Below are positions 1-64,000 of a DNA stretch of 64,000 bases, piece by piece. A model generated the notes under the pieces. The model saw only the letters and a program-made list of their open reading frames with translations. It was not told the origin of the DNA and searched no databases. Position numbers and translations under genes: made by a program. The DNA comes from Moraxellaceae bacterium (GTDB lineage: Bacteria; Pseudomonadota; Gammaproteobacteria; Pseudomonadales; Moraxellaceae), in assembly GCA_030680295.1 (NCBI GenBank), contig JAUXVU010000023.1:868001-932000 (forward strand), in the 5' to 3' direction. How positions within the stretch are numbered: position 1 is the first letter of the stretch; each line of letters opens with the position of its first letter.

Positions 1-4
1 CATG

Positions 5-36
5 AAAAAAGGGGCCGTAAAGGCCCCTTTTGTTAT
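5..36 (-). terminator. Rho-independent terminator of the amtB operon
   Basis: A GGGGCC/GGCCCC stem (11-16 with 22-27) around a 5-nt loop is followed, on the minus strand, by a run of T (the A run at 5-10). It lies just past the amtB stop codon and fits an intrinsic terminator for the leftward torF-glnK-amtB transcript. Confidence 0.85.
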
Positions 37-47
37 ACGTGTATTAG

Positions 48-1292
48 TTAAACTTTGCCGCGAGTAAACTCAGGGTAAGCTTCCAATCCACATTCAGCGG
101 TATCCACACCATTGTACTCTTCTTCTTCGCTGACACGAATGCCCATCACTGCTTTAATCACAGCCCAGACAATCAAGCTAGCCAAGAAAACCCAAGCGAA
201 GATTGATACGATACCCAGTAACTGAGCACCTAAAGTTGCATCTTCATTGCTTAAGCAAACTGCTAACAGACCCCAAACACCGACCACACCGTGAACCGAA
301 ATTGCACCCACTGGATCATCGATTTTTAGTTTGTCGAGCATCAGGATCGAGCCAACAACTAACACACCGCCAGCAGCACCGATCAATGTCGCTAAGCCAG
401 GTGTTGGTGTCAGTGGTTCAGCAGTGATTGCCACCAAACCAGCCAAGGCACCGTTAAGGGCCATAGTAAGGTCAGCCTTGCCGAATAGAGCGCGAGCTAA
501 CAGTAGTGCAGCAACTAAACCACCGGCAGCAGCCATGTTGGTGTTGACGAAAATTTGAGCCACTGCGTTAGCGTCATCAAAGTTCGACATCTTCAACTGT
601 GAACCACCGTTGAAACCGAACCAGCCCATCCACAGGATCAATGTACCCAGAGCAGCCAAAGGCATGTTTGAACCAGGGATTGGATTGATTTGACCGTTTG
701 CGCCGTACTTGCCTTTACGTGCACCGAGTAGTAATACACCCGCTAGTGCTGCAGCAGCACCTGCCATGTGTACAACACCTGAGCCTGCAAAGTCTAAGAA
801 GCCAGCATCGTTCAACCAACCGCCACCCCATTTCCAGTAGCCTTGTACTGGGTAGATGAACGCGGTCATGACCACTGCGAACGCTAAGAATGCCCACAAC
901 TTCATACGTTCAGCTACAGCACCTGACACAATCGACATGGCAGTTGCAACGAACACGACTTGGAAGAAGAAGTCTGACGATACTGAGTAGTATGGGGCAT
1001 CTTCGCCAACCATGTCTTCAGCAGCATTTTCAGCGCCAATCATGAAGCCTAAGTTAGGCAGGAAACCACCTTCGTCTCCACCGTACATGATTTGGTAACC
1101 TACCAGCATGTACATGATGCAAGAGATCGAAAACAGCGCGACGTTCTTGGTTAAGATTTCTGCTGTGTTCTTGGCACGGACTAAACCTGACTCCAACATT
1201 GTGAAGCCGGCGGCCATCCACATCACCAACACACCGCAGATCAGAAAGTAAAATGTATCAAATGCATATTGCATTTCGACGAGTTCGGTCAC
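48..1292 (-). CDS. amtB: Ammonium transporter AmtB
   Basis: Inner-membrane ammonium channel of the Amt/Mep/Rh family (414 aa) with about 11 hydrophobic segments. The two pore histidines of the family are recognisable in GVVHMAGA and ISVHGVVGVWG, and the early FTMLESGLVRAKN segment is an Amt signature. The chosen GTG start at 1292 has AGGAG seven bases upstream; a later ATG at 1274 is less well placed. No cleavable signal peptide is evident, unlike the E. coli AmtB precursor. It is the last gene of the leftward operon after glnK, the usual pairing in which unmodified GlnK blocks the channel when nitrogen is plentiful. The C-terminal cytoplasmic tail is acidic (VSEEEEYNG). Confidence 0.96.
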   Translation of the reverse strand: MTELVEMQYAFDTFYFLICGVLVMWMAAGFTMLESGLVRAKNTAEILTKNVALFSISCIMYMLVGYQIMYGGDEGGFLPNLGFMIGAENAAEDMVGEDAPYYSVSSDFFFQVVFVATAMSIVSGAVAERMKLWAFLAFAVVMTAFIYPVQGYWKWGGGWLNDAGFLDFAGSGVVHMAGAAAALAGVLLLGARKGKYGANGQINPIPGSNMPLAALGTLILWMGWFGFNGGSQLKMSNFDDANAVAQIFVNTNMAAAGGLVAALLLARALFGKADLTMALNGALAGLVAITAEPLTPTPGLATLIGAAGGVLVVGSILMLDKLKIDDPVGAISVHGVVGVWGLLAVCLSNEDATLGAQLLGIVSIFAWVFLASLIVWAVIKAVMGIRVSEEEEYNGVDTAECGLEAYPEFTRGKV

Positions 1293-1319
1293 GAGTATTC
1301 TCCTGTGCGTCGCCTAAGA

Positions 1320-1670
<351 letters not shown>

Positions 1671-1677
1671 TTAGAAT

Positions 1678-1701
1678 GGTGGGCTAGAAAACTAGCCCAC
1701 C
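1678..1701 (-). other. Intercistronic stem-loop between the porin gene and glnK
   Basis: A perfect 10-bp stem (GGTGGGCTAG with CTAGCCCACC) closes a 4-base TTTT loop on the minus strand. No T run follows it; the next bases lead straight into the glnK ribosome-binding site (AAGGAG). It therefore looks like an mRNA-processing or stability element rather than a classical terminator. This is inference from sequence only. Confidence 0.6.
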
Positions 1702-1709
1702 GCTTTAGA

Positions 1710-2447
1710 TCAGAAGGATTTAGCTACAGAGAAAACAACCTTGTTTACAGCACCGTCAAATGCATCTTTGCCATTGCCGTCTACACCAACATAAGCAAGA
1801 CCAAAGTCCAGACCGCTGTAGGCATAGCTGACACCAACGGTGTAATCAACATAACCTTTGTCGTTATTTACAAGGCCAAAGTCAGCTGCATCAGCTGTTT
1901 TGAAAAACTTGTTGTAACCCACTTGCACAGAGCCGGTTAAGTTTTCAATTAACTCAGCTTCATAACCAACATATGTGTAAAGAAATTTACCGGTCTCAAA
2001 GTAGTAATCATTTGAATAATTAACGCCAACAGTTGCACCTTCATATGAAAGTGAGCCGTAAACTTCGTTATAGCTCAAACGAGGTTCACCACCTTTTTTG
2101 TCAGCACCTGGGTAGAAATAACGCATTACACCAACGTCATACTCAACATCACCCACTGAGCTGGCATAACCAAACAACAGGTTACCTTCCATACCAGCGC
2201 CTTCATCACCACCAGGACCACCACCAAAACCAATGCTGCTACCCCAAACACTGGCATACAAACCTGACTCATGTGCTGCTGTTAGTTCGCCTTGCACCGC
2301 CATGCCATTTTCAGTTTGTGATACACCACGGAATAAATAGTTACTTGTTAGTGCAACACCACCAGACACCTCAACTGCTGCTTGTGCAACCGAAGCGGCC
2401 ATCAGAGAAGAAACTAAAACTGCTGAAGAAATTTTTGACAACTTCAT
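1710..2447 (-). CDS. TorF-family putative outer-membrane porin
   Basis: A predicted secreted beta-barrel protein of 245 aa matching, by eye, the TorF/gcw_chp family (TIGR02001). It begins with a clear signal peptide ending in SVAQA, followed by VSGGVALTSNYLFRG, typical of the family, and ends in Phe (VAKSF), as do outer-membrane barrels. Alternating hydrophobic and polar strands run through the rest. The ATG at 2447 has GGAG at good spacing; a GTG at 2456 is in frame but lies inside that ribosome-binding region. It is first in the operon with glnK and amtB and lies 55 nt behind a sigma-54 promoter, so a role in uptake of a nitrogen-containing solute is likely but unproven. Confidence 0.85.
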   Translation of the reverse strand: MKLSKISSAVLVSSLMAASVAQAAVEVSGGVALTSNYLFRGVSQTENGMAVQGELTAAHESGLYASVWGSSIGFGGGPGGDEGAGMEGNLLFGYASSVGDVEYDVGVMRYFYPGADKKGGEPRLSYNEVYGSLSYEGATVGVNYSNDYYFETGKFLYTYVGYEAELIENLTGSVQVGYNKFFKTADAADFGLVNNDKGYVDYTVGVSYAYSGLDFGLAYVGVDGNGKDAFDGAVNKVVFSVAKSF

Positions 2448-2512
2448 AATTAACACTCCACAAAGTTTTTTGGGTTAGGTCCGGCTATTGCCTTGGACTG
2501 CACCATGGACAT

Positions 2513-2528
2513 TGCAGATGCTGTGCCA
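2513..2528 (-). promoter_or_regulatory. Sigma-54 (RpoN) promoter
   Basis: On the minus strand the sequence reads TGGCACAGCATCTGCA. The GG of the -24 element and the GC of the -12 element are separated by exactly 10 bases, as sigma-54 requires, and TGGCAC is the consensus -24 box. Transcription would start near 2502, about 55 nt before the porin ATG. Together with the upstream NtrC-like sites this indicates nitrogen-limitation control of porin-glnK-amtB. Confidence 0.82.
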
Positions 2529-2663
2529 ACTTTCGTTAAATTAGAAAATTACATTGTAACTAGCGCCTAAATTACAAAGAATTACATAATAAAAACAACA
2601 TGTTGAATATATTTTTACCATCCCTGTCAACCTATCCTAAAGTACTAGCCCAAACCATTAAAG

Positions 2664-2678
2664 GCACCAAAAGCATGC
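2664..2678. promoter_or_regulatory. NtrC-like enhancer half-matched site
   Basis: GCAC-N7-ATGC matches the NtrC dyad GCAC-N7-GTGC at seven of eight positions. It directly adjoins the perfect site at 2679-2693 with 15-bp centre spacing, which would allow cooperative dimer binding. Confidence 0.45.
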
Positions 2679-2693
2679 GCACTAATTCGGTGC
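2679..2693. promoter_or_regulatory. NtrC enhancer site (perfect dyad)
   Basis: GCAC-TAATTCG-GTGC is a perfect match to the NtrC dyad core GCAC-N7-GTGC. It lies about 185 bp upstream of the predicted sigma-54 start site, a usual enhancer distance. Confidence 0.7.
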
Positions 2694-2727
2694 GATCTAT
2701 GTTTTGGTGCTCAAAAATCAATCTTAT

Positions 2728-2742
2728 GCACTATTTTGGAGC
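2728..2742. promoter_or_regulatory. NtrC-like enhancer site (one mismatch)
   Basis: GCAC-N7-GAGC differs from the NtrC dyad core by one base. It is 49 bp (centre to centre) from the perfect site, further from the promoter. Support comes mainly from its company. Confidence 0.4.
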
Positions 2743-2809
2743 AATAATGACTTGATTTATTCGAAGCACAAATGCACTAAACTAAGGATATCTACTTGGT
2801 GAGGTCATT

Positions 2810-3085
2810 ATGGCAATTGAGCAACTCATAAATCGTTTGGGACAGCAGTTTGGTGACCGCCTACCCGAGCAAGTTCGCGCGCTCCGTGGTGAACTAGAAG
2901 ACAACTTAAAAATGCTGTTACGCGACGCTTTATCACGTATGGACCTATTAACCCGTGATGAATTTGATATTCAGCAACAGTTATTGACCAAAACACGTAG
3001 CAAAGTCGATAACCTTGAGCGCCAAATTAAAGAACTAGAAGCACAGCTCACTGCACAAGAGCAAAGTCAGGCAAAAACTCGCTAA
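2810..3085 (+). CDS. ubiK: Ubiquinone biosynthesis accessory factor UbiK
   Basis: A 91-aa protein of the UbiK/YqiC (BMFP) family. It supports aerobic ubiquinone synthesis as a partner of UbiJ and the Ubi hydroxylase complex, and has membrane-fusing activity in vitro. The N-terminal half is amphipathic helix (LINRLGQQFGDRLPEQ); the C-terminal half from about residue 55 is a heptad-rich coiled coil (RSKVDNLERQIKELEAQL), the usual family architecture. It is placed between the glnK-amtB operon and comM, as in Pseudomonas. Two further ubiquinone genes (UbiH and a second flavin hydroxylase) are encoded at 47-50 kb. Confidence 0.9.
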   Translation: MAIEQLINRLGQQFGDRLPEQVRALRGELEDNLKMLLRDALSRMDLLTRDEFDIQQQLLTKTRSKVDNLERQIKELEAQLTAQEQSQAKTR

Positions 3086-3134
3086 AACCCCACACCGTTG
3101 CTATACCCAGTAAAAGGAATGACTGGGATAGTTC

Positions 3135-4625
3135 ATGTCGCTTGCAACCGTCTATAGCTGTGCCTGCTCAGGCTTAAACGCACCTTTAGTGCGCGTCGAA
3201 GTTCATCTGTCGCCAGGTCTACCTGGCTTGGCCGTAGTGGGACTACCTGAAACAGCGGTACGCGAAAGCAAAGACCGTGTGCGCTCAGCCATATTAAATA
3301 GTGGCTTTGAGTTTCCTAGCCAACGCGTCACCATCAATTTATCACCTGCCGACTTACCCAAAGAGGGCGGACGTTTTGATTTGCCCATCGCCTTAGGCAT
3401 CTTGGCCGCAACAGGCGTTATTCCTGAGCAGTCCTTAAAAACAATGATCTGCCTGGGGGAGCTTTCCTTGTCCGGCCAGCTCATGCCTATTAATGGCGCA
3501 CTAAGTGCCAGCCTGATGGCTGGCAAAACGGCTACAAGCCTGATTTTGCCAACCGCCAACGGCAATGAGGCTGCTCTACCCAAATGTACGGAAGTTCTAG
3601 CTGCCGACACCTTGAGTCAGGTCATTGCTCATTGTCAGGGGCGCTCTGCCTTACTGCCATATTGTTTACACATTACATCAGACAATCCTAAGCACCCAAG
3701 CCTAGATTTGGCACAGGTACAAGGACAGTTCCAAGCAAAGCGTGCGCTCGAAATTGCTGCCGCCGGTGGTCATTCACTCCTTTTGTTGGGGCCGCCAGGC
3801 GCAGGAAAATCTATGTTAGCGGCACGCTTACCCAGTATTTTACCAAGCCTAACTTTGGCGCAGCAGATTGAAGTTGCCGCCATTCACAGCCTGCATCAAC
3901 CCTTACAAACACTCACATCTACTGCGCCTTATAGAGCTCCGCACCATAGCGCGAGCACAGCAGCTTTAGTGGGTGGGGGACAACTCGGAAAAACCAAGCC
4001 GGGCGAAATCAGCCTGGCGCATCACGGTGTTTTATTTTTAGATGAGCTGCCGGAGTTTAATCGGCAAGCACTTGAGGCGTTACGCGAGCCATTAGAAGCC
4101 GGGCATATTTGCTTGGCCAGAGCGCAACAGCAAATAACCTTTCCAGCTAGTTTTCAGCTTATTGCGGCAATGAATCCTTGTCCTTGTGGTTATGCCGGCA
4201 TGAGTAATAATCGCTGCCGCTGTACGCCTGAGCGTATTCAACAGTATTTAACGCGTATTTCAGGGCCCTTGTTAGACCGTATCGATATCCGCTTGTCATT
4301 ACAGCCTGTGGAGCTAGAGCAACTGCAAAACGCTACACATGGCGAAACTAGCGCAACAGTTGCTGCTCGTGTAGAGGTAGCCAGAGCACTGCAATCTCAA
4401 CGACAGGGGCGGCTCAATGCAGCGCTAAATGGCAACTCATTGGTAGTTAATTTAAATAGCAAAGCTAAGAGCCGGCTGTTATTGGCCTGCAAACGTCTGC
4501 ACATTAGCGCTCGTGGTTATCACCGGGTTCTGCGTGTAGCACGCACTATTGCCGACTTAAGCAAAGCGCCAGACATTGAAGAGCCGCACATCAATGAAGC
4601 GCTTAGCTTAAGAGGACAGCATTAA
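3135..4625 (+). CDS. comM: ComM/YifB-family AAA+ ATPase (Mg-chelatase-like)
   Basis: A 496-aa protein, full family length. An N-terminal Lon-protease-like ChlI domain (about 1-170) precedes an AAA+ domain with Walker A GPPGAGKS near residue 220 and a Walker B-like FLDELPEFNRQALEALREPLE stretch. A cysteine cluster (NPCPCGYAG, NRCRC) follows, as is typical, and then the C-terminal Mg-chelatase lid domain. ComM is a hexameric helicase that drives branch migration during natural transformation, so the organism may be competent. Its stop codon overlaps by 4 bp the end of the convergent acyl-CoA dehydrogenase gene. Confidence 0.92.
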   Translation: MSLATVYSCACSGLNAPLVRVEVHLSPGLPGLAVVGLPETAVRESKDRVRSAILNSGFEFPSQRVTINLSPADLPKEGGRFDLPIALGILAATGVIPEQSLKTMICLGELSLSGQLMPINGALSASLMAGKTATSLILPTANGNEAALPKCTEVLAADTLSQVIAHCQGRSALLPYCLHITSDNPKHPSLDLAQVQGQFQAKRALEIAAAGGHSLLLLGPPGAGKSMLAARLPSILPSLTLAQQIEVAAIHSLHQPLQTLTSTAPYRAPHHSASTAALVGGGQLGKTKPGEISLAHHGVLFLDELPEFNRQALEALREPLEAGHICLARAQQQITFPASFQLIAAMNPCPCGYAGMSNNRCRCTPERIQQYLTRISGPLLDRIDIRLSLQPVELEQLQNATHGETSATVAARVEVARALQSQRQGRLNAALNGNSLVVNLNSKAKSRLLLACKRLHISARGYHRVLRVARTIADLSKAPDIEEPHINEALSLRGQH

Positions 4626-5818
4626 CCCCAGCGGAAAAAGTCCTGACCTTCAGCCAAATAACTGCGCGACAGCACCATTTTGTGAATCTCGCTAGCACCA
4701 TCGACTAAACGTGCTTGGCGAGCATAGCGATACACCCATTCCACCAAGGTATCTTTCGAGTATCCTCGCGCACCCAGTAGCTGAATTGCTGTATCTGCAG
4801 CCTTATGCAGCGTGTCAGCCACATGCACTTTCGCCATCGACACTTCTTTGCGAGCAAAGCTACCTTGATCTAACGACCACGCCGCTTGCATGGTCAACAG
4901 CCGACCAATATGAATATCCATAGCCGCTGCGCCCAACATCCATTGCACGCCTTCATGCTCAGCTAAAGTCATTCCAAAGCTTTCACGAGTCCGAATATAG
5001 TCAGCGGCTACTTCTAAACACCGCTTACTTAAGCCCAACCAACGCATGCAATGCGTTAAACGGGCAGGGCCTAAGCGAATTTGAGTCAGCTTTAAGCCAT
5101 CACCCACTTCCAGTAATCGATGCTCATCCGGAATTTCCAAGCCATCAAAGACCAGCTCACAATGCCCGCCATGCTCTTCCGGGCCCATGATGGGAATACG
5201 TCTCTCAATACGCCAACCGGGCTGATCTGCATCGAACAAAAAGGCGGTTAGGCCTTTGCGTTCATCGTCACTGGTACGAGCAATCAAGATAAAGGTTTGT
5301 GCACCTTCGGCACCGGTAATGAACCACTTACGGCCGGTAATGCGCCAGTTATTTCCTATTTTTTCCGCACGGGTATAAGTCAGCGACGGATCAGATCCAC
5401 AGCCCTTGGGCTCAGTCATGGCAAATGCCGACCGCACCTTCCCATCAATTAAGGGCTGCAACCAACGCTGTTTAAGCGCCTCAGTTTTCAGCACCTTGTT
5501 TAATACCTGCATATTGCCATCATCGGGCGGGGCAATATTAAACACCACAGGCCCAAAGGGTGACCTGGCAGCTTCTTCATATACTGCTGCCATACCGACA
5601 TGATTTAGACCGCGCCCACCGCGTTCTATGGGCATCTGGAAGGCCCATAAGCCTTGCGATTTAGCTTTCTGCCTTAACGCCTGCAGATAAACATCACTGA
5701 TGTTTTCATGGGCATCATAAAAATCCGCTCGTGACTCTAACGGCAGCAGTTCGCTGGCGACAAAATCACGCACTTGTTGACGAATCAATTCAACTTCAGG
5801 GCTTAGAGTGAAATCCAT
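4622..5818 (-). CDS. Acyl-CoA dehydrogenase, ACAD10/11-like
   Basis: A FAD-dependent acyl-CoA dehydrogenase of 398 aa with the usual N-terminal helical, middle beta and C-terminal helical domains. Seen: GNMQVLNKV and SAFAMTEP (FAD/substrate region), WFITGAEGA, and VDGASEIHKMVLSRS near the C-terminus, where the ACAD10/11 subfamily has its catalytic Glu. That subfamily often handles long, branched or hydroxylated acyl-CoAs. Thirty bases separate it from the reductase gene upstream (5849-6679), so the two are probably co-transcribed. The exact substrate cannot be read. Confidence 0.88.
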   Translation of the reverse strand: MDFTLSPEVELIRQQVRDFVASELLPLESRADFYDAHENISDVYLQALRQKAKSQGLWAFQMPIERGGRGLNHVGMAAVYEEAARSPFGPVVFNIAPPDDGNMQVLNKVLKTEALKQRWLQPLIDGKVRSAFAMTEPKGCGSDPSLTYTRAEKIGNNWRITGRKWFITGAEGAQTFILIARTSDDERKGLTAFLFDADQPGWRIERRIPIMGPEEHGGHCELVFDGLEIPDEHRLLEVGDGLKLTQIRLGPARLTHCMRWLGLSKRCLEVAADYIRTRESFGMTLAEHEGVQWMLGAAAMDIHIGRLLTMQAAWSLDQGSFARKEVSMAKVHVADTLHKAADTAIQLLGARGYSKDTLVEWVYRYARQARLVDGASEIHKMVLSRSYLAEGQDFFRWG

Positions 5819-5848
5819 TAAGGCTATCCAGAGTGTGTGGGCAAAGAG

Positions 5849-6679
5849 TTAAAACGTACCAATATAAAAATCGCGCTGAATCTGATCGGCCTTGGCAGGA
5901 TCAAAAGCATACTGGTCAAAATCGGTCACACCATTGGCTCGCAACACACCTTCATCTAACCACGACAACTGATGCTGAAAACGGTCGCGTTGATTTAATA
6001 ACAGTTCAGCTGCATCAGCCATGATGTCGGCTTTTCGCGACAAGCTGAGACCAACGTCACCCATTTTGGCACCGACGGCATCTGTGGCAATAATAGTTTT
6101 GGGCCACAGCGTTGCCACCTGAATGCCGTGGCGACGCGTTTCTTCGGCATACCCCATGCTTAATAAGGTCATGCCATATTTCGACACAGTGTAAGGTGCA
6201 AAAGCCCCCATCCAACCCGGATCTAAGTTAATCGGAGGACATAGATTAAGTACCGCACCACGACTAGCCTGTAAATGCGGCAAACATTCGCGCATGGTAA
6301 TAAACGGGGAGCGGGTATTAAGTGCCTGCATTAAGTCATAGGTCTTTGTTGAGGTGTCGGCAATCGGCGTTAACCCCAAAAAGCCGGCATTGTTAATCAG
6401 CACATCGATACCACCAAAAAACTCAACAGCCTCAGCGACTGCATTCACCAGTTGCGCCTCGTCACGAGCATCTACCACCAGCGGCAAACAACGCCCGCCA
6501 GCGGCACGCACTTCTTCGGCCACACTGTGTACGGTGCCTGCTAAGCGTGGGTGCGGGCTAGCTGTTTTAGCAGCAATCACAATATTGGCACCCTGTGCTG
6601 CCATTTTTAAAGCAATGGCCCGACCAATGCCACGACTGCCCCCAGTCATAAAAATTGTTTTACCTTGCCATGAAGTCAT
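5849..6679 (-). CDS. SDR-family oxidoreductase, HSDL2-like
   Basis: A short-chain dehydrogenase/reductase of 276 aa. The NAD(P) motif TGGSRGIGRAIA, the INNAG motif and the YTVSK active site are present. The segment VIAAKTASPHPRLAGTV and the PPINLDP stretch resemble HSDL2 (hydroxysteroid dehydrogenase-like 2). In the place where HSDL2 has its catalytic Ser this protein reads NLCPP, so Cys may replace Ser; that alignment is from memory. The ATG at 6679 was chosen because AGGGG lies seven bases upstream, whereas the in-frame ATG at 6694 has no such site. It lies just upstream of, and probably in one transcript with, the acyl-CoA dehydrogenase. Confidence 0.86.
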   Translation of the reverse strand: MTSWQGKTIFMTGGSRGIGRAIALKMAAQGANIVIAAKTASPHPRLAGTVHSVAEEVRAAGGRCLPLVVDARDEAQLVNAVAEAVEFFGGIDVLINNAGFLGLTPIADTSTKTYDLMQALNTRSPFITMRECLPHLQASRGAVLNLCPPINLDPGWMGAFAPYTVSKYGMTLLSMGYAEETRRHGIQVATLWPKTIIATDAVGAKMGDVGLSLSRKADIMADAAELLLNQRDRFQHQLSWLDEGVLRANGVTDFDQYAFDPAKADQIQRDFYIGTF

Positions 6680-6843
6680 TTGCTGCCCCTGCATTAAAGT
6701 AAGAGCCTGATTGTGACCCAGATTATTGTGTCCTGAACTTACAACTTGTCGCTTTCAGCTTACCGGCCAGCTGCTTGGAAGCATTGTTTATAGCCGCCCT
6801 TTACCTTATAAAGACATAAGTAACTAATTTAAGCAGGCGCATA

Positions 6844-7671
6844 ATGACCGCATCCATTACGACCTTAGTGACGCAAACCATCAAACCACGACGCATGAAC
6901 TTTGAGTTCAGTGACGACATTCCCATGGATTGGTTTGCTGGTGATCCGTTTAAGTCGATGGTGCTTACTGCCTTATCCGCCACATTCCCTGATGGCGAAC
7001 GCTTTTTTGTCGACTCCGTGCGACAGTTCCAAGCAGGCCTACCGAAGGAATTAGAACGTGAAGTGCGTGGCTTTATTGGCCAAGAAGCACACCACGGCCG
7101 TGAGCACGAAAACTTTAATGACATGATGCAGCGCAAAGGCCTACCCATGGACGATATCGCGCTGTTTGTGAAAAAAGGCTTGGGCTTTATGCGCAAACGG
7201 TTGTCGCCAGAACGTCAATTAGCCATGACCTGTGCCTTGGAGCATTTAACAGCTGTGTTTGCCGAGTTGGCCTTAACTGAGCCTGACTTCTTTAAGCCCA
7301 TGGATGAACGCATGAAACCCCTGTGGTATTGGCATGCTATTGAGGAAAACGAACATAAGGCTGTTGCTTTTGACGTGTTTCAACACCAAGTTGGAAGTTA
7401 TTGGATACGCAGCTCACAAATGGCGCTTAATACCATCGAGTTCTTCTTTTTCTCTGGCCTACATACCTATCAGTTATTTAAAGCGCGTGGCATTCAGCGT
7501 GACTGGGCCATGCACCGTCGCGGCTTTAGCGAGTTTTTTGGCCGCAACCCCGGCTGGTTACGCAAGATGTCCGGCGCCTACTTTGCCTACTACAAACCCT
7601 CGTTCCACCCTTGGCAACGTGACACCAGCGCACTGATGAATCATTGGAAAGAAGTCTATCAAATTGACTAA
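6844..7671 (+). CDS. Predicted metal-dependent hydrolase (PF10118 family)
   Basis: A 275-aa protein of the family annotated as predicted metal-dependent hydrolase (PF10118). Sequence features are a Glu/His-rich core: IGQEAHHGREHENFN near residue 80, a Glu in CALEHLTAVFAE, and WHAIEENEHKAVAFDVF near 165. These E and ExxH groups on helices look like a ferritin-type di-metal site, so an oxygenase or oxidase role is as plausible as hydrolysis. No signal peptide. It is divergent from the HSDL2-like reductase gene across 164 bp. The biochemical function of the family is, as far as I know, unsettled. Confidence 0.8.
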   Translation: MTASITTLVTQTIKPRRMNFEFSDDIPMDWFAGDPFKSMVLTALSATFPDGERFFVDSVRQFQAGLPKELEREVRGFIGQEAHHGREHENFNDMMQRKGLPMDDIALFVKKGLGFMRKRLSPERQLAMTCALEHLTAVFAELALTEPDFFKPMDERMKPLWYWHAIEENEHKAVAFDVFQHQVGSYWIRSSQMALNTIEFFFFSGLHTYQLFKARGIQRDWAMHRRGFSEFFGRNPGWLRKMSGAYFAYYKPSFHPWQRDTSALMNHWKEVYQID

Positions 7672-7740
7672 TCCGCTGGCCTAGCCCCTATGTGCTGACT
7701 ACAATGCCGCCTTAAGCCGATAGGCTGTTAGTCCGGATGT

Positions 7741-9759
7741 GTGTCAGTGAATAACCTAAATCCCCGTCAACGCGAAGCCGTGAAAGCCATCAGTGGGCCG
7801 GTACTGGTGTTGGCTGGTGCGGGCTCAGGCAAAACCTCAGTCATCACGCAGAAAATTGCCTACCTGATTCAAGAGTGCGGGATACCTGCGCATAAAATTG
7901 CCGCGGTGACCTTTACCAATAAAGCCGCACGTGAAATGAAAGAGCGCGCAGCCAAGTTAGTGCAGGGCAGTGAAGCGCGCGGCCTGATGGTGTCGACTTT
8001 TCACACGCTGGGCTTAAACATGCTCAAGCGTCATCCAGAAACCTTTGGCCTGAAATCGAATTTTTCTATTTTTGACGCAGAAGACTCACGCACTTTACTA
8101 GGTGAGCTACTGCATAAAGAAAATGCCAGCGACCGCATCGACCTAGTTCGTGGCCTGATTTCACAATACAAAAACAACCTGATTACACCGGCGCAGGCCA
8201 TAAGCCAAGTCGAGACTGATGTGGATCAGTTCGCGGCATTAGTGTTCGAGCAGTATGAGCGTCATTTGCGAGCTTATAACGCCGTGGACTTTGATGACTT
8301 AATTGGTCGCCCCACGCTGGCACTACAAACTGATGTTGCGCTACGTGCGCATTGGCAAAACAAAATTCATTATTTACTTGTCGATGAATATCAAGACACC
8401 AACTCTGCGCAATATCAATTAGTTCGACTCTTAGTTGGATCGCGCGCCTGCTTCACCGCCGTGGGTGATGACGATCAATCGATTTATGCTTGGCGCGGTG
8501 CACGTCCGGAAAACATGGCAGAGCTTGCCAATGATTTCCCGGCACTGGAAGTGATTAAGCTTGAGCAGAACTACCGCTCAACCAGTCGCATTTTGAAAGC
8601 GGCCAACGCCGTCATTGCCAACAACCCGCATGTGTTTGAGAAAAAACTGTGGAGCCAACATGGGCCGGGCCAGCCTATACGTGTTGTGGCCTGCAGCAGT
8701 GAAGATACTGAAGCCGAAAAAGTGGCCACTGATATCTTGAATCACAAGATGATGCATCGGCATGAATTCCGCGATTACGCGGTGCTCTATCGCGGTAATT
8801 TTCAAGCGCGCATTATTGAGACCAAACTTCGGGAATTCCAAATTCCCTATAAGATCTCTGGTGGCCAATCGTTTTTTGCCCGCGCCGAAATCAAAGACGT
8901 CATGGCCTATTTGCGCTTGATCATCAATCCCGAAGACGACAATGCATTTTTACGCATTGTGAACACACCTAAACGTGAGATTGGCCCTGCTACCTTAGAA
9001 AAGCTGGGCAGTTATGCCCAGCAACGTGACTGTGCCATGTTACTAGCTTGCGACGAAATGGGGCTTTCACTGCATGTTGGTGACCGCGCCTACACACGTC
9101 TGCAAGACTTCCACCAGTGGCTGCAAGACACGGCTCGCAACATCTTGGATGGTGATGACCCCATCCAAGCCATTAAGCAAATGCTGGCCGACATCCAATA
9201 TCAAGACTATTTGCTGGATCAATCGGCGACACCGCAGGCCGCTGAGCGTCGCATGGAGTCAGTGAATAGCTTCTTAACATCCGTGCAGCGCTTATGGGAA
9301 AAAGCCGATAACGAAGAAGACCGGGATATTGCTGCCGTCATTCGTAAGTTGGTGTTGTTGGACTTGCTGGAGCAACAGGCCGAAGAGGATGACAGTGACA
9401 AAGTGCAGTTAATGACACTGCATGCCGCCAAAGGGCTGGAGTTCCCCCATGTCTATTTAGTGGGCATGGAAGAAGAGTTGCTGCCACACCGCAACAGCAT
9501 TGAAGCCGGCACCATCGAAGAAGAACGCCGACTAATGTATGTGGGCATTACTCGCGCCAAACAGACACTGACGCTGACGTATGCCTCGCGCCGCAAACAA
9601 GGTGGCGAAGTACTGCCCACCACACCCAGCCGCTTTTTAGACGAGCTACCGGCTGACGACCTAGAATGGAGTGGCAAAGAAAGCACATCTAGCCCTGAGA
9701 AAAAACTGGCTCTTGGCAAGGCGCATTTGGATAGCTTACGCGCTCTGCTTAACCCTTAA
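7741..9759 (+). CDS. rep: ATP-dependent DNA helicase Rep
   Basis: A superfamily-1A 3'-5' helicase of 672 aa, nearly the length of E. coli Rep. Helicase motifs appear in order: Q-motif LNPRQREAV, Walker A GAGSGKTS, motif Ia FTNKAAREMKER, Walker B VDEYQDTN, GDDDQSIYAWRGA, QNYRST, and LMTLHAAKGLEFPHV with VGITRAK near the C-terminus. It acts at stalled replication forks with the replisome and PriC. Rep rather than UvrD is favoured by length and by YAWRGARPENM. The start is GTG at 7741, with no strong ribosome-binding site; a GTG two codons later is possible. Confidence 0.93.
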   Translation: MSVNNLNPRQREAVKAISGPVLVLAGAGSGKTSVITQKIAYLIQECGIPAHKIAAVTFTNKAAREMKERAAKLVQGSEARGLMVSTFHTLGLNMLKRHPETFGLKSNFSIFDAEDSRTLLGELLHKENASDRIDLVRGLISQYKNNLITPAQAISQVETDVDQFAALVFEQYERHLRAYNAVDFDDLIGRPTLALQTDVALRAHWQNKIHYLLVDEYQDTNSAQYQLVRLLVGSRACFTAVGDDDQSIYAWRGARPENMAELANDFPALEVIKLEQNYRSTSRILKAANAVIANNPHVFEKKLWSQHGPGQPIRVVACSSEDTEAEKVATDILNHKMMHRHEFRDYAVLYRGNFQARIIETKLREFQIPYKISGGQSFFARAEIKDVMAYLRLIINPEDDNAFLRIVNTPKREIGPATLEKLGSYAQQRDCAMLLACDEMGLSLHVGDRAYTRLQDFHQWLQDTARNILDGDDPIQAIKQMLADIQYQDYLLDQSATPQAAERRMESVNSFLTSVQRLWEKADNEEDRDIAAVIRKLVLLDLLEQQAEEDDSDKVQLMTLHAAKGLEFPHVYLVGMEEELLPHRNSIEAGTIEEERRLMYVGITRAKQTLTLTYASRRKQGGEVLPTTPSRFLDELPADDLEWSGKESTSSPEKKLALGKAHLDSLRALLNP

Positions 9760-9767
9760 GCTCGCAT

Positions 9768-9797
9768 AAAAAAAGAGAGCTTAAGCTCTCTTTTTTT
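9768..9797. terminator. Bidirectional terminator between rep and cytochrome c5
   Basis: A perfect 30-bp palindrome: seven A, GAGAGC, TTAA, GCTCTC, seven T. Read from either strand it forms a stem followed by a T run, so it can end both the rightward rep transcript and the leftward cytochrome transcript. Confidence 0.9.
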
Positions 9798-9809
9798 ACA
9801 GCCCGTCAC

Positions 9810-10283
9810 TTATTTTGACTTGGCAATCATCACGTCAACCGCTGCTTTGATTTCGTCATCGGAGCAGCTAGCACAACCGCCTTTGGCGGGCATAGCATTG
9901 AAGCCATCAATAGCATGTTTGTAGAGTGTTGCCGTACCTTGAGCGATACGCGCACCCCACTGACCTTTGTCACCAGTAACTGGAGCCCCCATCACACCCG
10001 CACTGTGACACGCCATACAAGCTGCACCATAAACTTCATCACCTGAACGTGCAGCGCCACCTTCTGTAGCCGCTGGTGCCGCCGCAACAACCACTTCATC
10101 CGCACAAGGCTGGCCTTCTAAGCAAACCGAGCCGGCCAAACGAATACGCTGAATGACGTTACCGCTAGCGAATAAAGAGCGCTCGCCTAATGGTGCAGCA
10201 GAAATTTCTTTTGTTGGCTTGGCATTAACACCAGCAGTGAATAACAGACCCACAACGGCCAACACAGTCGCAAATTTTTTCAC
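9810..10283 (-). CDS. Cytochrome c5 family protein
   Basis: A periplasmic monoheme c-type cytochrome of 157 aa. A signal peptide ends around AGVNA. The heme-binding CMACH motif, a candidate Met ligand in FNAMPAKGG and a pair of extra cysteines (GGCASC) are the marks of the c5 family. Between signal and heme domain lies an Ala-rich linker with two further cysteines (VCLEGQPC). It would carry electrons to terminal oxidases or other periplasmic partners. In Pseudomonas a cytochrome c5 gene also lies near rep. Confidence 0.9.
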   Translation of the reverse strand: MKKFATVLAVVGLLFTAGVNAKPTKEISAAPLGERSLFASGNVIQRIRLAGSVCLEGQPCADEVVVAAAPAATEGGAARSGDEVYGAACMACHSAGVMGAPVTGDKGQWGARIAQGTATLYKHAIDGFNAMPAKGGCASCSDDEIKAAVDVMIAKSK

Positions 10284-10465
10284 GTCAACCTCTCTTATTG
10301 ACTAGACAGCCTAATAGGCTTCATTAAACCAGCGCAGTATAGCCATATTCAGCGTAGGTCAAAAGCCCATAACCAACTTATACGACTAGTTACCTGCACA
10401 CTAGCGCACAAGCCTAGGACTGTTTCCACTCAATAACTAAAGTTCACCCCAACAATGACCTCAGC

Positions 10466-11929
10466 TTAGAGAACATAGTCGCGGGTAATAAGTTTGCGAG
10501 TTTCCACCCAGTACTTCCAAGTAAAGCCGGGCCAAACGGTAAAGTTTTCACCTTTGTCGTTTAGGTACCAGCTCTTACAACCACCGGAGTTCCACACCAT
10601 TTTCTTCAGGCGATTATTGATTTTTTCCATAAATGCATCGACTGCTTCAGACTTAACCACCATGCGTGTGGACTTACGCTTATCCATCAGCGCTAACGCC
10701 TGCATCACATAGTTAATCTGCGCTTCAATCATGAAAATAATGGAGTTGTGACCTAAGCCCGTATTTGGACCTAACAACATAAATAGATTGGGCATTTTAT
10801 CGATGGCGATACCGTAGTAGTTGGTAAAGCGACCTTGTAGTGCCTCGCGAATTTCCACGCCGTCGCTATTAAAAATCTTCAGCGGACCAAAGGGGTCTAA
10901 GACATCAAACCCCGTGCCCAAAATAATGGCATCCACATCGACGGCCTGACCCTCAAAGTCGATGACTTGATTGCCTTTTACCTCAGCGACACCACCATAA
11001 ATCTGCACATTTGGGCGGGTAATGGCCTTAAAATAATTATTCGAGAACAACACACGCTTACAGCCCGGCGTGTAGTCAGGTGTCATTTTCGCTTTTAGCG
11101 CTGGATCTTTGATGGATTTATCCAAGTAATTGAGTGCTAAGCGCTTAATAAAGCCCATAAATTTCGGGTTAATAAAGCCCAGCGCGAAGGTTTCGGCCTG
11201 CCAGTAAATGCCATTACGGAATACTTTTTGCGCACCCGGCACATACTTCAACACGGTTTGAATATTTTTATGAATGGGGCCATCTGGCTTGGGAATAATC
11301 CACGGTGGTGTACGCTGAAACACGGTCAGCTGACTGGTCTTAGGCGCAATTTCAGGCACAAATTGAATGGCGCTGGCGCCAGTACCAATAACGGCCACAC
11401 GCTTACCCGTTAAATCGACATCATGATTCCAACGTGCAGAGTGCCATACCGGACCAGTAAAACTATCGAGGCCATTTACTTTCGGAATAGCTGGGCGGCT
11501 TAACGCGCCAATACCAGAAACAACGATACGAGCAGTTAGCTCATCACCCTGACTGGTTTTGACATGCCATATGTCGTTAGCATTATCCCAACGTAGCTCC
11601 AACACCTCGTTACTACCGCGAAAGTGTGGCAGTAAGTGATACTTACGAGCGCAATGCTTCATATAGTCCAAAATTTCGGACTGCCCCGAGTACATGCGAC
11701 TCCAATTGGGGTTGGGCTCAAACGAATAAGAATACATATGGGAAGGCACATCACAGGCCGCGCCCGGATAGTGATTGTCACGCCAGGTACCACCAATATC
11801 GGCAGCTTTTTCAAGCATCAAGAAATTATTACGACCCGCTTTTTTTAAGGCAATGGCCATGCCGATGCCGGAAAAACCAGAGCCGACGATAATCACTTCA
11901 TATTGCGGAGTTTGAGCAGCTGCGCCCAT
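10466..11929 (-). CDS. Flavin monooxygenase, Baeyer-Villiger type
   Basis: A 487-aa FAD/NADPH-dependent monooxygenase. It has two dinucleotide-binding motifs, VGSGFSGIG near the N-terminus and GTGASAIQ near residue 185. Between them FTGPVWHSARWNHD fits the type I BVMO fingerprint FxGxxxHxxxW. Such enzymes turn ketones into esters or lactones; some relatives oxidise N or S atoms. The start has GAGGAC upstream. It stands alone, with 180 bp of empty sequence before the cytochrome gene. Given the neighbouring lipid-catabolism genes, a cyclic or long-chain ketone substrate is plausible but is inference. Confidence 0.87.
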   Translation of the reverse strand: MGAAAQTPQYEVIIVGSGFSGIGMAIALKKAGRNNFLMLEKAADIGGTWRDNHYPGAACDVPSHMYSYSFEPNPNWSRMYSGQSEILDYMKHCARKYHLLPHFRGSNEVLELRWDNANDIWHVKTSQGDELTARIVVSGIGALSRPAIPKVNGLDSFTGPVWHSARWNHDVDLTGKRVAVIGTGASAIQFVPEIAPKTSQLTVFQRTPPWIIPKPDGPIHKNIQTVLKYVPGAQKVFRNGIYWQAETFALGFINPKFMGFIKRLALNYLDKSIKDPALKAKMTPDYTPGCKRVLFSNNYFKAITRPNVQIYGGVAEVKGNQVIDFEGQAVDVDAIILGTGFDVLDPFGPLKIFNSDGVEIREALQGRFTNYYGIAIDKMPNLFMLLGPNTGLGHNSIIFMIEAQINYVMQALALMDKRKSTRMVVKSEAVDAFMEKINNRLKKMVWNSGGCKSWYLNDKGENFTVWPGFTWKYWVETRKLITRDYVL

Positions 11930-11992
11930 AGTTTATGTCCTCATGCTGAACTTGCGACCCATCGGTCACACCAAGGCGTGCAGAATACCAGA

Positions 11993-12628
11993 CTATTTAT
12001 CGAGTTGCTTTAACAGGTCACGCATCATGATGCGCCATTCTGCTGCGGCCTTTTTATCCTTCAGCTCTTCAACCGTTTTGCCTATGCCCAGCGCTTCCAT
12101 ATACGCAGTTCGCTGGCAGAGCATGGAATCCATTTCTTTACTACGCAATTCAGCTGCAGTTTCTTCTAAGAATTTGGCGGTGAGCCGTGAGGCACGCAAA
12201 CGGTTCCACACCAATCTGGCGCGCAAACGTTTATTCCCTTTACGGACTTCACGCACAATCGCGACTAGTTCTTCAGTGGCCCACACATCAGCCGCCGAGG
12301 CCGATAACGGCATCAGCACCAAATCAGCAAACGCTAGCGTTTCACGTAAAAACTTCAAACTGCGTGGGGGCAGGTCAATCACTACATAATCGACTTGGCT
12401 GTCTAATGCATCGACAGCCGCAGTCATGGCTTGCGCCGTTTCCGCTGCAATTAATTCAATATTGGGGTCCTGACGCAAAACAGCCCAGCGCGAGCTCGTG
12501 CCTTGTGGCAAGTCAGCATCAATCAAAGCCACACGATGCTGGACTGCTAGACTGCCTGCGAGATTTGTTGTGATCGTGCTTTTACCTACGCCGCCTTTCA
12601 GCTGGGCGACGGCAATAATCTTGGCCAT
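11993..12628 (-). CDS. ParA-family ATPase (orphan)
   Basis: A 211-aa ParA/MinD-type ATPase with the deviant Walker A KGGVGKST at residues 11-18, an ALIDADLPQGTSS switch I-like motif and YVVIDLPPR as Walker B. No parB partner or centromere-like repeat is adjacent, so it is not a complete partition system. Small orphan ParA proteins of this kind position chemoreceptors, carboxysomes or other cargo. The gene lies 68 bp downstream of an unrecognised gene on the same strand, and its product could act with that one. Confidence 0.85.
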   Translation of the reverse strand: MAKIIAVAQLKGGVGKSTITTNLAGSLAVQHRVALIDADLPQGTSSRWAVLRQDPNIELIAAETAQAMTAAVDALDSQVDYVVIDLPPRSLKFLRETLAFADLVLMPLSASAADVWATEELVAIVREVRKGNKRLRARLVWNRLRASRLTAKFLEETAAELRSKEMDSMLCQRTAYMEALGIGKTVEELKDKKAAAEWRIMMRDLLKQLDK

Positions 12629-12696
12629 TGCAGCTCCTTAACAAACTGCAACCATCCTAACCAATCCTTATGACAACTTCGATAGCTATTCAGTAA

Positions 12697-13371
12697 TTAC
12701 ATGTCAGTAACTACCTGATGAAACATGCCTCGGTAATAACAGGCAACCGCAATGACTTGTTCATCGTTTAGCGATTTGATCAGCGAACGAATGGTGGCAT
12801 GGCCTGCCTTGATAATCGTTGTGCGTGCCAATGACGCACCTTGTCGCTTAATAAAAGACAACGTTAGACAGTCGATAAACTCGTCATAACAAGACACTGT
12901 GGTGAGATCAATAAAATGCATCAGCAGCTTGGCTAGCTCATCACGATTGATTTGCTTTTGCTCGGCCACAGCCGATAACTCCTGCTGAAAACGCTGGCCA
13001 TCCGCATCTGACAGCAGGTAACCAAACAGCCGTTTTTCTGGCAGCTGCACACGACGTCGCAGCATATATTCCGCCAGCTTGTCTTGCTCTTCCTGCGACA
13101 CACTGGCTAAAAGCTGCCCCAGCAAACCGTTCATGGTTTTCAGCACCAGTTTAGCCACTTTATCTAATAGCGCCGTACCATCGCCGTTTTCGTCACGCAG
13201 CAACGCAATCACATTAATTGCCAGTGCATGCACCACGCCATCTACACCCATGATGGCTAAGCGGCTAATTTCTGCCGCATCGCTGTACTCACCTCGTGCA
13301 TGTTTATCCAGCAGGGCGTCTAGCTGAGACTGGTGATCTTCTGCTAAGGCAAAACCAAAATAATACGTCAT
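12697..13371 (-). CDS. Protein of unknown function downstream of tetR
   Basis: A 224-aa protein that I do not recognise. It appears soluble and mostly helical, with no signal peptide or membrane segment. Charged helices (EEQDKLAEYMLRRR; AEQKQINRDELAKLL) alternate with hydrophobic ones. It begins 3 bp after the TetR stop codon, which points to translation from the same message. Coding is supported by length, tight spacing and codon use like its neighbours. A role in regulation together with TetR is possible but unsupported. Confidence 0.75.
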   Translation of the reverse strand: MTYYFGFALAEDHQSQLDALLDKHARGEYSDAAEISRLAIMGVDGVVHALAINVIALLRDENGDGTALLDKVAKLVLKTMNGLLGQLLASVSQEEQDKLAEYMLRRRVQLPEKRLFGYLLSDADGQRFQQELSAVAEQKQINRDELAKLLMHFIDLTTVSCYDEFIDCLTLSFIKRQGASLARTTIIKAGHATIRSLIKSLNDEQVIAVACYYRGMFHQVVTDM

Positions 13372-13374
13372 GGT

Positions 13375-14001
13375 TTATTTCCCCATGACTAATGGCAACA
13401 AGAATGATTTCGCCACATGACGTAATGCCGCGTCATCTTTTGGCGGCGCCATCAAGCCACCGGGCGTCAACAAAATCGAGTGCAGCAGGCGCCATAACAT
13501 TTCAGCTAGCAAATCAATGTTAGTAGTAGCCAGCAGGCTTTGATCTATATCTTGGCGCAGAGTAGAGGCAACATACTGGCTACCAAAACGCAGCATCGCC
13601 TCACCTTTGGTGGTCAAATATGGCAACAACCACTCTGGCTCAGTTTCTAATAAGCGACTAATTAATGGATGCTTGCGCGCACCATTAACCACAATGACAA
13701 AACCCGACACAAAACGCTCTTCCATGTCGTGGATTTGTGCCAGCCGGCGCTCAACGTCTTGCATGGCTCGAAAGCACTCACGCATGACCACAGCCTGAAA
13801 TAGCGTGGGCTTATCGGCGTAGTGCCGATACACCGTAATGCGACCGATTTTTGCGCGCTTCGCCACGTCTTCCATCGTGGTTTTGCGCAAGCCAAACTCT
13901 AAAAACAACGCGTATGCGGCATCTAAAATATGAGTAGCCGTTTCGTTGGCAGGCTCAATCGCTTTTTCTAAATTTGATACAAACAGTGCACTTTCAGCCA
14001 T
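13375..14001 (-). CDS. TetR-family transcriptional regulator
   Basis: A 208-aa one-component repressor. Residues about 20-65 form the TetR DNA-binding domain (ILDAAYALFLEFGLRKTTMEDVAKRAKIGRITVYRHYADKP, shown here as a region rather than a strict motif); the rest is a helical ligand-binding domain. The ATG at 14001 has TGAGA upstream; an alternative GTG at 14013 overlaps the stop of the preceding dehydrogenase gene as GTGA. It is the third gene of the leftward operon starting at 16367. It is the best local candidate to bind the 24-bp dyads at 16408, 20985 and 25230, presumably responding to an acyl-CoA or related metabolite. Confidence 0.88.
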   Translation of the reverse strand: MAESALFVSNLEKAIEPANETATHILDAAYALFLEFGLRKTTMEDVAKRAKIGRITVYRHYADKPTLFQAVVMRECFRAMQDVERRLAQIHDMEERFVSGFVIVVNGARKHPLISRLLETEPEWLLPYLTTKGEAMLRFGSQYVASTLRQDIDQSLLATTNIDLLAEMLWRLLHSILLTPGGLMAPPKDDAALRHVAKSFLLPLVMGK

Positions 14002-14009
14002 AGTATTTC

Positions 14010-15143
14010 TCACGCGACATTAGCTTGCGTACTAACCGGCTCAATAGAGGCCAGCAAGTGATGGCGCAAATCACCGGTTAACGACTCAATACACAACAAA
14101 CGCTTTAGGTAATGCCCCACCATCACCTCATCGGTCATGCCCATACCACCATGCAGTTGAATACACTCTTGCGCGATATGCCTACCATACTCCGCCACCA
14201 TCGCCTGCAGCCGGTGGTATACCACCGATGCGTCATCATGACGCTCTTCGGCTTTTAAGGTAGCGGCGTAGAGCAGTGAACGACAATTCTCGCTCATCAT
14301 AAACATATTCACTAAGCGGTGCTGCAACGCCTGAAACTGTCCAATAGCAACGCCGAACTGTTTGCGTGTTTTGACAAAAGCCAAGGTAGTCGACATCAGC
14401 GCATCAATGATGCCGCAAGCCTCAGCCGCCAGCGCCAAACCTGCCTCATGCAGGGTTTGTTGCATCAACAAAGAAATGCCACCACTTGCTTGCAAACGAT
14501 TTTCTTCGGCAATTAATACGTTATTAAAAGTTACTTCAGCCGCACGACTTCCATCCACTAAGCGATGGCCGCTGACATGTACTCCGGCTGTATCTCGTTC
14601 GACTGCAAGCAACGCTAGTTCATCATCAATATTGGCAAGTACAAATATCCACTGGGCTAGCTCTGCATTAAGTACCACGCACTTCCTGCCGTTCAGGCGA
14701 TAACCAGTGGCTTCATGAGTAGCAAGGGTATTGCAACTATTGGTAATCGAGAAGGCTTGTTCGTACTCATGTACTGCCAATGCAAAATGTCCTTTCCCGG
14801 CCATCAAGCTTTCAAGCCATGGCTGTTTTAACGGGTGGTTTATGCGTTTAATAAGGCTGCCCGCCAAGTACGTATTAGCCCATAACGGCTCGATAATGAG
14901 TCCTTTTGCCAAGGTTTGCATTAACACCATACTGTCTTGCAAGCGTCCACCTAAGCCACCTTCAGCCTCACTAAATGGCAGATGAAACCAACCGGCATCA
15001 GCAAATGCCTGCCACACATCATGGTCTAATTGACGTCCTTGCTTCACGCGCTGACGGCGAGATTCAAATGAGTAACTTTGCGTCAAAAAACGCTCAGCAC
15101 TATCGGCTAACAAACGTTGTTCATCATCGAGTTCAAAATTCAT
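14010..15143 (-). CDS. Acyl-CoA dehydrogenase, second subunit of a pair
   Basis: A 377-aa acyl-CoA dehydrogenase family protein starting FELDDEQRLLADSAERFL. Near the C-terminus it has LHGGMGMTDE, where partner-type subunits have the FAD-contacting segment, and ALAAEACG in the middle, where a Glu could act as catalytic base. The ATG at 15143 has AGGAG seven bases upstream; the longer TTG start lies across that site. The gene follows the 401-aa dehydrogenase gene after an 18-bp gap. Such adjacent pairs often form alpha2beta2 enzymes acting on steroid side chains or other bulky acyl-CoAs. That assembly is inference here. Confidence 0.85.
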   Translation of the reverse strand: MNFELDDEQRLLADSAERFLTQSYSFESRRQRVKQGRQLDHDVWQAFADAGWFHLPFSEAEGGLGGRLQDSMVLMQTLAKGLIIEPLWANTYLAGSLIKRINHPLKQPWLESLMAGKGHFALAVHEYEQAFSITNSCNTLATHEATGYRLNGRKCVVLNAELAQWIFVLANIDDELALLAVERDTAGVHVSGHRLVDGSRAAEVTFNNVLIAEENRLQASGGISLLMQQTLHEAGLALAAEACGIIDALMSTTLAFVKTRKQFGVAIGQFQALQHRLVNMFMMSENCRSLLYAATLKAEERHDDASVVYHRLQAMVAEYGRHIAQECIQLHGGMGMTDEVMVGHYLKRLLCIESLTGDLRHHLLASIEPVSTQANVA

Positions 15144-15161
15144 GTTTGGCTCCTGATCCAA

Positions 15162-16367
15162 TTACAAACCAAGAACCATCTTGGCAATAATGTTGCGCTG
15201 TACTTCGTTCGAGCCACCATAAATAGATGTAGCGCGCGTATTGAGATAGTGCGGGACCGCTGTCACTGCATACTCAGGACCCAACGGCTGTGCTGGTTGA
15301 GAAGGCACTAGCGCATTGGGTTGCCAAATCAAGGCTTGAGCACCCAAACAAGACAACGCCAACTCGGTCAATTTTTGCTGTAATTCAGTGCCTATGACTT
15401 TTGTCATAGACGATAGCGCACCCGGATTACCGCCGCTGCTTAAAGCGCTTTTGATACGCTTTTCAGTAAATTCAAGTGCCTGAATATCACGTTGGCAACG
15501 AGCAAAGTTCAATTGAAAGCTTTCTTGCTGCCAAAGCGTTTTGCGATCAGCCGTATTTTGCCGCTGTGCCATTTGCCGTATTTTTGCTAACTGCACACTT
15601 AATACCGGCGCATACTCCAAACCGCCGCGCTCAAAAACTAATAAGTACTTCGCTACCGTCCAGCCTTGATTTTCCTGCCCGACCAACTGACTGGCCGGCA
15701 CACGCACATTCTCAAAAAATACTTCACATTGTTCCGGTGCTTCATCTAGTCCAATAATTGGACGAACAGTGATACCGGGCAAATTCATGTCCAGCAATAA
15801 AAAGCTAATACCTGACTGCGGCTTAGATTCCTTACACGTTCGCACCAAGCAAAACATCTTGTTGGCATGATGAGCGTAAGTAGTCCAAATTTTACTGCCA
15901 TTAATAATGTAGTCGTCACCGTCACGTATCGCCGACGTTCGTAGAGATACAAGGTCTGAACCCGCGTCTGGCTCGGAGTAACCTTGGCACCAAAAGTCTT
16001 CGCCCGATAAAATCCGCGGCAATAACTCGTTTTTTTGCGTGTCAGTGCCATAACCAATCAGGCATGGGCCGCACATCATCAACCCCATTGGGATTAATGG
16101 CGGCGCATCGGCGTTAATCAACGCTTCTGCAAAAATTGCGCGCTGACTAAGCGTCCAGCCTGTACCACCATACTCCACCGGCCAATGCGGCGCCGCCCAA
16201 CCTTTTGCGTGCAGAATACGCTGCCATGCCATGGTCAGTTCTGGATCCGCAAAAACCGATGTGGCTAGTCGACCTGCACGGCGGATATCGTCGGTTAGGT
16301 GATCAGAAATAAAATCTTTTACTTGAGCCTGAAACTCACGATCTTCTGTGGAGGCAACTAAGTTCAT
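15162..16367 (-). CDS. Acyl-CoA dehydrogenase, first subunit of a pair
   Basis: A 401-aa acyl-CoA dehydrogenase. GYSEPDAGSDLVSLRTSA is the characteristic FAD/substrate-binding segment of the FadE/ChsE-like group, followed by IWTTYAHHA and, at the C-terminus, IYGGSNEVQRNIIAKMVLGL. In this position many classic enzymes have Glu (YEGT); here the residue is Gly, so the catalytic base must come from another site or from the partner subunit. It is first in the leftward operon; a 24-bp dyad lies 41 bp upstream of its ATG. No obvious ribosome-binding site was seen. Confidence 0.87.
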   Translation of the reverse strand: MNLVASTEDREFQAQVKDFISDHLTDDIRRAGRLATSVFADPELTMAWQRILHAKGWAAPHWPVEYGGTGWTLSQRAIFAEALINADAPPLIPMGLMMCGPCLIGYGTDTQKNELLPRILSGEDFWCQGYSEPDAGSDLVSLRTSAIRDGDDYIINGSKIWTTYAHHANKMFCLVRTCKESKPQSGISFLLLDMNLPGITVRPIIGLDEAPEQCEVFFENVRVPASQLVGQENQGWTVAKYLLVFERGGLEYAPVLSVQLAKIRQMAQRQNTADRKTLWQQESFQLNFARCQRDIQALEFTEKRIKSALSSGGNPGALSSMTKVIGTELQQKLTELALSCLGAQALIWQPNALVPSQPAQPLGPEYAVTAVPHYLNTRATSIYGGSNEVQRNIIAKMVLGL

Positions 16368-16407
16368 ACACGCTACTCATTTATGTTGATTACCACTCAC
16401 ATGAAGT

Positions 16408-16431
16408 GGTATTAATTAATCAATTTGTATC
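16408..16431. promoter_or_regulatory. 24-bp inverted-repeat operator, site 1
   Basis: GGTATTAAT-N6-ATTTGTATC: two 9-bp arms of form GNTAYWAAT facing each other across 6 bases. It lies between the divergent acyl-CoA dehydrogenase operon and the first DUF2236 gene. Two further copies are at 20985 and 25230. Confidence 0.65.
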
Positions 16432-16485
16432 ATTGTTTCCAAAAGCAATGCAATAGTAGACTTAATAATTAGCGTGGGATGAACT

Positions 16486-17376
16486 ATGCAGCCTTCACCA
16501 AAAGATTATTTTGATACCCCAAGCACACCCATAGTGAATGAGTGGTCAGAACACATAGATGCCAAATCTTGGGACCAGAAATATCCCGGCGTATTAGATT
16601 TCATCAATGGAATTGCTGGCCCCGCCAACGTCATCATGCAGCTATCGTGGCCACAAGTTGGGTACGGAGTAAAAGAAAGTCGCGTAGAAAGTGGTTCAGT
16701 AATCAAGCACCCAATTAAACGAACGCGAACCACTTTTACCTATTTAGCAGTCGCGATGACCGGCACTGGCGAAGAAAAAAAGGCTTTTCGTCGCGCAGTT
16801 AATGGCGCTCATGCTCAAGTCTATTCGACCGAGAAATCCCCTGTGAAATACCATGCAATGGACCCGCAACTGCAAAGTTGGGTAGCGTTTTGCTTGTATA
16901 AGGGATTTATTGACGCCTATAGCTTGCTGCATGGACGGCCTGAAATTGCCCACGATATTGACTTTTATAAGTTGGCGCAGCCTTTAGGAACCACGCTTCA
17001 AATGCGTGAGGATATGTGGCCAGAAACTCTTGATGGATTTGAAAAGGCCTGGCAGGAAGGCTTAGCAAAAGCCAATATCGACGATACCTTACGCGCATAT
17101 CTACACAATCTGACTTCACTACGCTATTTAAGCCCCATCACACGATTCATGTTTGGACGCTTTAATGTGTTTATGACCACCGGTTTTTTGCCACCTGAAT
17201 TACGCCAACAAATGCACTATGAGTGGTCAGAACAAGATCAACTTCGTTTTAAACGCACTTTGCGCTGGATTAGCCGCTTTAACCGTTTACTCCCACGGGT
17301 TATTCGCCAAGTTTCTTATCTTGGCTGTATGTGGGATTTTCGTCGTCGTTTAAAAAACAAAACACCACTGATATGA
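16486..17376 (+). CDS. MpaB/DUF2236-family oxygenase, copy 1
   Basis: A 296-aa protein of the oxygenase MpaB family (DUF2236, PF09995), related to the heme enzyme latex-clearing protein. Conserved features are GPANVIMQLSWPQVGYGVKESRVESGS (as a region near residue 45-70), KRTRTTFTYL, and NGAHAQV near 105, where the family has its heme-ligand His. KPLGTTLQMR-type and FMTTGFLPPELR segments follow. No signal peptide. GGGA lies upstream of the ATG. It stands alone rightwards, divergent from the dehydrogenase pair. Copy 2 at 21111 is clearly homologous. The substrate is unknown. Confidence 0.86.
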   Translation: MQPSPKDYFDTPSTPIVNEWSEHIDAKSWDQKYPGVLDFINGIAGPANVIMQLSWPQVGYGVKESRVESGSVIKHPIKRTRTTFTYLAVAMTGTGEEKKAFRRAVNGAHAQVYSTEKSPVKYHAMDPQLQSWVAFCLYKGFIDAYSLLHGRPEIAHDIDFYKLAQPLGTTLQMREDMWPETLDGFEKAWQEGLAKANIDDTLRAYLHNLTSLRYLSPITRFMFGRFNVFMTTGFLPPELRQQMHYEWSEQDQLRFKRTLRWISRFNRLLPRVIRQVSYLGCMWDFRRRLKNKTPLI

Positions 17377-17388
17377 CGCGGGCCTAAC

Positions 17389-18732
17389 TTAGCTCGGGTA
17401 GGGGCGCCCTTTAGCTTGCACATAACGAGCATGGGTTAATCGCCCCAAGTGCTGACGTAATTCATTCGTCTGCGTGTTATCTAACGCCAACTCAACTTGC
17501 TGAACTGCGGTATCAAGCGACTGCCAAATACTAAACGTTGTTTTATCGGGTACTACTAACTGCGACTTAATCATCGACAACACATTCGCCACCATTCGGG
17601 CACTGTAGTGCTGATGAGTTGGCAAGGCTGGTAATAAATCACGCAGTAATGCCTCATGTGCCAACGCAATTAGTTGAGATGACTCCGGTACAATTGCCAA
17701 CACCGGCACATCAGCCAAGTCATGTCCTAACGCCACACCGGTATCGAGCAATAATTGGCACTCAAGCCCAGGCACCAACTGTCCCGTTAATGCCAACTCT
17801 AACGAGCGCTCGCCGCCTATAGTGACCCGGTCTGCTTGCTGCAACGCAATGATTGCCCAGCGTAAATGCGCGAAAATCTCCCAAAACCTAATAACTTCAG
17901 GCGCCGGAACCCAGCCAGCTTCAGCTTGATAACCAGCCAAAAAATCAGCACGCGGACCAATACCACCGGCTTCATATTCCACACGCCCAAAGCGCCAACA
18001 AGCAGCGCAAAACCAACCTAAGTCTTCGCCTGGATCCGACCACGCCGCGAACTCCCAGTCGAGCACAGCCGTTAAGCGACCTTGGTCCACCATATAGTTT
18101 CCGGTACGTAAGTCGCGATGTGTTAGTACAGGTGAACACGCGGGTGGGCAATGCTGCTGCAACCAACATAATGCCCAACGCAGAGCGGGATGTGGTTGGT
18201 GATGCTGATCAAGCCATTGCGCCATGACTGCTAATGCTTGCCGCGCTGGCTCTACCTCTGGTGCAGACAAAAACGCTAATCGGGGCTCATCTGGCAACAC
18301 ACGATGTAAACGGGCCATCTGCTGCCCAATGTCAAATGCGAGTGCTGAACGATCCGGCACCAACTCATCATCTTTAACCAGTCGATGGCCAGCAGCCGTG
18401 CCTGCTACTCGCTCCATAAAAAAACAGGCACGCGACAAGGTCTCATCTCCCAGCCAAAATGGTCTAGGCACCGTGACACCAGCATCATATACCACCTGTA
18501 ATAGACGAAATTCTTGCTCACGAGAGAGTGACGCTTGCACCTGAGTTGCGGCATCACTTCGCATAACTAGGGCGATCGGCACTTCGTTTTCTACTTGAAT
18601 ATCTAGCGACCAGTTTTCTTGAACTGCTCCACCCGATAACTTCTTCGCCTTCAGCACTTGGACTGAGCGACCATCAAATTGACGCGATAAAAACTGGGTC
18701 AGGGCGTCACCCGACCACCAATGCGTTGTCAT
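17389..18732 (-). CDS. Phosphotransferase-family protein fused to a DUF6285-like domain
   Basis: A 447-aa protein. Residues about 20-330 form an aminoglycoside-phosphotransferase/choline-kinase-like fold with the catalytic LTHRDLRTGNYMV and the metal-binding VLDWEFAAWSDP, as in ACAD10-type kinases that phosphorylate hydroxyacyl-CoAs. The last about 110 residues (LRDLLPALPTHQHYSARMVANVLSM) resemble DUF6285, which is usually a separate small protein next to such kinases; here the two appear fused. It is the last gene of the leftward ALDH-SDR-kinase operon, 16 bp after the SDR gene. A role in hydroxy-acyl-CoA breakdown is inferred from context. Confidence 0.83.
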   Translation of the reverse strand: MTTHWWSGDALTQFLSRQFDGRSVQVLKAKKLSGGAVQENWSLDIQVENEVPIALVMRSDAATQVQASLSREQEFRLLQVVYDAGVTVPRPFWLGDETLSRACFFMERVAGTAAGHRLVKDDELVPDRSALAFDIGQQMARLHRVLPDEPRLAFLSAPEVEPARQALAVMAQWLDQHHQPHPALRWALCWLQQHCPPACSPVLTHRDLRTGNYMVDQGRLTAVLDWEFAAWSDPGEDLGWFCAACWRFGRVEYEAGGIGPRADFLAGYQAEAGWVPAPEVIRFWEIFAHLRWAIIALQQADRVTIGGERSLELALTGQLVPGLECQLLLDTGVALGHDLADVPVLAIVPESSQLIALAHEALLRDLLPALPTHQHYSARMVANVLSMIKSQLVVPDKTTFSIWQSLDTAVQQVELALDNTQTNELRQHLGRLTHARYVQAKGRPYPS

Positions 18733-18748
18733 ATTAATTGCCCAAAAA

Positions 18749-19519
18749 TTACAACGTGGATACGCAATGTCCGCCGTCGATGGTTAACACACTGCCATTG
18801 ATAAAACTGCTGGCGTCGCTTGCAAGCAACAACAACGCACCATCTAATTCGCTGGGTTGCCCCAAACGCTTTGCTGTCATGCGTTTAATTAGCCTCAAGC
18901 CCGCCTCAGTTTGAAAAAATGCACGATTCAAGTCCGTTTCGATATAGCCCGGCGCTAACGCATTCACACGAAAACCCAAACGACTGAACTCCAAGGCCTG
19001 TGCTCGGGTTAAATGATGGAGCCCTGCTTTAGCAGCTGCATACGCTGCCACTCCTTGCGCGACACGCTCACCCAGAATTGACCCGATATGAACAATACTG
19101 CCACCCAATCCGCTTCTCATGCGCTGCTGTACGAACAGTTTTGTCGTTAGCCACGGGCCTTTCAGATTGGTATCAAGCACAGCGTCCCAATCATCTTCAG
19201 TCATTGTGTGTGCCATACCCTCACGGGAAATTCCGGCGTTATTGATCAAAATGCTGATGCTATTGTCTGGCGCCCATGCTGCTGCCGAATCCAATGCACG
19301 CTGCACAGAACCAGCATCCGTAACATCCATGGCAACTGCGAATGCAGAAAAGCCAGCTTTGTTTAAATCATCAACTTGCTGAGCGAGCGCATCTATTCGT
19401 CTCGCAGCTAACACTACCTGTGCCCCAGCACTCGCCAGCGTATGTGCAAAATGCGCACCTAATCCACCAGATGCACCCGTAATTAGGGCTGTTTTTCCAC
19501 TCAATGAAAATGACGTCAT
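18749..19519 (-). CDS. SDR-family oxidoreductase (FabG-like)
   Basis: A classical short-chain dehydrogenase of 256 aa: TGASGGLG at residue 14, NNAG in the middle, catalytic Ser in HIGSIL, YAAAK active site, and PGYIETDL then NGSVLTIDGG at the C-terminus. Such enzymes interconvert hydroxyl and keto groups, for example 3-hydroxyacyl-CoA. It lies 16 bp after the aldehyde dehydrogenase gene and 16 bp before the kinase-like gene, so all three are one operon. Confidence 0.88.
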   Translation of the reverse strand: MTSFSLSGKTALITGASGGLGAHFAHTLASAGAQVVLAARRIDALAQQVDDLNKAGFSAFAVAMDVTDAGSVQRALDSAAAWAPDNSISILINNAGISREGMAHTMTEDDWDAVLDTNLKGPWLTTKLFVQQRMRSGLGGSIVHIGSILGERVAQGVAAYAAAKAGLHHLTRAQALEFSRLGFRVNALAPGYIETDLNRAFFQTEAGLRLIKRMTAKRLGQPSELDGALLLLASDASSFINGSVLTIDGGHCVSTL

Positions 19520-19535
19520 GCTATGCCTAGCCTGC

Positions 19536-20972
19536 TTATTTTGGTGCTAATAGATGCTTTTTGATGGCACGATGCGAGGCCTTATTAAACGGCGGCAGAA
19601 TAAAACGCAGCCCGGAAAAGCGCCCTTTAACCAATACTGATTTTGCATGCGACAACGTAATAAAGCCTTCGGGTCCATGGTAGCGCCCCATACCCGAGGC
19701 ACCTATACCCCCAAATGGCAGGTCATCAACTCCGGCGTGCTGCATCACGTCATTTATGGTTACACCACCCGCATGGGTGGTCTCAATTACATGTTGCTGA
19801 CGTTGCTCGTTGTAATCTAGGTAATACAAAGCCAATGGGCGAGGCCCATCATTAATGGTATCAAGCACTTTTTGTAAGTCGTCGTACTCCAGCACCGGCA
19901 ACAAAGGACCAAACACTTCTTCTTGCATGATCAACATTTCACGACTCGCCCCCAGCACCAAAGTCACTGGCAACTTGCCTGAATTAGTTAAGTCTTCATT
20001 GGCAGGATTAATCATAACGATTTGCGCACCTTTGCTTACCGCATCATCTAGATAGCGCTGCAAACGGGCCAGCTGTCGGCTGTTAATGATGGAGGTATAG
20101 TCAGGGTTATCACGTAATGTGGGGTACATTGTGCTGACTTGTGCAGTGAATAAACGGATGAAGTCATCGCGCTTACCACGTGGTAAATACAGGTGATCCG
20201 GTGCGATACAGGTCTGGCCTGCGTTCCAACACTTGCCAAAGCCTAAGCGCTCCACCAACTGTTCCAGCGGAAAACTATCGTGCACTACAACGGGTGACTT
20301 ACCCCCCAATTCCAACAACACGGGAGTTAAGTTTTTTGCAGCGGCTTCCATGACAATTTTGCCCACACGGGTCGATCCCGTAAACGTCAGATGGTCAAAC
20401 GGCAAGGTCGCAAATGCATCTGTCACATCACCTGACCCGCTATGCACACTCACTAAATCCTGAGGAAAAATATCAGCAAGCATGTCCGTAAAAACTGCAT
20501 TTAAACGTGGTGTATGACTCGACATTTTTATCATCGCCCGATTACCCGCAGCTAAGGCGTACATCAAAGGGCCGACAGATAAATACACGGGATAATTCCA
20601 CGGCACCATAATGCCAACCACGCCTAGTGGCTGATAATGAACTGCAGCTTTGCCCGGTTGCTGCAGCATCGCAACATGGCGTTTGCTTGGCTTCATCCAC
20701 TGCTTAACATGCTTGATGCAATACGCTAACCCCATCAACAAATACAGCAACTCTGCCATCTTGAACTCATCGGCCGATCGACTACCAAAGTCGTCACTAA
20801 CAGCGGCTGCCAAAGCGTCTTGATGTTGTCGTAATGCCTTATCTAACGCCTTTAAATAAGCAATTCGACGCTCTACGGATGGCATTGGTTCAGCCCGAAA
20901 TGCTGCGCGCTGATGCGCTAGGACGTTTTGAAGTTGTTGTTTCACGTCAAGATGATTGTGAGCAGAGGTCAT
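19536..20972 (-). CDS. Aldehyde dehydrogenase, coniferyl-aldehyde (CalB) type
   Basis: A 478-aa NAD(P)-dependent aldehyde dehydrogenase of the CalB/class-3-like group. Seen: TFTGSTRVGK coenzyme motif, LELGGKSP with the general-base Glu, NAGQTCIAPD with the catalytic Cys, and EEVFGPLLPV. The basic, hydrophobic C-terminus (LRFILPPFNKASHRAIKKHLL) recalls membrane-associated fatty aldehyde dehydrogenases. The ATG at 20972 was preferred over an upstream TTG. It is first in its leftward operon; a 24-bp dyad lies 12 bp upstream of the start codon, where a bound repressor would block transcription. The substrate may be a fatty or aromatic aldehyde. Confidence 0.88.
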   Translation of the reverse strand: MTSAHNHLDVKQQLQNVLAHQRAAFRAEPMPSVERRIAYLKALDKALRQHQDALAAAVSDDFGSRSADEFKMAELLYLLMGLAYCIKHVKQWMKPSKRHVAMLQQPGKAAVHYQPLGVVGIMVPWNYPVYLSVGPLMYALAAGNRAMIKMSSHTPRLNAVFTDMLADIFPQDLVSVHSGSGDVTDAFATLPFDHLTFTGSTRVGKIVMEAAAKNLTPVLLELGGKSPVVVHDSFPLEQLVERLGFGKCWNAGQTCIAPDHLYLPRGKRDDFIRLFTAQVSTMYPTLRDNPDYTSIINSRQLARLQRYLDDAVSKGAQIVMINPANEDLTNSGKLPVTLVLGASREMLIMQEEVFGPLLPVLEYDDLQKVLDTINDGPRPLALYYLDYNEQRQQHVIETTHAGGVTINDVMQHAGVDDLPFGGIGASGMGRYHGPEGFITLSHAKSVLVKGRFSGLRFILPPFNKASHRAIKKHLLAPK

Positions 20973-20984
20973 GATAATTTGCCT

Positions 20985-21008
20985 GTTATTAATTACATTA
21001 TTTGTATC
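20985..21008. promoter_or_regulatory. 24-bp inverted-repeat operator, site 2
   Basis: GTTATTAAT-TACATT-ATTTGTATC has the same GNTAYWAAT arms and 6-bp spacing as site 1. It sits in the divergent promoter between the aldehyde dehydrogenase operon and the second DUF2236 operon. Its spacer TACATT is identical to that of site 3. Confidence 0.65.
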
Positions 21009-21110
21009 ATGGTATCTATTAGCTGGCAAATAATGTGACCAATCAGTCATTGCTGGCCGCCAAATCAAATGATATAAGTTTCAAACTTTGTAACATTGTT
21101 CGGAGTTTTT

Positions 21111-21971
21111 ATGGTCGCTTCAACAATTCAGCAGGAATGGACTGGCGTTTTATCTCCTGCCGATTGGGATCGTGAGTTTCCAGGCATTCTAGATGGCATT
21201 GGCTTATTAGGCGGGACTGCCAATGTCATTATGCAGCTCGCTCACCCCGCGGTCGGCTACGGCGTCAAAGAGAGTCGCGTGGAGTCGGGCTCAATTATCA
21301 AGCACCCGTTCAAGCGTACGCGTACCACGTTGACTTATTTGGGCATTGCACTCACAGGCAGTACAGAAGAAAAGTTGGCATATCGTCGCGCCGTCAGCCG
21401 GGCACATGCCCAAGTCACCAGCACCCCGCAATCTCCTGTGGCATACCGCGCACTCGACAACAATTTGCAGTTATGGGTTGCTGCTTGCACCTTAAAAGGC
21501 TTTTTAGATTCATACGATAAATTTCAAGGCGGCATGAGTTTAGCGCAACGTCAGCGCTTTTATGATTTAGCCAAGCCACTAGGCACCACACTGCAGGTGC
21601 GCCCCGAAGACTGGCCTGCAAGTTATGAAGCATTTGAAGCGTTCTTCCAACAAGGTCTAAACCAAGCCCAAATTGACGACACCATTCGTGAGTTCCTGAT
21701 GGTGTTAGTGGACATGCGCTTCATGCCCGCGCCGGTGCGACTGCTATTTGGTCGACTCAATCGACTAATGACGGTGAGTTACCTACCACCAACACTGCGT
21801 GAGCAAATGCAGCTGAAATGGACATCTAAAGATCAACTTGATGCAGCGCGTCTTGAAAAAATAATTGGCCACAGCAATCGACTCATGCCGCGAGTCATTC
21901 GCCAACTCCCACATCTCTATTTTATGTGGGATATCCGGCGACGCTTAAGAAACCAACAATCACTTATTTAG
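21111..21971 (+). CDS. MpaB/DUF2236-family oxygenase, copy 2
   Basis: A 286-aa homologue of the 16486-17376 gene product; they share VIMQL, VGYGVKESRVESGS, KRTRTTLTYLG and the SRAHAQV segment with the probable heme-ligand His. The ATG at 21111 follows GGAG at 5 bases; an upstream TTG at 21096 is less likely. It leads a rightward operon with an acyl-CoA ligase and a DUF4334 gene, the only clear metabolic clue: the oxygenase product may be a carboxylic acid that the ligase activates. That sequence of steps is inference. Confidence 0.86.
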   Translation: MVASTIQQEWTGVLSPADWDREFPGILDGIGLLGGTANVIMQLAHPAVGYGVKESRVESGSIIKHPFKRTRTTLTYLGIALTGSTEEKLAYRRAVSRAHAQVTSTPQSPVAYRALDNNLQLWVAACTLKGFLDSYDKFQGGMSLAQRQRFYDLAKPLGTTLQVRPEDWPASYEAFEAFFQQGLNQAQIDDTIREFLMVLVDMRFMPAPVRLLFGRLNRLMTVSYLPPTLREQMQLKWTSKDQLDAARLEKIIGHSNRLMPRVIRQLPHLYFMWDIRRRLRNQQSLI

Positions 21972-22005
21972 CCGCAACGATTTAAGTCATTTCAGGAGAC
22001 GTTCA

Positions 22006-23685
22006 ATGACACAGCAAATATGGCCCAGACCGTGGCTGAGCACTTATCAATCACTAGGCCTTAACTGGGCGCAATTGCCGGTCGTGCCTGAGCAACACTT
22101 AGGTGACTATGTCAGCTCACATGCACAACAGTTTCCGGATCGTGTGGCGCTAGTTTATTTAGGACAAACCTTCACCTATTCGGCACTTGATATCTTAGCC
22201 AACCGCCTTGCTACCGGCCTGCAGCAACTTGGTCTTCATAAGGGCGATGTGTTGGCGATTCACCTACCAAATACACCGCAATATGTCGTTGCTTTTATTG
22301 CAGCGTCGCGACTTGGTTTAGTCATTACTAGCTTGTCAGCACTACTGACACCCCCCGAGCTAATTCATCAACTCAATGATGCTAAAGCGCGTGCTCTGCT
22401 AACTTTTGATCTGGTCTTTCCAACGGTCATTACGGCCATCAAAGACTGCGTTGCTAGTTTGCATAACGTTATTGTCACCAGCCCAGCATCTTGGCTACCG
22501 AACGCGCCAGCACTGCAACTTCCCACTCAGCTAGGTGCCGCCAACGTACATGACTTAACAGCACTGATGCCCTCAGAAACTCAAGTGACATCAGTGCCTG
22601 CCGATCTTGATGCAGTTGCATTTTTACAATATACCGGCGGCACCACCGGTCGCTCAAAAGGTGCACGGCTTAACTTGCGCCAGATTTTTGGCAACAACCT
22701 ACAAGTGGACGTATTTAATCAATATCGACTAGGCCAAGAAGTTATCGCTTCAGCATTCCCTTTGTTTCATATTGGTGGTTCGGCCATCATGCATAACGCA
22801 CTGCGTGTTGCCGCCACACTAATCATTACGCCTGACCCAAGACAGGTCGACCAGTTTACCCACGCTATGCGTATGCACCCACCCACCGTGATTGCCAACG
22901 TGCCAGCACTTTTTCAAATGTTGTTAGCGCATGCCCCTTTCACTGAGCTCGACTTCTCTAACTTACGTCTTGCCATTTCTGGCGCAGCACCCTTCACAGC
23001 CACCGAAATTGAGCGCCTTTCCAGCATCATTGGCCCGGGGAAAGTTTGCGAAGTTTATGGCATGACTGAAACCTCACCGGTTCAAACCTGCAATCCACCT
23101 GCAGCGTTTAAGTTAGGTAGTGTTGGTATTCCTGTGCTCGGCACTGACCTGCGTATTTGGGATATTGATCAGGCCTGTGACATGCCCTTGGGCGAGCCGG
23201 GTGAAATCATAGTCAGTGGGCCACAAGTTATGCTGGGCTATTTAAGCTCCGCCGACCAATCCGGTGGTCTTATTGAGCTCGACGAAAGCACGTGGATGTT
23301 CACCGGAGATATTGGCTGGCTAGACGATGAAGGTTATTTACACTTGTGCGACCGCAGCAAAGACATGCTTATTGTTGGTGGCTACAAAGTGTTCTCGGTC
23401 GAAGTAGAAGCTGTTGTGCAGTCATTAAAGTGGGTGGCTATGTCAGCCTTGGTAGGAAGGCCAGACCATGACCGTCCTGGCAATGATGTCGGACGCCTCT
23501 ATGTGCAACTGGCACCAAATGCCGATATAGGTGAAGCGTCAGCTCGCACTGAACTATTAGCTTTGTGCCGCCAGCATTTAGCACCCTATAAAGTGCCGCG
23601 TGAAATTGTATTTGTAGCCGCCATTCCACTGACTTCAGTGGGCAAAATCGATAAAAAAGTTCTTCGGGCGCAAGCCGCTGCTTAA
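22006..23685 (+). CDS. AMP-dependent acyl-CoA ligase
   Basis: A 559-aa adenylate-forming enzyme of the ANL superfamily. Core motifs are seen in order: FLQYTGGTTGRSKGA (P-loop), YGMTETSPVQ, TGDIGWLDDEGYLHLCDR with the ribose-binding Asp, GGYKVFSVEVEAVV, and the C-terminal SVGKIDKK with the catalytic Lys. These fit a fatty-acyl or similar carboxylic acid CoA synthetase. It begins 34 bp after the oxygenase gene with AGGAG upstream, and the DUF4334 gene follows 13 bp later. Chain length or ring specificity cannot be told. Confidence 0.9.
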   Translation: MTQQIWPRPWLSTYQSLGLNWAQLPVVPEQHLGDYVSSHAQQFPDRVALVYLGQTFTYSALDILANRLATGLQQLGLHKGDVLAIHLPNTPQYVVAFIAASRLGLVITSLSALLTPPELIHQLNDAKARALLTFDLVFPTVITAIKDCVASLHNVIVTSPASWLPNAPALQLPTQLGAANVHDLTALMPSETQVTSVPADLDAVAFLQYTGGTTGRSKGARLNLRQIFGNNLQVDVFNQYRLGQEVIASAFPLFHIGGSAIMHNALRVAATLIITPDPRQVDQFTHAMRMHPPTVIANVPALFQMLLAHAPFTELDFSNLRLAISGAAPFTATEIERLSSIIGPGKVCEVYGMTETSPVQTCNPPAAFKLGSVGIPVLGTDLRIWDIDQACDMPLGEPGEIIVSGPQVMLGYLSSADQSGGLIELDESTWMFTGDIGWLDDEGYLHLCDRSKDMLIVGGYKVFSVEVEAVVQSLKWVAMSALVGRPDHDRPGNDVGRLYVQLAPNADIGEASARTELLALCRQHLAPYKVPREIVFVAAIPLTSVGKIDKKVLRAQAAA

Positions 23686-23698
23686 CGGAGCAACCTGC

Positions 23699-24139
23699 AT
23701 GACAATCGAAACATTTAAAATGCTCGCCGACAGGCAACGCAGCACACCCATTACCGAGCTAGAGTCCTTATTTGATTCACTACCAGCAGTTTCAGAGTCT
23801 TTCATGATTGGAGACTGGCTTGGCGGTGTTTTTAACACCGGCCATGCTGGTGAGTCACAACTTACGCAACTCAATTGGGTCGGTAAACGCTTTAGCGATC
23901 GACTTAATGTTAATCCGATTGTGTCACTTGATGACACAGGTCAACGCTTTGCCAACCCTATCATGGGCTCAGCACAGCTTCGTATGGTGGAGTATCGGGG
24001 GGTTAGCACAGCAACTATGATTTATGACAAACACCCGATTATGGACCACTTTCGTCAAATTGATGCCAACACGGTGTTAGGCGTTATGGATAAAAAAGGC
24101 GACAGCATGCCGCTGTATTTTTATCTACAGCGGCTTTAG
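23699..24139 (+). CDS. DUF4334 domain protein with GXWXG motif
   Basis: A 146-aa protein matching by eye the GXWXG (PF14231) plus DUF4334 (PF14232) architecture: an N-terminal FMIGDWLGGVFNTGH strand, WVGKRF, then MVEYRGVSTATMIYDKHPIMDHF and NTVLGVMDKKG near the C-terminus. It is probably a small beta-barrel ligand-binding protein, of unknown function, often found with lipid catabolism genes. It is last in the oxygenase-ligase operon and nearly abuts the convergent AdeT-like gene, with a 3-bp gap. Confidence 0.78.
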   Translation: MTIETFKMLADRQRSTPITELESLFDSLPAVSESFMIGDWLGGVFNTGHAGESQLTQLNWVGKRFSDRLNVNPIVSLDDTGQRFANPIMGSAQLRMVEYRGVSTATMIYDKHPIMDHFRQIDANTVLGVMDKKGDSMPLYFYLQRL

Positions 24140-24142
24140 TCC

Positions 24143-25162
24143 CTATTCGTCCGTCAATGAACACTCTGCCGCATCAGGCTTTACGCGGCAGCGCACACGC
24201 TTCAATAAGCGCATCATATTGGGATGGTAATCGCCATCTTTGGTAATTTGGATTCGCGCCAAACGCATCATTTCAACGTACTTCACTTTATCGGCGGCCG
24301 ACAAATCCATCCAATACTTGGCATCAATATTTTTTTCTTCGCGCGCAATAATTTCAAACGCAATATCAATCTTACTGTTAATAAACTCACGCAGCTGCTG
24401 GGCCACGCCCGGCGGAAACGCATCTTTACGAATCACCAATGACGCCGTAATCATGGCTAAAGGAAAACGATATACACCACCTTTGTCACCCATGCCGCGA
24501 TATATTTCTAGCGGCTTAAATGCCACTGCCGGTGCAGCAATAATATCGACCTGACCATTGTTAAATTTGCTCGCAAAGTTGGTGATATCTGATGGCACCG
24601 GTTGCGCGCCCATTTGAGACACCATTTTTGCTTGTGACCGATCCCAATCAAACACTGCAACTTTTTTGCCTGCCGCTGTTTCAACGGAGTTAATTGCACG
24701 ATCTCGCACCATTACATATGCTGCGCCCAGTGGTGCAATGCCTGCAATTTCATATTGACCCTCCACCATTAAATGCGCCATTTTTGGGTCAACTAACGCA
24801 TTCAACACCGCCTTTAAGTGTTGGTTGTCTGGCACTGCACCAATGGCATCCAAGCTACCTACAAACTTATTAAACTGCTTAGCACGTAAAGTCGTCACTG
24901 CTGCACCATCACATTGCCCCGCCTTTAGTTCCTCAGCCACCACACGCTCATCAGGAAACACTTTGAGCTTGGCATCTAGACCCCAACGACGCGCTTCTAA
25001 CATGTGCTCACGGGTATTGGCATAAGCCGGCCCATTCGTGCCTAAGGGATCAAAAATACAGATAGTGACCTCTTTTAACGCAGCCGCAATAGCCGCATTT
25101 GGTACGGCAGATACGCTTGCAAGCAATATTGCTGCAAGCACCGTCAGTTGTTGTTTTTTCAT
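24143..25162 (-). CDS. AdeT-like putative solute-binding protein
   Basis: A 339-aa predicted periplasmic protein with a signal peptide ending near AAIAA. The rest resembles the AdeT1/2 (DUF6091) group, which has a TRAP-type solute-binding fold: EVTICIFDPLG at the mature N-terminus, LKAGQCDGAAVTTLRA, and NNGQVDIIAAPAVAFKP in the second lobe. AdeT proteins were first named as efflux accessory factors in Acinetobacter, but the fold suggests ligand binding. No transporter membrane genes are adjacent. Its promoter is shared with the FadL gene and a 24-bp dyad, which suggests binding of the same class of hydrophobic compound. Confidence 0.78.
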   Translation of the reverse strand: MKKQQLTVLAAILLASVSAVPNAAIAAALKEVTICIFDPLGTNGPAYANTREHMLEARRWGLDAKLKVFPDERVVAEELKAGQCDGAAVTTLRAKQFNKFVGSLDAIGAVPDNQHLKAVLNALVDPKMAHLMVEGQYEIAGIAPLGAAYVMVRDRAINSVETAAGKKVAVFDWDRSQAKMVSQMGAQPVPSDITNFASKFNNGQVDIIAAPAVAFKPLEIYRGMGDKGGVYRFPLAMITASLVIRKDAFPPGVAQQLREFINSKIDIAFEIIAREEKNIDAKYWMDLSAADKVKYVEMMRLARIQITKDGDYHPNMMRLLKRVRCRVKPDAAECSLTDE

Positions 25163-25229
25163 GATTGGAGCCCTTTTTAATGCAGCTAGTCGGCTGCTAC
25201 TTGATTTTTATTCTGCTCTCGTATACATA

Positions 25230-25253
25230 GATACAAATTACATTATTTATACC
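25230..25253. promoter_or_regulatory. 24-bp inverted-repeat operator, site 3
   Basis: GATACAAAT-TACATT-ATTTATACC has the same arms and spacing as sites 1 and 2. It lies 38 bp upstream of the FadL start and 67 bp upstream of the divergent AdeT-like gene. Confidence 0.65.
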
Positions 25254-25291
25254 ATTGCATTTATAACAATAAAAACTAGCGCAGGGCAACC

Positions 25292-26977
25292 ATGAATAAA
25301 AAATTAGGGGCTTTTGCTGCAATACAGCTATTGGTCAGCATGAACGCTGTCGGAGCGGGGTTTGATGTGCCTGTTATCGCAAGCGCTATGCAAGGCAGCG
25401 CTAATGCCAACTCAGCAGAAACCCGCGACCCTAGTGTCATTTTTTACAATCCAGCAGGTATTGCTCATCTGCGTGGCCGTCAGATCAGCAATAGCATCAG
25501 TGTTTTGTCATTGACGGGCAAAGTCGAAAATGAAGGCACCACGGGTACCCCTCCACCATTCAATACCAATAATTCAGACTCGCCGCCAGGTGCAACAATT
25601 TCAGGCGGCAAAGCTGGTACGTATTGGCCAAAGCTTATTGGTAGTGGTGCTTTTTTTGCCAGCGTACCGTGGAATGATGAAATCACCTTGGGTTTTGGTC
25701 TATTCCCTGCCGCAGGTGGCAACATTAACTATAAAGCTGACTGGTTTGGTCGTTATTTTAGCGACTCCACGGCCGTTGAAATCGTTAACGCAAATACTGT
25801 CGCTGCCATTCGTTTTGATGACAAGCATAGCTTAGGCTTTGGTACCTCATTACTAATCGGGCACTTAAAGCAAAAACTTCATATAGATATCGACGGCATA
25901 GCACCATACTTATTGCAGCCCGTTATTGATGATATTGGTGTTGGCACTGTCGGCTCATTGCTAAACGGTATATTAGGGGTACAGGCATTATCGCCATCTC
26001 TAATAAATAGCCTCGCCAACCTTGGCATCTCAGCAGAGGATATATATCAACTATTACCCCCCAATCTAAAAGGGACTGTAGCCCAATTAGGCGGCCAAAT
26101 TTTGCTAACTGATGACAGCAACGGCTCAGGCACTATCGAGATGTTTGGTTACGGCTTGGGCTGGAACATTGGTTATATGTTCAGGCCGGATGAAAAGTCA
26201 CAAATTGGCATTGCCTATCGCTCTGAATCCCGCATGTATATGCGCGGTGAAATCGACTGGGAAGTGTCACAAGTATCTGGGCTTACCGATAACATAGCGC
26301 CTATTAATGGACTGCCTGCACCTGACGGCAGTGGCAACGTTTCAGCATCTGACTTTTTAGCGAACTATTACCGTCCAGATGCTACCACCAAATCACTTGT
26401 CCGTATTCCAGCTCGTTTATCCATTGGTTACTTCAGAAACTTAAACCAGAAGATTGACTTAATGCTCGACACCACGTTTATCCAATCATCCGTAGTTCGG
26501 GGCATTCAAGTGAATATTCTTGACGAGCCGACACCTAACGGCGAGGGCGTAATTGAACAGAAACCAGGACGCATTGATCAAAACTGGAAAGACTCATACA
26601 AAGCGTCGGTAGGGCTAAACTATCATTACAACGACAAGCTGATGTTGCGTACAGGTTATCAGTACGACAAGACGCCAATTCCTTCACCTGAATTCAGACA
26701 CCCTGGTGCTCCAGACAACAATCGGCACATGCTGTCGGTAGGTGCAAACTATAAATACAAGCCAAATATATCGCTGGATGTCGCCTATAGCCTGATGCAC
26801 ATCGAAGATGCGAGCTCTCGCTATCGAGACCCATGTCGTGGCGCATTTTTGGAAGAAGGAGACAGCTTTACAACTAGCAAGGAGCAGGACTGTACCGGCA
26901 ATGGCGGCACATTTCGGGGGCGATTCACTGACACCTTTATTCATATCTTGGGCTTACAGCTTAATAGTCGATTCTAA
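25292..26977 (+). CDS. FadL/OmpP1/TodX-family outer-membrane transporter
   Basis: A 561-aa outer-membrane barrel for uptake of hydrophobic compounds. A signal peptide ends around NAVGA; the mature start GFDVPVIAS and the NANSAETRDPSVIFYNPAGIAHL segment are the FadL hatch-domain signature. The barrel strands end with the terminal Phe (LNSRF). A roughly 100-residue insert near residues 190-280 (DGIAPYLLQPVIDD... region) is larger than in E. coli FadL (about 446 aa). The gene faces away from the AdeT-like gene across a shared operator. The tRNA-Arg follows 82 bp later. Confidence 0.9.
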   Translation: MNKKLGAFAAIQLLVSMNAVGAGFDVPVIASAMQGSANANSAETRDPSVIFYNPAGIAHLRGRQISNSISVLSLTGKVENEGTTGTPPPFNTNNSDSPPGATISGGKAGTYWPKLIGSGAFFASVPWNDEITLGFGLFPAAGGNINYKADWFGRYFSDSTAVEIVNANTVAAIRFDDKHSLGFGTSLLIGHLKQKLHIDIDGIAPYLLQPVIDDIGVGTVGSLLNGILGVQALSPSLINSLANLGISAEDIYQLLPPNLKGTVAQLGGQILLTDDSNGSGTIEMFGYGLGWNIGYMFRPDEKSQIGIAYRSESRMYMRGEIDWEVSQVSGLTDNIAPINGLPAPDGSGNVSASDFLANYYRPDATTKSLVRIPARLSIGYFRNLNQKIDLMLDTTFIQSSVVRGIQVNILDEPTPNGEGVIEQKPGRIDQNWKDSYKASVGLNYHYNDKLMLRTGYQYDKTPIPSPEFRHPGAPDNNRHMLSVGANYKYKPNISLDVAYSLMHIEDASSRYRDPCRGAFLEEGDSFTTSKEQDCTGNGGTFRGRFTDTFIHILGLQLNSRF

Positions 26978-27059
26978 TCATGTGCACAGGGCGGGCGCCA
27001 AAATCTTGTCATTGAAACCCCTACGAAACGCAAGTAACATGCGGCCTCCGCTGTATTAT

Positions 27060-27136
27060 GCGCCCGTAGCTCAGCTGGATAGAGTACTGCCCTCCGAAGG
27101 CAGGGGTCGTGGGTTCGAATCCCGCCGGGCGCGCCA
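27060..27136 (+). tRNA. tRNA-Arg (anticodon CCG)
   Basis: A 77-nt cloverleaf. The acceptor stem pairs GCGCCCG (27060-27066) with CGGGCGC (27126-27132), followed by discriminator G and an encoded CCA. The D arm reads GCTCAGCTGGATAGAGT, the anticodon arm CTGCC-CTCCGAA-GGCAG gives CCG, and the T arm has GGTTCGAATCC. CCG reads the codon CGG. Confidence 0.97.
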
Positions 27137-27264
27137 TTAATTACAAAACGTTACCGTTCATCTACAAAAATATAACTTCCGTCGGCTTTGATGGATTGTT
27201 CAAGCACACGCCGTTCGAAATCTGCTCACACTACGCCCCTCTAAGAATAACTCGGGGTTCCCTC

Positions 27265-29589
27265 ATGAAAAAAACGCTGCCTACTTTATTAGCCCTTAGC
27301 GCCGCCATTACGCTAGCCGGCTGCGGCGGAGGCAATAACGACAATGCGGGGGCTGCTAGCCAACGAATTACTGGGACGAGCGCGATTGAACCCCGCCTAA
27401 ACTGTGAAGGGGCAGAATGTAATGAAATTGGTGGATTTACAAAGCCGTTCGTTGAACCTTGGGGCCCAAGCGTTATGCGTGAGCTCAGTGAAACTGGCGA
27501 AATGCCACGCAGCGAAATTGAAGACCCACTTCGCACACCGAAAGGCAATCTGAAGAACCCATTAAAAATGGTGCCACAAGATGATCGCTGTCTGCGCATG
27601 GCCGATGGTCGCCCCACTGAGTGCAAACCAGCTGCTGGCTCCATTGCCTTACTTGAAGACAATCGTGTGCTCTATTTCAATGCACTAGAGGGAACGGAAG
27701 ATGCTGAATTTAGTATCTTTTTTGAAGCGGGTACGGTGGTTACTAACGACCAAACGCGTGTTATGACATTAAATGGCAATGAAGCAGGCTGGATGCGCCC
27801 ATCACCTATTGATGGTGGTGCTACAAACGAAAACCGTAACACGCTACTGAAACCTTTTAGCGCGCTGCTAGGCAGTCTGCCTTTAGGCATTGATACCGGC
27901 GAAGACAGCATCAACAATGACGGTGCGCTATTTTGTGCCGACTTAAGTATGCTGGCTGATGGCCGTGTCATGGCCGTTGGTGGCACCGACTATTATTTTG
28001 AGCCGGGCATTTCGGCGCCCATTGCCATCGGCCTGTCCGAATTAGAAGGCGTTCGTAACGCTCGTGTATTTGACCCGCGCAATAACTCATGGAGCAAAAC
28101 TGGCGACATGAATTTTGGCCGTTGGTATCCCTCGCTAACAACACTGCCTGATGGAAATGTTTTTGTTAGCTCTGGTGTTACCAAGTTAGTGAAGCCCGTT
28201 TACCTAGAGCGCCCACTTGCCTCTGGTCGCAACGTAGTTGAAACGGAAACTTACAATCTAGGCTGCGGCACTTGGACAGATAATGGCGGCCTAGCCCAGC
28301 GCTCATTGCCACTGTACCCACGTCACCACTTACTACCCAACGGCCATGTTTTATATAACGCTGCTGGCCAAGCCTTTAATCCCTTTGGTCAAGCCTATGA
28401 CCAAGCGCTGTGGAATATTGTTTCTGCATACGACCCGGTCAACAAGTTGTGGACTGACCTTGGTTATGCCGGTTTGCCACTGCGTTTAAATGAACTTGGT
28501 TTGGAGCGTTTAGGCTCAGCACTTAACCCAACCAACCCCAACGCTCCTGCCGACGTCGCACAGACAGTGACCGGTTTGTTAAGTTCATTAACCAGCGACC
28601 CGATGGCATTACTAAGCTCTTTAGAAAGCTTGCCGCGTGAACCTCAGGCGTTGTTATCCACATTAATTGGTGCTGGCTTCCGTGGTTCAACATTCTCCGT
28701 TCAACTACCTTTACGCCCTAATGCAGAAGGCCGTTACGATAATGCGGAGTTCCTAACCGGCGGTGGTGTATTAGGCCTTGTCACCGCTAACAGTCCTGGC
28801 TCTTATGTCACAACTGATACTTCGCGTATCGACCGTATCAATATTGATGCCGACGACAGTATGAGCTACGAGTCACGTGTGACAGGCAATATGACCACCC
28901 CCCGCTGGTATGGCACGGGTGTGCTGCTGCCAACAGGCCAAGTCATGGTGTTCTCAGGCGCTGACCGTGATGAGGTGGTTTTACCCGGCACTGGCGCACC
29001 TATCTTGCGCTCAGAAATGTTTGACCCGGCGACCGAAACATGGAAACCGATGGCCACTCAACATAACCCACGCACTTATCACAACACGGCAATCTTGTTG
29101 CCCGACGGTCGGGTATTAATTGGCGGACACTCACCAATCAATACAGCCTATGCGTTCTCAATTAATATTCCTGGCCTATCGCCAAACGATGGTCGTGACC
29201 CTAGTTTTGAGATTTACAATCCACCGTATATGTTCCAACAACGTCCAGCTATTAACTCAGTCGCCAACCGAGCAGAACATGGTCAGTCGTTGAATGTAGC
29301 CACGCCTGACGCTGCCGATATTGTCGAAGTGGTGATGGTGCGTCGTACTACGCTGACGCATATTGTTGATGGTGACCAGCGTACCGTGGTGTTGCCAATT
29401 ACCTCGCGCACTGGCAATAGCCTCACGGTCAAAATGCCGGAACAAAAAGCGGTGCTGCCACCCGGCCCTTACATGATGTTTGTGATCACCGAACGTAATG
29501 GCATGCGTGTACCGTCAGAGTCCAAACCTGTGCGTGTCACTGGTGCGGACACCACTTGCCGTCCAGATGCAATGATGGCGGCACGTTAA
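27265..29589 (+). CDS. Secreted galactose-oxidase-like (kelch) lipoprotein
   Basis: A 774-aa protein. The start at 27265 gives a lipoprotein signal with lipobox LAGC (Cys20). The body has kelch-type repeats (DGRVMAVGG, DGNVFVSSG, NGHVLYNAAG, DGRVLIGGHSP) and ends with the Greek-key C-terminal domain found in galactose/glyoxal oxidases (SFEIYNPPYMF onward). RTYHNTAILLPDG carries Tyr-His, equivalent to copper ligands Tyr495/His496 of galactose oxidase, and LTHIVDGDQR the likely third His. An active copper-radical oxidase making hydrogen peroxide is therefore possible. A two-repeat partner gene overlaps its stop codon. Confidence 0.83.
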   Translation: MKKTLPTLLALSAAITLAGCGGGNNDNAGAASQRITGTSAIEPRLNCEGAECNEIGGFTKPFVEPWGPSVMRELSETGEMPRSEIEDPLRTPKGNLKNPLKMVPQDDRCLRMADGRPTECKPAAGSIALLEDNRVLYFNALEGTEDAEFSIFFEAGTVVTNDQTRVMTLNGNEAGWMRPSPIDGGATNENRNTLLKPFSALLGSLPLGIDTGEDSINNDGALFCADLSMLADGRVMAVGGTDYYFEPGISAPIAIGLSELEGVRNARVFDPRNNSWSKTGDMNFGRWYPSLTTLPDGNVFVSSGVTKLVKPVYLERPLASGRNVVETETYNLGCGTWTDNGGLAQRSLPLYPRHHLLPNGHVLYNAAGQAFNPFGQAYDQALWNIVSAYDPVNKLWTDLGYAGLPLRLNELGLERLGSALNPTNPNAPADVAQTVTGLLSSLTSDPMALLSSLESLPREPQALLSTLIGAGFRGSTFSVQLPLRPNAEGRYDNAEFLTGGGVLGLVTANSPGSYVTTDTSRIDRINIDADDSMSYESRVTGNMTTPRWYGTGVLLPTGQVMVFSGADRDEVVLPGTGAPILRSEMFDPATETWKPMATQHNPRTYHNTAILLPDGRVLIGGHSPINTAYAFSINIPGLSPNDGRDPSFEIYNPPYMFQQRPAINSVANRAEHGQSLNVATPDAADIVEVVMVRRTTLTHIVDGDQRTVVLPITSRTGNSLTVKMPEQKAVLPPGPYMMFVITERNGMRVPSESKPVRVTGADTTCRPDAMMAAR

Positions 29590-30506
29590 TGAGGATGACT
29601 GTGTTAAGGACTGGCCTTGCGCCAGTCCTGCTTTTAACTGCTCAACTCAGCTTTGCTCATGCCGATCATGAGCCGGAGTTTTTGCCGCAATTACTGCCAT
29701 TGCCAGAAGCTATGGCAGGCATCAAAGTACAGTTGGTTCATACCTTAGCGCCACAGCTGCTAATTAGTAATCAGACCACAAAAACCCTAGCGGTTTTAGC
29801 GCAAGATAATAAACCCTTTATTCGTTTTGGAAGTAAAGGGGCTGAAGCCAATGTCAGACACCAAACATGGTTTGACACTTATTTGCCCGGTGGACTGCCC
29901 ACTCGCAAACCGGAAGCAGGCGTGGGTGCGGATTGGCGAGTAGTGTCTGAAAAAAACACGTGGGGATGGTTTGACTTACGCCTGCGCCCAGAAAAAGTAA
30001 CGGCCAATAGTCGCTGGGCCATTCCGGTATTAGTTAACGGCAAGCCCACACAAATTGAAGGCAAGTTTGTGCCGGCATTACAAAAGGGCGCCTGGCAGGC
30101 TAGTTGGGATAAACCGCCAGCTTTACCGGAGGGTGTGCGACTACAGTTAGTGCCGGGCCAGCCTTTCGGCATTATGCTGGCCTCCACACTAAAAACTGAT
30201 GTCATTGTGCAAGATCGTGATCATCATCCGTTTTTACGTGTCGGCCCCAAACAAACGCATGCTCACACCGGCAGTCAGTTATGGCGCGAAACCACAACAC
30301 AACTAGGCTTATTAGATGCCGCGCAAGGTGCTAAACCAAGCTGGCAACTGATCAGCGGCGGGGGGCGTTACACGTGGCTGGAACCGCGCACGCAACCAAC
30401 GGATATGACGTCACGCAAGCCATATCAATGGCATATTAATTTGGTGATAGACAACAAGATGTATCGTGTTGATGGCACCAGTCGCTGGTCAGCTGCTAAG
30501 CATTAA
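29589..30506 (+). CDS. Secreted two-repeat protein of unknown function
   Basis: A 305-aa protein not recognised. An N-terminal hydrophobic segment (LAPVLLLTAQLSFAHA) looks like a signal peptide. The mature part is a tandem duplication of a domain of about 117 residues (about 45-161 and 183-299): IKVQLV/VRLQLV, NKPFIRFG/HHPFLRVG, DWRVVS/SWQLIS and KPTQIEGKF/KMYRVDGTS line up. Its ATG overlaps the stop of the galactose-oxidase-like gene (TAATG), so translation is probably coupled. It may be a chaperone, partner or copper-handling factor of that enzyme; the His residues are few, so the last idea is weak. A second ATG is 6 bp downstream. Confidence 0.75.
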   Translation: MRMTVLRTGLAPVLLLTAQLSFAHADHEPEFLPQLLPLPEAMAGIKVQLVHTLAPQLLISNQTTKTLAVLAQDNKPFIRFGSKGAEANVRHQTWFDTYLPGGLPTRKPEAGVGADWRVVSEKNTWGWFDLRLRPEKVTANSRWAIPVLVNGKPTQIEGKFVPALQKGAWQASWDKPPALPEGVRLQLVPGQPFGIMLASTLKTDVIVQDRDHHPFLRVGPKQTHAHTGSQLWRETTTQLGLLDAAQGAKPSWQLISGGGRYTWLEPRTQPTDMTSRKPYQWHINLVIDNKMYRVDGTSRWSAAKH

Positions 30507-30937
30507 TTGCTTAGCAGTTGTACAACCAACGGTTCAAGTTTAGTCAGACCGTACTGACGACCTATTGCTAAGGCCTCAGCGGCTGGCACACCTTGTAGCC
30601 AGTGCGCGCGCAGAGCAAACAAGGCACCTACACGATTGCCACTCATGCAATGCACCAACACCGGCGAATCACCCGCTTCAGACAACAAACGGTCTAAGGC
30701 CTCGGCAGTGCTGCGATTCAGATCATGGCCACCTTGCACTGGCAAATGGGCATAAAACAACCCCAATTCAGCGGCTGCAGCAGACTCATCAAAACCACCG
30801 TGCTCACCAGCTGGCAACATATCAATGACATGAGTAATGCCTGCTTCTTTGACTTGCACCAAGGCCTCTGGGCTGACATAACCACCGGCGTAATGGTTGG
30901 GCTCAACAAATAACAAGTTGGGAATGGCAATGCTCAT
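30503..30937 (-). CDS. Small protein-tyrosine-phosphatase-like protein
   Basis: A 144-aa phosphatase-like protein. VLVHCMSGNRVGAL holds the catalytic Cys and Arg, but with four rather than the usual five residues between them, as in the DUF442/beta-lactamase-hydrolase-like group. The upstream GITHVIDMLPAGEHGG segment fits the dual-specificity phosphatase fold. No signal peptide is evident. The last codons overlap by 4 bp the end of the convergent two-repeat gene. The substrate is unknown. Confidence 0.78.
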   Translation of the reverse strand: MSIAIPNLLFVEPNHYAGGYVSPEALVQVKEAGITHVIDMLPAGEHGGFDESAAAAELGLFYAHLPVQGGHDLNRSTAEALDRLLSEAGDSPVLVHCMSGNRVGALFALRAHWLQGVPAAEALAIGRQYGLTKLEPLVVQLLSN

Positions 30938-30964
30938 GCGGCGTTCCTCTTAAAAGTCATCTAC

Positions 30965-31660
30965 TCAGCTTACCGTAATCACTTCCACACCGTCATCACG
31001 GCCTAACAACAACACATCTGCAGGACGACGAGCAAACAAGCCATTACAGACCACGCCGACGATATTATTGATGGTCGCTTCCATCTCGGCAGGTCGGCTT
31101 AAATCTAGGTTATACACATCTAAAATCACATTGCCGTTATCAGTGACCACGCCCTGGCGATAAACCGGATCACCACCTAATTTCACCAAGGCTCTGGCGA
31201 CCATGGAACGCGCCATCGGCAACACTTCAATTGGTAGCGGGAAGGTGCCTAAGCGTTGCACCCATTTGCTGGCATCGGCAATGCAGACAAATTGATCCGA
31301 CATTTCTGCGACAATTTTTTCGCGAGTTAAGGCAGCACCACCCCCTTTAATCATCGCCAATTGCGGATTAATTTCGTCTGCCCCATCCACATAGACCGCA
31401 ATGCGTGATACTTCATTAGCATTAACAACTTCGATGCCAATCGCTTGCAGACGCTCACGTGTTGCTTCGCTACTGGCCACGGCGGCGGGAATATCACGGG
31501 CTAAGTCACGCAAACCGTCGATAAATAAATTAGCGGTAGAACCGGTGCCCACACCAAGCACTTCACCGGGCTTAACATAGGCCAATGCGGCTTGCGCAAC
31601 CGCCTGCTTTAGTTGTGCTTGCTTTAATAAAGCCTGTTGTGAAGTATGGGCGTTGGTCAT
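30965..31660 (-). CDS. rpiA: Ribose-5-phosphate isomerase A
   Basis: A 231-aa enzyme converting ribose-5-phosphate and ribulose-5-phosphate in the pentose phosphate pathway. Family motifs: [13 protein letters not shown] near residue 37, [24 protein letters not shown] and DNGNVILDV. It is full length, slightly N-terminally extended. It is divergent from ilvA across 67 bp, the same pairing as in Pseudomonas. Confidence 0.95.
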
Positions 31661-31727
31661 GAGTGACTCTCACACAGCAAAACGTAGGGGGCGTAGTATA
31701 CTCCGTCGGACTGCTTAGGAACTGAAT

Positions 31728-33242
31728 ATGATGTCAGATGCGCTAATCAAACGAATACTGCAAGCCAAAGTCTATGATGTGGCCATTGAGAGCCCACTGG
31801 ATGCTGCACGCCTGCTCAGCAAACGCTTAAAAAATTCGGTGTGGATTAAGCGTGAAGATCAGCAGTCGGTGTTTTCGTTTAAGTTGCGCGGCGCCTATAA
31901 CAAAATTGCCAATCTGCCCGAAGCCGTTCGCGCCAAGGGGGTGATCTGCGCCTCTGCCGGCAACCATGCTCAAGGCGTGGCCTTAGCTGCGCGTGAACTC
32001 GGCATTCGCGGCACCATTGTCATGCCACAAACTACACCCGACATCAAAGTGAATGCCGTAAAAGCATTAGGTGGCCATGTGGTGTTGCATGGTGATAGTT
32101 ATGACGAAGCGTTCAGCCATGCACAAACCTTGATCGCTGACAAAGGTTATGCCTTTGTTCACCCCTTTGATGACCTTGACGTGATTGCGGGTCAAGGCAC
32201 CATCGGCATGGAAATTCTGCGCCAACATAAAGGCCAACCAGACGCTGTGTTTTTACCAGTGGGTGGGGGTGGACTGCTGGCGGGCGTTAGCGCATATATT
32301 AAATTTGTTAGCCCAAAAACCCGTGTAATTGCTGTTGAAGCAGCGGATTCGGCTTGTTTTGATGCCGCCATGAAGGCTGGCAAACGCGTCACTCTAGACC
32401 ATGTTGGCTTATTTGCTGACGGCGTGGCAGTTAAACAAATCGGCAAACATAATTTTGATATTGCCCGTCATTGTGTCGACGAGGTCATTACCTGTAGCAC
32501 CGATGAAATGTGTGCTGCCATTAAAGATTTGTTTGATGAGTACCGCTGCATTGCCGAGCCATCAGGGGCACTGGCCTTGGCCGGTTTGAAAAAATACGTC
32601 GAAGCCCATGGCTGCAAAGGACAGAGTTTGGTGGCCATTCATTCCGGCGCCAACATGAACTTTGATCGCCTACGCCATATTGCCGAGCGCACTGAGTTAG
32701 GCGAGCGCAAAGAGGCGGTACTGGCGGTCACCATCCCAGAAAAACCGGGCTCGTTTAAAGCGTTTTGCCAAGCCTTGGGCAAGCGTTCGGTCACCGAATT
32801 TAATTATCGTTATAGCAATAATGGTGATGCCCATGTCTTTGTCGGCATCTCATTACGTGGCGGCTTAACTGAGCGCACTGAATTAATTGAACAGCTACAG
32901 CGCAAAGGTTATGCCGTCGCGGATTTGTCTGATGATGAAATGGCCATACTGCATACTCGCCACTTAGTGGGTGGTCATGCTGGCTTAAGTGATGAGCGCC
33001 TGTTCCGTTTTATTTTCCCTGAGCGTCCTGGTGCACTGATGAACTTCCTGACCCGTTTGGGCGGCGACTGGAATATTTCGCTATTTCACTATCGCAATCA
33101 CGGCTCCGCCTATGGTCGCGTGTTAGTCGGTTTGCAGCTGGCAGACAAACCGCTTAAATCGCTGCTGAAAACGCTAGATGCTGTTGGTTATGAATATCAA
33201 GATGAAAGTGATAACCCGGCCTATCACTTGTTTATGCGTTGA
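31728..33242 (+). CDS. ilvA: Threonine ammonia-lyase, biosynthetic
   Basis: A 504-aa PLP enzyme that turns threonine into 2-oxobutanoate, the first step to isoleucine. The PLP Lys lies in VFSFKLRGAYNK; the phosphate-binding glycine loop is PVGGGGLLAGV. The C-terminal third has two ACT-like regulatory domains (one from about 330 with AVTIPEKPGSFKAF, one from about 425 with RFIFPERPGALMNF), the isoleucine/valine-responsive form. The start has AGGAA upstream; a second ATG directly follows the first. Confidence 0.95.
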   Translation: MMSDALIKRILQAKVYDVAIESPLDAARLLSKRLKNSVWIKREDQQSVFSFKLRGAYNKIANLPEAVRAKGVICASAGNHAQGVALAARELGIRGTIVMPQTTPDIKVNAVKALGGHVVLHGDSYDEAFSHAQTLIADKGYAFVHPFDDLDVIAGQGTIGMEILRQHKGQPDAVFLPVGGGGLLAGVSAYIKFVSPKTRVIAVEAADSACFDAAMKAGKRVTLDHVGLFADGVAVKQIGKHNFDIARHCVDEVITCSTDEMCAAIKDLFDEYRCIAEPSGALALAGLKKYVEAHGCKGQSLVAIHSGANMNFDRLRHIAERTELGERKEAVLAVTIPEKPGSFKAFCQALGKRSVTEFNYRYSNNGDAHVFVGISLRGGLTERTELIEQLQRKGYAVADLSDDEMAILHTRHLVGGHAGLSDERLFRFIFPERPGALMNFLTRLGGDWNISLFHYRNHGSAYGRVLVGLQLADKPLKSLLKTLDAVGYEYQDESDNPAYHLFMR

Positions 33243-33248
33243 GATTTT

Positions 33249-34262
33249 TTGCTTATGTTGCCACCGCTACCCACGCCTAACGCTGCTGTTTTAAAGCGCC
33301 TGCAAACAACACCGCTGGCGTATTGGCAGCATGTGGGCGACCCTTTGCCCGACTTATTAGGCACTTTGTTTGCGCATGACAATAGCTTGGCTTTATTAAC
33401 TGTGGTGCAGCATGAAGCCGAACAGGGCCACGGCCTGTGTCAGCAATTTTTAGAAACAGCGCCGACAGCCACCGCTTGGGTCGACCCTCGTTACAGTGAT
33501 GCCATCCGCGCATGGCAAAACGTATGTGCTGATAATCCCTTATTAATTCGCCTAGCCTGGCTGGCTGGTATAACACCGGTGTTGTTGGCCCAACCACGCT
33601 GGAACGGATTTTGGTTTGATGACCCCAGCGGGTTTATTGAGCTCATCACCCAGCTAGATGAACTACTACGCTCATCATCACTACCGACAGCACAGCAACT
33701 GCAACAACTGCGTTTATTGCTGGCCATTTTGCGGCGTGATGGGCAAGTCTGCATCACGCAAAACCCACCCAATGGCTGCGGCTTGGCTCAGGCGGATTTG
33801 GCCACACTGATTGTATTAATCAGTGAAGACTTGCCGCGCTGCCTGCATAGCTTAGGACTGGTGTTGTCGGCCAATGCCCAACAAGGTCTGCGTTATTGGT
33901 TATGGGGACTAGGGCAGGCGCTACAATTAGAGCCAGCCTTACTGGCCAAAAATGCCGATGAGTCACTCGCTTTTCGTCATCTGCTGATACAACCCGCTAA
34001 CAGCGGTGCAGCGAACAAAGTACATGCTTGGTTGCGAATTTTAGCGCAGGCCGACCCGTTGCCAGCCGCTGAACGTCGTGTGTTTGCGCTTACCCGCAGC
34101 CTGATCAGCCAGCAAGACGCAATTAGCTTACGTCTACCGGGCGATGCCTTGGGTGGTTTATGGCGTAAAGCAAATCGCTGGGTAGTGGAGACTTCGCGTC
34201 CAATTACACCACGCGCCGCAACCGCAGGCCTGCAACGTAAAACGTTGAGCCTGTGGCGCTAA
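33249..34262 (+). CDS. Divergent Lcp/MpaB (DUF2236)-like protein, probably heme-less
   Basis: A 337-aa soluble protein. By eye its order of segments follows the latex-clearing-protein branch of DUF2236: YWQHVGDPLPDLLGTLF at the start, TAWVDPRYSDAIRAWQ, then LRLLLAILRRDG, LAQADLATLIVLIS and LRYWLWGLGQALQLEPALL. Where family members have an LxHAxxR motif whose His binds heme, this protein reads LLLAILRR, so the ligand appears lost. It starts 6 bp after ilvA and may be co-transcribed. If the relation holds it is a degenerate, possibly non-enzymatic paralogue of the two oxygenases at 16.5 and 21.1 kb. The family assignment is from pattern memory. Confidence 0.6.
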   Translation: MLMLPPLPTPNAAVLKRLQTTPLAYWQHVGDPLPDLLGTLFAHDNSLALLTVVQHEAEQGHGLCQQFLETAPTATAWVDPRYSDAIRAWQNVCADNPLLIRLAWLAGITPVLLAQPRWNGFWFDDPSGFIELITQLDELLRSSSLPTAQQLQQLRLLLAILRRDGQVCITQNPPNGCGLAQADLATLIVLISEDLPRCLHSLGLVLSANAQQGLRYWLWGLGQALQLEPALLAKNADESLAFRHLLIQPANSGAANKVHAWLRILAQADPLPAAERRVFALTRSLISQQDAISLRLPGDALGGLWRKANRWVVETSRPITPRAATAGLQRKTLSLWR

Positions 34263-34272
34263 ACACATCAAA

Positions 34273-35469
34273 TTAGACTGGTAACACCCGCGCAAATACG
34301 GCCTTGAGATATTCCGTTTCAGGAATTGCCGGATGAATTGGGTGATCTGCCCCTTGATGACCATGCCACAGAATTTGCGCTTGGCGATCGATATGACGTG
34401 AGCTGGCACGAATCACATCGACCAGCTCAGGGCGAGACAAATGCATGGAGCAAGACGCCGACACCAACAAGCCATCACGATTAAGCAAACGCATGGCTAA
34501 CTCATTGGCACGACGGTAGGCCAGCAAGCCTGCTTTATGGTCTTTGCGGCGAGTAATAAACGCTGGTGGATCAATGATCACCACGTCAAAACGCTCACCT
34601 TCTTGCTTAAGTGCCGTCATGGCGTCAAAAGCATCACCATGCAACGTGTGAACACGGTCAGTCACATCATTTAACGCGGCATTGTGCATAACCTGATCCA
34701 GCGCTTTTAATGAGGCATCAACACAATGCACTTCACTAGCACCAAACACCGCCGCCTGCACACCCCAGCCACCGACATAGGAAAACACATCCAATACACG
34801 CTTGCCGGTCACCAAACCCTTTAAGCGCGCACGCGCATCACGGTGGTCATAAAACCAACCCGTTTTTTGGCCGTCGCGCACATTGGTTTCAAATTTAACG
34901 CCATTTTCAATCAGTGATAGCTGCTCTGGCACTTCGCCATAAGCCACTTCAACATAACTTTCCAAGCCTTCCAGTTGGCGCATTTTGCCGTCGTTTTTCA
35001 GCAAAATACCCTGCGGCTTAAACACTTTGACTAGGGCATCAACTAAGGCAGACTTTTCACGTTCCATACCGGCGGTGGATAACTGCACCACCAGATAGTC
35101 GCCAAAACGGTCAACCACTACACCTGGCAGGCCATCACTATCACCATAAACCAAGCGGTAATGCGGCGTAGGAAACCAAGCTTCGCGCAGACTTAAGGCA
35201 ATTTGCAAACGGTGCACAAATAACGATGTGCTCAACGGGTGATCAATGTCGCGATTAAACAGGCGCGCGCAGATCAACGAGTTGGGATTCACAATGGCCA
35301 AACCCAGTGGTTTGCCACGGCTGTCCTCAACACGCACTTGGTCACCGGAGGCAAAGCCCTTAAGTGGTGTTACTGCGGTGTCCACTTCGTTTGAGAAGAT
35401 CCACACATGACCCTCACGCAGACGACGCTCTTCATTGGCCTTCAAGCGTAACGGGCTTAATTCTGTCAT
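34273..35469 (-). CDS. 23S rRNA cytosine-C5 methyltransferase, RlmI type
   Basis: A 398-aa SAM-dependent RNA methyltransferase: N-terminal PUA domain (residues about 1-85, [14 protein letters not shown]), then a Rossmann methyltransferase with [16 protein letters not shown] (SAM motif I), VIIDPPAF (motif IV) and the catalytic Cys in SASCSMHLS. RlmI methylates C1962 of 23S rRNA. The ATG at 35469 overlaps the gcvPB stop as ATGA, so it is translationally coupled to the glycine cleavage operon. That link has no obvious biochemical reason. Confidence 0.88.
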
Positions 35470-36920
35470 TGGGGCTTCCAAACAAGGTCTAATTCACGCG
35501 CGGCGCGCACGTCGTCCAGACGACGAACCGGCGTAGTATGTGGCGCACCTTTAACCAGCTCAGGCTGCGTACGGGCTTCTTCTAAAATCTTGACTAAGGC
35601 ATCGGCAAAGCCATCCAACTCATCCGGCGACTCAGTTTCTGTCGGCTCAATTAAGAAGCACTCTGGCACCAATAACGGGAAGTAAGTTGTTGGGGCATGG
35701 TAGCCATAATCCAGCAGACGCTTGGCAATATCCATGGCGCTGACACCAAGCTCTTTTGCCTCTTTGGCAAAGGTAATAATGAACTCATGCGACGCACGGC
35801 GCTCAGGGTAGGCCAGCTGGAAACCTTCTTTTACTAAGCGCTGCATCAGGTAGTTAGCATTAAGCGTGGAATACTCACCAACACGGTGCAGACCTTCACG
35901 ACCCAAGGCATAGGCATAATAGGCTGCGCGCAACAGTACACCGGCATTGCCCATAAATGCAGACAAACGACCAATGCTATGCGGCAAATCAGCATCGGTC
36001 AGCCAACGGTAATGACCATCATCGGTTTTGCCAGCAATCGGTGTTGGCAGGTAGGGCAGTAGACGTTCACTAACACCCACTGGGCCAGCACCAGGACCAC
36101 CACCGCCATGGGGCGTGGCAAAGGTTTTGTGCAAGTTCATGTGCAACACGTCAAAACCCATGTCACCCGGACGCACCTTGCCTAAAATCGCGTTTAAGTT
36201 AGCGCCGTCGTAATACAGCAAACCGCCGGCTTGGTGAACGGTCTCAGCAATCTCTTTAATTTGCTGTTCAAACACACCACAGGTGGACGGGTTGGTCATC
36301 ATCAGGCCCGCTGTTTGCGGACCAACAGCAGCTTTCAGTGCCTCTAGGTCAACATCACCATTCGCCAGCGTTGGCACTTCACGCACTTTATAACCACACA
36401 TCACCGCGGTGGCTGGGTTTGTCCCATGCGCTGCTGATGGAATCAACATTTCAGTGCGGGCATCATCATTACGCGACTCGTGATACGCACGAATCATGGC
36501 CACACCAGCAAACTCGCCTTGTGCACCCGCCATCGGTGTTAGTGACACACCCTTCATGCCAGTGACTTCACGCAAAACTTCCTGCAGGTCATAAAGACAG
36601 GCCAAATAACCTTGCGAATGTGACTCAGGCGCCAGCGGGTGACGGTTTAAAAAGCCGGGCAACATGGCCGCGCGGTGAGCACCACGCGGGTTGTATTTCA
36701 TGGTGCAGGAACCCAGTGGGTAGAACTGCGTATCAATAGCAAAATTTTTGCGCGACAGGTTGGTGTAATGACGCACCACCTGCAGTTCAGAAACTTCTGG
36801 CAGCAGAGGGCGTTTGCGACGCAGCAAACTCTCTGGCACATCATTTAGTTCAGCACGCTGACGTGGCGCTTGCGATTGTGCGCAACGACCGGCTTCGGAA
36901 CGTTCAAAGATCAACGTCAT
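35466..36920 (-). CDS. gcvPB: Glycine dehydrogenase (decarboxylating) subunit 2
   Basis: The 484-aa PLP-binding half of a two-subunit glycine decarboxylase (P-protein). The PLP Lys is in [29 protein letters not shown] is the conserved N-terminal motif and AAHGTNPA a PLP-contact loop. With gcvPA it decarboxylates glycine and passes the aminomethyl group to the lipoyl arm of GcvH. The gene overlaps gcvPA and the RlmI-like gene by 4 bp each, suggesting one coupled message. Confidence 0.95.
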
Positions 36921-38299
36921 TTTGATGCTCCCATGGCCGTTGCCTGTAAGGCATTTTGCAACGCAGCTGCATATTTGCTGATGTCTGCTGCGGTTTTAGT
37001 TTCGGTGGCACACACCAAAATGGCATTGCCCAGCTCAGGGTAATAAGGCGATAAATCCACGCCTGCTAACACACCATGTTCGGCCATATGGGCCAATACA
37101 GGTTGAGCCGGCACAGGCAGACGCAGTACTTTTTCATGGAACACTGGGCGCTTGAATACACGCTCAATTTCACCTGATTTTGAAGCAACCAATAACAGCT
37201 GACGCAGGTTGTCATGGCATGCCAAGGCAACACGCTCTAAACCTTCAGCACCTAAAAGGCTTAAGTAAATTGTTGCTGCGGTCATCGCCAAGCCTTGGTT
37301 GGTACAGATATTCGAGGTCGCTTTGGCGCGACGAATATGCTGTTCACGTGCTTGTAAGGTCAGTGCAAAGCCGGGCTTACCTTCTAGGTCTAGCGTGCGG
37401 CCAATAATACGACCCGGCATTTGACGCACTAAGGCCTGCTTGCAACACATAAAGCCGCAATAAGGCCCGCCGGAGGAGAGTGGAATACCAAAAGGCTGCG
37501 CCTCACCCACAACAATATCTGCACCTTCTGCACCCCACTGACCCGGCGGAGTGAACAGCGCCAAAGCCATCGGATTAACACAAGCAATGACCAAAATGCC
37601 GTTGGCATGTGCCCAGTCAGTCAATAGGTGCACATCTTCAATCACGCCAAAAAAGTTCGGCATGGGAATCACTATGGCGGCGTAGTCTTCGCCGTCATAG
37701 ACCTTCAAGCTGCTCGGATCGATATGCCCACCTTGCCGGTGATAGTCAATCTCGACTAATTCAATATCTTGACCTTCGACAATGGCACGCACTGCAGCAC
37801 GATAGAGTGGTGACACAGTGCGCGGCATCAGAATACGACGCGAATTCGACTTGCGGTTAGCACGAATGGCCATCAAAACGGCCTCTGCCAAGCCCGAAGC
37901 ACCGTCATAAACCGAGGCATTGCTGACATCCATAGCGGTTAAATGCGCCATCATGGATTGGAATTCGTAAATGACCTGTAAGGTGCCTTGCGAAGCTTCT
38001 GCCTGATATGGTGTGTACGCTGTCAAAAACTCACCACGAGACGCTAAATCCCACACCGCCGCAGGAATATGATGCTCATAAGCACCTGCCCCCAGAAAAC
38101 TTAACGCGCCAGCATCTTGCTCGCTGCGCTCACGCATCAAACGTGTCACTTCCATTTCCGACAAGCCATCGGCAATACCGGTTAAGGGCTTACAGCGAAG
38201 TGCTGGCGGAATCTCGTCAAAAAGCTGATCAAGGCTTCGAACACCTAAGGTGTCCAGCATGCGACTGACGTCACCTGCGGTGTGTGGGATATACGGCAT
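36917..38299 (-). CDS. gcvPA: Glycine dehydrogenase (decarboxylating) subunit 1
   Basis: The 460-aa non-PLP-binding half of the split P-protein. It starts [20 protein letters not shown] and contains [30 protein letters not shown] and [11 protein letters not shown], all typical of GcvPA. In E. coli both halves form one chain; the split form is common in Gram-positive bacteria and some gammaproteobacteria. It follows gcvH by 26 bp. Confidence 0.95.
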
Positions 38300-38325
38300 A
38301 GTCGTCTCGACAACGCAAACAGCAG

Positions 38326-38706
38326 TTAATGGGCTTGAGCGGCGTATTCTTCAGCAGACATCAAAGCATCAAGTTCAGCCACATCACTGGCTCGAATTTT
38401 ATAAAGCCAGCCACCTTCGTAAGGCTCGCTATTCACGATCTCAGGGCTGTCGGTCAGTGCTTCATTGATTTCGATAATTTCACCACTAACCGGTGCATAA
38501 ATATCAGAGGCTGCTTTTACCGACTCAACGACACCAGCTTCATCACCTTGGCTAACGGTATCGCCGACGTTAGGCAGCTCAACATAAACCAAATCACCCA
38601 AAGCATCTTGAGCGTGATCACTAATGCCAACCGTGACGATGTCACCTTCTAATAAAGCCCACTCGTGGCTGCTTGCGTACTTCAAATTTGCAGGGGTGTT
38701 GCTCAT
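38326..38706 (-). CDS. gcvH: Glycine cleavage system H protein
   Basis: A 126-aa lipoyl carrier that shuttles the aminomethyl group between the P, T and L proteins. The lipoylated Lys is in [18 protein letters not shown]. Family length and motifs ([23 protein letters not shown]) are normal. It lies 11 bp after gcvT. The L protein (lipoamide dehydrogenase) gene is not in the window and must be elsewhere. Confidence 0.96.
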
Positions 38707-38717
38707 AACGGTTCTCT

Positions 38718-39809
38718 TTATAGCGGGGTTAAAATTTCACCAGCACGGACAAACACCGGCTTAACGATACGCGCCAGCACCTGCCGACCACGAATATCTA
38801 CATAAGCCGTTTCAACTTCACCTATTGGCACACGTGCAAAGGCGATAGCACGCTCGAGTGTGGGTGAAAAACTACCGGACGTAGTTTCACCTTCACCAAC
38901 ACCCAGCAAGGTAACTTTCATGTGAGATCGCAGCACGCCACGACCTTCCAAAATCAAACCCACAACCTGTTGTTGTGGGCCACTTTCTTTTGCAGCTTCT
39001 AAGGCATCACGACCAATAAAATCATGTGTCCAAGCAATCGACCAAGCTGCTTGGGTATGAATCGCTAAACTTTCTTCGGTTAGGTCATTGCCATATAAGG
39101 GCATGCCCGCCTCTAACCGCAGGGTGTCACGCGCACCTAAACCACAGGGCTTCACGCCAGCAACAATTAACTTCTGCCAAAACTCATCCGCAGCGTCGGC
39201 AGGCAAAATCACTTCCAAGCCGTCTTCACCGGTATAGCCCGTGCGGGCAATAAACCAGTCCTGACCAACATCAATACCAACAAAGTTGGGTAGGTCCAAA
39301 ATATGTTGCGCTAAGTGTGGCAGCACACCAGTAACCGTTGCACGTGCCTGTGGGCCTTGAATAGCGATCATCGCCAAGTCGGTGCGCTCAAGCAGGCTAA
39401 CGCGATAGGCCGCAGCTTGCGCCGTTAGCCAAGCAATATCCTTATCATGTGTGCCGCAATTTACAATCATGCGCCAAAGCTCGGGCTGCTCCGGTGTAGG
39501 AGCATAAACAATCAAGTCATCAATCACACCACCGCGCTCATTGAGCATCAGTGAGTACAGTGCTTTGCCCGGCTGGCTTATCTTGTCGATATTATTGGCC
39601 AATATCCGCCGCAGGAAAGCTTGCACATCAGGGCCAGTGAGCTCTAGCAATGTCATATGTGACACATCAAACATGCCACTCATCCGACGAACGGCGTGAT
39701 GCTCTTCGATCACCGACTGATATTGAACCGGCATATCCCAGCCGCCAAAATCCACCATGCGCGCGTTCAGCGCCAAGTGCGCGGCATAAAGCGGAGTTTG
39801 CTTAAGCAT
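38718..39809 (-). CDS. gcvT: Aminomethyltransferase (glycine cleavage T protein)
   Basis: A 363-aa enzyme that transfers the methylene group to tetrahydrofolate and releases ammonia. Family motifs: [13 protein letters not shown] near the start, [21 protein letters not shown] and [17 protein letters not shown]. The ATG at 39809 was chosen over an upstream TTG at 39827. It is the first gene of gcvT-gcvH-gcvPA-gcvPB. Inspection of the leader gave no clear glycine riboswitch. The product links to thyA and folA at 58-60 kb through the folate pool. Confidence 0.94.
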
Positions 39810-39942
39810 GAGAGTATCCAGTATCAAAAATTAGGTCACCATTTTACATGGCCAGCCATGACTATGGCGAGCAGACAAGCTGCTTATTCTTCGTTCAGTC
39901 TGAGAACACAATGTTGACTGCCATTTTTTACCTGTTTTGCCT

Positions 39943-39948
39943 TATAAT
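39943..39948 (+). promoter_or_regulatory. Possible -10 box of pckG
   Basis: A perfect TATAAT lies about 105 bp before the pckG ATG. The only good -35 match upstream, TTGACT at 39914-39919, is 23 bp away, longer than the usual 16-18, so the promoter would need an activator or another -35. Tentative. Confidence 0.35.
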
Positions 39949-40053
39949 AGCGGCAAATTTATCGGGCATAATTCATCAAGCTTTTGTTTTTCAAGCATTT
40001 TCGCCAGTGAATACGCGTTCCGATTTTCGTCTTCATTACGTTCAGGATTTATT

Positions 40054-41892
40054 ATGACTCAATATGCAGTTCAGGCACCGGCCTTTGTCAAACATCCACG
40101 CTTAGTCCAATGGGTTGCTGACATGGCGGCACTGTGCAAGCCTGACCAAATCTACTGGTGCGACGGCTCACAGGAAGAATATGACCGCCTGTGCGAAGAG
40201 TTAGTTGCCGCTGGTTCATTCCGCAAACTAAATCCAGCCAAACGTCCGAACTCTTATTTAGCGTGGACAGACCCGTCCGATGTCGCTCGCGTTGAAGACC
40301 GAACGTATATTTGCTCTGCCAAAAAAGAAGATGCTGGCCCCACCAACAACTGGATGGACCCAGCTGAAATGCGTGCCACGCTGAATCCTTTATTTGATGG
40401 CTGCATGAAAGGCCGCACCATGTATGTGGTGCCATTCTCTATGGGTCCATTAGGCTCACCCATTGCACACATTGGCGTTGAATTATCTGACAGTGCCTAT
40501 GTGGCAGTGAACATGAAACACATGACTCGTATGGGCAAGGCCGTGTACGACGTACTTGGCACAGATGGTGAGTTTGTTCCTTGCATGCACACCGTTGGCG
40601 CACCGCTGCAGCCCGGCCAACAAGATGTTGCTTGGCCTTGCAACCCAGATGTTAAGTACATTGTGCATTACCCAGAAACCCGTGAAATTTGGTCATATGG
40701 CTCTGGTTATGGTGGCAACGCGCTGTTGGGTAAAAAATGTTTTGCTCTGCGTATCGCTTCCACCATGGGTCGCGACCAAGGCTGGTTAGCTGAACACATG
40801 CTCATTCTCGGCGTCACCAACCCACAAGGTAAAAAATACCATGTGGCTGCTGCATTCCCATCGGCCTGCGGCAAAACCAACTTTGCTATGTTAATTCCAC
40901 CAGCAGGCATGCCTGGCTGGGGTGTCACCACGATTGGTGATGACATTGCTTGGATCAAGCCAGATAGCGAAGGCAACTTGCGCGCCATCAACCCAGAAGC
41001 CGGTTATTTTGGTGTGGCGCCTGGCACCAATATGCAGACCAACCCTAACTGCATGCTGTCACTCAATAACGACGTGATTTTCACCAACGTTGCTCTGACC
41101 GATGACGGCGATGTTTGGTGGGAAGGCTTAAGCGATGAAGCCCCTGCGCACCTAATTGACTGGCAAGGTAAAGATTGGACACCGGCAGATGGCAAAGCCG
41201 GACGTAAAGCTGCACACCCTAATTCACGCTTTACGGTTTCTGCCACTAATAACCCTGCACTCGACAGCGAATGGGATAATCCAGCTGGTGTAAAAATCGA
41301 TGCCTTCATTTTCGGCGGCCGTCGTTCTAACACCGTGCCATTAATCACTGAAGCGCGTAACTGGGTAGATGGTGTTTATATGGCTGCCACCATGGGCTCA
41401 GAAACTACAGCCGCTGCTTTTGGTGCGCAGGGCGTAGTACGCCGCGACCCATTCGCCATGCTGCCATTTGCTGGCTACAACATGAGCGATTACTTCCAGC
41501 ATTGGCTGAACCTAGGTGCCAAACTGGAAGCGGCTGGCGCCAAGCTGCCACGTATTTACAAAACCAACTGGTTCCGCAAAGATGCCAACGGCAAATTCAT
41601 CTGGCCCGGCTTTGGTGAAAACACGCGTGTATTGAAGTGGATCATCGACCGCATTGAAGGCGAAGCACAAGGCGTTGAACATGCCTCAGGCATCAGCCCA
41701 CGTTACCAAGACATTCGCTGGAATGGCCTAGACTTTGGCCCAGAGCTATTTGAGCAAGTCACTAGCATTAACGTGGATGAATGGGCTGCTGAGCTAAAGC
41801 TACATGACGAACTATTCAGCACACTAGCGCACAACCTGCCACAGGAACTTGTCGCTGCCAAAGAGACGTTGGCTAATCGCTTAGGACTTTAA
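40054..41892 (+). CDS. pckG: Phosphoenolpyruvate carboxykinase (GTP)
   Basis: A 612-aa enzyme that converts oxaloacetate and GTP to PEP, the entry to gluconeogenesis during growth on fatty acids or organic acids. The kinase-1a loop is [13 protein letters not shown], the metal-binding stretch [10 protein letters not shown], and [11 protein letters not shown] is typical of the GTP class. The ATG at 40054 has AGGA seven bases upstream; an in-frame ATG at 39937 gives an unlikely N-terminal extension. It is divergent from the gcv operon and followed by a strong terminator. Confidence 0.96.
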
Positions 41893-41903
41893 TATTCCGA
41901 TGC

Positions 41904-41937
41904 ATTAAAAAAGGGGCCGAAAGGCCCCTTTTTTAAT
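41904..41937. terminator. Bidirectional terminator between pckG and the Ig-like lipoprotein gene
   Basis: A GGGGCC-GAAA-GGCCCC hairpin with a stable GNRA-type tetraloop is flanked by an A run on the left and a T run on the right, so it works on both strands. The same GGGGCC stem is used in the amtB terminator. Confidence 0.92.
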
Positions 41938-41953
41938 GGTTAGCGCCATCAAA

Positions 41954-44900
41954 CTATTGCTTGATAGGCGCCAACGATGCGTCGATAACAAAGCGCTCAC
42001 TTGGCACGATAACTTTTAGATATCCACCAATTAAGCCGCCCAAAGCATCTAGGCAAGCGGTTAACTTAACCGGCTCTTTGTTTTTAAGTGATACCGTCAA
42101 GCGGCCATCAGGTAAGAAATTAACTTTACCCGTTACAACAATAGAGCCAGAACCTCTGTTAGCACCAGATGTTCCAGAGCAGTCTGTGCCACCAAAGCCA
42201 GGTCGCATCTCTGGTGTTTTTGCACTTAAGTCAGTATTACTTTTAGCATCATTATTAATCGGAATCGCCTCAATACCCAAAGCACTAGCAATTGCATTGA
42301 GCTCTGGAATATCCGTATAGAGATTCAATGTTGCCTCTAGCTCAGGAATAGTATCGGTTTCACCGGGCTGGCCTGCTTTCGGATTAGGGACAGATCGAAT
42401 AAAGCCAAGAATCGGAGACCCCGAGTCATCTGGGTAACGAATACGGAAAACTAACGGACCCGTCTTCAATGGCTGTGGCACCGTAATTGGCAGTAAGCCA
42501 TTAACCAATGCTGAGCCTGACTGAATGCCAGCACATAAGGGCTGACCAAGCAATGGTATATTACAAAGTGCTCCATAGAGAGTTCCAACTAAGGGATTAG
42601 CCTCAGGAGTAACACCTAATGTCGCATAAATATCTGCTCCACTTGTAATAACAATTGCCGGATCAATTTCAACTTTAACTTTAAAGTCATTCACCCGATC
42701 ACTTGCAGTATCTGGCACTAATTCGCCCAATTTTGCACCAAGTGCGGCAGTGATGAGCAAGAATTGATTGCCTTGGCAGTTTGCACCCTGCGGCTGGCCT
42801 TCGGACTGTGTACCAATGCGACAACCGAGCGCAAAGCTAGTTGCAGCGCCACCGAATGAAGGGCCATCGACCGTATTGGGTTGCAACAATGCGCCGTTGG
42901 GCATAATACATGCGCCAGGCGTTGCATCATTGTTCGCTGCGCCAACAGTGCCGGGACTGCAGGCAGTGCCATCCGATTTACGCGCCCAGTTTTCACCATT
43001 TGTAGGCGACGACCCTGGTTCAAACGTAAAGTTGGCATCCACATCCGTTACTGGCAACACTCTAAGTGCCGTATTTGCACCCGATTTGTCTGTACCGCCA
43101 ACGAAGAAAATCTCAATTGGCGGGCCGCCACGCTTGGGCTCTGCTACATCATCATAATTCTGAGAGATGAGCTGTGTTTGTAACGGCAAGCCATTAACAC
43201 CGCAAATGGCCTGCTGCCCCAAACAATTAGCAGCCGAGCTTCTCATATCATTATTAGAACCCAGTACATAACGATACAACTGACCTACTTGCCACGACTG
43301 ATTTGGCGTGAACTGCACCTCACGTGGCTTAACAATTAGCTTACCTGGCACTACGCCAAGACAGTTTCCAGACGCATCAACGCGCTCTACACGAATACTC
43401 GCGGCACCATTACATTGTGTAGCTAACGCAACTGACTGTGGTGCAATCGACTGTGAAAATGCGACTTTGATATCTCGAGACTGCTCAATGACCGGCATTG
43501 GTAGCCTGTCATCTGAAGCTTTACCACCCCGGCAACGCCCTTGGCGCCAAGCCGACTGAGGGCCTGCCAATTCGCGGCTACCCTCAGCAATTGGGCATGG
43601 GTAACCAGGATAGACACTTAAAGCAACTGGTGGGCGAACTGTGGCCGGTGTTGCTACTAGCTTAGGAATCGAGAAAGTCAGTGAGCTCAGATCAATGGGA
43701 TCGCTTCCAGCGGGCACTGGCGCACATGCATCGCCCATCATTGCTAACGGGCAACCGGCTAGATCCTTAATTTGGGTAGGATCCAAATCAATGCGATAAA
43801 ATTTCCCATGCTCTAAAGCGGCATTAATGACCAAAGTTGCACCGTCAAACCGTGCGCTCGTTTCAGGCACTAAGGTAGTAACAGCACCCACAGTATCGCC
43901 TTTAAATACACGCACAGCATTTGGTAAACGGGCACTGTTCGCATCCATGATGCTGCCAAAATTAACTGCTAATGCGTCACCTGGACGAATTAAGTCACCA
44001 CCGCCAAACACCAATGCCACACCTTGTGTTTCGTCTAGGTTTACCGTTGCGCCAGGAACCCATGACTGAATAAACGGAGTAACTTTATTAGGCGCTTGCG
44101 GACCGGGTGTTTCCAAGTTACTCAGTAACTTTAAGTTCAACACACCGATGGCGTTATCAACACCTAAAATCTTAAGTTCAACAACACCAATCGCATCAAT
44201 TTCCAATTTGTTATTCGGCAAAAAGCGCGCAATACCATTCACTTCAACATGAAGCACATCTTGAGTAAAATCACCGTTTGCCGTTGGATTAGCTGCTGAG
44301 ACGGCAACATCCATAATCAAGTTGACAAGGCGTGGTGCCTCGAGTGAGCCATTATATTTATTGGGCAACAATAGGCCTGTCGCATCAGAAATAAGCTTAA
44401 TGCTTAATGTGCCCGTCGCTAAGTTAGCCTCAACACCCGGCTTGTCCGGATCGTTTTCGCCGCCCAACACCACCTTAAGTGAACCAGATGTCAGCTCACT
44501 GCCAGCAGCAACACGAATAGGAATAACGTCCCGTACCGGCGTAAATACCATTTGTGAAACCAGCTCACCAGCCGCCTGGGGTGCTGGAGCCGACTTACCA
44601 CGACCCAAAATATCAGACTCAACCGGTACTTTGTTTGCCACAATGCCTGCCAGCTTGGAAACCGAAGGTATTGGCTGACCAGTGACAGGGTCTAGGATTT
44701 CATTAAAATTCTTGTCGAGCTCAGTATTCGCTACAAAAATCTTTACCGACTTCAACTCGCCATTGGCAGTTGGTGTAATCGTCATTGGTGAAAAGCCAGC
44801 CAAGGAATTTCCGAATATGCTTTTTAGGCCGGAAACATCCAAACTGTAACTAACACCAGGCAACAATGACTCTAATGGGTCGATAACTAACTTATTGCCA

Positions 44901-45700
44901 TTTACCAATACACGAGCAGGAACAAGGCCCGCATCTATACCTGCTGGCGCAATTAACCTAACTGTTCCAGAGGCCCCAGAGCTGTAATTAATTGACTTAG
45001 GGTCAATGGGCTGAGAAAACTGCAGACGTATTGTTGAGAATGTTAAAAATGGAAAGCTATCGATCAAAAAAGAATTTGGGTCAGGAAAGCTCCTGAGCAA
45101 CTTAAAGTCACACACAGCAGTAGTACATGCAGACGATTGCGCAGCAATCGAACCGTTCAATGCAGCCCGCGTAGTAAACTTTAACTTTGGAAATGTGGGC
45201 TTAGGCAGGCGAATATACGCTTGATCTGGGTCACCCGTATTGAGCTTAAAGCCCTTATTAATTGGGTTACTTGGCGCTGTCACATTATTCGATTGAATTC
45301 GATAGGTTGTTCCAGGCTTAAGTGAGACATTATCTTTTAAACGAATAAATAAGCCAAAACCTTCATCAACAATGGTTAGCTCATAGTTATTTTTTGGAAA
45401 AACGACATTGGTTGCATCTTCCACGATATCAAAATAAGACTTAACTAAAGTAATAGCTGCTGGATCAGAGTAATCAATACCATCCACATCAATAGGGTGA
45501 CTAAAGCGCAAAGCTAATGGCGCAAGTGTTGATACCTCAACCTGATCGATGGCGGGGTACATATAAACCAGACCGCGCTGGGATGGATTAATATTTCCGC
45601 TGCCATCAGGGAAGTCTGGCAACACAGGCGTCTGCCGTGTGCCCCCACCACCACAGGCGGTCAATAGAACTGCGGTCAAAAGTACGGCTAAATAACGCAC
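41954..45700 (-). CDS. Large Ig-like (Big_5/SbsA-type) surface lipoprotein
   Basis: A 1248-aa predicted lipoprotein, not identified as a named protein. The GTG at 45700 has AGGTG upstream and gives a signal with lipobox LLTAC (Cys16); a GTG at 45709 is also in frame. After a GGGG linker come several repeated beta-domains that open with a hydrophobic strand and an xFSxPID or similar turn: LALRFSHPIDVDGIDYS (about 65), IRLQFSQPIDPKSINYS (about 227), LAVNFGSIMDANSARL (about 580) and IKVAFSQSIAPQSV (about 750). Cys pairs suggest disulfides outside the cytoplasm. It lies 7-16 bp after a FadL-like gene in one operon and may be its surface partner. Confidence 0.78.
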   Translation of the reverse strand: MRYLAVLLTAVLLTACGGGGTRQTPVLPDFPDGSGNINPSQRGLVYMYPAIDQVEVSTLAPLALRFSHPIDVDGIDYSDPAAITLVKSYFDIVEDATNVVFPKNNYELTIVDEGFGLFIRLKDNVSLKPGTTYRIQSNNVTAPSNPINKGFKLNTGDPDQAYIRLPKPTFPKLKFTTRAALNGSIAAQSSACTTAVCDFKLLRSFPDPNSFLIDSFPFLTFSTIRLQFSQPIDPKSINYSSGASGTVRLIAPAGIDAGLVPARVLVNGNKLVIDPLESLLPGVSYSLDVSGLKSIFGNSLAGFSPMTITPTANGELKSVKIFVANTELDKNFNEILDPVTGQPIPSVSKLAGIVANKVPVESDILGRGKSAPAPQAAGELVSQMVFTPVRDVIPIRVAAGSELTSGSLKVVLGGENDPDKPGVEANLATGTLSIKLISDATGLLLPNKYNGSLEAPRLVNLIMDVAVSAANPTANGDFTQDVLHVEVNGIARFLPNNKLEIDAIGVVELKILGVDNAIGVLNLKLLSNLETPGPQAPNKVTPFIQSWVPGATVNLDETQGVALVFGGGDLIRPGDALAVNFGSIMDANSARLPNAVRVFKGDTVGAVTTLVPETSARFDGATLVINAALEHGKFYRIDLDPTQIKDLAGCPLAMMGDACAPVPAGSDPIDLSSLTFSIPKLVATPATVRPPVALSVYPGYPCPIAEGSRELAGPQSAWRQGRCRGGKASDDRLPMPVIEQSRDIKVAFSQSIAPQSVALATQCNGAASIRVERVDASGNCLGVVPGKLIVKPREVQFTPNQSWQVGQLYRYVLGSNNDMRSSAANCLGQQAICGVNGLPLQTQLISQNYDDVAEPKRGGPPIEIFFVGGTDKSGANTALRVLPVTDVDANFTFEPGSSPTNGENWARKSDGTACSPGTVGAANNDATPGACIMPNGALLQPNTVDGPSFGGAATSFALGCRIGTQSEGQPQGANCQGNQFLLITAALGAKLGELVPDTASDRVNDFKVKVEIDPAIVITSGADIYATLGVTPEANPLVGTLYGALCNIPLLGQPLCAGIQSGSALVNGLLPITVPQPLKTGPLVFRIRYPDDSGSPILGFIRSVPNPKAGQPGETDTIPELEATLNLYTDIPELNAIASALGIEAIPINNDAKSNTDLSAKTPEMRPGFGGTDCSGTSGANRGSGSIVVTGKVNFLPDGRLTVSLKNKEPVKLTACLDALGGLIGGYLKVIVPSERFVIDASLAPIKQ

Positions 45701-45716
45701 GGCAGTCACCTATTTA

Positions 45717-47081
45717 TTAAAACGTTAAGTTAATAGAAGCATTAACTACATGTGCGCCACCATCACTCGTGACACGCTCACAACGAACTCCCTGTCCACC
45801 AGAAGTGCAGGCTGGTGGATCCACTTCACTAGGGGAGCGTGTAGTTGATAGCAGGAAGTCACGGTCAAGCAAATGATGATACTGATAAGCAAAGTCGACA
45901 CGAACAGGCTGCGATAAGAACAAAGCCTTTTCAATTAAGTACGAAAAGCCTGCACCAAACACTAATCGGTCGTTATCAACGAAGTTAATATCGAGTGACT
46001 GAGAACTTCTTAACGGTGATTGCTCAAAGGATGCGCCAAACAAGAAGCTGAACTCTTTATTCAGGCGATACTCCATGCCAATACGCGGAATCAAGACATC
46101 ATTAAATCGTAAATCTGCTTGATCACGAACAGTGTCACGACGCAGATTATCCTCTAGGCCTGACCACAGCTGGTATTCCGCCGTTACGCCAAAGCGAGCC
46201 CTGTAAAGATTATAATGAATGCCCGCCGTAAAGGTTTCTGGCGAATAGCCATCAATCGTGCTCAGCACCAACGGTAGTGCTGGTGCACCACCTAAGAATG
46301 CATTACCCGAAATATTGGTTTTGACGGCGGACTCATAACGCCACGAAGCTGCAGTCTCTAGGCCTGTTAGCCAACAGTCTTTTTTAGGGCAAACCATTTC
46401 ACCCCAATTTATCGTGCCACTTAAAATAGGCTGAATAGATGGCTTGGCGGTAAGCAAAAGTTGCTCTTGCTCTAACGCCTCGTCACTGTCTGTAATTCTA
46501 GCTACTGTATTTAATTGCGCATCTGCAGCCAATGTAATGCGAGCAGCAGCACCTACATCAAAACCAGGCACCACATTTAAGCCAACGCCTGCACTAAGAA
46601 ACAAAGATTGCTGACCATAACGGAAAGACTGTGCCGTTTGACTAGTTTGTGAGTTAAACGACAATAAGCGCTCGCCACTTCGTTCAGCACCAAGCATCAA
46701 ACCTAACACCATCGCCCGATCACTTTTGAGCATCGAACTCAAGTCAGTTTTAAAGCCTAAGAGAACGTTGTAATTTGAGCTGTCCTCAATCACATCATCG
46801 TTAACAAGTTTGTTGGGCTCACCCCAACCTTTTGCACGAATATCCTGGTCTGTAAACAAGTAAGCAGCTGTCAATGCGCCTTTACGGTCACGCGCCAAAT
46901 AAGCCGGGTTGTAATAAACCGCCGACGGCTGATTACTAAATAAGGATAAAGCCTGTGTAGTGGCCACATCTTGTGGCAGCAGGCCAAAGTTAGTAGCGAC
47001 AGTACCCATCGCGGCGTAAGAAAAGGCAGGCAGGAAAACGAAAGCTGCAGCTGTAGCACGCAGGAAGTTCTGCTTAATCAT
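45717..47081 (-). CDS. FadL/OmpP1-like outer-membrane protein
   Basis: A 454-aa predicted barrel. The signal peptide ends near FSYAA, and NQPSAVYYNPAYLARDRKGALTAAYLF (as a region) resembles the FadL hatch segment. It ends NASINLTF with a terminal Phe. It is only remotely like the FadL at 25292, so it may carry a different ligand. It is the first gene of a two-gene operon with the Ig-like lipoprotein. About 160 bp upstream are non-coding and AT-rich. Confidence 0.78.
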   Translation of the reverse strand: MIKQNFLRATAAAFVFLPAFSYAAMGTVATNFGLLPQDVATTQALSLFSNQPSAVYYNPAYLARDRKGALTAAYLFTDQDIRAKGWGEPNKLVNDDVIEDSSNYNVLLGFKTDLSSMLKSDRAMVLGLMLGAERSGERLLSFNSQTSQTAQSFRYGQQSLFLSAGVGLNVVPGFDVGAAARITLAADAQLNTVARITDSDEALEQEQLLLTAKPSIQPILSGTINWGEMVCPKKDCWLTGLETAASWRYESAVKTNISGNAFLGGAPALPLVLSTIDGYSPETFTAGIHYNLYRARFGVTAEYQLWSGLEDNLRRDTVRDQADLRFNDVLIPRIGMEYRLNKEFSFLFGASFEQSPLRSSQSLDINFVDNDRLVFGAGFSYLIEKALFLSQPVRVDFAYQYHHLLDRDFLLSTTRSPSEVDPPACTSGGQGVRCERVTSDGGAHVVNASINLTF

Positions 47082-47242
47082 GGTGAGGCACCCTTTTGTT
47101 GTGCATTTTTTAGTCTTATTTACTAGCTACTTAGCGCATTGGCCGTAGCACATTTACTTTTATTGACCTAAACCTACTAAAACTTAAACAATCAAGCCAG
47201 CAATACAACGTATTTGTTTTGTTACTGAGCAAATTTTTTTAC

Positions 47243-48439
47243 TTATTTGCCTAAAGCAGCGCCCATTACCAGTTGTTTGATAGGGCCTGACCGGTTAAAC
47301 CAGTGCATACCTTGGTTACGAGCCATGCGCAGCGCCGGAATATCACTAGCAAACAACCATTCCATTCCTGTCATGCTGTGCATAAATAACTCGTTGTGAC
47401 CACGACGATCACGACTGTAACGACGCAAATTAAAGTCATCATGCAGCGTTAAGCCTTTAGCCAAACCTTGGACTAGTCTATTGGCTAAAGCCGCCGCATC
47501 TAAAAGCCCTAAATTCACGCCTTGACCCGCCAACGGATGGATACTGTGTGCCGCATCACCAATCAAGGCCAAACCCGGTAATACATAATGCTCGGCATGA
47601 CGTGCCACTAAAGGAAACGCGGCGCGCTTACCAATCACCTCTACCGCACCCAATTTATACTCAAAGGCCAGCGCCAGCGCTGCATTAAAGTCTTCCTCAG
47701 CACTATTCAACATTAATTGCGCCTGCGCGGAGGGCAAGGTCCAAACGATAGAGCAGTAATGCGGATTATCTAGCGGCAAAAATGCCAAAGGACCTGAGCT
47801 TAAAAAACGCTGCCAAGCTGTGTTGGCATGAGGCAGTTCAGTACGTATTGTAGCCACCAAACCCTGTTGTTGATAATCCCACTGCTTACACTGAATACCG
47901 GCCAGCTCACGCGTACGCGACAAGGCGCCATCGGCGGCAATTAATAAAGGAGTCTCCAGCACCTCGCCCGACTGCGTCTGAATAGACCAGCCCTGCAGCA
48001 AACGCTCGGCTCTCGCCAAACGATCCGGACAAAATGCCGTAATTTGTGGCTGCTGCCATAGCGCCTGCGAGAGCACCGCCTGAATACTGTCATTTTCATA
48101 CAGTGAACCTAGATGCGACTCACCAGCCTCTTTGGCTCGGAAATGCACACTGCCAGTACCGTCGGCATCCCACACTTTCATATCAGTAAAACGGCAATGA
48201 CGTTGCGATTGGAGCACATCACCACAGCCCACACTCTCGATTAATACCTCACTGGCTAACGACAGCGACGAAACACGCAGGGCGTAATCGCCAGTCGGTG
48301 CGACGCTTTGCTGCCCCTCAATCACGGCGATACGTAAATCTTTAGCCAATGGCGATTGCAAAAGCTTCAACACAAACAAGCTGCCGACCATGCCAGCACC
48401 AACAAGCACTAGGTCAAACTGCTGTGTCGACTTAGACAT
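47243..48439 (-). CDS. UbiH/UbiF/VisC-family flavin hydroxylase
   Basis: A 398-aa FAD monooxygenase of the ubiquinone hydroxylase family. GAGMVGSLF near the N-terminus binds FAD; LIGDAAHSIHPLAGQGVNLGLLDA is the family C-terminal FAD signature. By position after ubiH it corresponds to VisC/UbiI of E. coli, which hydroxylates C5, but sequence alone does not separate UbiI from UbiF. Its first 8 bp overlap the end of ubiH. Products of these genes act in a complex assisted by UbiK, encoded at 2810. Confidence 0.88.
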   Translation of the reverse strand: MSKSTQQFDLVLVGAGMVGSLFVLKLLQSPLAKDLRIAVIEGQQSVAPTGDYALRVSSLSLASEVLIESVGCGDVLQSQRHCRFTDMKVWDADGTGSVHFRAKEAGESHLGSLYENDSIQAVLSQALWQQPQITAFCPDRLARAERLLQGWSIQTQSGEVLETPLLIAADGALSRTRELAGIQCKQWDYQQQGLVATIRTELPHANTAWQRFLSSGPLAFLPLDNPHYCSIVWTLPSAQAQLMLNSAEEDFNAALALAFEYKLGAVEVIGKRAAFPLVARHAEHYVLPGLALIGDAAHSIHPLAGQGVNLGLLDAAALANRLVQGLAKGLTLHDDFNLRRYSRDRRGHNELFMHSMTGMEWLFASDIPALRMARNQGMHWFNRSGPIKQLVMGAALGK

Positions 48440-49676
48440 GATCTAACCCCATGGCATAACGCGCCAACGTAGGCTTAGCGCCCGGCAATAAATCAAAACC
48501 AACCAAACCGATATTACGCAACAGTACCAGTGCCGAGGCATCGCTAGAAAAGCCTCGTACTAAGCTGTCGGAAAAACGAATAATTTGCTGTTGGTCACTT
48601 TGGCGTGACGCTTCATAAGCTGCCAGCAAGGTGGCGTCGCCCCAGTCTTGCTGATCAGCGCTGGCTTGGCCTAAACGCTCAACTAATACCAAGGCATCAC
48701 GCAAACACAAATTAAAACCCTGACCCGCCACCGGATGCAGGCTATGGGCAGCGTTACCCATAATCACTGCCCGTGACACTGTTTGTTTCGGCGCCACCAT
48801 TAATTGCAAAGGGTAGGCATGACGCTGACCAACACGCTTAAAACGACCAGCACGTCGACCGAAAGCGGCCTGTAATTCTTGCATAAAGGCGTCATCATCC
48901 AATGCTTTTATGCGCTCAGCCTCGTTGGTGGACAGCGCCCAAACCAATGATCGACGCGTTTGCTTAGCGCCATCGATAAAGTCGGGCAGGGGCAATAAAG
49001 CAATCGGGCCACTTGCCGTGAATCGCTCAAAAGCACGGTATTCATGCGGAAGACTGGTGGCTACCGTAGTCACTAATGCCGTTTGCTGGTAGTCATGCCA
49101 CTGCGCTGACAAGCCCAACCATTCCCGACATTGTGAGTGTGTGCCATCAGCTGCGACCACTAAGGGTGCAGCAATGGTTACTTCACCTGAGGCGGTTTGG
49201 CAACGTACACGAGCATCACGCTCACTGGTAATAAGCTGTTGCACCTCAACACCATCGGCAATGGTTACCGATGGGCACTGTTTTAATGCCGCCAGCAGCA
49301 CCACGCCCAACCAAGCGTTTTCGATAACTTGACCAAAACTTTCAACTTGCTCTTCGACCGCATTAAGTCGAGAAAAACCAAAGTGGCCACGATCAGACAC
49401 ATGAATTTCATGAATGGGCACAGCATGGGGCTGCAGCTGCGACCATAACCCTAAATCGGTAAACGCCTGCACGGTACGACGTGACAAAGCGGTATTACGC
49501 GCATCAAAACCTGCGGTATAGGGTAAGGGCTTATTTTCAGGTAGAGCAGGAAAACGCATGGACTCCAGCAGTAGTACCCGTTTTTCTGGCATGCGCTGAG
49601 CCATCAACAAAGCTAGAGTGACACCAACCATGCCACCACCAACAATGATTAAGTCAGTCTGTGTCGGCAGACTCAT
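48432..49676 (-). CDS. ubiH: 2-octaprenyl-6-methoxyphenol hydroxylase UbiH
   Basis: A 414-aa flavoprotein hydroxylating the C1 position in ubiquinone synthesis. GGGMVGVTLAL is the FAD site, FDARNTALSRRTVQ and IHEIHVSDRGHFGFSRL are typical of UbiH, and NAAHSLHPVAGQGFNLCLRD is the C-terminal FAD motif. The start overlaps pepP by 4 bp (ATGA). The order ygfB-pepP-ubiH-hydroxylase is the same as in E. coli and Pseudomonas. Confidence 0.94.
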   Translation of the reverse strand: MSLPTQTDLIIVGGGMVGVTLALLMAQRMPEKRVLLLESMRFPALPENKPLPYTAGFDARNTALSRRTVQAFTDLGLWSQLQPHAVPIHEIHVSDRGHFGFSRLNAVEEQVESFGQVIENAWLGVVLLAALKQCPSVTIADGVEVQQLITSERDARVRCQTASGEVTIAAPLVVAADGTHSQCREWLGLSAQWHDYQQTALVTTVATSLPHEYRAFERFTASGPIALLPLPDFIDGAKQTRRSLVWALSTNEAERIKALDDDAFMQELQAAFGRRAGRFKRVGQRHAYPLQLMVAPKQTVSRAVIMGNAAHSLHPVAGQGFNLCLRDALVLVERLGQASADQQDWGDATLLAAYEASRQSDQQQIIRFSDSLVRGFSSDASALVLLRNIGLVGFDLLPGAKPTLARYAMGLDHV

Positions 49677-50995
49677 GCGCCACCCATCAAAGCTTCAATG
49701 GCCACCACCGTTTTGGGGGCCGCTGCAGTCAGTACATGATGACCTGCATCCGTTACCACCACATCGTCTTCAATGCGAATACCAATACCGCGCCATTGCG
49801 GATCAACCGTTTCATCATCAGGGGCAACATAAAGACCGGGCTCCACCGTCAAGACCATGCCGGCCTGCAAGGGTCGCCAGTTACCATTTTGTTGATAGTC
49901 ACCGACATCATGCACATCCATGCCCAGCCAATGACCGGTGCGGTGCATATAGAAGCGCCGGAACAAACCTTGCTCTATCACCTCATCAACACTGCCTTGC
50001 AACAACCCCAGATCCAGCAGGCCTTGAGATAACACACGCACAGCGGCATCATGCGGAGCCTGCCAAGAAGCACCGGACTTAACACAATCGATCGCGGCTA
50101 ATTGAGCAGCCAGAACCACTTCATACAGAGCGCGTTGCGGCGCACTAAAGCGGCCATTGGCAGGAAAGGTACGAGTGATATCGGCGGCATAATGATCTAA
50201 TTCACCACCTGCATCAATCAGCACCAGATCACCATCGGCTAACATTTTATTATTGTCGTTGTAGTGCAAAATGCAGGCGTTATGGCCACTACCAACAATG
50301 CTGTTATACGCCGGAGCCGCACAGCCATGACGTACAAACTCGTGCAACAGCTCAGCTTCCAGCTCATACTCATAACGTCCGGGCGCCGCCAACTGCATGG
50401 CACGAATATGACCTTGTGCACTGATATCGGCCGCACGCTGCATAAGCGCAATTTCTGCTGGTGACTTAATTAAACGCTGTTCACTTAAGGTGGCATCCAG
50501 CACTTGCCAGGCCACGGGCGCCGCCACACCCGCACGACTACGTGCACGCAAACCCACCAACACCGTCGTGAGTTGCTGTTCGAAATCAGCGTGCTCGCCC
50601 ATAGGGGCGTGAATCTGTCTGCGACCCGCCAGCAGCTCGGGCAGGCGCTGAGTCAGCTCATCAATAACAAAGGACTGATCGGCTCCAAAATTGGCTACCG
50701 CACCTTCAGGCCCGGCACGGTAGCCATTCCATATTTCCATTTCACGGTCACGTGGACGGCAAAACAGCACAAACTCACCTTCCGCACGACCCGGCAGTAA
50801 AACAATGACCGCTTCAGGCTCAGCAAAACCAGTTAAATAATAAAAGTTGGAGTGCTGACGAAAACGATACTCGCTGTCACGGTTACGGCGATGATGGATC
50901 GCAGCGGGCAAAATCACCGCAGCATCCGACCCGACGGATTGCATCAAGCGTTGACGGCGATTGGCAAATTCTTGCGCAGAAATCAAAGCAGACAT
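49673..50995 (-). CDS. pepP: Xaa-Pro aminopeptidase P
   Basis: A 440-aa metallopeptidase that removes an N-terminal residue before proline. The C-terminal pita-bread domain shows the metal ligands: LVLIDAGGELDHYAADITRTFP with both Asp, HRTGHWLGMDVHDVG with His, and VEPGLY and RIEDDVVVT with Glu. The N-terminal part has RHRRNRDSEYRFRQHSNFYYLTGF, typical of PepP. It begins 21 bp after the UPF0149 gene. Confidence 0.95.
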   Translation of the reverse strand: MSALISAQEFANRRQRLMQSVGSDAAVILPAAIHHRRNRDSEYRFRQHSNFYYLTGFAEPEAVIVLLPGRAEGEFVLFCRPRDREMEIWNGYRAGPEGAVANFGADQSFVIDELTQRLPELLAGRRQIHAPMGEHADFEQQLTTVLVGLRARSRAGVAAPVAWQVLDATLSEQRLIKSPAEIALMQRAADISAQGHIRAMQLAAPGRYEYELEAELLHEFVRHGCAAPAYNSIVGSGHNACILHYNDNNKMLADGDLVLIDAGGELDHYAADITRTFPANGRFSAPQRALYEVVLAAQLAAIDCVKSGASWQAPHDAAVRVLSQGLLDLGLLQGSVDEVIEQGLFRRFYMHRTGHWLGMDVHDVGDYQQNGNWRPLQAGMVLTVEPGLYVAPDDETVDPQWRGIGIRIEDDVVVTDAGHHVLTAAAPKTVVAIEALMGGA

Positions 50996-51016
50996 AAGGC
51001 ACTACTCAATAAAGCA

Positions 51017-51604
51017 TTAATGCAATGTGGATGGCGAATCAATCACATCATGCACCTGCTCTTCACGCGGAGCCAATTCGTCAAATATATGAATGACTGC
51101 CAAGCGAACAAATTCGCAAAGCTCGGTATAGGCCTCTTCACCTTCCTCGTCATCTTCATCAACACAATCAACACGGGCAATCTCGCTCATGTCCTGTAGC
51201 GTTTCACGCGTCGTAGCCTCCGCTAAAAATGGGTGCTGCGCATCGACACCAATACCAAAACCGGCTAAAAAGCCGCGACAAAAATCACCTAATGCCGTGA
51301 CACGCTCAGATAAAGGTTCGTCGTCTTCAGGCAGCATAGGCTGAAAGCTCAGCTCGTCTGCCACCAAATTTTCTAACGTCGACAGTTGTAGCTGCCACAG
51401 CCCAGCAATGACCTCATCATTAAATGCCTGTTGTGGGTCGGCATGCGCCTCAAGGTTTTTCATTAATGCCACACGATTTAAACGTGCACCAGAAGCAAGC
51501 AGCCCCGTTAGTACCCCATGCAGCTCAGGGGCAGTACAATCGGCATTAGCCTGTAATAAGATCAAGCCCAACGATTCTATCGTGGGCAGGGTGGCTGCTT
51601 GCAT
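51017..51604 (-). CDS. ygfB: UPF0149-family protein YgfB
   Basis: A 195-aa member of the YgfB/YecA (UPF0149) family. Seen: LHGVLTGLLASGARL near the start and DFCRGFLAGFGIG near the middle, both family marks, with an acidic C-terminal tail. In Pseudomonas aeruginosa YgfB has been linked to regulation of beta-lactam resistance; the role here is unknown. The ATG follows AGGAG. It is the first gene of the leftward pepP-ubiH operon and divergent from the ZapB-like gene. Confidence 0.9.
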   Translation of the reverse strand: MQAATLPTIESLGLILLQANADCTAPELHGVLTGLLASGARLNRVALMKNLEAHADPQQAFNDEVIAGLWQLQLSTLENLVADELSFQPMLPEDDEPLSERVTALGDFCRGFLAGFGIGVDAQHPFLAEATTRETLQDMSEIARVDCVDEDDEEGEEAYTELCEFVRLAVIHIFDELAPREEQVHDVIDSPSTLH

Positions 51605-51695
51605 GGCAGTCTCCTAAATACAATTTGGATTTCAGTTGGCACAACCGATACGTCGTCCTATAGTAGCTGCCAGAATGAATCACGGCGAACAAAAC

Positions 51696-51884
51696 ATGCG
51701 TGAACAGGAATATCAACAACTCAAGCAAAATCTCGATGCCTTAATTGCTCGCGTTCAGCAGCTGCATAAGGATAACGTCACGCTGCGCCAAGAGCGTGAC
51801 AGTCTAAAGCTGCGCAATCACGAAGCAAAAGCGCGTGTCGAGGCCATTTTACAGCGTCTAAAAACGCTGGAAGCCCAGTCATAA
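51696..51884 (+). CDS. ZapB-like small coiled-coil protein (TIGR02449 type)
   Basis: A 62-aa almost fully coiled-coil protein: EYQQLKQNLDALIARVQQLH then NVTLRQERDSLKLRN with heptad spacing of Leu/Val. Proteins of this sort (TIGR02449) precede zapA in many gammaproteobacteria and are thought to act in cell division. The start is unsure: ATG at 51696 fits the family length, ATG at 51675 adds seven residues. It lies 24 bp before zapA. Confidence 0.78.
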   Translation: MREQEYQQLKQNLDALIARVQQLHKDNVTLRQERDSLKLRNHEAKARVEAILQRLKTLEAQS

Positions 51885-51908
51885 TAAAGGTTCACGGATG
51901 CCACAAGC

Positions 51909-52217
51909 ATGAGCATTGACCAAACCAGCACAGTTGATATTTTTATTCTCGACAAGGCTTATAAAATTAGCTGCCCACCCAGTGAGCAAGACAATCTGCG
52001 ACGCGCAGCACTTTATTTAGACCGCAAAATGCGTGACATCCGTGGCAGCGGCAAAATGTTGGGGCTTGAACGCATTGCCGTGATTGCAGCCTTAAACATT
52101 AGCCACGAATTGCTAACTATGAAAGAACAGGGCGGCGAAAGTCCGGTCAGCACAGAAGCAATCAGCCAACTCATTACACGTATGGAACAAACATTAGCGG
52201 ACACTTCTGCGAACTAG
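51909..52217 (+). CDS. zapA: Cell division protein ZapA
   Basis: A 102-aa FtsZ-associated protein that cross-links FtsZ filaments at the Z ring. VDIFILDKAYKISCPPSEQDNLRRAALYLDRKM is the globular N-terminal domain (given as a region); a C-terminal helical coil follows (about 60-100). The location directly before 6S RNA and ygfA is conserved. Confidence 0.93.
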   Translation: MSIDQTSTVDIFILDKAYKISCPPSEQDNLRRAALYLDRKMRDIRGSGKMLGLERIAVIAALNISHELLTMKEQGGESPVSTEAISQLITRMEQTLADTSAN

Positions 52218-52256
52218 GCCATCTGAACAATAACGTTTTTATAACAAACTGTTCAG

Positions 52257-52284
52257 TTACAAACTCACAGACGGCGATTATACT
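52257..52284 (+). promoter_or_regulatory. Promoter of 6S RNA
   Basis: TTACAA (52257-52262) and TATACT (52279-52284) are separated by 16 bp and place the start near 52291, at the 5' end of the 6S RNA closing stem. Confidence 0.6.
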
Positions 52285-52290
52285 AAAGTC

Positions 52291-52472
52291 ATTCTCTGGG
52301 GTGCGCGCCAGTTCATCAGATCCCCTGAGCCGATGTTTAATCCTATGGGTTGTGGTTGTTTTTCGTGGTGTGCATGTCCGCTAGTCGGAAAGCCTAAAAT
52401 GAAAACGCTGCTTCCCCCTTGAACCCCCGGGTTCAAGGGCCAAGATGGACAGCGGCACCTCGGAGAGTCTTC
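52291..52472 (+). ncRNA. ssrS: 6S RNA (SsrS)
   Basis: About 182 nt between zapA and ygfA, the conserved site of 6S RNA. The 5' segment TCTCTGGGGTG pairs with the 3' CACCTCGGAGAG as closing stem. Internal marks include CCCTGAGCCGATGTTTAA and GGGTTGTGGTTGT, both typical of gammaproteobacterial 6S. A 10-bp hairpin CCCTTGAACC-CCCG-GGTTCAAGGG lies in the 3' arm. 6S RNA binds the sigma-70 holoenzyme in stationary phase. The ends are estimated. Confidence 0.9.
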
Positions 52473-52479
52473 TTTTACG

Positions 52480-53085
52480 ATGTCTTTTCTACAGCCAGCA
52501 CTTCTTCCTGAACACCAGCGCCTGCGTCAACAATTACGCCAGCAGCTTAAGTCTGCGCGTCGTTCACTGACTCCGACACAACAACGCATTGCCGCGCGTG
52601 GCTTACAACACCAGCTTCAACGCCTAATTAAACGCTCCAACATAAAAATTGCGGCCTATGACGCAAATGGCGGCGAAATTTCTGCACACCTATTTCTAAA
52701 GCCTAAACAACAAGTGTATTACCCCGTTTTGCAACCGCTGCATGCACAGGGGGTGATCTTTCGCCAACCGGCAGGCAACTCACGCTGGCGGCGAAATCGT
52801 TGGGGCATTAGTGAGCCCAGCAAAGGTCGGCAACAACCGGCATGGACTTTTGATGTATTGCTCATGCCACTGGTGGGCTTCACGCTGTCAGGGCATCGCC
52901 TAGGCATGGGCGGGGGCTACTACGATCGGTTATTGGCAAGCTTTCGGCATCGCCCGCGCAAGCCATTGCTGATTGGGCTGGCGCATGACTGTCAGCAGCT
53001 AACCGAACTTCCATTGGCGGCATGGGATCAACCCATTGAGTTCATTGCCACCGGCACTCGGTTGATTAACGCCAATGCGACCTAA
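52480..53085 (+). CDS. ygfA: 5-formyltetrahydrofolate cyclo-ligase
   Basis: A 201-aa enzyme that returns 5-formyl-THF to the folate pool using ATP. The basic N-terminal RRQLRQQLKSARRSLTP-like region and the C-terminal MPLVGFTLSGHRLGMGGGYYDRLL (as a region), which binds ATP/folate, are diagnostic. It follows 6S RNA by a few bases and may be processed from the same transcript. It ends 1 bp before the end of the convergent HAD gene. Confidence 0.92.
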   Translation: MSFLQPALLPEHQRLRQQLRQQLKSARRSLTPTQQRIAARGLQHQLQRLIKRSNIKIAAYDANGGEISAHLFLKPKQQVYYPVLQPLHAQGVIFRQPAGNSRWRRNRWGISEPSKGRQQPAWTFDVLLMPLVGFTLSGHRLGMGGGYYDRLLASFRHRPRKPLLIGLAHDCQQLTELPLAAWDQPIEFIATGTRLINANAT

Positions 53086-53086
53086 C

Positions 53087-53746
53087 TTAGTCGCGCAAAC
53101 TGAGTGCCAGCCAGCCACGCTCTGCCGCAATTTCCACCAGCACCGGATCAGCATCCACGACCACGGGATTACTCACCGCTTCTAACAGCGGCAAGTCATT
53201 ACGTGAATCTGAATAAAACCATGCGCCATCTAAACTGGCTTGATGCGTATTCAGCCACTCATGCAAACGAGTGATTTTACCGGCTTGGAAACAGGCTACA
53301 CCTGCCAACTTGCCAGTAAAGCGACCTTGCGCATCTCGCTCAGGCTCAGTAGCAATCAAATGCTCCACACCTAATCGCTGGGCAATCGGCTCAGTCACAA
53401 ATCGGTTAGTGGCAGTAATGATGACCAGTGTATGGCCCTGTCCACGATGGTACTGCAGCAAATCAAATGCTTTAGGTAACAACATCTGTTCAATGCGCTG
53501 TTGAATAAATGCTTCTCGCCAAGCCAATAAAGTCGCTTCGTCATTACGCGCTAATACAGCAAATACAAACGCTGAATAGGCCACAATATCTAAAGTACCT
53601 GCACGATAATCTTGGTAGAACTGATCATTGGCACGTTGATAAGCTTGGGCGTCAACCACACCCTGATCCACTAAAAACTGTCCCCATGCATGATCCGAAT
53701 CGCCCGCGATTAAAGTGTTATCTAGGTCAAAAAGCGCCAAAGTCAT
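53087..53746 (-). CDS. HAD-superfamily phosphatase, subfamily IB
   Basis: A 219-aa phosphatase related to phosphoserine phosphatase. [18 protein letters not shown] holds the nucleophile Asp and general acid Asp; [15 protein letters not shown] is motif II, and [14 protein letters not shown] is motif IV. The ATG at 53746 has GGAG eight bases upstream; a longer frame reaching 54061 overlaps rppH and is not credible. The arrangement divergent from rppH is known from Pseudomonas. The substrate is unknown. Confidence 0.88.
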
Positions 53747-53872
53747 AAACAATCTCCAGTTGGCCACCATTCTAGCCATAAGTGTGCAAAAAATCCGTGG
53801 CCGAGCTTGCTCATGGCGCAGCCCTAGGGTACTAATGCAAGCAATAACGAAATGATTATTAAGGACTCTCTC

Positions 53873-54364
53873 GTGATAGACGGAGATGGTTTTCGACCCA
53901 ATGTGGGCATAATCGTGGCCAATGACCAAGGCCAAGTTTTGTGGGCCAGGCGTTATGGCCATGACGCTTGGCAGTTTCCGCAAGGTGGCATTATTGATGG
54001 CGAAACGCCAGAACAAGCCATGTACCGTGAGCTGCGCGAAGAAATTGGTCTTGAGCCACAAGATGTTGAGCTGCTAGCACAAACAAAAGGCTGGCTACGT
54101 TATCGCCTGCCCCGACGGTTTATTCGAAATGACAAGCCACCGCTGTGCATTGGGCAAAAACAACGCTGGTTTTTATTAAGACTCATCAGCGACGAAGCAC
54201 GCATTAAGCTCGACGTGCAGAAGCCAGCTGAGTTTGACCGCTGGCAATGGGTTAGTTACTGGTACCCACTAGATCAAGTGGTGTCTTTTAAGCGCGAGGT
54301 TTATCGGAAAGCATTAAGAGAACTGCAACCTAGGCTGCCTGTACTCCACTCGCACACAGGATAG
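53873..54364 (+). CDS. rppH: RNA pyrophosphohydrolase RppH
   Basis: A 163-aa Nudix enzyme that removes pyrophosphate from 5' ends of mRNA and so starts RNase E decay. [16 protein letters not shown] is the family N-terminus; the Nudix box [23 protein letters not shown] (region) has the metal-binding Glu residues. The GTG at 53873 is preferred: AAGGA lies upstream and the protein then begins at the conserved IDxDGFRP; the ATG at 53852 is an alternative. ptsP follows 5 bp later, the same pair as in Pseudomonas and E. coli. Confidence 0.93.
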
Positions 54365-54369
54365 GCGAC

Positions 54370-56667
54370 ATGCCCCAGAATGAACCAAGCATGCTAGAAA
54401 CACTACGACGCATTGTCCAAGACGTGGACTCTGCGCCGAGTTTCCAAGCTGCGCTGGAAATTCTAGTTCGCTCCGTTCGCGATGCGACTCATACCGAGGT
54501 GTGCTCGGTTTATTTATTGGATGACCGCACCGAACGCTTGGTGTTAATGGCCACTGAAGGCCTAAACGCAAATGCCATAGGCATGGTGTCACTAGCCTTT
54601 GATGAAGGCCTTGTCGGCCTATGTGCCACCCGCGAAGAACCCATCAACTTGCAGGATGCGCCGAACCATCCACGTTATCGTTACTTTCCGGAAACCGGTG
54701 AAGAGCACTACAACGCGTTTGTTGCCGTACCCATTATGAACCGGCGCAAAGTGCTGGGCGTGCTGGTTGTCCAGCAGCGCACCAACCGTCGCTTTGATGA
54801 AGGTGAGGTCGCGTTTTTGGTCACTTTGTCGGCCCAGCTCTCTGGCGTTGTTGCGCATGCCAAGGTAATGGGGCAGCTGGAAATGGTGCGCGGCTCACGC
54901 ACCACACAAACTCAAATTTACCAAGGCATTATGGGTGCTGCCGGTGTCACCTTGGGCCGTGCCGTGGTGCTTTATCCGCCAGCCGATCTGGAACAAGTTC
55001 CGGACCGTAGTGTAGAAGACCTAGAGCACGAACTTGAGTTCTTAGCGCGCGCCATTGAAGAAGTTCGCGCTGATGTGCGCGCCCTAGATGATCGTATGTC
55101 CGGCACGTTAATGCCGGAAGAACGCGCGCTATTCGATGTGTATTTGCGCATGCTTGATGACCATGCTCTGCCTAGTGAAATTGCTGAGCGCATCGAAGCC
55201 GGCAACTGGGCGCAGGGCGCCTTACGTGAAGTGATTGACGAACACATGCAAAACTTTGCCATGATGGATGACCCCTATCTGCGCGAACGCATGTCAGACG
55301 TACGTGACTTAGGCCTACGTATTTTGGCCAAATTACAAGACAGCGAAACCGAAGATACCCGCGAATTCCCCGACAATAGCATCTTAATTGGCGAAGATAT
55401 CTCCACGGCCATGTTATTGGAAGTGCCGCTAGATAAAGTATCGGGGGTGGTCAGCGCCACCGGTGCGGCCAATTCACACATGGCCATTGTTGCTCGCGCC
55501 TTAGGTATTCCCACCGTGGTGGGTGTCAGCGATCTGCCGGTAACATCACTCGATGATGCGGAAATGATTGTTGATGCTTACTTAGGTCGACTATTTGTGC
55601 AGCCCTCACGTGCTTTGCGCAAACGTTATAAAGACATCATTAAAGAAGAGCAGCAACTGGTTGCCGGCCTAGATGCCTATAAGCAAAAAGAAGCCATTAC
55701 CCCAGACGGGCATGTGGTGGCGCTGTGCGTAAACACCGGCTTAATGGCTGATGTGGCGCGCGCCAAAGATCGTGGCGCTGAAGGGGTTGGCCTATATCGC
55801 TCAGAAATCCCGTTTATGCTACGCGAACGCTTTCCCGGCGAAGAAGAACAACGGCAGATTTATCGCCAGCAGTTAGAAGCTTTTGCACCAAAGCCGGTCA
55901 CCATGCGCACACTCGATATTGGTGGCGATAAAGACCTGCCGTACTTCCCGATTCGTGAAGACAACCCTGCACTGGGCTGGCGCGGCGTTCGCATCACACT
56001 CGATCACCCAGAAATTTTTATGGTGCAAGTGCGCGCCATGCTAAAAGCATCTTCTGGGCTTGATAACTTGAATATTTTGCTACCGATGGTGACCACGGTT
56101 AGCGAAGTCGAAGACAGTGTTGCACTCATTCATCGAGCAGTTGAAGAGTTACGCGAAGAAGGTGAGTTTGACATTCGTCTACCGCGCATTGGCATCATGG
56201 TAGAAGTCCCTGCCGCAGTGATTCAAATCGCCGACCTAGCCAAGCGGGTGGACTTTGTTAGCATCGGCTCTAATGACTTAACACAATATTTACTCGCTGT
56301 AGATCGCAACAACTCGCGCGTAGCTGACTTGTATTCGCCATACCACCCAGCTGTTTTGCGTGCCGTTCGTTATGTCGTTAACGAAGCCCATCGTGTCGGC
56401 AAACCCGTCAGCATTTGCGGTGAAATGGCAGGCGACCCCGGCACTGCTATCTTGCTGATGGCTATGGGCTTTGACACCTTGTCGATGTCGGCCAGTAACT
56501 TACTTAAAGTGCGTAAAACCATTTGCCACACACCGATGGCGCTGGCGAAAGATTTATTAGAGCAGTTATTAGAGCTGGATCGCCCACAAGATATTCGCGA
56601 CGAGGTTGAGAAGGTGCTCTCGGCACTCGGCCTACATAACCTTACTCGCGCTCGCAGCGAAAGCTAA
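54370..56667 (+). CDS. ptsP: PEP-protein phosphotransferase PtsP (EI-Ntr)
   Basis: A 765-aa enzyme I of the nitrogen phosphotransferase system, passing phosphate from PEP to NPr. An N-terminal GAF domain (about 1-150), which binds glutamine/2-oxoglutarate in E. coli, precedes the PTS EI domains. The phosphorylated His is in ATGAANSHMAIVAR, and the C-terminal TIM barrel ends with the catalytic Cys in SICGEMAGDPG. Length fits. An in-frame ATG at 54391 (MLETLRRIV) is the start more like other PtsP proteins. Its last 26 bp overlap the convergent NRDE gene. Confidence 0.94.
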   Translation: MPQNEPSMLETLRRIVQDVDSAPSFQAALEILVRSVRDATHTEVCSVYLLDDRTERLVLMATEGLNANAIGMVSLAFDEGLVGLCATREEPINLQDAPNHPRYRYFPETGEEHYNAFVAVPIMNRRKVLGVLVVQQRTNRRFDEGEVAFLVTLSAQLSGVVAHAKVMGQLEMVRGSRTTQTQIYQGIMGAAGVTLGRAVVLYPPADLEQVPDRSVEDLEHELEFLARAIEEVRADVRALDDRMSGTLMPEERALFDVYLRMLDDHALPSEIAERIEAGNWAQGALREVIDEHMQNFAMMDDPYLRERMSDVRDLGLRILAKLQDSETEDTREFPDNSILIGEDISTAMLLEVPLDKVSGVVSATGAANSHMAIVARALGIPTVVGVSDLPVTSLDDAEMIVDAYLGRLFVQPSRALRKRYKDIIKEEQQLVAGLDAYKQKEAITPDGHVVALCVNTGLMADVARAKDRGAEGVGLYRSEIPFMLRERFPGEEEQRQIYRQQLEAFAPKPVTMRTLDIGGDKDLPYFPIREDNPALGWRGVRITLDHPEIFMVQVRAMLKASSGLDNLNILLPMVTTVSEVEDSVALIHRAVEELREEGEFDIRLPRIGIMVEVPAAVIQIADLAKRVDFVSIGSNDLTQYLLAVDRNNSRVADLYSPYHPAVLRAVRYVVNEAHRVGKPVSICGEMAGDPGTAILLMAMGFDTLSMSASNLLKVRKTICHTPMALAKDLLEQLLELDRPQDIRDEVEKVLSALGLHNLTRARSES

Positions 56668-57394
56668 GTCGCTGCTGGCTGTCATACAGCCACTCCTCCC
56701 AACGAATATGCTGACGGCCAACACTTAACCACGTTGAATTACGTGTGCCATACGCCTCACCTTGAATGCAGATAGGTGACAACAAACGTTCCATTCCCAC
56801 GCCAACACCGGTGTTTGGTAGCTCAGCATCGTTTGCCACCTGGGTATCTTTTAAAAGACTGAGATGTGCATCGGCATCTTCAGCACGTTGTGGACTTGCA
56901 ACCAAGTGCTGCGCTGAAGCTTTTAAACGCTGCAACTTAGGCCATGGCGTGTCCAATAAGGCATTCGACAAACCATGCCAACCTGGCGCTAACGCTTGTG
57001 GCTGCTCACGACGACTACTGACAAAGTACAGCGACTCAGCATCGCTGATCAGCATCGAGAAGCCGGTATATAAATGCGCCATCGCTTGTACATCATGAGC
57101 GTACTCGGCGGCGGCTTGCTGCCCCGTTAAAAAGTCCGCCACTAACTGACCACGAGAGCGCTGACCAGCCGACTGGACTGGATCGCGAAAGTTCGTAATG
57201 GCAGCAAAACGGCCTTGGCGAGTCACGCCCATCCAAGTACCGCCCGCCAGCACATCCCGACCCGCCAACACCTGTGGCGCCTCTAACCAAAATTCTGTGG
57301 GCAGGGCTGGCCGCGCGCGAAACTCATCACGATTAGCCCATACTTGAAGGCTAGGCTCGGCATCTGGCTGCCAATGGAGCACAATCAAACACAT
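56642..57394 (-). CDS. NRDE-family protein
   Basis: A 250-aa protein of the NRDE (TANGO2-like) family, named for the conserved WANRDE motif, here VWANRDEFRARPA. It starts MCLIVLHW with Cys2, the conserved N-terminal Cys that may become the nucleophile after Met removal. GGTWMGVTRQGRFAAITNFRD is the next family motif. Eukaryotic TANGO2 is linked to lipid or heme handling; the bacterial role is unknown. The ATG at 57394 was chosen so that Cys is at position 2. Confidence 0.85.
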   Translation of the reverse strand: MCLIVLHWQPDAEPSLQVWANRDEFRARPALPTEFWLEAPQVLAGRDVLAGGTWMGVTRQGRFAAITNFRDPVQSAGQRSRGQLVADFLTGQQAAAEYAHDVQAMAHLYTGFSMLISDAESLYFVSSRREQPQALAPGWHGLSNALLDTPWPKLQRLKASAQHLVASPQRAEDADAHLSLLKDTQVANDAELPNTGVGVGMERLLSPICIQGEAYGTRNSTWLSVGRQHIRWEEWLYDSQQRLSFRCERE

Positions 57395-57481
57395 AAGCAA
57401 TAACACCTAAGATGTCGGAGACAATGGCATTAGCTTAGCGCATCAGGCTATGATTCGACTGCATTTATAAGAGACACCATC

Positions 57482-58282
57482 ATGTTGACCTATCCCGAAA
57501 TTGATCCCGTCGCCCTAAGCCTTGGGCCAGTTCAAATTCACTGGTATGGCCTAATGTATCTGCTTGGTTTTCTCTGCGCTTATGGCCTAGGGGTCTGGCG
57601 CGCCAAGCGTATTGGCTGGACATCTGAACAAGTCAGCGACCTTATTTTTTACGGTGCGGTTGGTGTCGTTATTGGTGGCCGCCTAGGTTATGTTTTCTTT
57701 TATGGCTTTGATCGTCTGGCACATGACCCGCTCTGGGCATTTCGCGTTTGGGAAGGCGGCATGAGCTTTCATGGCGGTTTATTAGGCGTATTAGCCGCGA
57801 TGATGTTGTTTGCTAAGCAATACAAGGTGAAATGGTTTGATGTCACCGACTTTATTGCACCGATTGCTATTCCCGGCCTATTTTTTGGCCGCATTGGTAA
57901 CTTTATTGGTGGTGAATTATGGGGCCGCCCGGTACAAAACCCAGACTTCCCCCTCGCCATGATTTTCCCGCATGTTGATGAATTAGCTCGCCACCCATCT
58001 CAGCTATATCAGGCTTTTGGAGAGGGTTTGGTGTTATTCATTGTCGTGTGGATATTCACCATGAAACCTCGCCCACGCATGGCCGCTTCGGCACTTTTTT
58101 TAATTGGCTACGGCATCGCACGCTTTGTGAACGAGTTCTTCCGCGAGCCCGACAGCGACCAAGGTTTTGTTCTTTTTGAATGGATGACCAAAGGCCAAAT
58201 GCTAACAGCACCCATGATTGCCTTAGGCATTGTGCTGATGCTGCTGGCCTATCGTCGTCCTGTGGTCAATGGAGTGCGTTAA
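57482..58282 (+). CDS. lgt: Prolipoprotein diacylglyceryl transferase
   Basis: A 266-aa inner-membrane enzyme that attaches diacylglycerol to the lipobox Cys of prolipoproteins, such as those encoded at 27265 and 41954. About seven hydrophobic segments; [10 protein letters not shown] and the signature [15 protein letters not shown] are intact, and [12 protein letters not shown] and [11 protein letters not shown] are the C-terminal motifs. thyA follows after 2 bp, as in E. coli. Confidence 0.95.
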
Positions 58283-58284
58283 GC

Positions 58285-59079
58285 ATGCAAGCGTATTTAG
58301 AACTACTACGTCGTGCGCGTTTTGAAGGAACGTTTAAATCAGACCGCACTGGAACCGGCACGTATTCGGTATTTGGCCATCAAATGCGCTTTAATTTGGC
58401 CGAAGGCTTCCCGGTACTGACCACCAAAAAGCTACATCTAAAATCCATTATTCATGAGCTGTTATGGTTCTTGGCTGGCGACACCAACATTCAATACTTG
58501 AAAGATAATGGGGTGCGCATTTGGGATGAATGGGCTGATGAGGATGGCAACTTAGGCCCGGTGTACGGTTACCAGTGGCGCTCATGGCCAGCGCCCGATG
58601 GCCGCCACATTGACCAAATCAGCAATGTAATCGACATGATCAAGCGCAACCCTGATTCACGTCGCCTGATTGTCAGCGCATGGAATCCGGCCCTAGTCGA
58701 TGACATGGCTTTGCCGCCCTGCCATGCCTTGTTTCAGTTTTATGTCGCCGACGGCAAGCTGTCCTGCCAACTCTATCAGCGCAGCGCCGATATCTTTTTA
58801 GGCGTGCCTTTTAATATTGCCAGTTATGCCTTACTCACCATGATGGTGGCGCAAGTCTGTGGCCTGCAAGCAGGCGACTTCGTCTGGACCGGTGGTGACT
58901 GTCACCTGTATAGCAACCATGTTGAACAGGCCGACCTACAACTCAGCCGCACACCCGGGCCCTTGCCGCAAATGCGTATTAACCCAGACATCACCGACTT
59001 ATTCGCTTTCCGCTTTGAAGACTTCACACTCGAAGGCTATGAAGCCCAACCGCATATCGCCGCTAAAGTTGCGGTGTAG
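58285..59079 (+). CDS. thyA: Thymidylate synthase
   Basis: A 264-aa enzyme, exactly E. coli length, making dTMP from dUMP with 5,10-methylene-THF. [17 protein letters not shown] near the start, the catalytic Cys in [12 protein letters not shown], and [18 protein letters not shown] are all canonical. The ATG at 58285 has GGAG upstream within the end of lgt. folA follows 11 bp later. Confidence 0.97.
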
Positions 59080-59090
59080 GGGAGTTTTGC

Positions 59091-59651
59091 ATGACCACTG
59101 AAGCCATGGACGATGACCTGCACGACACCTTGCCAGATGACAACGTCAAGCTCTCATTGATTGTGGCCATGGCCAGTAATCGCTGCATTGGCATCAATAA
59201 TATGTTGCCTTGGCGACTACCGGCAGACTTGCAGTATTTCAAACGAGTCACCAGCGGCAAAGCCATTGTCATGGGTCGCACCACCTTTGATTCACTCAAA
59301 CGCCCGCTGCCCAATCGCACCAATATCGTGATGACCCGTGACCCTAACTGGGAAGGCCCCATCGGTACCCGTGTAGTGCACTCGTTGGAAGCAGCGTTAG
59401 CACTGGCTGAATCAGTCGCCGTGTGCAACTACCAAGATGAAGTATTAATCATTGGTGGTGCTGAAATTTATGCACAAACACTTTCGCAAGTGTCACGTAT
59501 GTACATTACCGAAGTCGACACAGTGGTAAACGGTGATGCCTTTTTCCCCGAGTGGGATGCCAACGAGTGGGGTAAGACCTCGGTGGAAACACATTTTGAT
59601 GAAGCGACAGGCTTGAACTATCGTTTTGTTGTTTACGATCGCAAACTGTAA
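59091..59651 (+). CDS. folA: Dihydrofolate reductase
   Basis: A 186-aa enzyme that regenerates tetrahydrofolate after the ThyA reaction. KLSLIVAMASNRCIGINNMLPWRLPADL (region from about 20) carries the substrate site; IVMGRTTFDSL, and IIGGAEIY with the conserved Gly-Gly, bind NADPH. An N-terminal extension of about 20 acidic residues precedes the usual start, with RBS GGGAG placed for the ATG at 59091. Confidence 0.95.
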   Translation: MTTEAMDDDLHDTLPDDNVKLSLIVAMASNRCIGINNMLPWRLPADLQYFKRVTSGKAIVMGRTTFDSLKRPLPNRTNIVMTRDPNWEGPIGTRVVHSLEAALALAESVAVCNYQDEVLIIGGAEIYAQTLSQVSRMYITEVDTVVNGDAFFPEWDANEWGKTSVETHFDEATGLNYRFVVYDRKL

Positions 59652-59705
59652 ATTCGGCGCACAAATTGGTATGCTGCGCGCCGCATGAATAGCAGGTAAA
59701 TAGAT

Positions 59706-59909
59706 ATGTCACGCTATCGTATTGTTCAACATCACAATGCCACCACATCGTTCTATACCTTAGAGCGCAAGTTCTTGTTTTTTTGGCTAAATGTTTTTGG
59801 CTTTGGCACGCGCCTAGGCACAGAAGCGATTGCACGCCAATATCTTGAGCAGCGCCGCAAGTCGAAAGAGCAACTGGAAAGCCGCGTCATTCACGACGTT
59901 AGCTTCTAA
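59706..59909 (+). CDS. Small protein of unknown function
   Basis: A 67-aa protein not recognised. It contains an aromatic stretch, FLFFWLNVFGFG at about residues 23-34, then a basic helical part (EQRRKSKEQLESR). It could be a small membrane-associated protein with one hydrophobic segment, but that segment is short. AGGTAA stands before the ATG. It sits between folA and earP, 12 bp before the latter, on the same strand. Confidence 0.6.
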   Translation: MSRYRIVQHHNATTSFYTLERKFLFFWLNVFGFGTRLGTEAIARQYLEQRRKSKEQLESRVIHDVSF

Positions 59910-59921
59910 GGCTAGCCAACG

Positions 59922-61037
59922 ATGGCTGTGCGTTGCGACATTTTTTGCACGGTCATCGACAACTTTGGCGACTTAGGCGTCTGTTGGCGTATAGCACGCC
60001 AACTCAGCACAGAGCACGAAGTCTCCGTCACGCTATGGGTGGATGACTTAGTTAGCTTTCAACTGCTGGCACCCAGCCTAAACCCAAACCTAGCCGAACA
60101 AGCACTTGATGCCATCACGGTGCGTCACTGGCATGACAATGCCGCATGGCCCGCACCGGCAAACCTAGTCATCGAAGGTTTTGGCTGTCATCTGCCAGAA
60201 GCTTATGTGTTGGCTATGGCGCAAGCCGTTAGGCCACCGGTTTGGATCAACTTAGAATATTTAAGCGCTGAAGCTTGGGTTGAGAACTGTCATGGCATGA
60301 CATCCACTCATCCACAGCTGGGACTAAATAAAACCTTCTGGTTTCCCGGCTTTAACCCGCGCACCGGCGGCTTGCTGCGTGAAGCAAGCCTAATCACACG
60401 ACTGGATTACGTCGCCCGCGATGGTGGGCGCCAAATCAGCCTATTTAGTTATGAAAACCCCGCCATCGCCGGGCTACTAGATGCGTTGGCCGCCGACACC
60501 GTGGCCACCACTCTGTATGTCTTTCAGGGGCGAGCGCTGCCTGTAGTGCAGGCGTGGGTAGGACACACACTGACCACACCTTATCAACGCGGCAACTTGA
60601 CCATAAAAGTCCTGCCCATGCTTCCTCATGTCGAATTTGATGAGCTACTGGCACGCTGCGACCTGAACTTAATTCGTGGTGAAGACTCATTTGTGCGTGC
60701 CTTATGGGCTGGCAAAACACTGCTATGGCATATCTATCCACAATCTGAACTGGCCCATGCCGACAAGCTACAAGCCTTTATACAAGCCGTGCTCACTCAT
60801 ACCGACATGCCCGACATATGGCAGTCCACCATGCTAGGCTGGAACCAATTAGCGCCAGCAGCCACACTGGATTGGCCTGCCTTTTTACAGGCACTGCCAC
60901 AAATGCAAAAAGCCATGCTGCAGTGGCGTGAATATTTACTGCAACAACCCGACCTAACCACGCAACTGATGCGTTTTTACACAAATCAGGTAGAATCCTC
61001 GCCCAATTCAGTTCACACCGGAAAACACACGTCATGA
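59922..61037 (+). CDS. earP: EF-P arginine rhamnosyltransferase EarP
   Basis: A 371-aa inverting GT-B glycosyltransferase that adds rhamnose from dTDP-rhamnose to Arg32 of EF-P. The opening [23 protein letters not shown] includes the conserved Asp residues of the acceptor site; [18 protein letters not shown] near the C-terminus is the donor-binding motif. Its stop overlaps the efp start by 4 bp (ATGA), the usual earP-efp pair. Confidence 0.95.
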
Positions 61038-61600
61038 AAACAGCACAAGAACTTCGCGCCGGCAACGTTATCATGGTCAATGGCAACCCAATGATCATTC
61101 TCAAGGCCGAATTCAACAAGTCGGGTCGTAACTCGGCTGTGGTCAAAATGAAAATGAAGAGCTTGTTGTCTGCTCAAGCGCAAGAGTCTGTTTACAAGGC
61201 TGACGAAAAATTCGACCAAGTCATTTTAGAAAACAAAGACGTGACTTATTCTTACTTCTCCGACCCTATGTATATTTTCATGGACGAAGAATTCAATCAG
61301 TACGAAGTTGAAAAAGACAACTTAGGCGATGCCATTAACTACATTGAAGACGGTATGGAAGAAGTCTGCCAAGTCGTCATTTATGACGGCAAACCCATCT
61401 CGGTTGAACTGCCAACGATGATTGTTCGTGAAGTGGCTTACACCGAACCAGCCGCTCGTGGCGACACCTCCGGTAAAGTCATGAAAACAGCCAAACTGGC
61501 TAACGGCTTTGAAGTACAAGTCGCTGCATTTATCGAAATCGGTGAAAAAATCGAAATCGACACCCGCACTGGCGAATTCCGTTCACGCGCCAAAGGCTAA
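61034..61600 (+). CDS. efp: Elongation factor P
   Basis: A 188-aa factor that rescues ribosomes stalled on polyproline. Residue 32 is Arg in the loop NKSGRNSAV, the rhamnosylation type, in agreement with EarP next to it; Lys-type EF-P needs EpmA. The C-terminus with [16 protein letters not shown] is the family signature. There is no clear T-rich terminator after it; only a 9-bp stem at 61617-61639. Confidence 0.97.
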
Positions 61601-61611
61601 GCTTTATTGAG

Positions 61612-62562
61612 CTAGCGGCTGGGCTGCCTTAGCCCAGCCAGCCAGCGCATTAACATGGCGCGACGGCTAACCAACAAGGCCGCAAAGATCAGCGCACAGC
61701 CAAAGCCTTGCGTCATACTCATACGCTCACCAAACCACGCAAACGCAAACAGCACAATCCACACCGGCTCTACCACCATAATGACCACGCCATGACTATG
61801 CCGTGACAGGCTTTGCGCATGTGTCTGCAATAAAAATCGTGCAGCTGAGCCGATCACAGCACTGGCTAAAATCCAACCCGCCATTGCTCCCGAAAAATTC
61901 ATCACACTTTGCTGCCAAGGCTCTAGTGTTAGCGTTAATACAGAGGCCACCAAGCCCACACACAACATCACAATAGCCGTTAACGGCAGCGCTGGCACTC
62001 GGTCGACCAAGGTCAACTCACCATCCGCATTAACCACTTCACGGTGATTCGCAGCCCGCGTATTCATGGTGTAGAACAAGGCAAACACCACCGCCGCGGC
62101 AATAAAGAACAGCTGGCCCGGCTCCGTTTGAAAGCCACCTTCTAAGCTGATCATGGCTAAACCGACCAAGGCTATTGGCAGGGCAACCCAGGTGCTAGTT
62201 GGCACCACCTCACGAAACACCAAGCGCCCCATGACGGGAACCAAGACAATGCCTAAGCTAGTTAAGAAACCACCTTCACCAATATGGTGACCAAAGTGTA
62301 AGCCCATAATCCACAAACACATGCCAGCCGCGAACACCATGCCGACACGAGTGCTACGCAACCATTGCCGTGCACTGAGCTGAAAAAGTTGGCGCTGGCC
62401 AATACTGGCCAAGATCAATCCCGCTAGCAAAAATCGCAAGGCCATGAATAATAGCGGCGGCATTAACAAAACGGCTTCTTTCGAGAAAATCCAACTGACT
62501 GCCGCCAGCACCGTTACAATAAGCAGATAAATGTCCGCCTTAGCGGCCTGAGAAACAGACAA
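61612..62562 (-). CDS. DMT-family (EamA) transporter
   Basis: A 316-aa inner-membrane protein with ten hydrophobic segments and two EamA repeats (about 10-140 and 165-300), the drug/metabolite transporter layout. SWIFSKEAVLLMPPLLFMALRFLLAGL and PVWIVLFAFAWFGERMSMTQGFGC are typical of each repeat. A small hydrophilic stretch joins the halves. It probably exports a metabolite or amino acid; the substrate is unknown. Divergent from the symporter gene across 61 bp. Confidence 0.85.
   Translation of the reverse strand: MSVSQAAKADIYLLIVTVLAAVSWIFSKEAVLLMPPLLFMALRFLLAGLILASIGQRQLFQLSARQWLRSTRVGMVFAAGMCLWIMGLHFGHHIGEGGFLTSLGIVLVPVMGRLVFREVVPTSTWVALPIALVGLAMISLEGGFQTEPGQLFFIAAAVVFALFYTMNTRAANHREVVNADGELTLVDRVPALPLTAIVMLCVGLVASVLTLTLEPWQQSVMNFSGAMAGWILASAVIGSAARFLLQTHAQSLSRHSHGVVIMVVEPVWIVLFAFAWFGERMSMTQGFGCALIFAALLVSRRAMLMRWLAGLRQPSR
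61617..61639. repeat. 9-bp stem-loop at the end of the EamA gene
   Basis: GGCTGGGCT and AGCCCAGCC form a perfect stem with a 5-base loop, inside the last codons of the transporter gene and 16 bp past efp. There is no T run, so termination is doubtful. Confidence 0.4.
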
Positions 62563-62623
62563 GATTTACTCCAAGCACGAAATACGTCATGCCGCATCAT
62601 AGCCTTTTCGGAAACATTTCCCC

Positions 62624-63928
62624 ATGAGCACAAGCACTACTCCAACAACAAACTCTCGTGGTCGTGTGTTATTTGCCAGCTTAATTGGCACCACCATCGA
62701 ATTCTTTGATTTTTATATTTATGCCACCGCTGCAGTACTGGTGTTTCCACATTTGTTTTTTCCAACCTCCGACCCAACTTCAGCCATGCTGCAGTCACTG
62801 GCTACGTTTGCAATTGCATTTTTTGCACGCCCATTAGGCTCGGCATTATTTGGCCACTACGGCGACCGCATTGGCCGCAAAGCCACCTTAGTTGCCGCCT
62901 TGCTCACCATGGGCATCTCTACTGTGCTAATCGGCCTGCTGCCCACCTATGCCCAAATTGGGGTAGTTGCTCCATTGCTATTAGCCTTGTGTCGTTTTGG
63001 TCAGGGTTTGGGTCTAGGCGGCGAGTGGGGTGGTGCGGTGTTACTGGCCACAGAAAATGCACCACCAGGCAAGCGCGCTTGGTATGGCATGTTCCCACAG
63101 CTTGGTGCACCGATTGGTTTCATCTTGTCGACATCAACATTTTTGCTTTTAACACAGACATTAAGTGAAGCTGACTTTATGAGCTGGGGCTGGCGCATAC
63201 CCTTTATTGCCAGCAGCGTGCTGGTATTAGTTGGCCTGTGGGTTCGTTTGCGCATTCATGAAACCCCTGCCTTCCAAGCCACGCTTGATCGCAATGAGCG
63301 CGTTCGTCTGCCCATGGTCACCGTATTCCGCGATCATCAACGTGCATTAGTATTAGGTACGCTGATTGCGCTCACTGCATTTGTTTTGTTTTATTTGATG
63401 ACCGTATTTACCCTAAGCTGGGGTACCTCAGCGTTAGGATACACACGTGAAGCCTTCTTGAAGTTACAGCTATTTGGCGTGTTGTTTTTTGCTCTGACAA
63501 TTCCCCTTGCCGCACTAGTTGCTGACCGTTTTGGTCGGCGTCCGACACTATTGTGGATAAACTTGGCTATGGGTGTGTTTGGCTTCTTTTTTGCCGATCT
63601 ATTTAATGCCAATTCAACTTGGATGACGGCACTGTTCTTAGCCGTTGGCTTAGGCATTATGGGCCTAGTCTACGGCCCCTTAGGCACCGTATTGTCCGAA
63701 CTGTTCCCCACCGAAGTGCGCTACACCGGGGCTTCTCTGACGTTTAATCTGGCAGGAATTTTTGGTGCTTCCCTGGCGCCTTATGCCGCCACATGGCTGG
63801 CCACCACTTACGGCTTAGAAGCCGTAGGCTGGTACTTGATGGTAGCCTCTGGCATTAGCATTGGCGCACTACTGTTATTTAAAGAAACACGAGACGTCGA
63901 CACCGAAGCGCTTGGTCAAATTACTTAA
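62624..63928 (+). CDS. MFS transporter, metabolite:H+ symporter family
   Basis: A 434-aa major facilitator with about 12 membrane segments. GTTIEFFDFYIYATAA near the N-terminus, FARPLGSALFGHYGDRIGRKATL (loop 2-3 motif) and GLGLGGEWGGAVLL are typical of the MHS group (ShiA/ProP/KgtP). These take up organic acids or osmolytes with protons. The start lies just after a weak purine-poor leader. No neighbouring gene gives the substrate. Its stop overlaps by 4 bp a gene on the other strand. Confidence 0.9.
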   Translation: MSTSTTPTTNSRGRVLFASLIGTTIEFFDFYIYATAAVLVFPHLFFPTSDPTSAMLQSLATFAIAFFARPLGSALFGHYGDRIGRKATLVAALLTMGISTVLIGLLPTYAQIGVVAPLLLALCRFGQGLGLGGEWGGAVLLATENAPPGKRAWYGMFPQLGAPIGFILSTSTFLLLTQTLSEADFMSWGWRIPFIASSVLVLVGLWVRLRIHETPAFQATLDRNERVRLPMVTVFRDHQRALVLGTLIALTAFVLFYLMTVFTLSWGTSALGYTREAFLKLQLFGVLFFALTIPLAALVADRFGRRPTLLWINLAMGVFGFFFADLFNANSTWMTALFLAVGLGIMGLVYGPLGTVLSELFPTEVRYTGASLTFNLAGIFGASLAPYAATWLATTYGLEAVGWYLMVASGISIGALLLFKETRDVDTEALGQIT

Positions 63929-64000
63929 CCAAGCAAAAAGTGCGCCCTAGCCACCGCTACGGGCTTATCACGGCTTTCTTGCCAAGCGCTAACATGGACG
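63925..64000 (-). CDS. Partial gene, possible PaaI-like thioesterase C-terminus
   Basis: The minus strand is open from the window edge to a TAA at 63925-63927 and encodes 24 residues: VHVSAWQESRDKPVAVARAH then FLLG. The SAWQ and KPVAVARAHFLL pattern recalls the last strand of hotdog-fold acyl-CoA thioesterases, but the piece is too short to be sure. The gene continues beyond 64000. Confidence 0.4.
   Translation of the reverse strand, partial: VHVSAWQESRDKPVAVARAHFLLG

Follow-up and report, generated by a model that had tools for sequence, protein, structure and literature searches.

Three inverted repeats at divergent promoters of a Moraxellaceae oxygenase cluster are probable operators of its TetR-type regulator

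Introduction

AlkX, a TetR-type regulator of Dietzia and of Mycobacterium tuberculosis, controls an alkane hydroxylase system and is encoded just after genes for oxygenases of hydrophobic substrates. Fatty acids are reported to relieve its repression, with positive feedback (PMC8784404), and Rv3249c of M. tuberculosis is called AlkX in a further report (PMC9430723). LcpR and LcpRB are TetR-type regulators of Lcp described in Gordonia VH2 and Streptomyces, and LcpRB is reported to bind the palindrome TATGTTAAT-N2-AAAATCACA (PMC8235351). For MpaB and Lcp proteins, which include Nro1 and fungal MpaB, cleavage of C=C bonds has been reported in nitrile rubber, in polyisoprene and in a farnesyl chain (PMC12724181, PMC5522427), and the haem role of H104 in Nro1 has been inferred from H198 of LcpK30 (PMC12724181).

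The gene cluster and its probable regulator

The locus lies within the window, the 64,000-nucleotide stretch of DNA that was analysed, and its features are collected in Table 1. The TetR_N helix-turn-helix of its regulator scores 50.3 bits (cut-off 24), and the structural model (pLDDT 88.1, 11 helices) has the all-helical two-domain TetR fold and matches TetR structures. Rv3249c is among the matches of this predicted model (TMq 0.66–0.68, 24–25% identity), the sequence similarity to AlkX being weak (30.6 bits). As in AlkX, tetR lies just after genes for oxygenases of hydrophobic substrates and inside a predicted operon, site 1 being followed here by ACADa-ACADb-tetR; unlike AlkX, the locus has no alkane hydroxylase or rubredoxin, neither giving a Pfam match among the 20 proteins scanned from 9810 to 31660. 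A TetR encoded on the VH2 plasmid, which we do not equate with LcpR, is 31% identical; its gene follows an MpaB-family gene, presumably lcp1.

Table 1. Coordinates of proposed operator sites and cluster genes in the window
Feature	Coordinates	Strand	Remarks
224-aa protein gene	12697..13371	-	3 bp after tetR; 54% homologue follows FadL in G029
TetR-family regulator (TetR_N, TetR_C_35)	13375..14001	-	proposed repressor of sites
ACADb, acyl-CoA dehydrogenase	14010..15161	-	second of pair
ACADa, acyl-CoA dehydrogenase	15162..16367	-	first of pair
Operator site 1	16408..16431	none	GGTATTAAT-TAATCA-ATTTGTATC; 41-64 bp upstream of ACADa start codon, 55-78 bp upstream of MPAB1
MPAB1, DUF2236/MPAB_Lcp_cat oxygenase	16486..17376	+
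APH-type kinase	17389..18732	-	third in ALDH unit
Short-chain dehydrogenase/reductase (SDR)	18749..19519	-	second in ALDH unit
Aldehyde dehydrogenase (ALDH)	19536..20972	-	first of its unit
Operator site 2	20985..21008	none	GTTATTAAT-TACATT-ATTTGTATC; 13-36 bp upstream of ALDH start codon; ALDH(-)/MPAB2(+)
Proposed operator 4, weaker	21071..21094	none	17-40 bp upstream of MPAB2 ATG (21111); 2 mismatches
MPAB2, DUF2236/MPAB_Lcp_cat oxygenase	21111..21971	+
Acyl-CoA ligase	22006..23685	+	51-58% homologues beside TetR-linked oxygenases in relatives
GXWXG/DUF4334 protein	23699..24139	+
AdeT-like solute-binding protein	24143..25162	-	66% homologue in G029 cluster
Operator site 3	25230..25253	none	GATACAAAT-TACATT-ATTTATACC; 39-62 bp upstream of FadL, 68-91 bp upstream of AdeT
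FadL-type outer-membrane transport protein	25292..26977	+	66% homologue in G029 cluster

MPAB1 and MPAB2 match the MPAB_Lcp_cat domain, the Pfam family of the Lcp catalytic domain and of the MpaB-family alkene-cleaving haem oxygenases, with 186.1 and 205 bits, far above the cut-off of 23. One histidine, H109, a candidate haem contact, is invariant in all nine sequences of the MPAB alignment. A phmmer comparison of MPAB2 with solved structures returned a single, chance-level match. Among solved structures, the acyl-CoA dehydrogenases match 4x28 and Tcur3481/3483, heteromeric steroid side-chain enzymes. An assignment of the pair as the pimeloyl-CoA dehydrogenase PimC/PimD was rejected, as both fall below the NCBIfam equivalog cut-offs (349.4 versus 623.85 and 237.6 versus 652.7 bits). 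The 224-aa gene, overlooked by the original prediction, is likely a further member of the cluster. The GC content of the cluster is 0.48, and that of its surroundings 0.49 and 0.50; simple insertion of the cluster was discarded as an explanation, given that rpiA and the ParA gene are on different contigs in the five other genomes of the genus that hold both.

Proposed operator sites and their specificity

The three 24-bp sites have the sequence GNTAYWAAT-N6-ATTWRTANC that had been claimed for them, all six half-sites match GNTAYWAAT, and sites 2 and 3 share the spacer TACATT. They also lie, as had been proposed, between divergent genes, namely ACADa(-)/MPAB1(+), ALDH(-)/MPAB2(+) and AdeT(-)/FadL(+), so that each of the three divergent promoter regions of the cluster contains one site. 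The palindrome of LcpRB differs from these sites. The distances from site to start codon range from 13 to 126 bp. The sequence at 21071–21094, not noticed earlier, is proposed from its position as an additional, weaker fourth operator; it is not significant by sequence alone, and the oxygenase site of several relatives lies at a distance from its gene like that of operator 4 from MPAB2.

A scan of the whole 2.6-Mb genome with the motif, a pattern derived from the sites themselves, finds exactly these three exact matches, all within 8.8 kb, and none for the reversed control pattern. The 198 other genomes of the family contain 19 exact matches in 18 genomes (mean 0.1) versus 16 for the control, which is about chance level; the motif is thus not frequent at unrelated promoters, in keeping with the proposed regulon. 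With one mismatch, two matches appear outside the cluster (C2:91519 and C6:186732), and both were dropped as extra regulon members because they lie within long ORFs. Allowing up to two mismatches, the genome contains 21 matches versus 12 for the control, and up to three mismatches yield six matches in the window versus 2.1 expected, a number reached by 3 of 100 shuffles. When one site is left out, the consensus of the other two recovers it at one mismatch at most, and at that level nothing else in the window. As palindromes the sites are unremarkable: their arms pair at 6, 6 and 7 of 9 positions, and 712 of the approximately 64,000 window positions do as well. A scan for sigma-70 promoters was uninformative (14 found versus 23.2 expected).

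Related loci in other genomes

Homologues of the TetR are rare, being found in at least 3 of 199 genomes of the family (up to 15 candidates scored per genome), at least 17 of 390 of the order and at least 1 of 369 of the class (up to 8 candidates per genome), the genome studied here being included in each count. An MPAB match lies within 300 bp of tetR in 14 of the 19 order-level loci. In a genome of the same genus, G029, genes for TetR, ALDH, AdeT, MPAB, FadL and the 224-aa protein are arranged around a single site, which has two mismatches and lies between MPAB and FadL (L076:863-886). The 40 kb read there yielded no ligase, SDR or kinase. In a further relative, G353, a homologue of the rubber oxygenase RoxA (4b2n match, E 3.6e-97, two CxxCH) is encoded opposite TetR across a window-type site with two mismatches. 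This is the one RoxA homologue among the relatives' loci searched; tblastn found none in the window, and the genome studied here has only a match below the cut-off. A Hydrocarboniphaga locus, L064, has a perfect copy of the motif before an AraC-type gene, and a nearby TetR gene has a weaker copy of its own; a copy lies 66 bp before that TetR gene.

A related core, GAKAC-N14-GTMTC, is found with at most one mismatch in 12 of 17 DUF2236/MPAB promoters from 16 related genomes, compared with an average of 0.73 for 59 permuted half-sites; this set leaves aside L094, L107 and L112, where the matches are partial, weak or far, and the Streptomyces plasmid L123. For the relatives' ACADa promoters the count is 5 of 6 at the same threshold (permuted 0.12) and 4 of 6 for exact matches (permuted 0.0), and in five relatives the match lies about 54–78 bp upstream of ACADa. 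The core was derived from some of the tested regions, and these counts are accordingly not blind; many of the regions are also close kin. In wider sets the core occurs upstream of MPAB in 14 of 33 regions (permuted mean 1.51) and upstream of TetR in 23 of 80 (permuted mean 3.05), and a spacing of 14 is the peak. With at most one mismatch it is absent before MPAB in L076, L079, L081, L120 and L121 and before ACADa in G029, and it is not enriched in the genome studied here (96 versus 110), for which this relaxed scan was uninformative.

In most relatives GAGAC replaces the GATAC of the window, a difference in the third base, and sites mixing both forms, before ACADa in L104, L105, L106 and L116 and before MPAB in L110, bridge the two. 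The permuted half-site KAGAC performs as well as GAKAC (13 of 17 MPAB promoters; 14 of 33 in the wider set); it overlaps GAGAC, and shows that the relatives' oxygenase sites are mostly NAGAC rather than the GATAC of the window. Up to two mismatches with spacings of 13–15 give 16 of 17 MPAB promoters, which is uninformative against a permuted mean of 8.8. The matrix built from the three window sites alone performs weakly on distant promoters: at p≤0.05 it finds 13 of 80 TetR regions (permuted matrices mean 7.6, one at 17), and it finds 6 of 21 MPAB regions near tetR (permuted mean 2.0, maximum 5) and 4 of 12 other MPAB regions (permuted mean 1.15, maximum 4). In other genera, TetR-linked clusters have a related palindrome at their oxygenase and acyl-CoA dehydrogenase promoters, and this sequence evidence supports both the predicted regulon and its assignment to the TetR encoded at 13375–14001, which probably binds the sites.

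Proposed model and alternatives

The reading that we consider probable is a local, self-regulated, AlkX-like TetR repressor regulon through which an unsaturated lipid or isoprenoid would be taken up and cleaved at a C=C bond. In the scheme that we infer for binding, dimer, repression, ligand, substrate and pathway order, TetR would be a dimeric, ligand-responsive repressor that occupies the 24-bp inverted repeats in each of the three divergent promoter regions and thereby keeps six transcription units, as delimited by gene spacing, repressed. The same spacing places tetR in the operon beginning at site 1; its own unit, ACADa-ACADb-tetR-224aa, would be among those repressed, and binding would imply self-regulation. 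An unsaturated hydrophobic substrate would enter through the FadL-type channel, and basal amounts of the MPAB haem oxygenases, of Lcp fold, would cleave it at a C=C bond. From the resulting aldehyde or ketone, ALDH and SDR would form an acid and the ligase then an acyl-CoA, the substrate passed to the paired acyl-CoA dehydrogenases. TetR would be released by an intermediate, for which a carboxylic acid or its CoA ester is the likeliest candidate, and this would raise the whole gene set including tetR, a positive feedback as in AlkX.

That the repeats are chance look-alikes in AT-rich promoters is very improbable: their arms are imperfect, their palindromy is unremarkable and the counts at two to three mismatches exceed the controls just modestly, but the exact matches are unique and clustered, each site is recovered from the other two, and related sites exist in relatives. 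It is unlikely that another regulator, for example a different TetR of the genome or an unlinked factor, binds the sites and that the local TetR acts elsewhere. In favour of this reading, TetR_N matches number 26 in the genome, most relatives' oxygenase sites deviate in the third base and the perfect copy in L064 precedes an AraC-type gene; against it stand the related sites that other genera have at oxygenase and ACAD promoters linked to this TetR clade, the copy 66 bp before the TetR gene of L064 and the lack of exact matches outside the cluster. We give as little weight to the reading that TetR, bound to the sites, activates, whether solely or in addition to repressing. Some TetR-family proteins do activate, FasR being one named activator, and the range of site-to-start distances is compatible with either sign, but a site beginning 13 bp from the start of ALDH, as site 2 does, would suit steric block, and the placement of the regulator in its operon resembles that of the repressor AlkX.

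A more serious alternative, though one that we hold somewhat improbable, retains the regulon and changes its substrate to a steroid side chain, a plain unsaturated fatty acid or an oxylipin, the MPAB proteins then not cleaving an isoprenoid C=C bond. The acyl-CoA dehydrogenases match the steroid side-chain enzymes 4x28 and Tcur3481/3483. FadL suits fatty acids, and the di-haem proteins PA2077/PA2078, which oxygenate long-chain fatty acids, are discussed together with RoxA (PMC4496055). The C=C cleavage reported for MpaB/Lcp proteins and the RoxA homologue adjoining a window-type site in G353 speak for alkene cleavage instead.

The regulon appears to be new, of an already known kind of regulation. 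Regulation of this kind for MpaB-family or Lcp oxygenases was not found among the top matches of searches in an open-licence library, where a paper search for the operator strings also gave no match; this agrees with the initial description of the regulon as undescribed. A broader proposal, which we put forward tentatively and at somewhat less than even confidence, is that a TetR clade in several families of one order responds to the products of C=C cleavage, linking MPAB, and in one relative also a RoxA-type enzyme, to uptake and to a paired acyl-CoA dehydrogenase. This would be an undescribed kind of regulon, and outer-membrane-bearing bacteria would have a pathway of isoprenoid cleavage equipped with a sensor of its own.

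Implications

Alkene-cleaving haem oxygenases of this class are little studied, and the locus provides a testable sensor–operator pair for them; it also points to FadL, ALDH, ligase, the paired acyl-CoA dehydrogenases and the 224-aa protein as likely pathway partners. If the model is true, the operator could help to locate enzymes that degrade rubber or terpenes and could be built into biosensors; if the reading of the TetR clade also holds, it would be a means of finding further alkene-cleaving oxygenases.

Organisation of the cluster

Gene spacing resolves the cluster into six transcription units around three divergent promoter regions, each of which carries the 24-bp inverted repeat GNTAYWAAT-N6-ATTWRTANC. 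The three positions named in the original prediction are borne out, and all six half-sites fit GNTAYWAAT. ALDH and MPAB2 may have separate operators, possibly one apiece, because the second region holds a further, weaker site. The distance from ACADb to the tetR start is 8 bp, and from tetR to the 224-aa gene 3 bp. A tRNA-Arg gene directly after FadL lies at the cluster edge; the galactose-oxidase-like/GlxA-like ORF probably starts later than listed, since its listed start overlaps this tRNA gene.

Features of the window and of related loci
Feature	Position	Remark
ACADa-ACADb-tetR-224aa		unit, from gene spacing; tetR 13375-14001, 224-aa gene 12697-13371
MPAB1		unit, from gene spacing
ALDH-SDR-APH kinase		unit, from gene spacing
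MPAB2-ligase-DUF4334		unit, from gene spacing
AdeT		unit, from gene spacing
FadL		unit, from gene spacing
Repeat sites 1-3	16408-16431, 20985-21008, 25230-25253	one per divergent region
Weaker candidate site	21071-21094	second region, 17-40 bp before MPAB2 start
tRNA-Arg (CCG)	27060-27136	
Galactose-oxidase-like/GlxA-like ORF	27109-29589 (+)	
Gene for distant homologue of the G353 Big_5-domain protein	42029-45571 (-)	22% over 1244 aa, E 2.6e-21
Big_5-domain protein, relative G353	L116:5369-8695	near tetR and RoxA homologue
LolB-MPAB fusions, relatives	L116:802-2457, L104:13099-14742, L106:13008-14657	
Palindrome, Hydrocarboniphaga	L064:18851-18874	

The repeats in the genome

Across the entire genome (2,602,093 bases, 44 contigs, 99% complete) there are three exact matches to the pattern, all of them inside the cluster, and none to the reversed control. 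Each site is recovered by the other two at ≤1 mismatch, and both 1-mismatch copies outside the cluster lie within long ORFs. At ≤2 mismatches the genome holds 21 matches against 12 for the control, so that weaker copies are not trustworthy from sequence alone. At least one exact match is present in 19/199 family genomes; with the window genome set aside, the other 198 total 19 exact matches, compared with 16 for the control. Judged purely as palindromes, the sites are ordinary.

The TetR gene in relatives

TetR homologues are found in at least 3/199 genomes of the family (E<=1e-15) and at least 17/390 of the order (E<=1e-20), the window genome included in both, and in at least 1/369 of the class (E<=1e-25), which is the window's own. 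This patchy distribution could suggest acquisition, contrary to which the GC content of the cluster does not differ from its surroundings. In the same genus, genome G029 encodes a 61%-identical TetR alongside ALDH, AdeT, MPAB, FadL and the 224-aa gene, and its MPAB promoter (locus L076), between MPAB and FadL, bears TATACAAATTACGTTTTTTATATC, with 2 mismatches to the window pattern. Among 19 order-level loci (18 new plus L094), 17 have an MPAB match, which lies ≤300 bp from tetR in 14/19 and is weak and 6 kb away in L107; none was found in L109 or in L114, which is cut by a contig end. ACADa-ACADb and the ligase are likewise encoded at five of these loci (L104, L105, L106, L113, L116). A Streptomyces fungicidicus plasmid carries a 39.5%-identical TetR with ACAD, ALDH and two divergent MpaB genes, and no well-scoring site of the 24-bp form at that locus.

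In relatives, genes fusing a LolB domain to an MPAB oxygenase domain lie 3' of the MPAB-ligase genes, adjoined by an FMN_bind gene in L116 and L104. The public label of JAVHYE01 (L021, L022), Pedobacter sp., may be wrong (compare G038, of the window's family).

Candidate operators in relatives

The looser core GAKAC-N14-GTMTC lies upstream of MPAB in 4/17 promoters exactly and in 12/17 at ≤1 mismatch (16 genomes, 260 bp each), counts that are not blind, as the core was derived from some of these promoters, and that include many close kin. For 59 permuted half-sites the means are 0.10 and 0.73; the sole one to equal the core is KAGAC (5 exact, 13 at ≤1 mismatch), which overlaps GAGAC, the form of most relatives. 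With ≤2 mismatches and spacing 13-15, 16/17 promoters match against a control mean of 8.8, which therefore counts as no evidence. Five MPAB promoters lack a core match at ≤1 mismatch (L076, L079, L081, L120, L121); in place of the core, L076 has the G029 repeat and L081 a 25-bp GTTAC...GTAAC. Upstream of ACADa in six relatives, the core is exact in four and has one mismatch in L113 (permuted means 0.0 exact, 0.12 at ≤1 mismatch), all five promoters being from one family (f43); it was not found at ≤1 mismatch upstream of ACADa in G029.

In wider sets, the exact core precedes MPAB in 5/33 (permuted mean 0.14, best 5) and TetR genes in 7/80 (0.32, best 6), and with one mismatch 14/33 (1.51, best 14) and 23/80 (3.05, best 22), KAGAC being the best control in every comparison and the core count peaking at spacing 14. 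A matrix from the window sites only performed less well. It picked out 13/80 TetR regions at p<=0.05, against an average of 7.6 and at most 17 with permuted matrices, as well as 6/21 MPAB regions near tetR (permuted mean 2.0, maximum 5) and 4/12 other MPAB regions (1.15, maximum 4).

The half-site third base gives GATAC in the window versus mainly GAGAC in relatives. Mixed sites with one half of each precede ACADa in L104, L105, L106 and L116 and MPAB in L110, and both pure forms precede one MPAB gene in L116. In Hydrocarboniphaga, a perfect palindrome, GATACAAATTACATTATTTGTATC, whose spacer TACATT is that of window sites 2 and 3, precedes a unit of AraC-type and ligase genes; the region also encodes a Rieske oxygenase, a thiolase and a CoA transferase. 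A weaker copy is found 66 bp upstream of a distant TetR gene.

Regulator, oxygenases and proposed pathway

The TetR protein has TetR_N and TetR_C_35 domains, and its predicted structure, built with 33 homologues (pLDDT 88), has a TetR fold; it resembles, among other structures, Rv3249c, Dietzia AlkX, QacR and FadR, none of which settles the ligand.

MPAB1 and MPAB2 belong to MPAB_Lcp_cat and share a single histidine invariant across nine aligned members, including a Gordonia protein that we take to be Lcp1. In G353, a homologue of 4b2n (E 3.6e-97), presumably RoxA, an assignment supported by a Pfam RoxA-like match, lies opposite tetR across GATACAATAAGATTAATTTGTATC, which has 2 mismatches to the window pattern. 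No RoxA homologue was found at the other fetched loci, the match in L097 being the identical place. The related proteins Lcp, Nro1 (a nitrile rubber oxygenase) and fungal MpaB are reported to cleave C=C bonds (PMC12724181). Because of this kinship and the G353 RoxA homologue, together with FadL, ALDH, ligase and paired ACAD, the gene content suggests a pathway for an unsaturated hydrophobic compound, which FadL would take up and MPAB would cleave at a C=C bond, the product then being oxidised by ALDH, activated by the ligase and passed to beta-oxidation by the paired ACAD. An isoprenoid is a first guess for the substrate; a fatty acid or a steroid side chain is possible.

Comparison with known systems

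For AlkX, the TetR gene is reported to lie behind the genes under its control, with fatty acid inducers and positive feedback (PMC8784404); the predicted design here, with tetR behind its putative targets, resembles it, although the gene content is not that of an AlkX system. LcpRB of Streptomyces, likewise of TetR type, regulates an Lcp, but its reported site is unlike the window repeats (PMC8235351). That the regulon is undescribed is consistent with searches of open-licence papers, among whose listed matches no description was found. The original observation is borne out and extended. Comparison with relatives supports the predicted regulon and TetR as its candidate regulator. The predicted regulon is new and of an already known type, and its tie to alkene-cleaving oxygenases lifts it above the routine.
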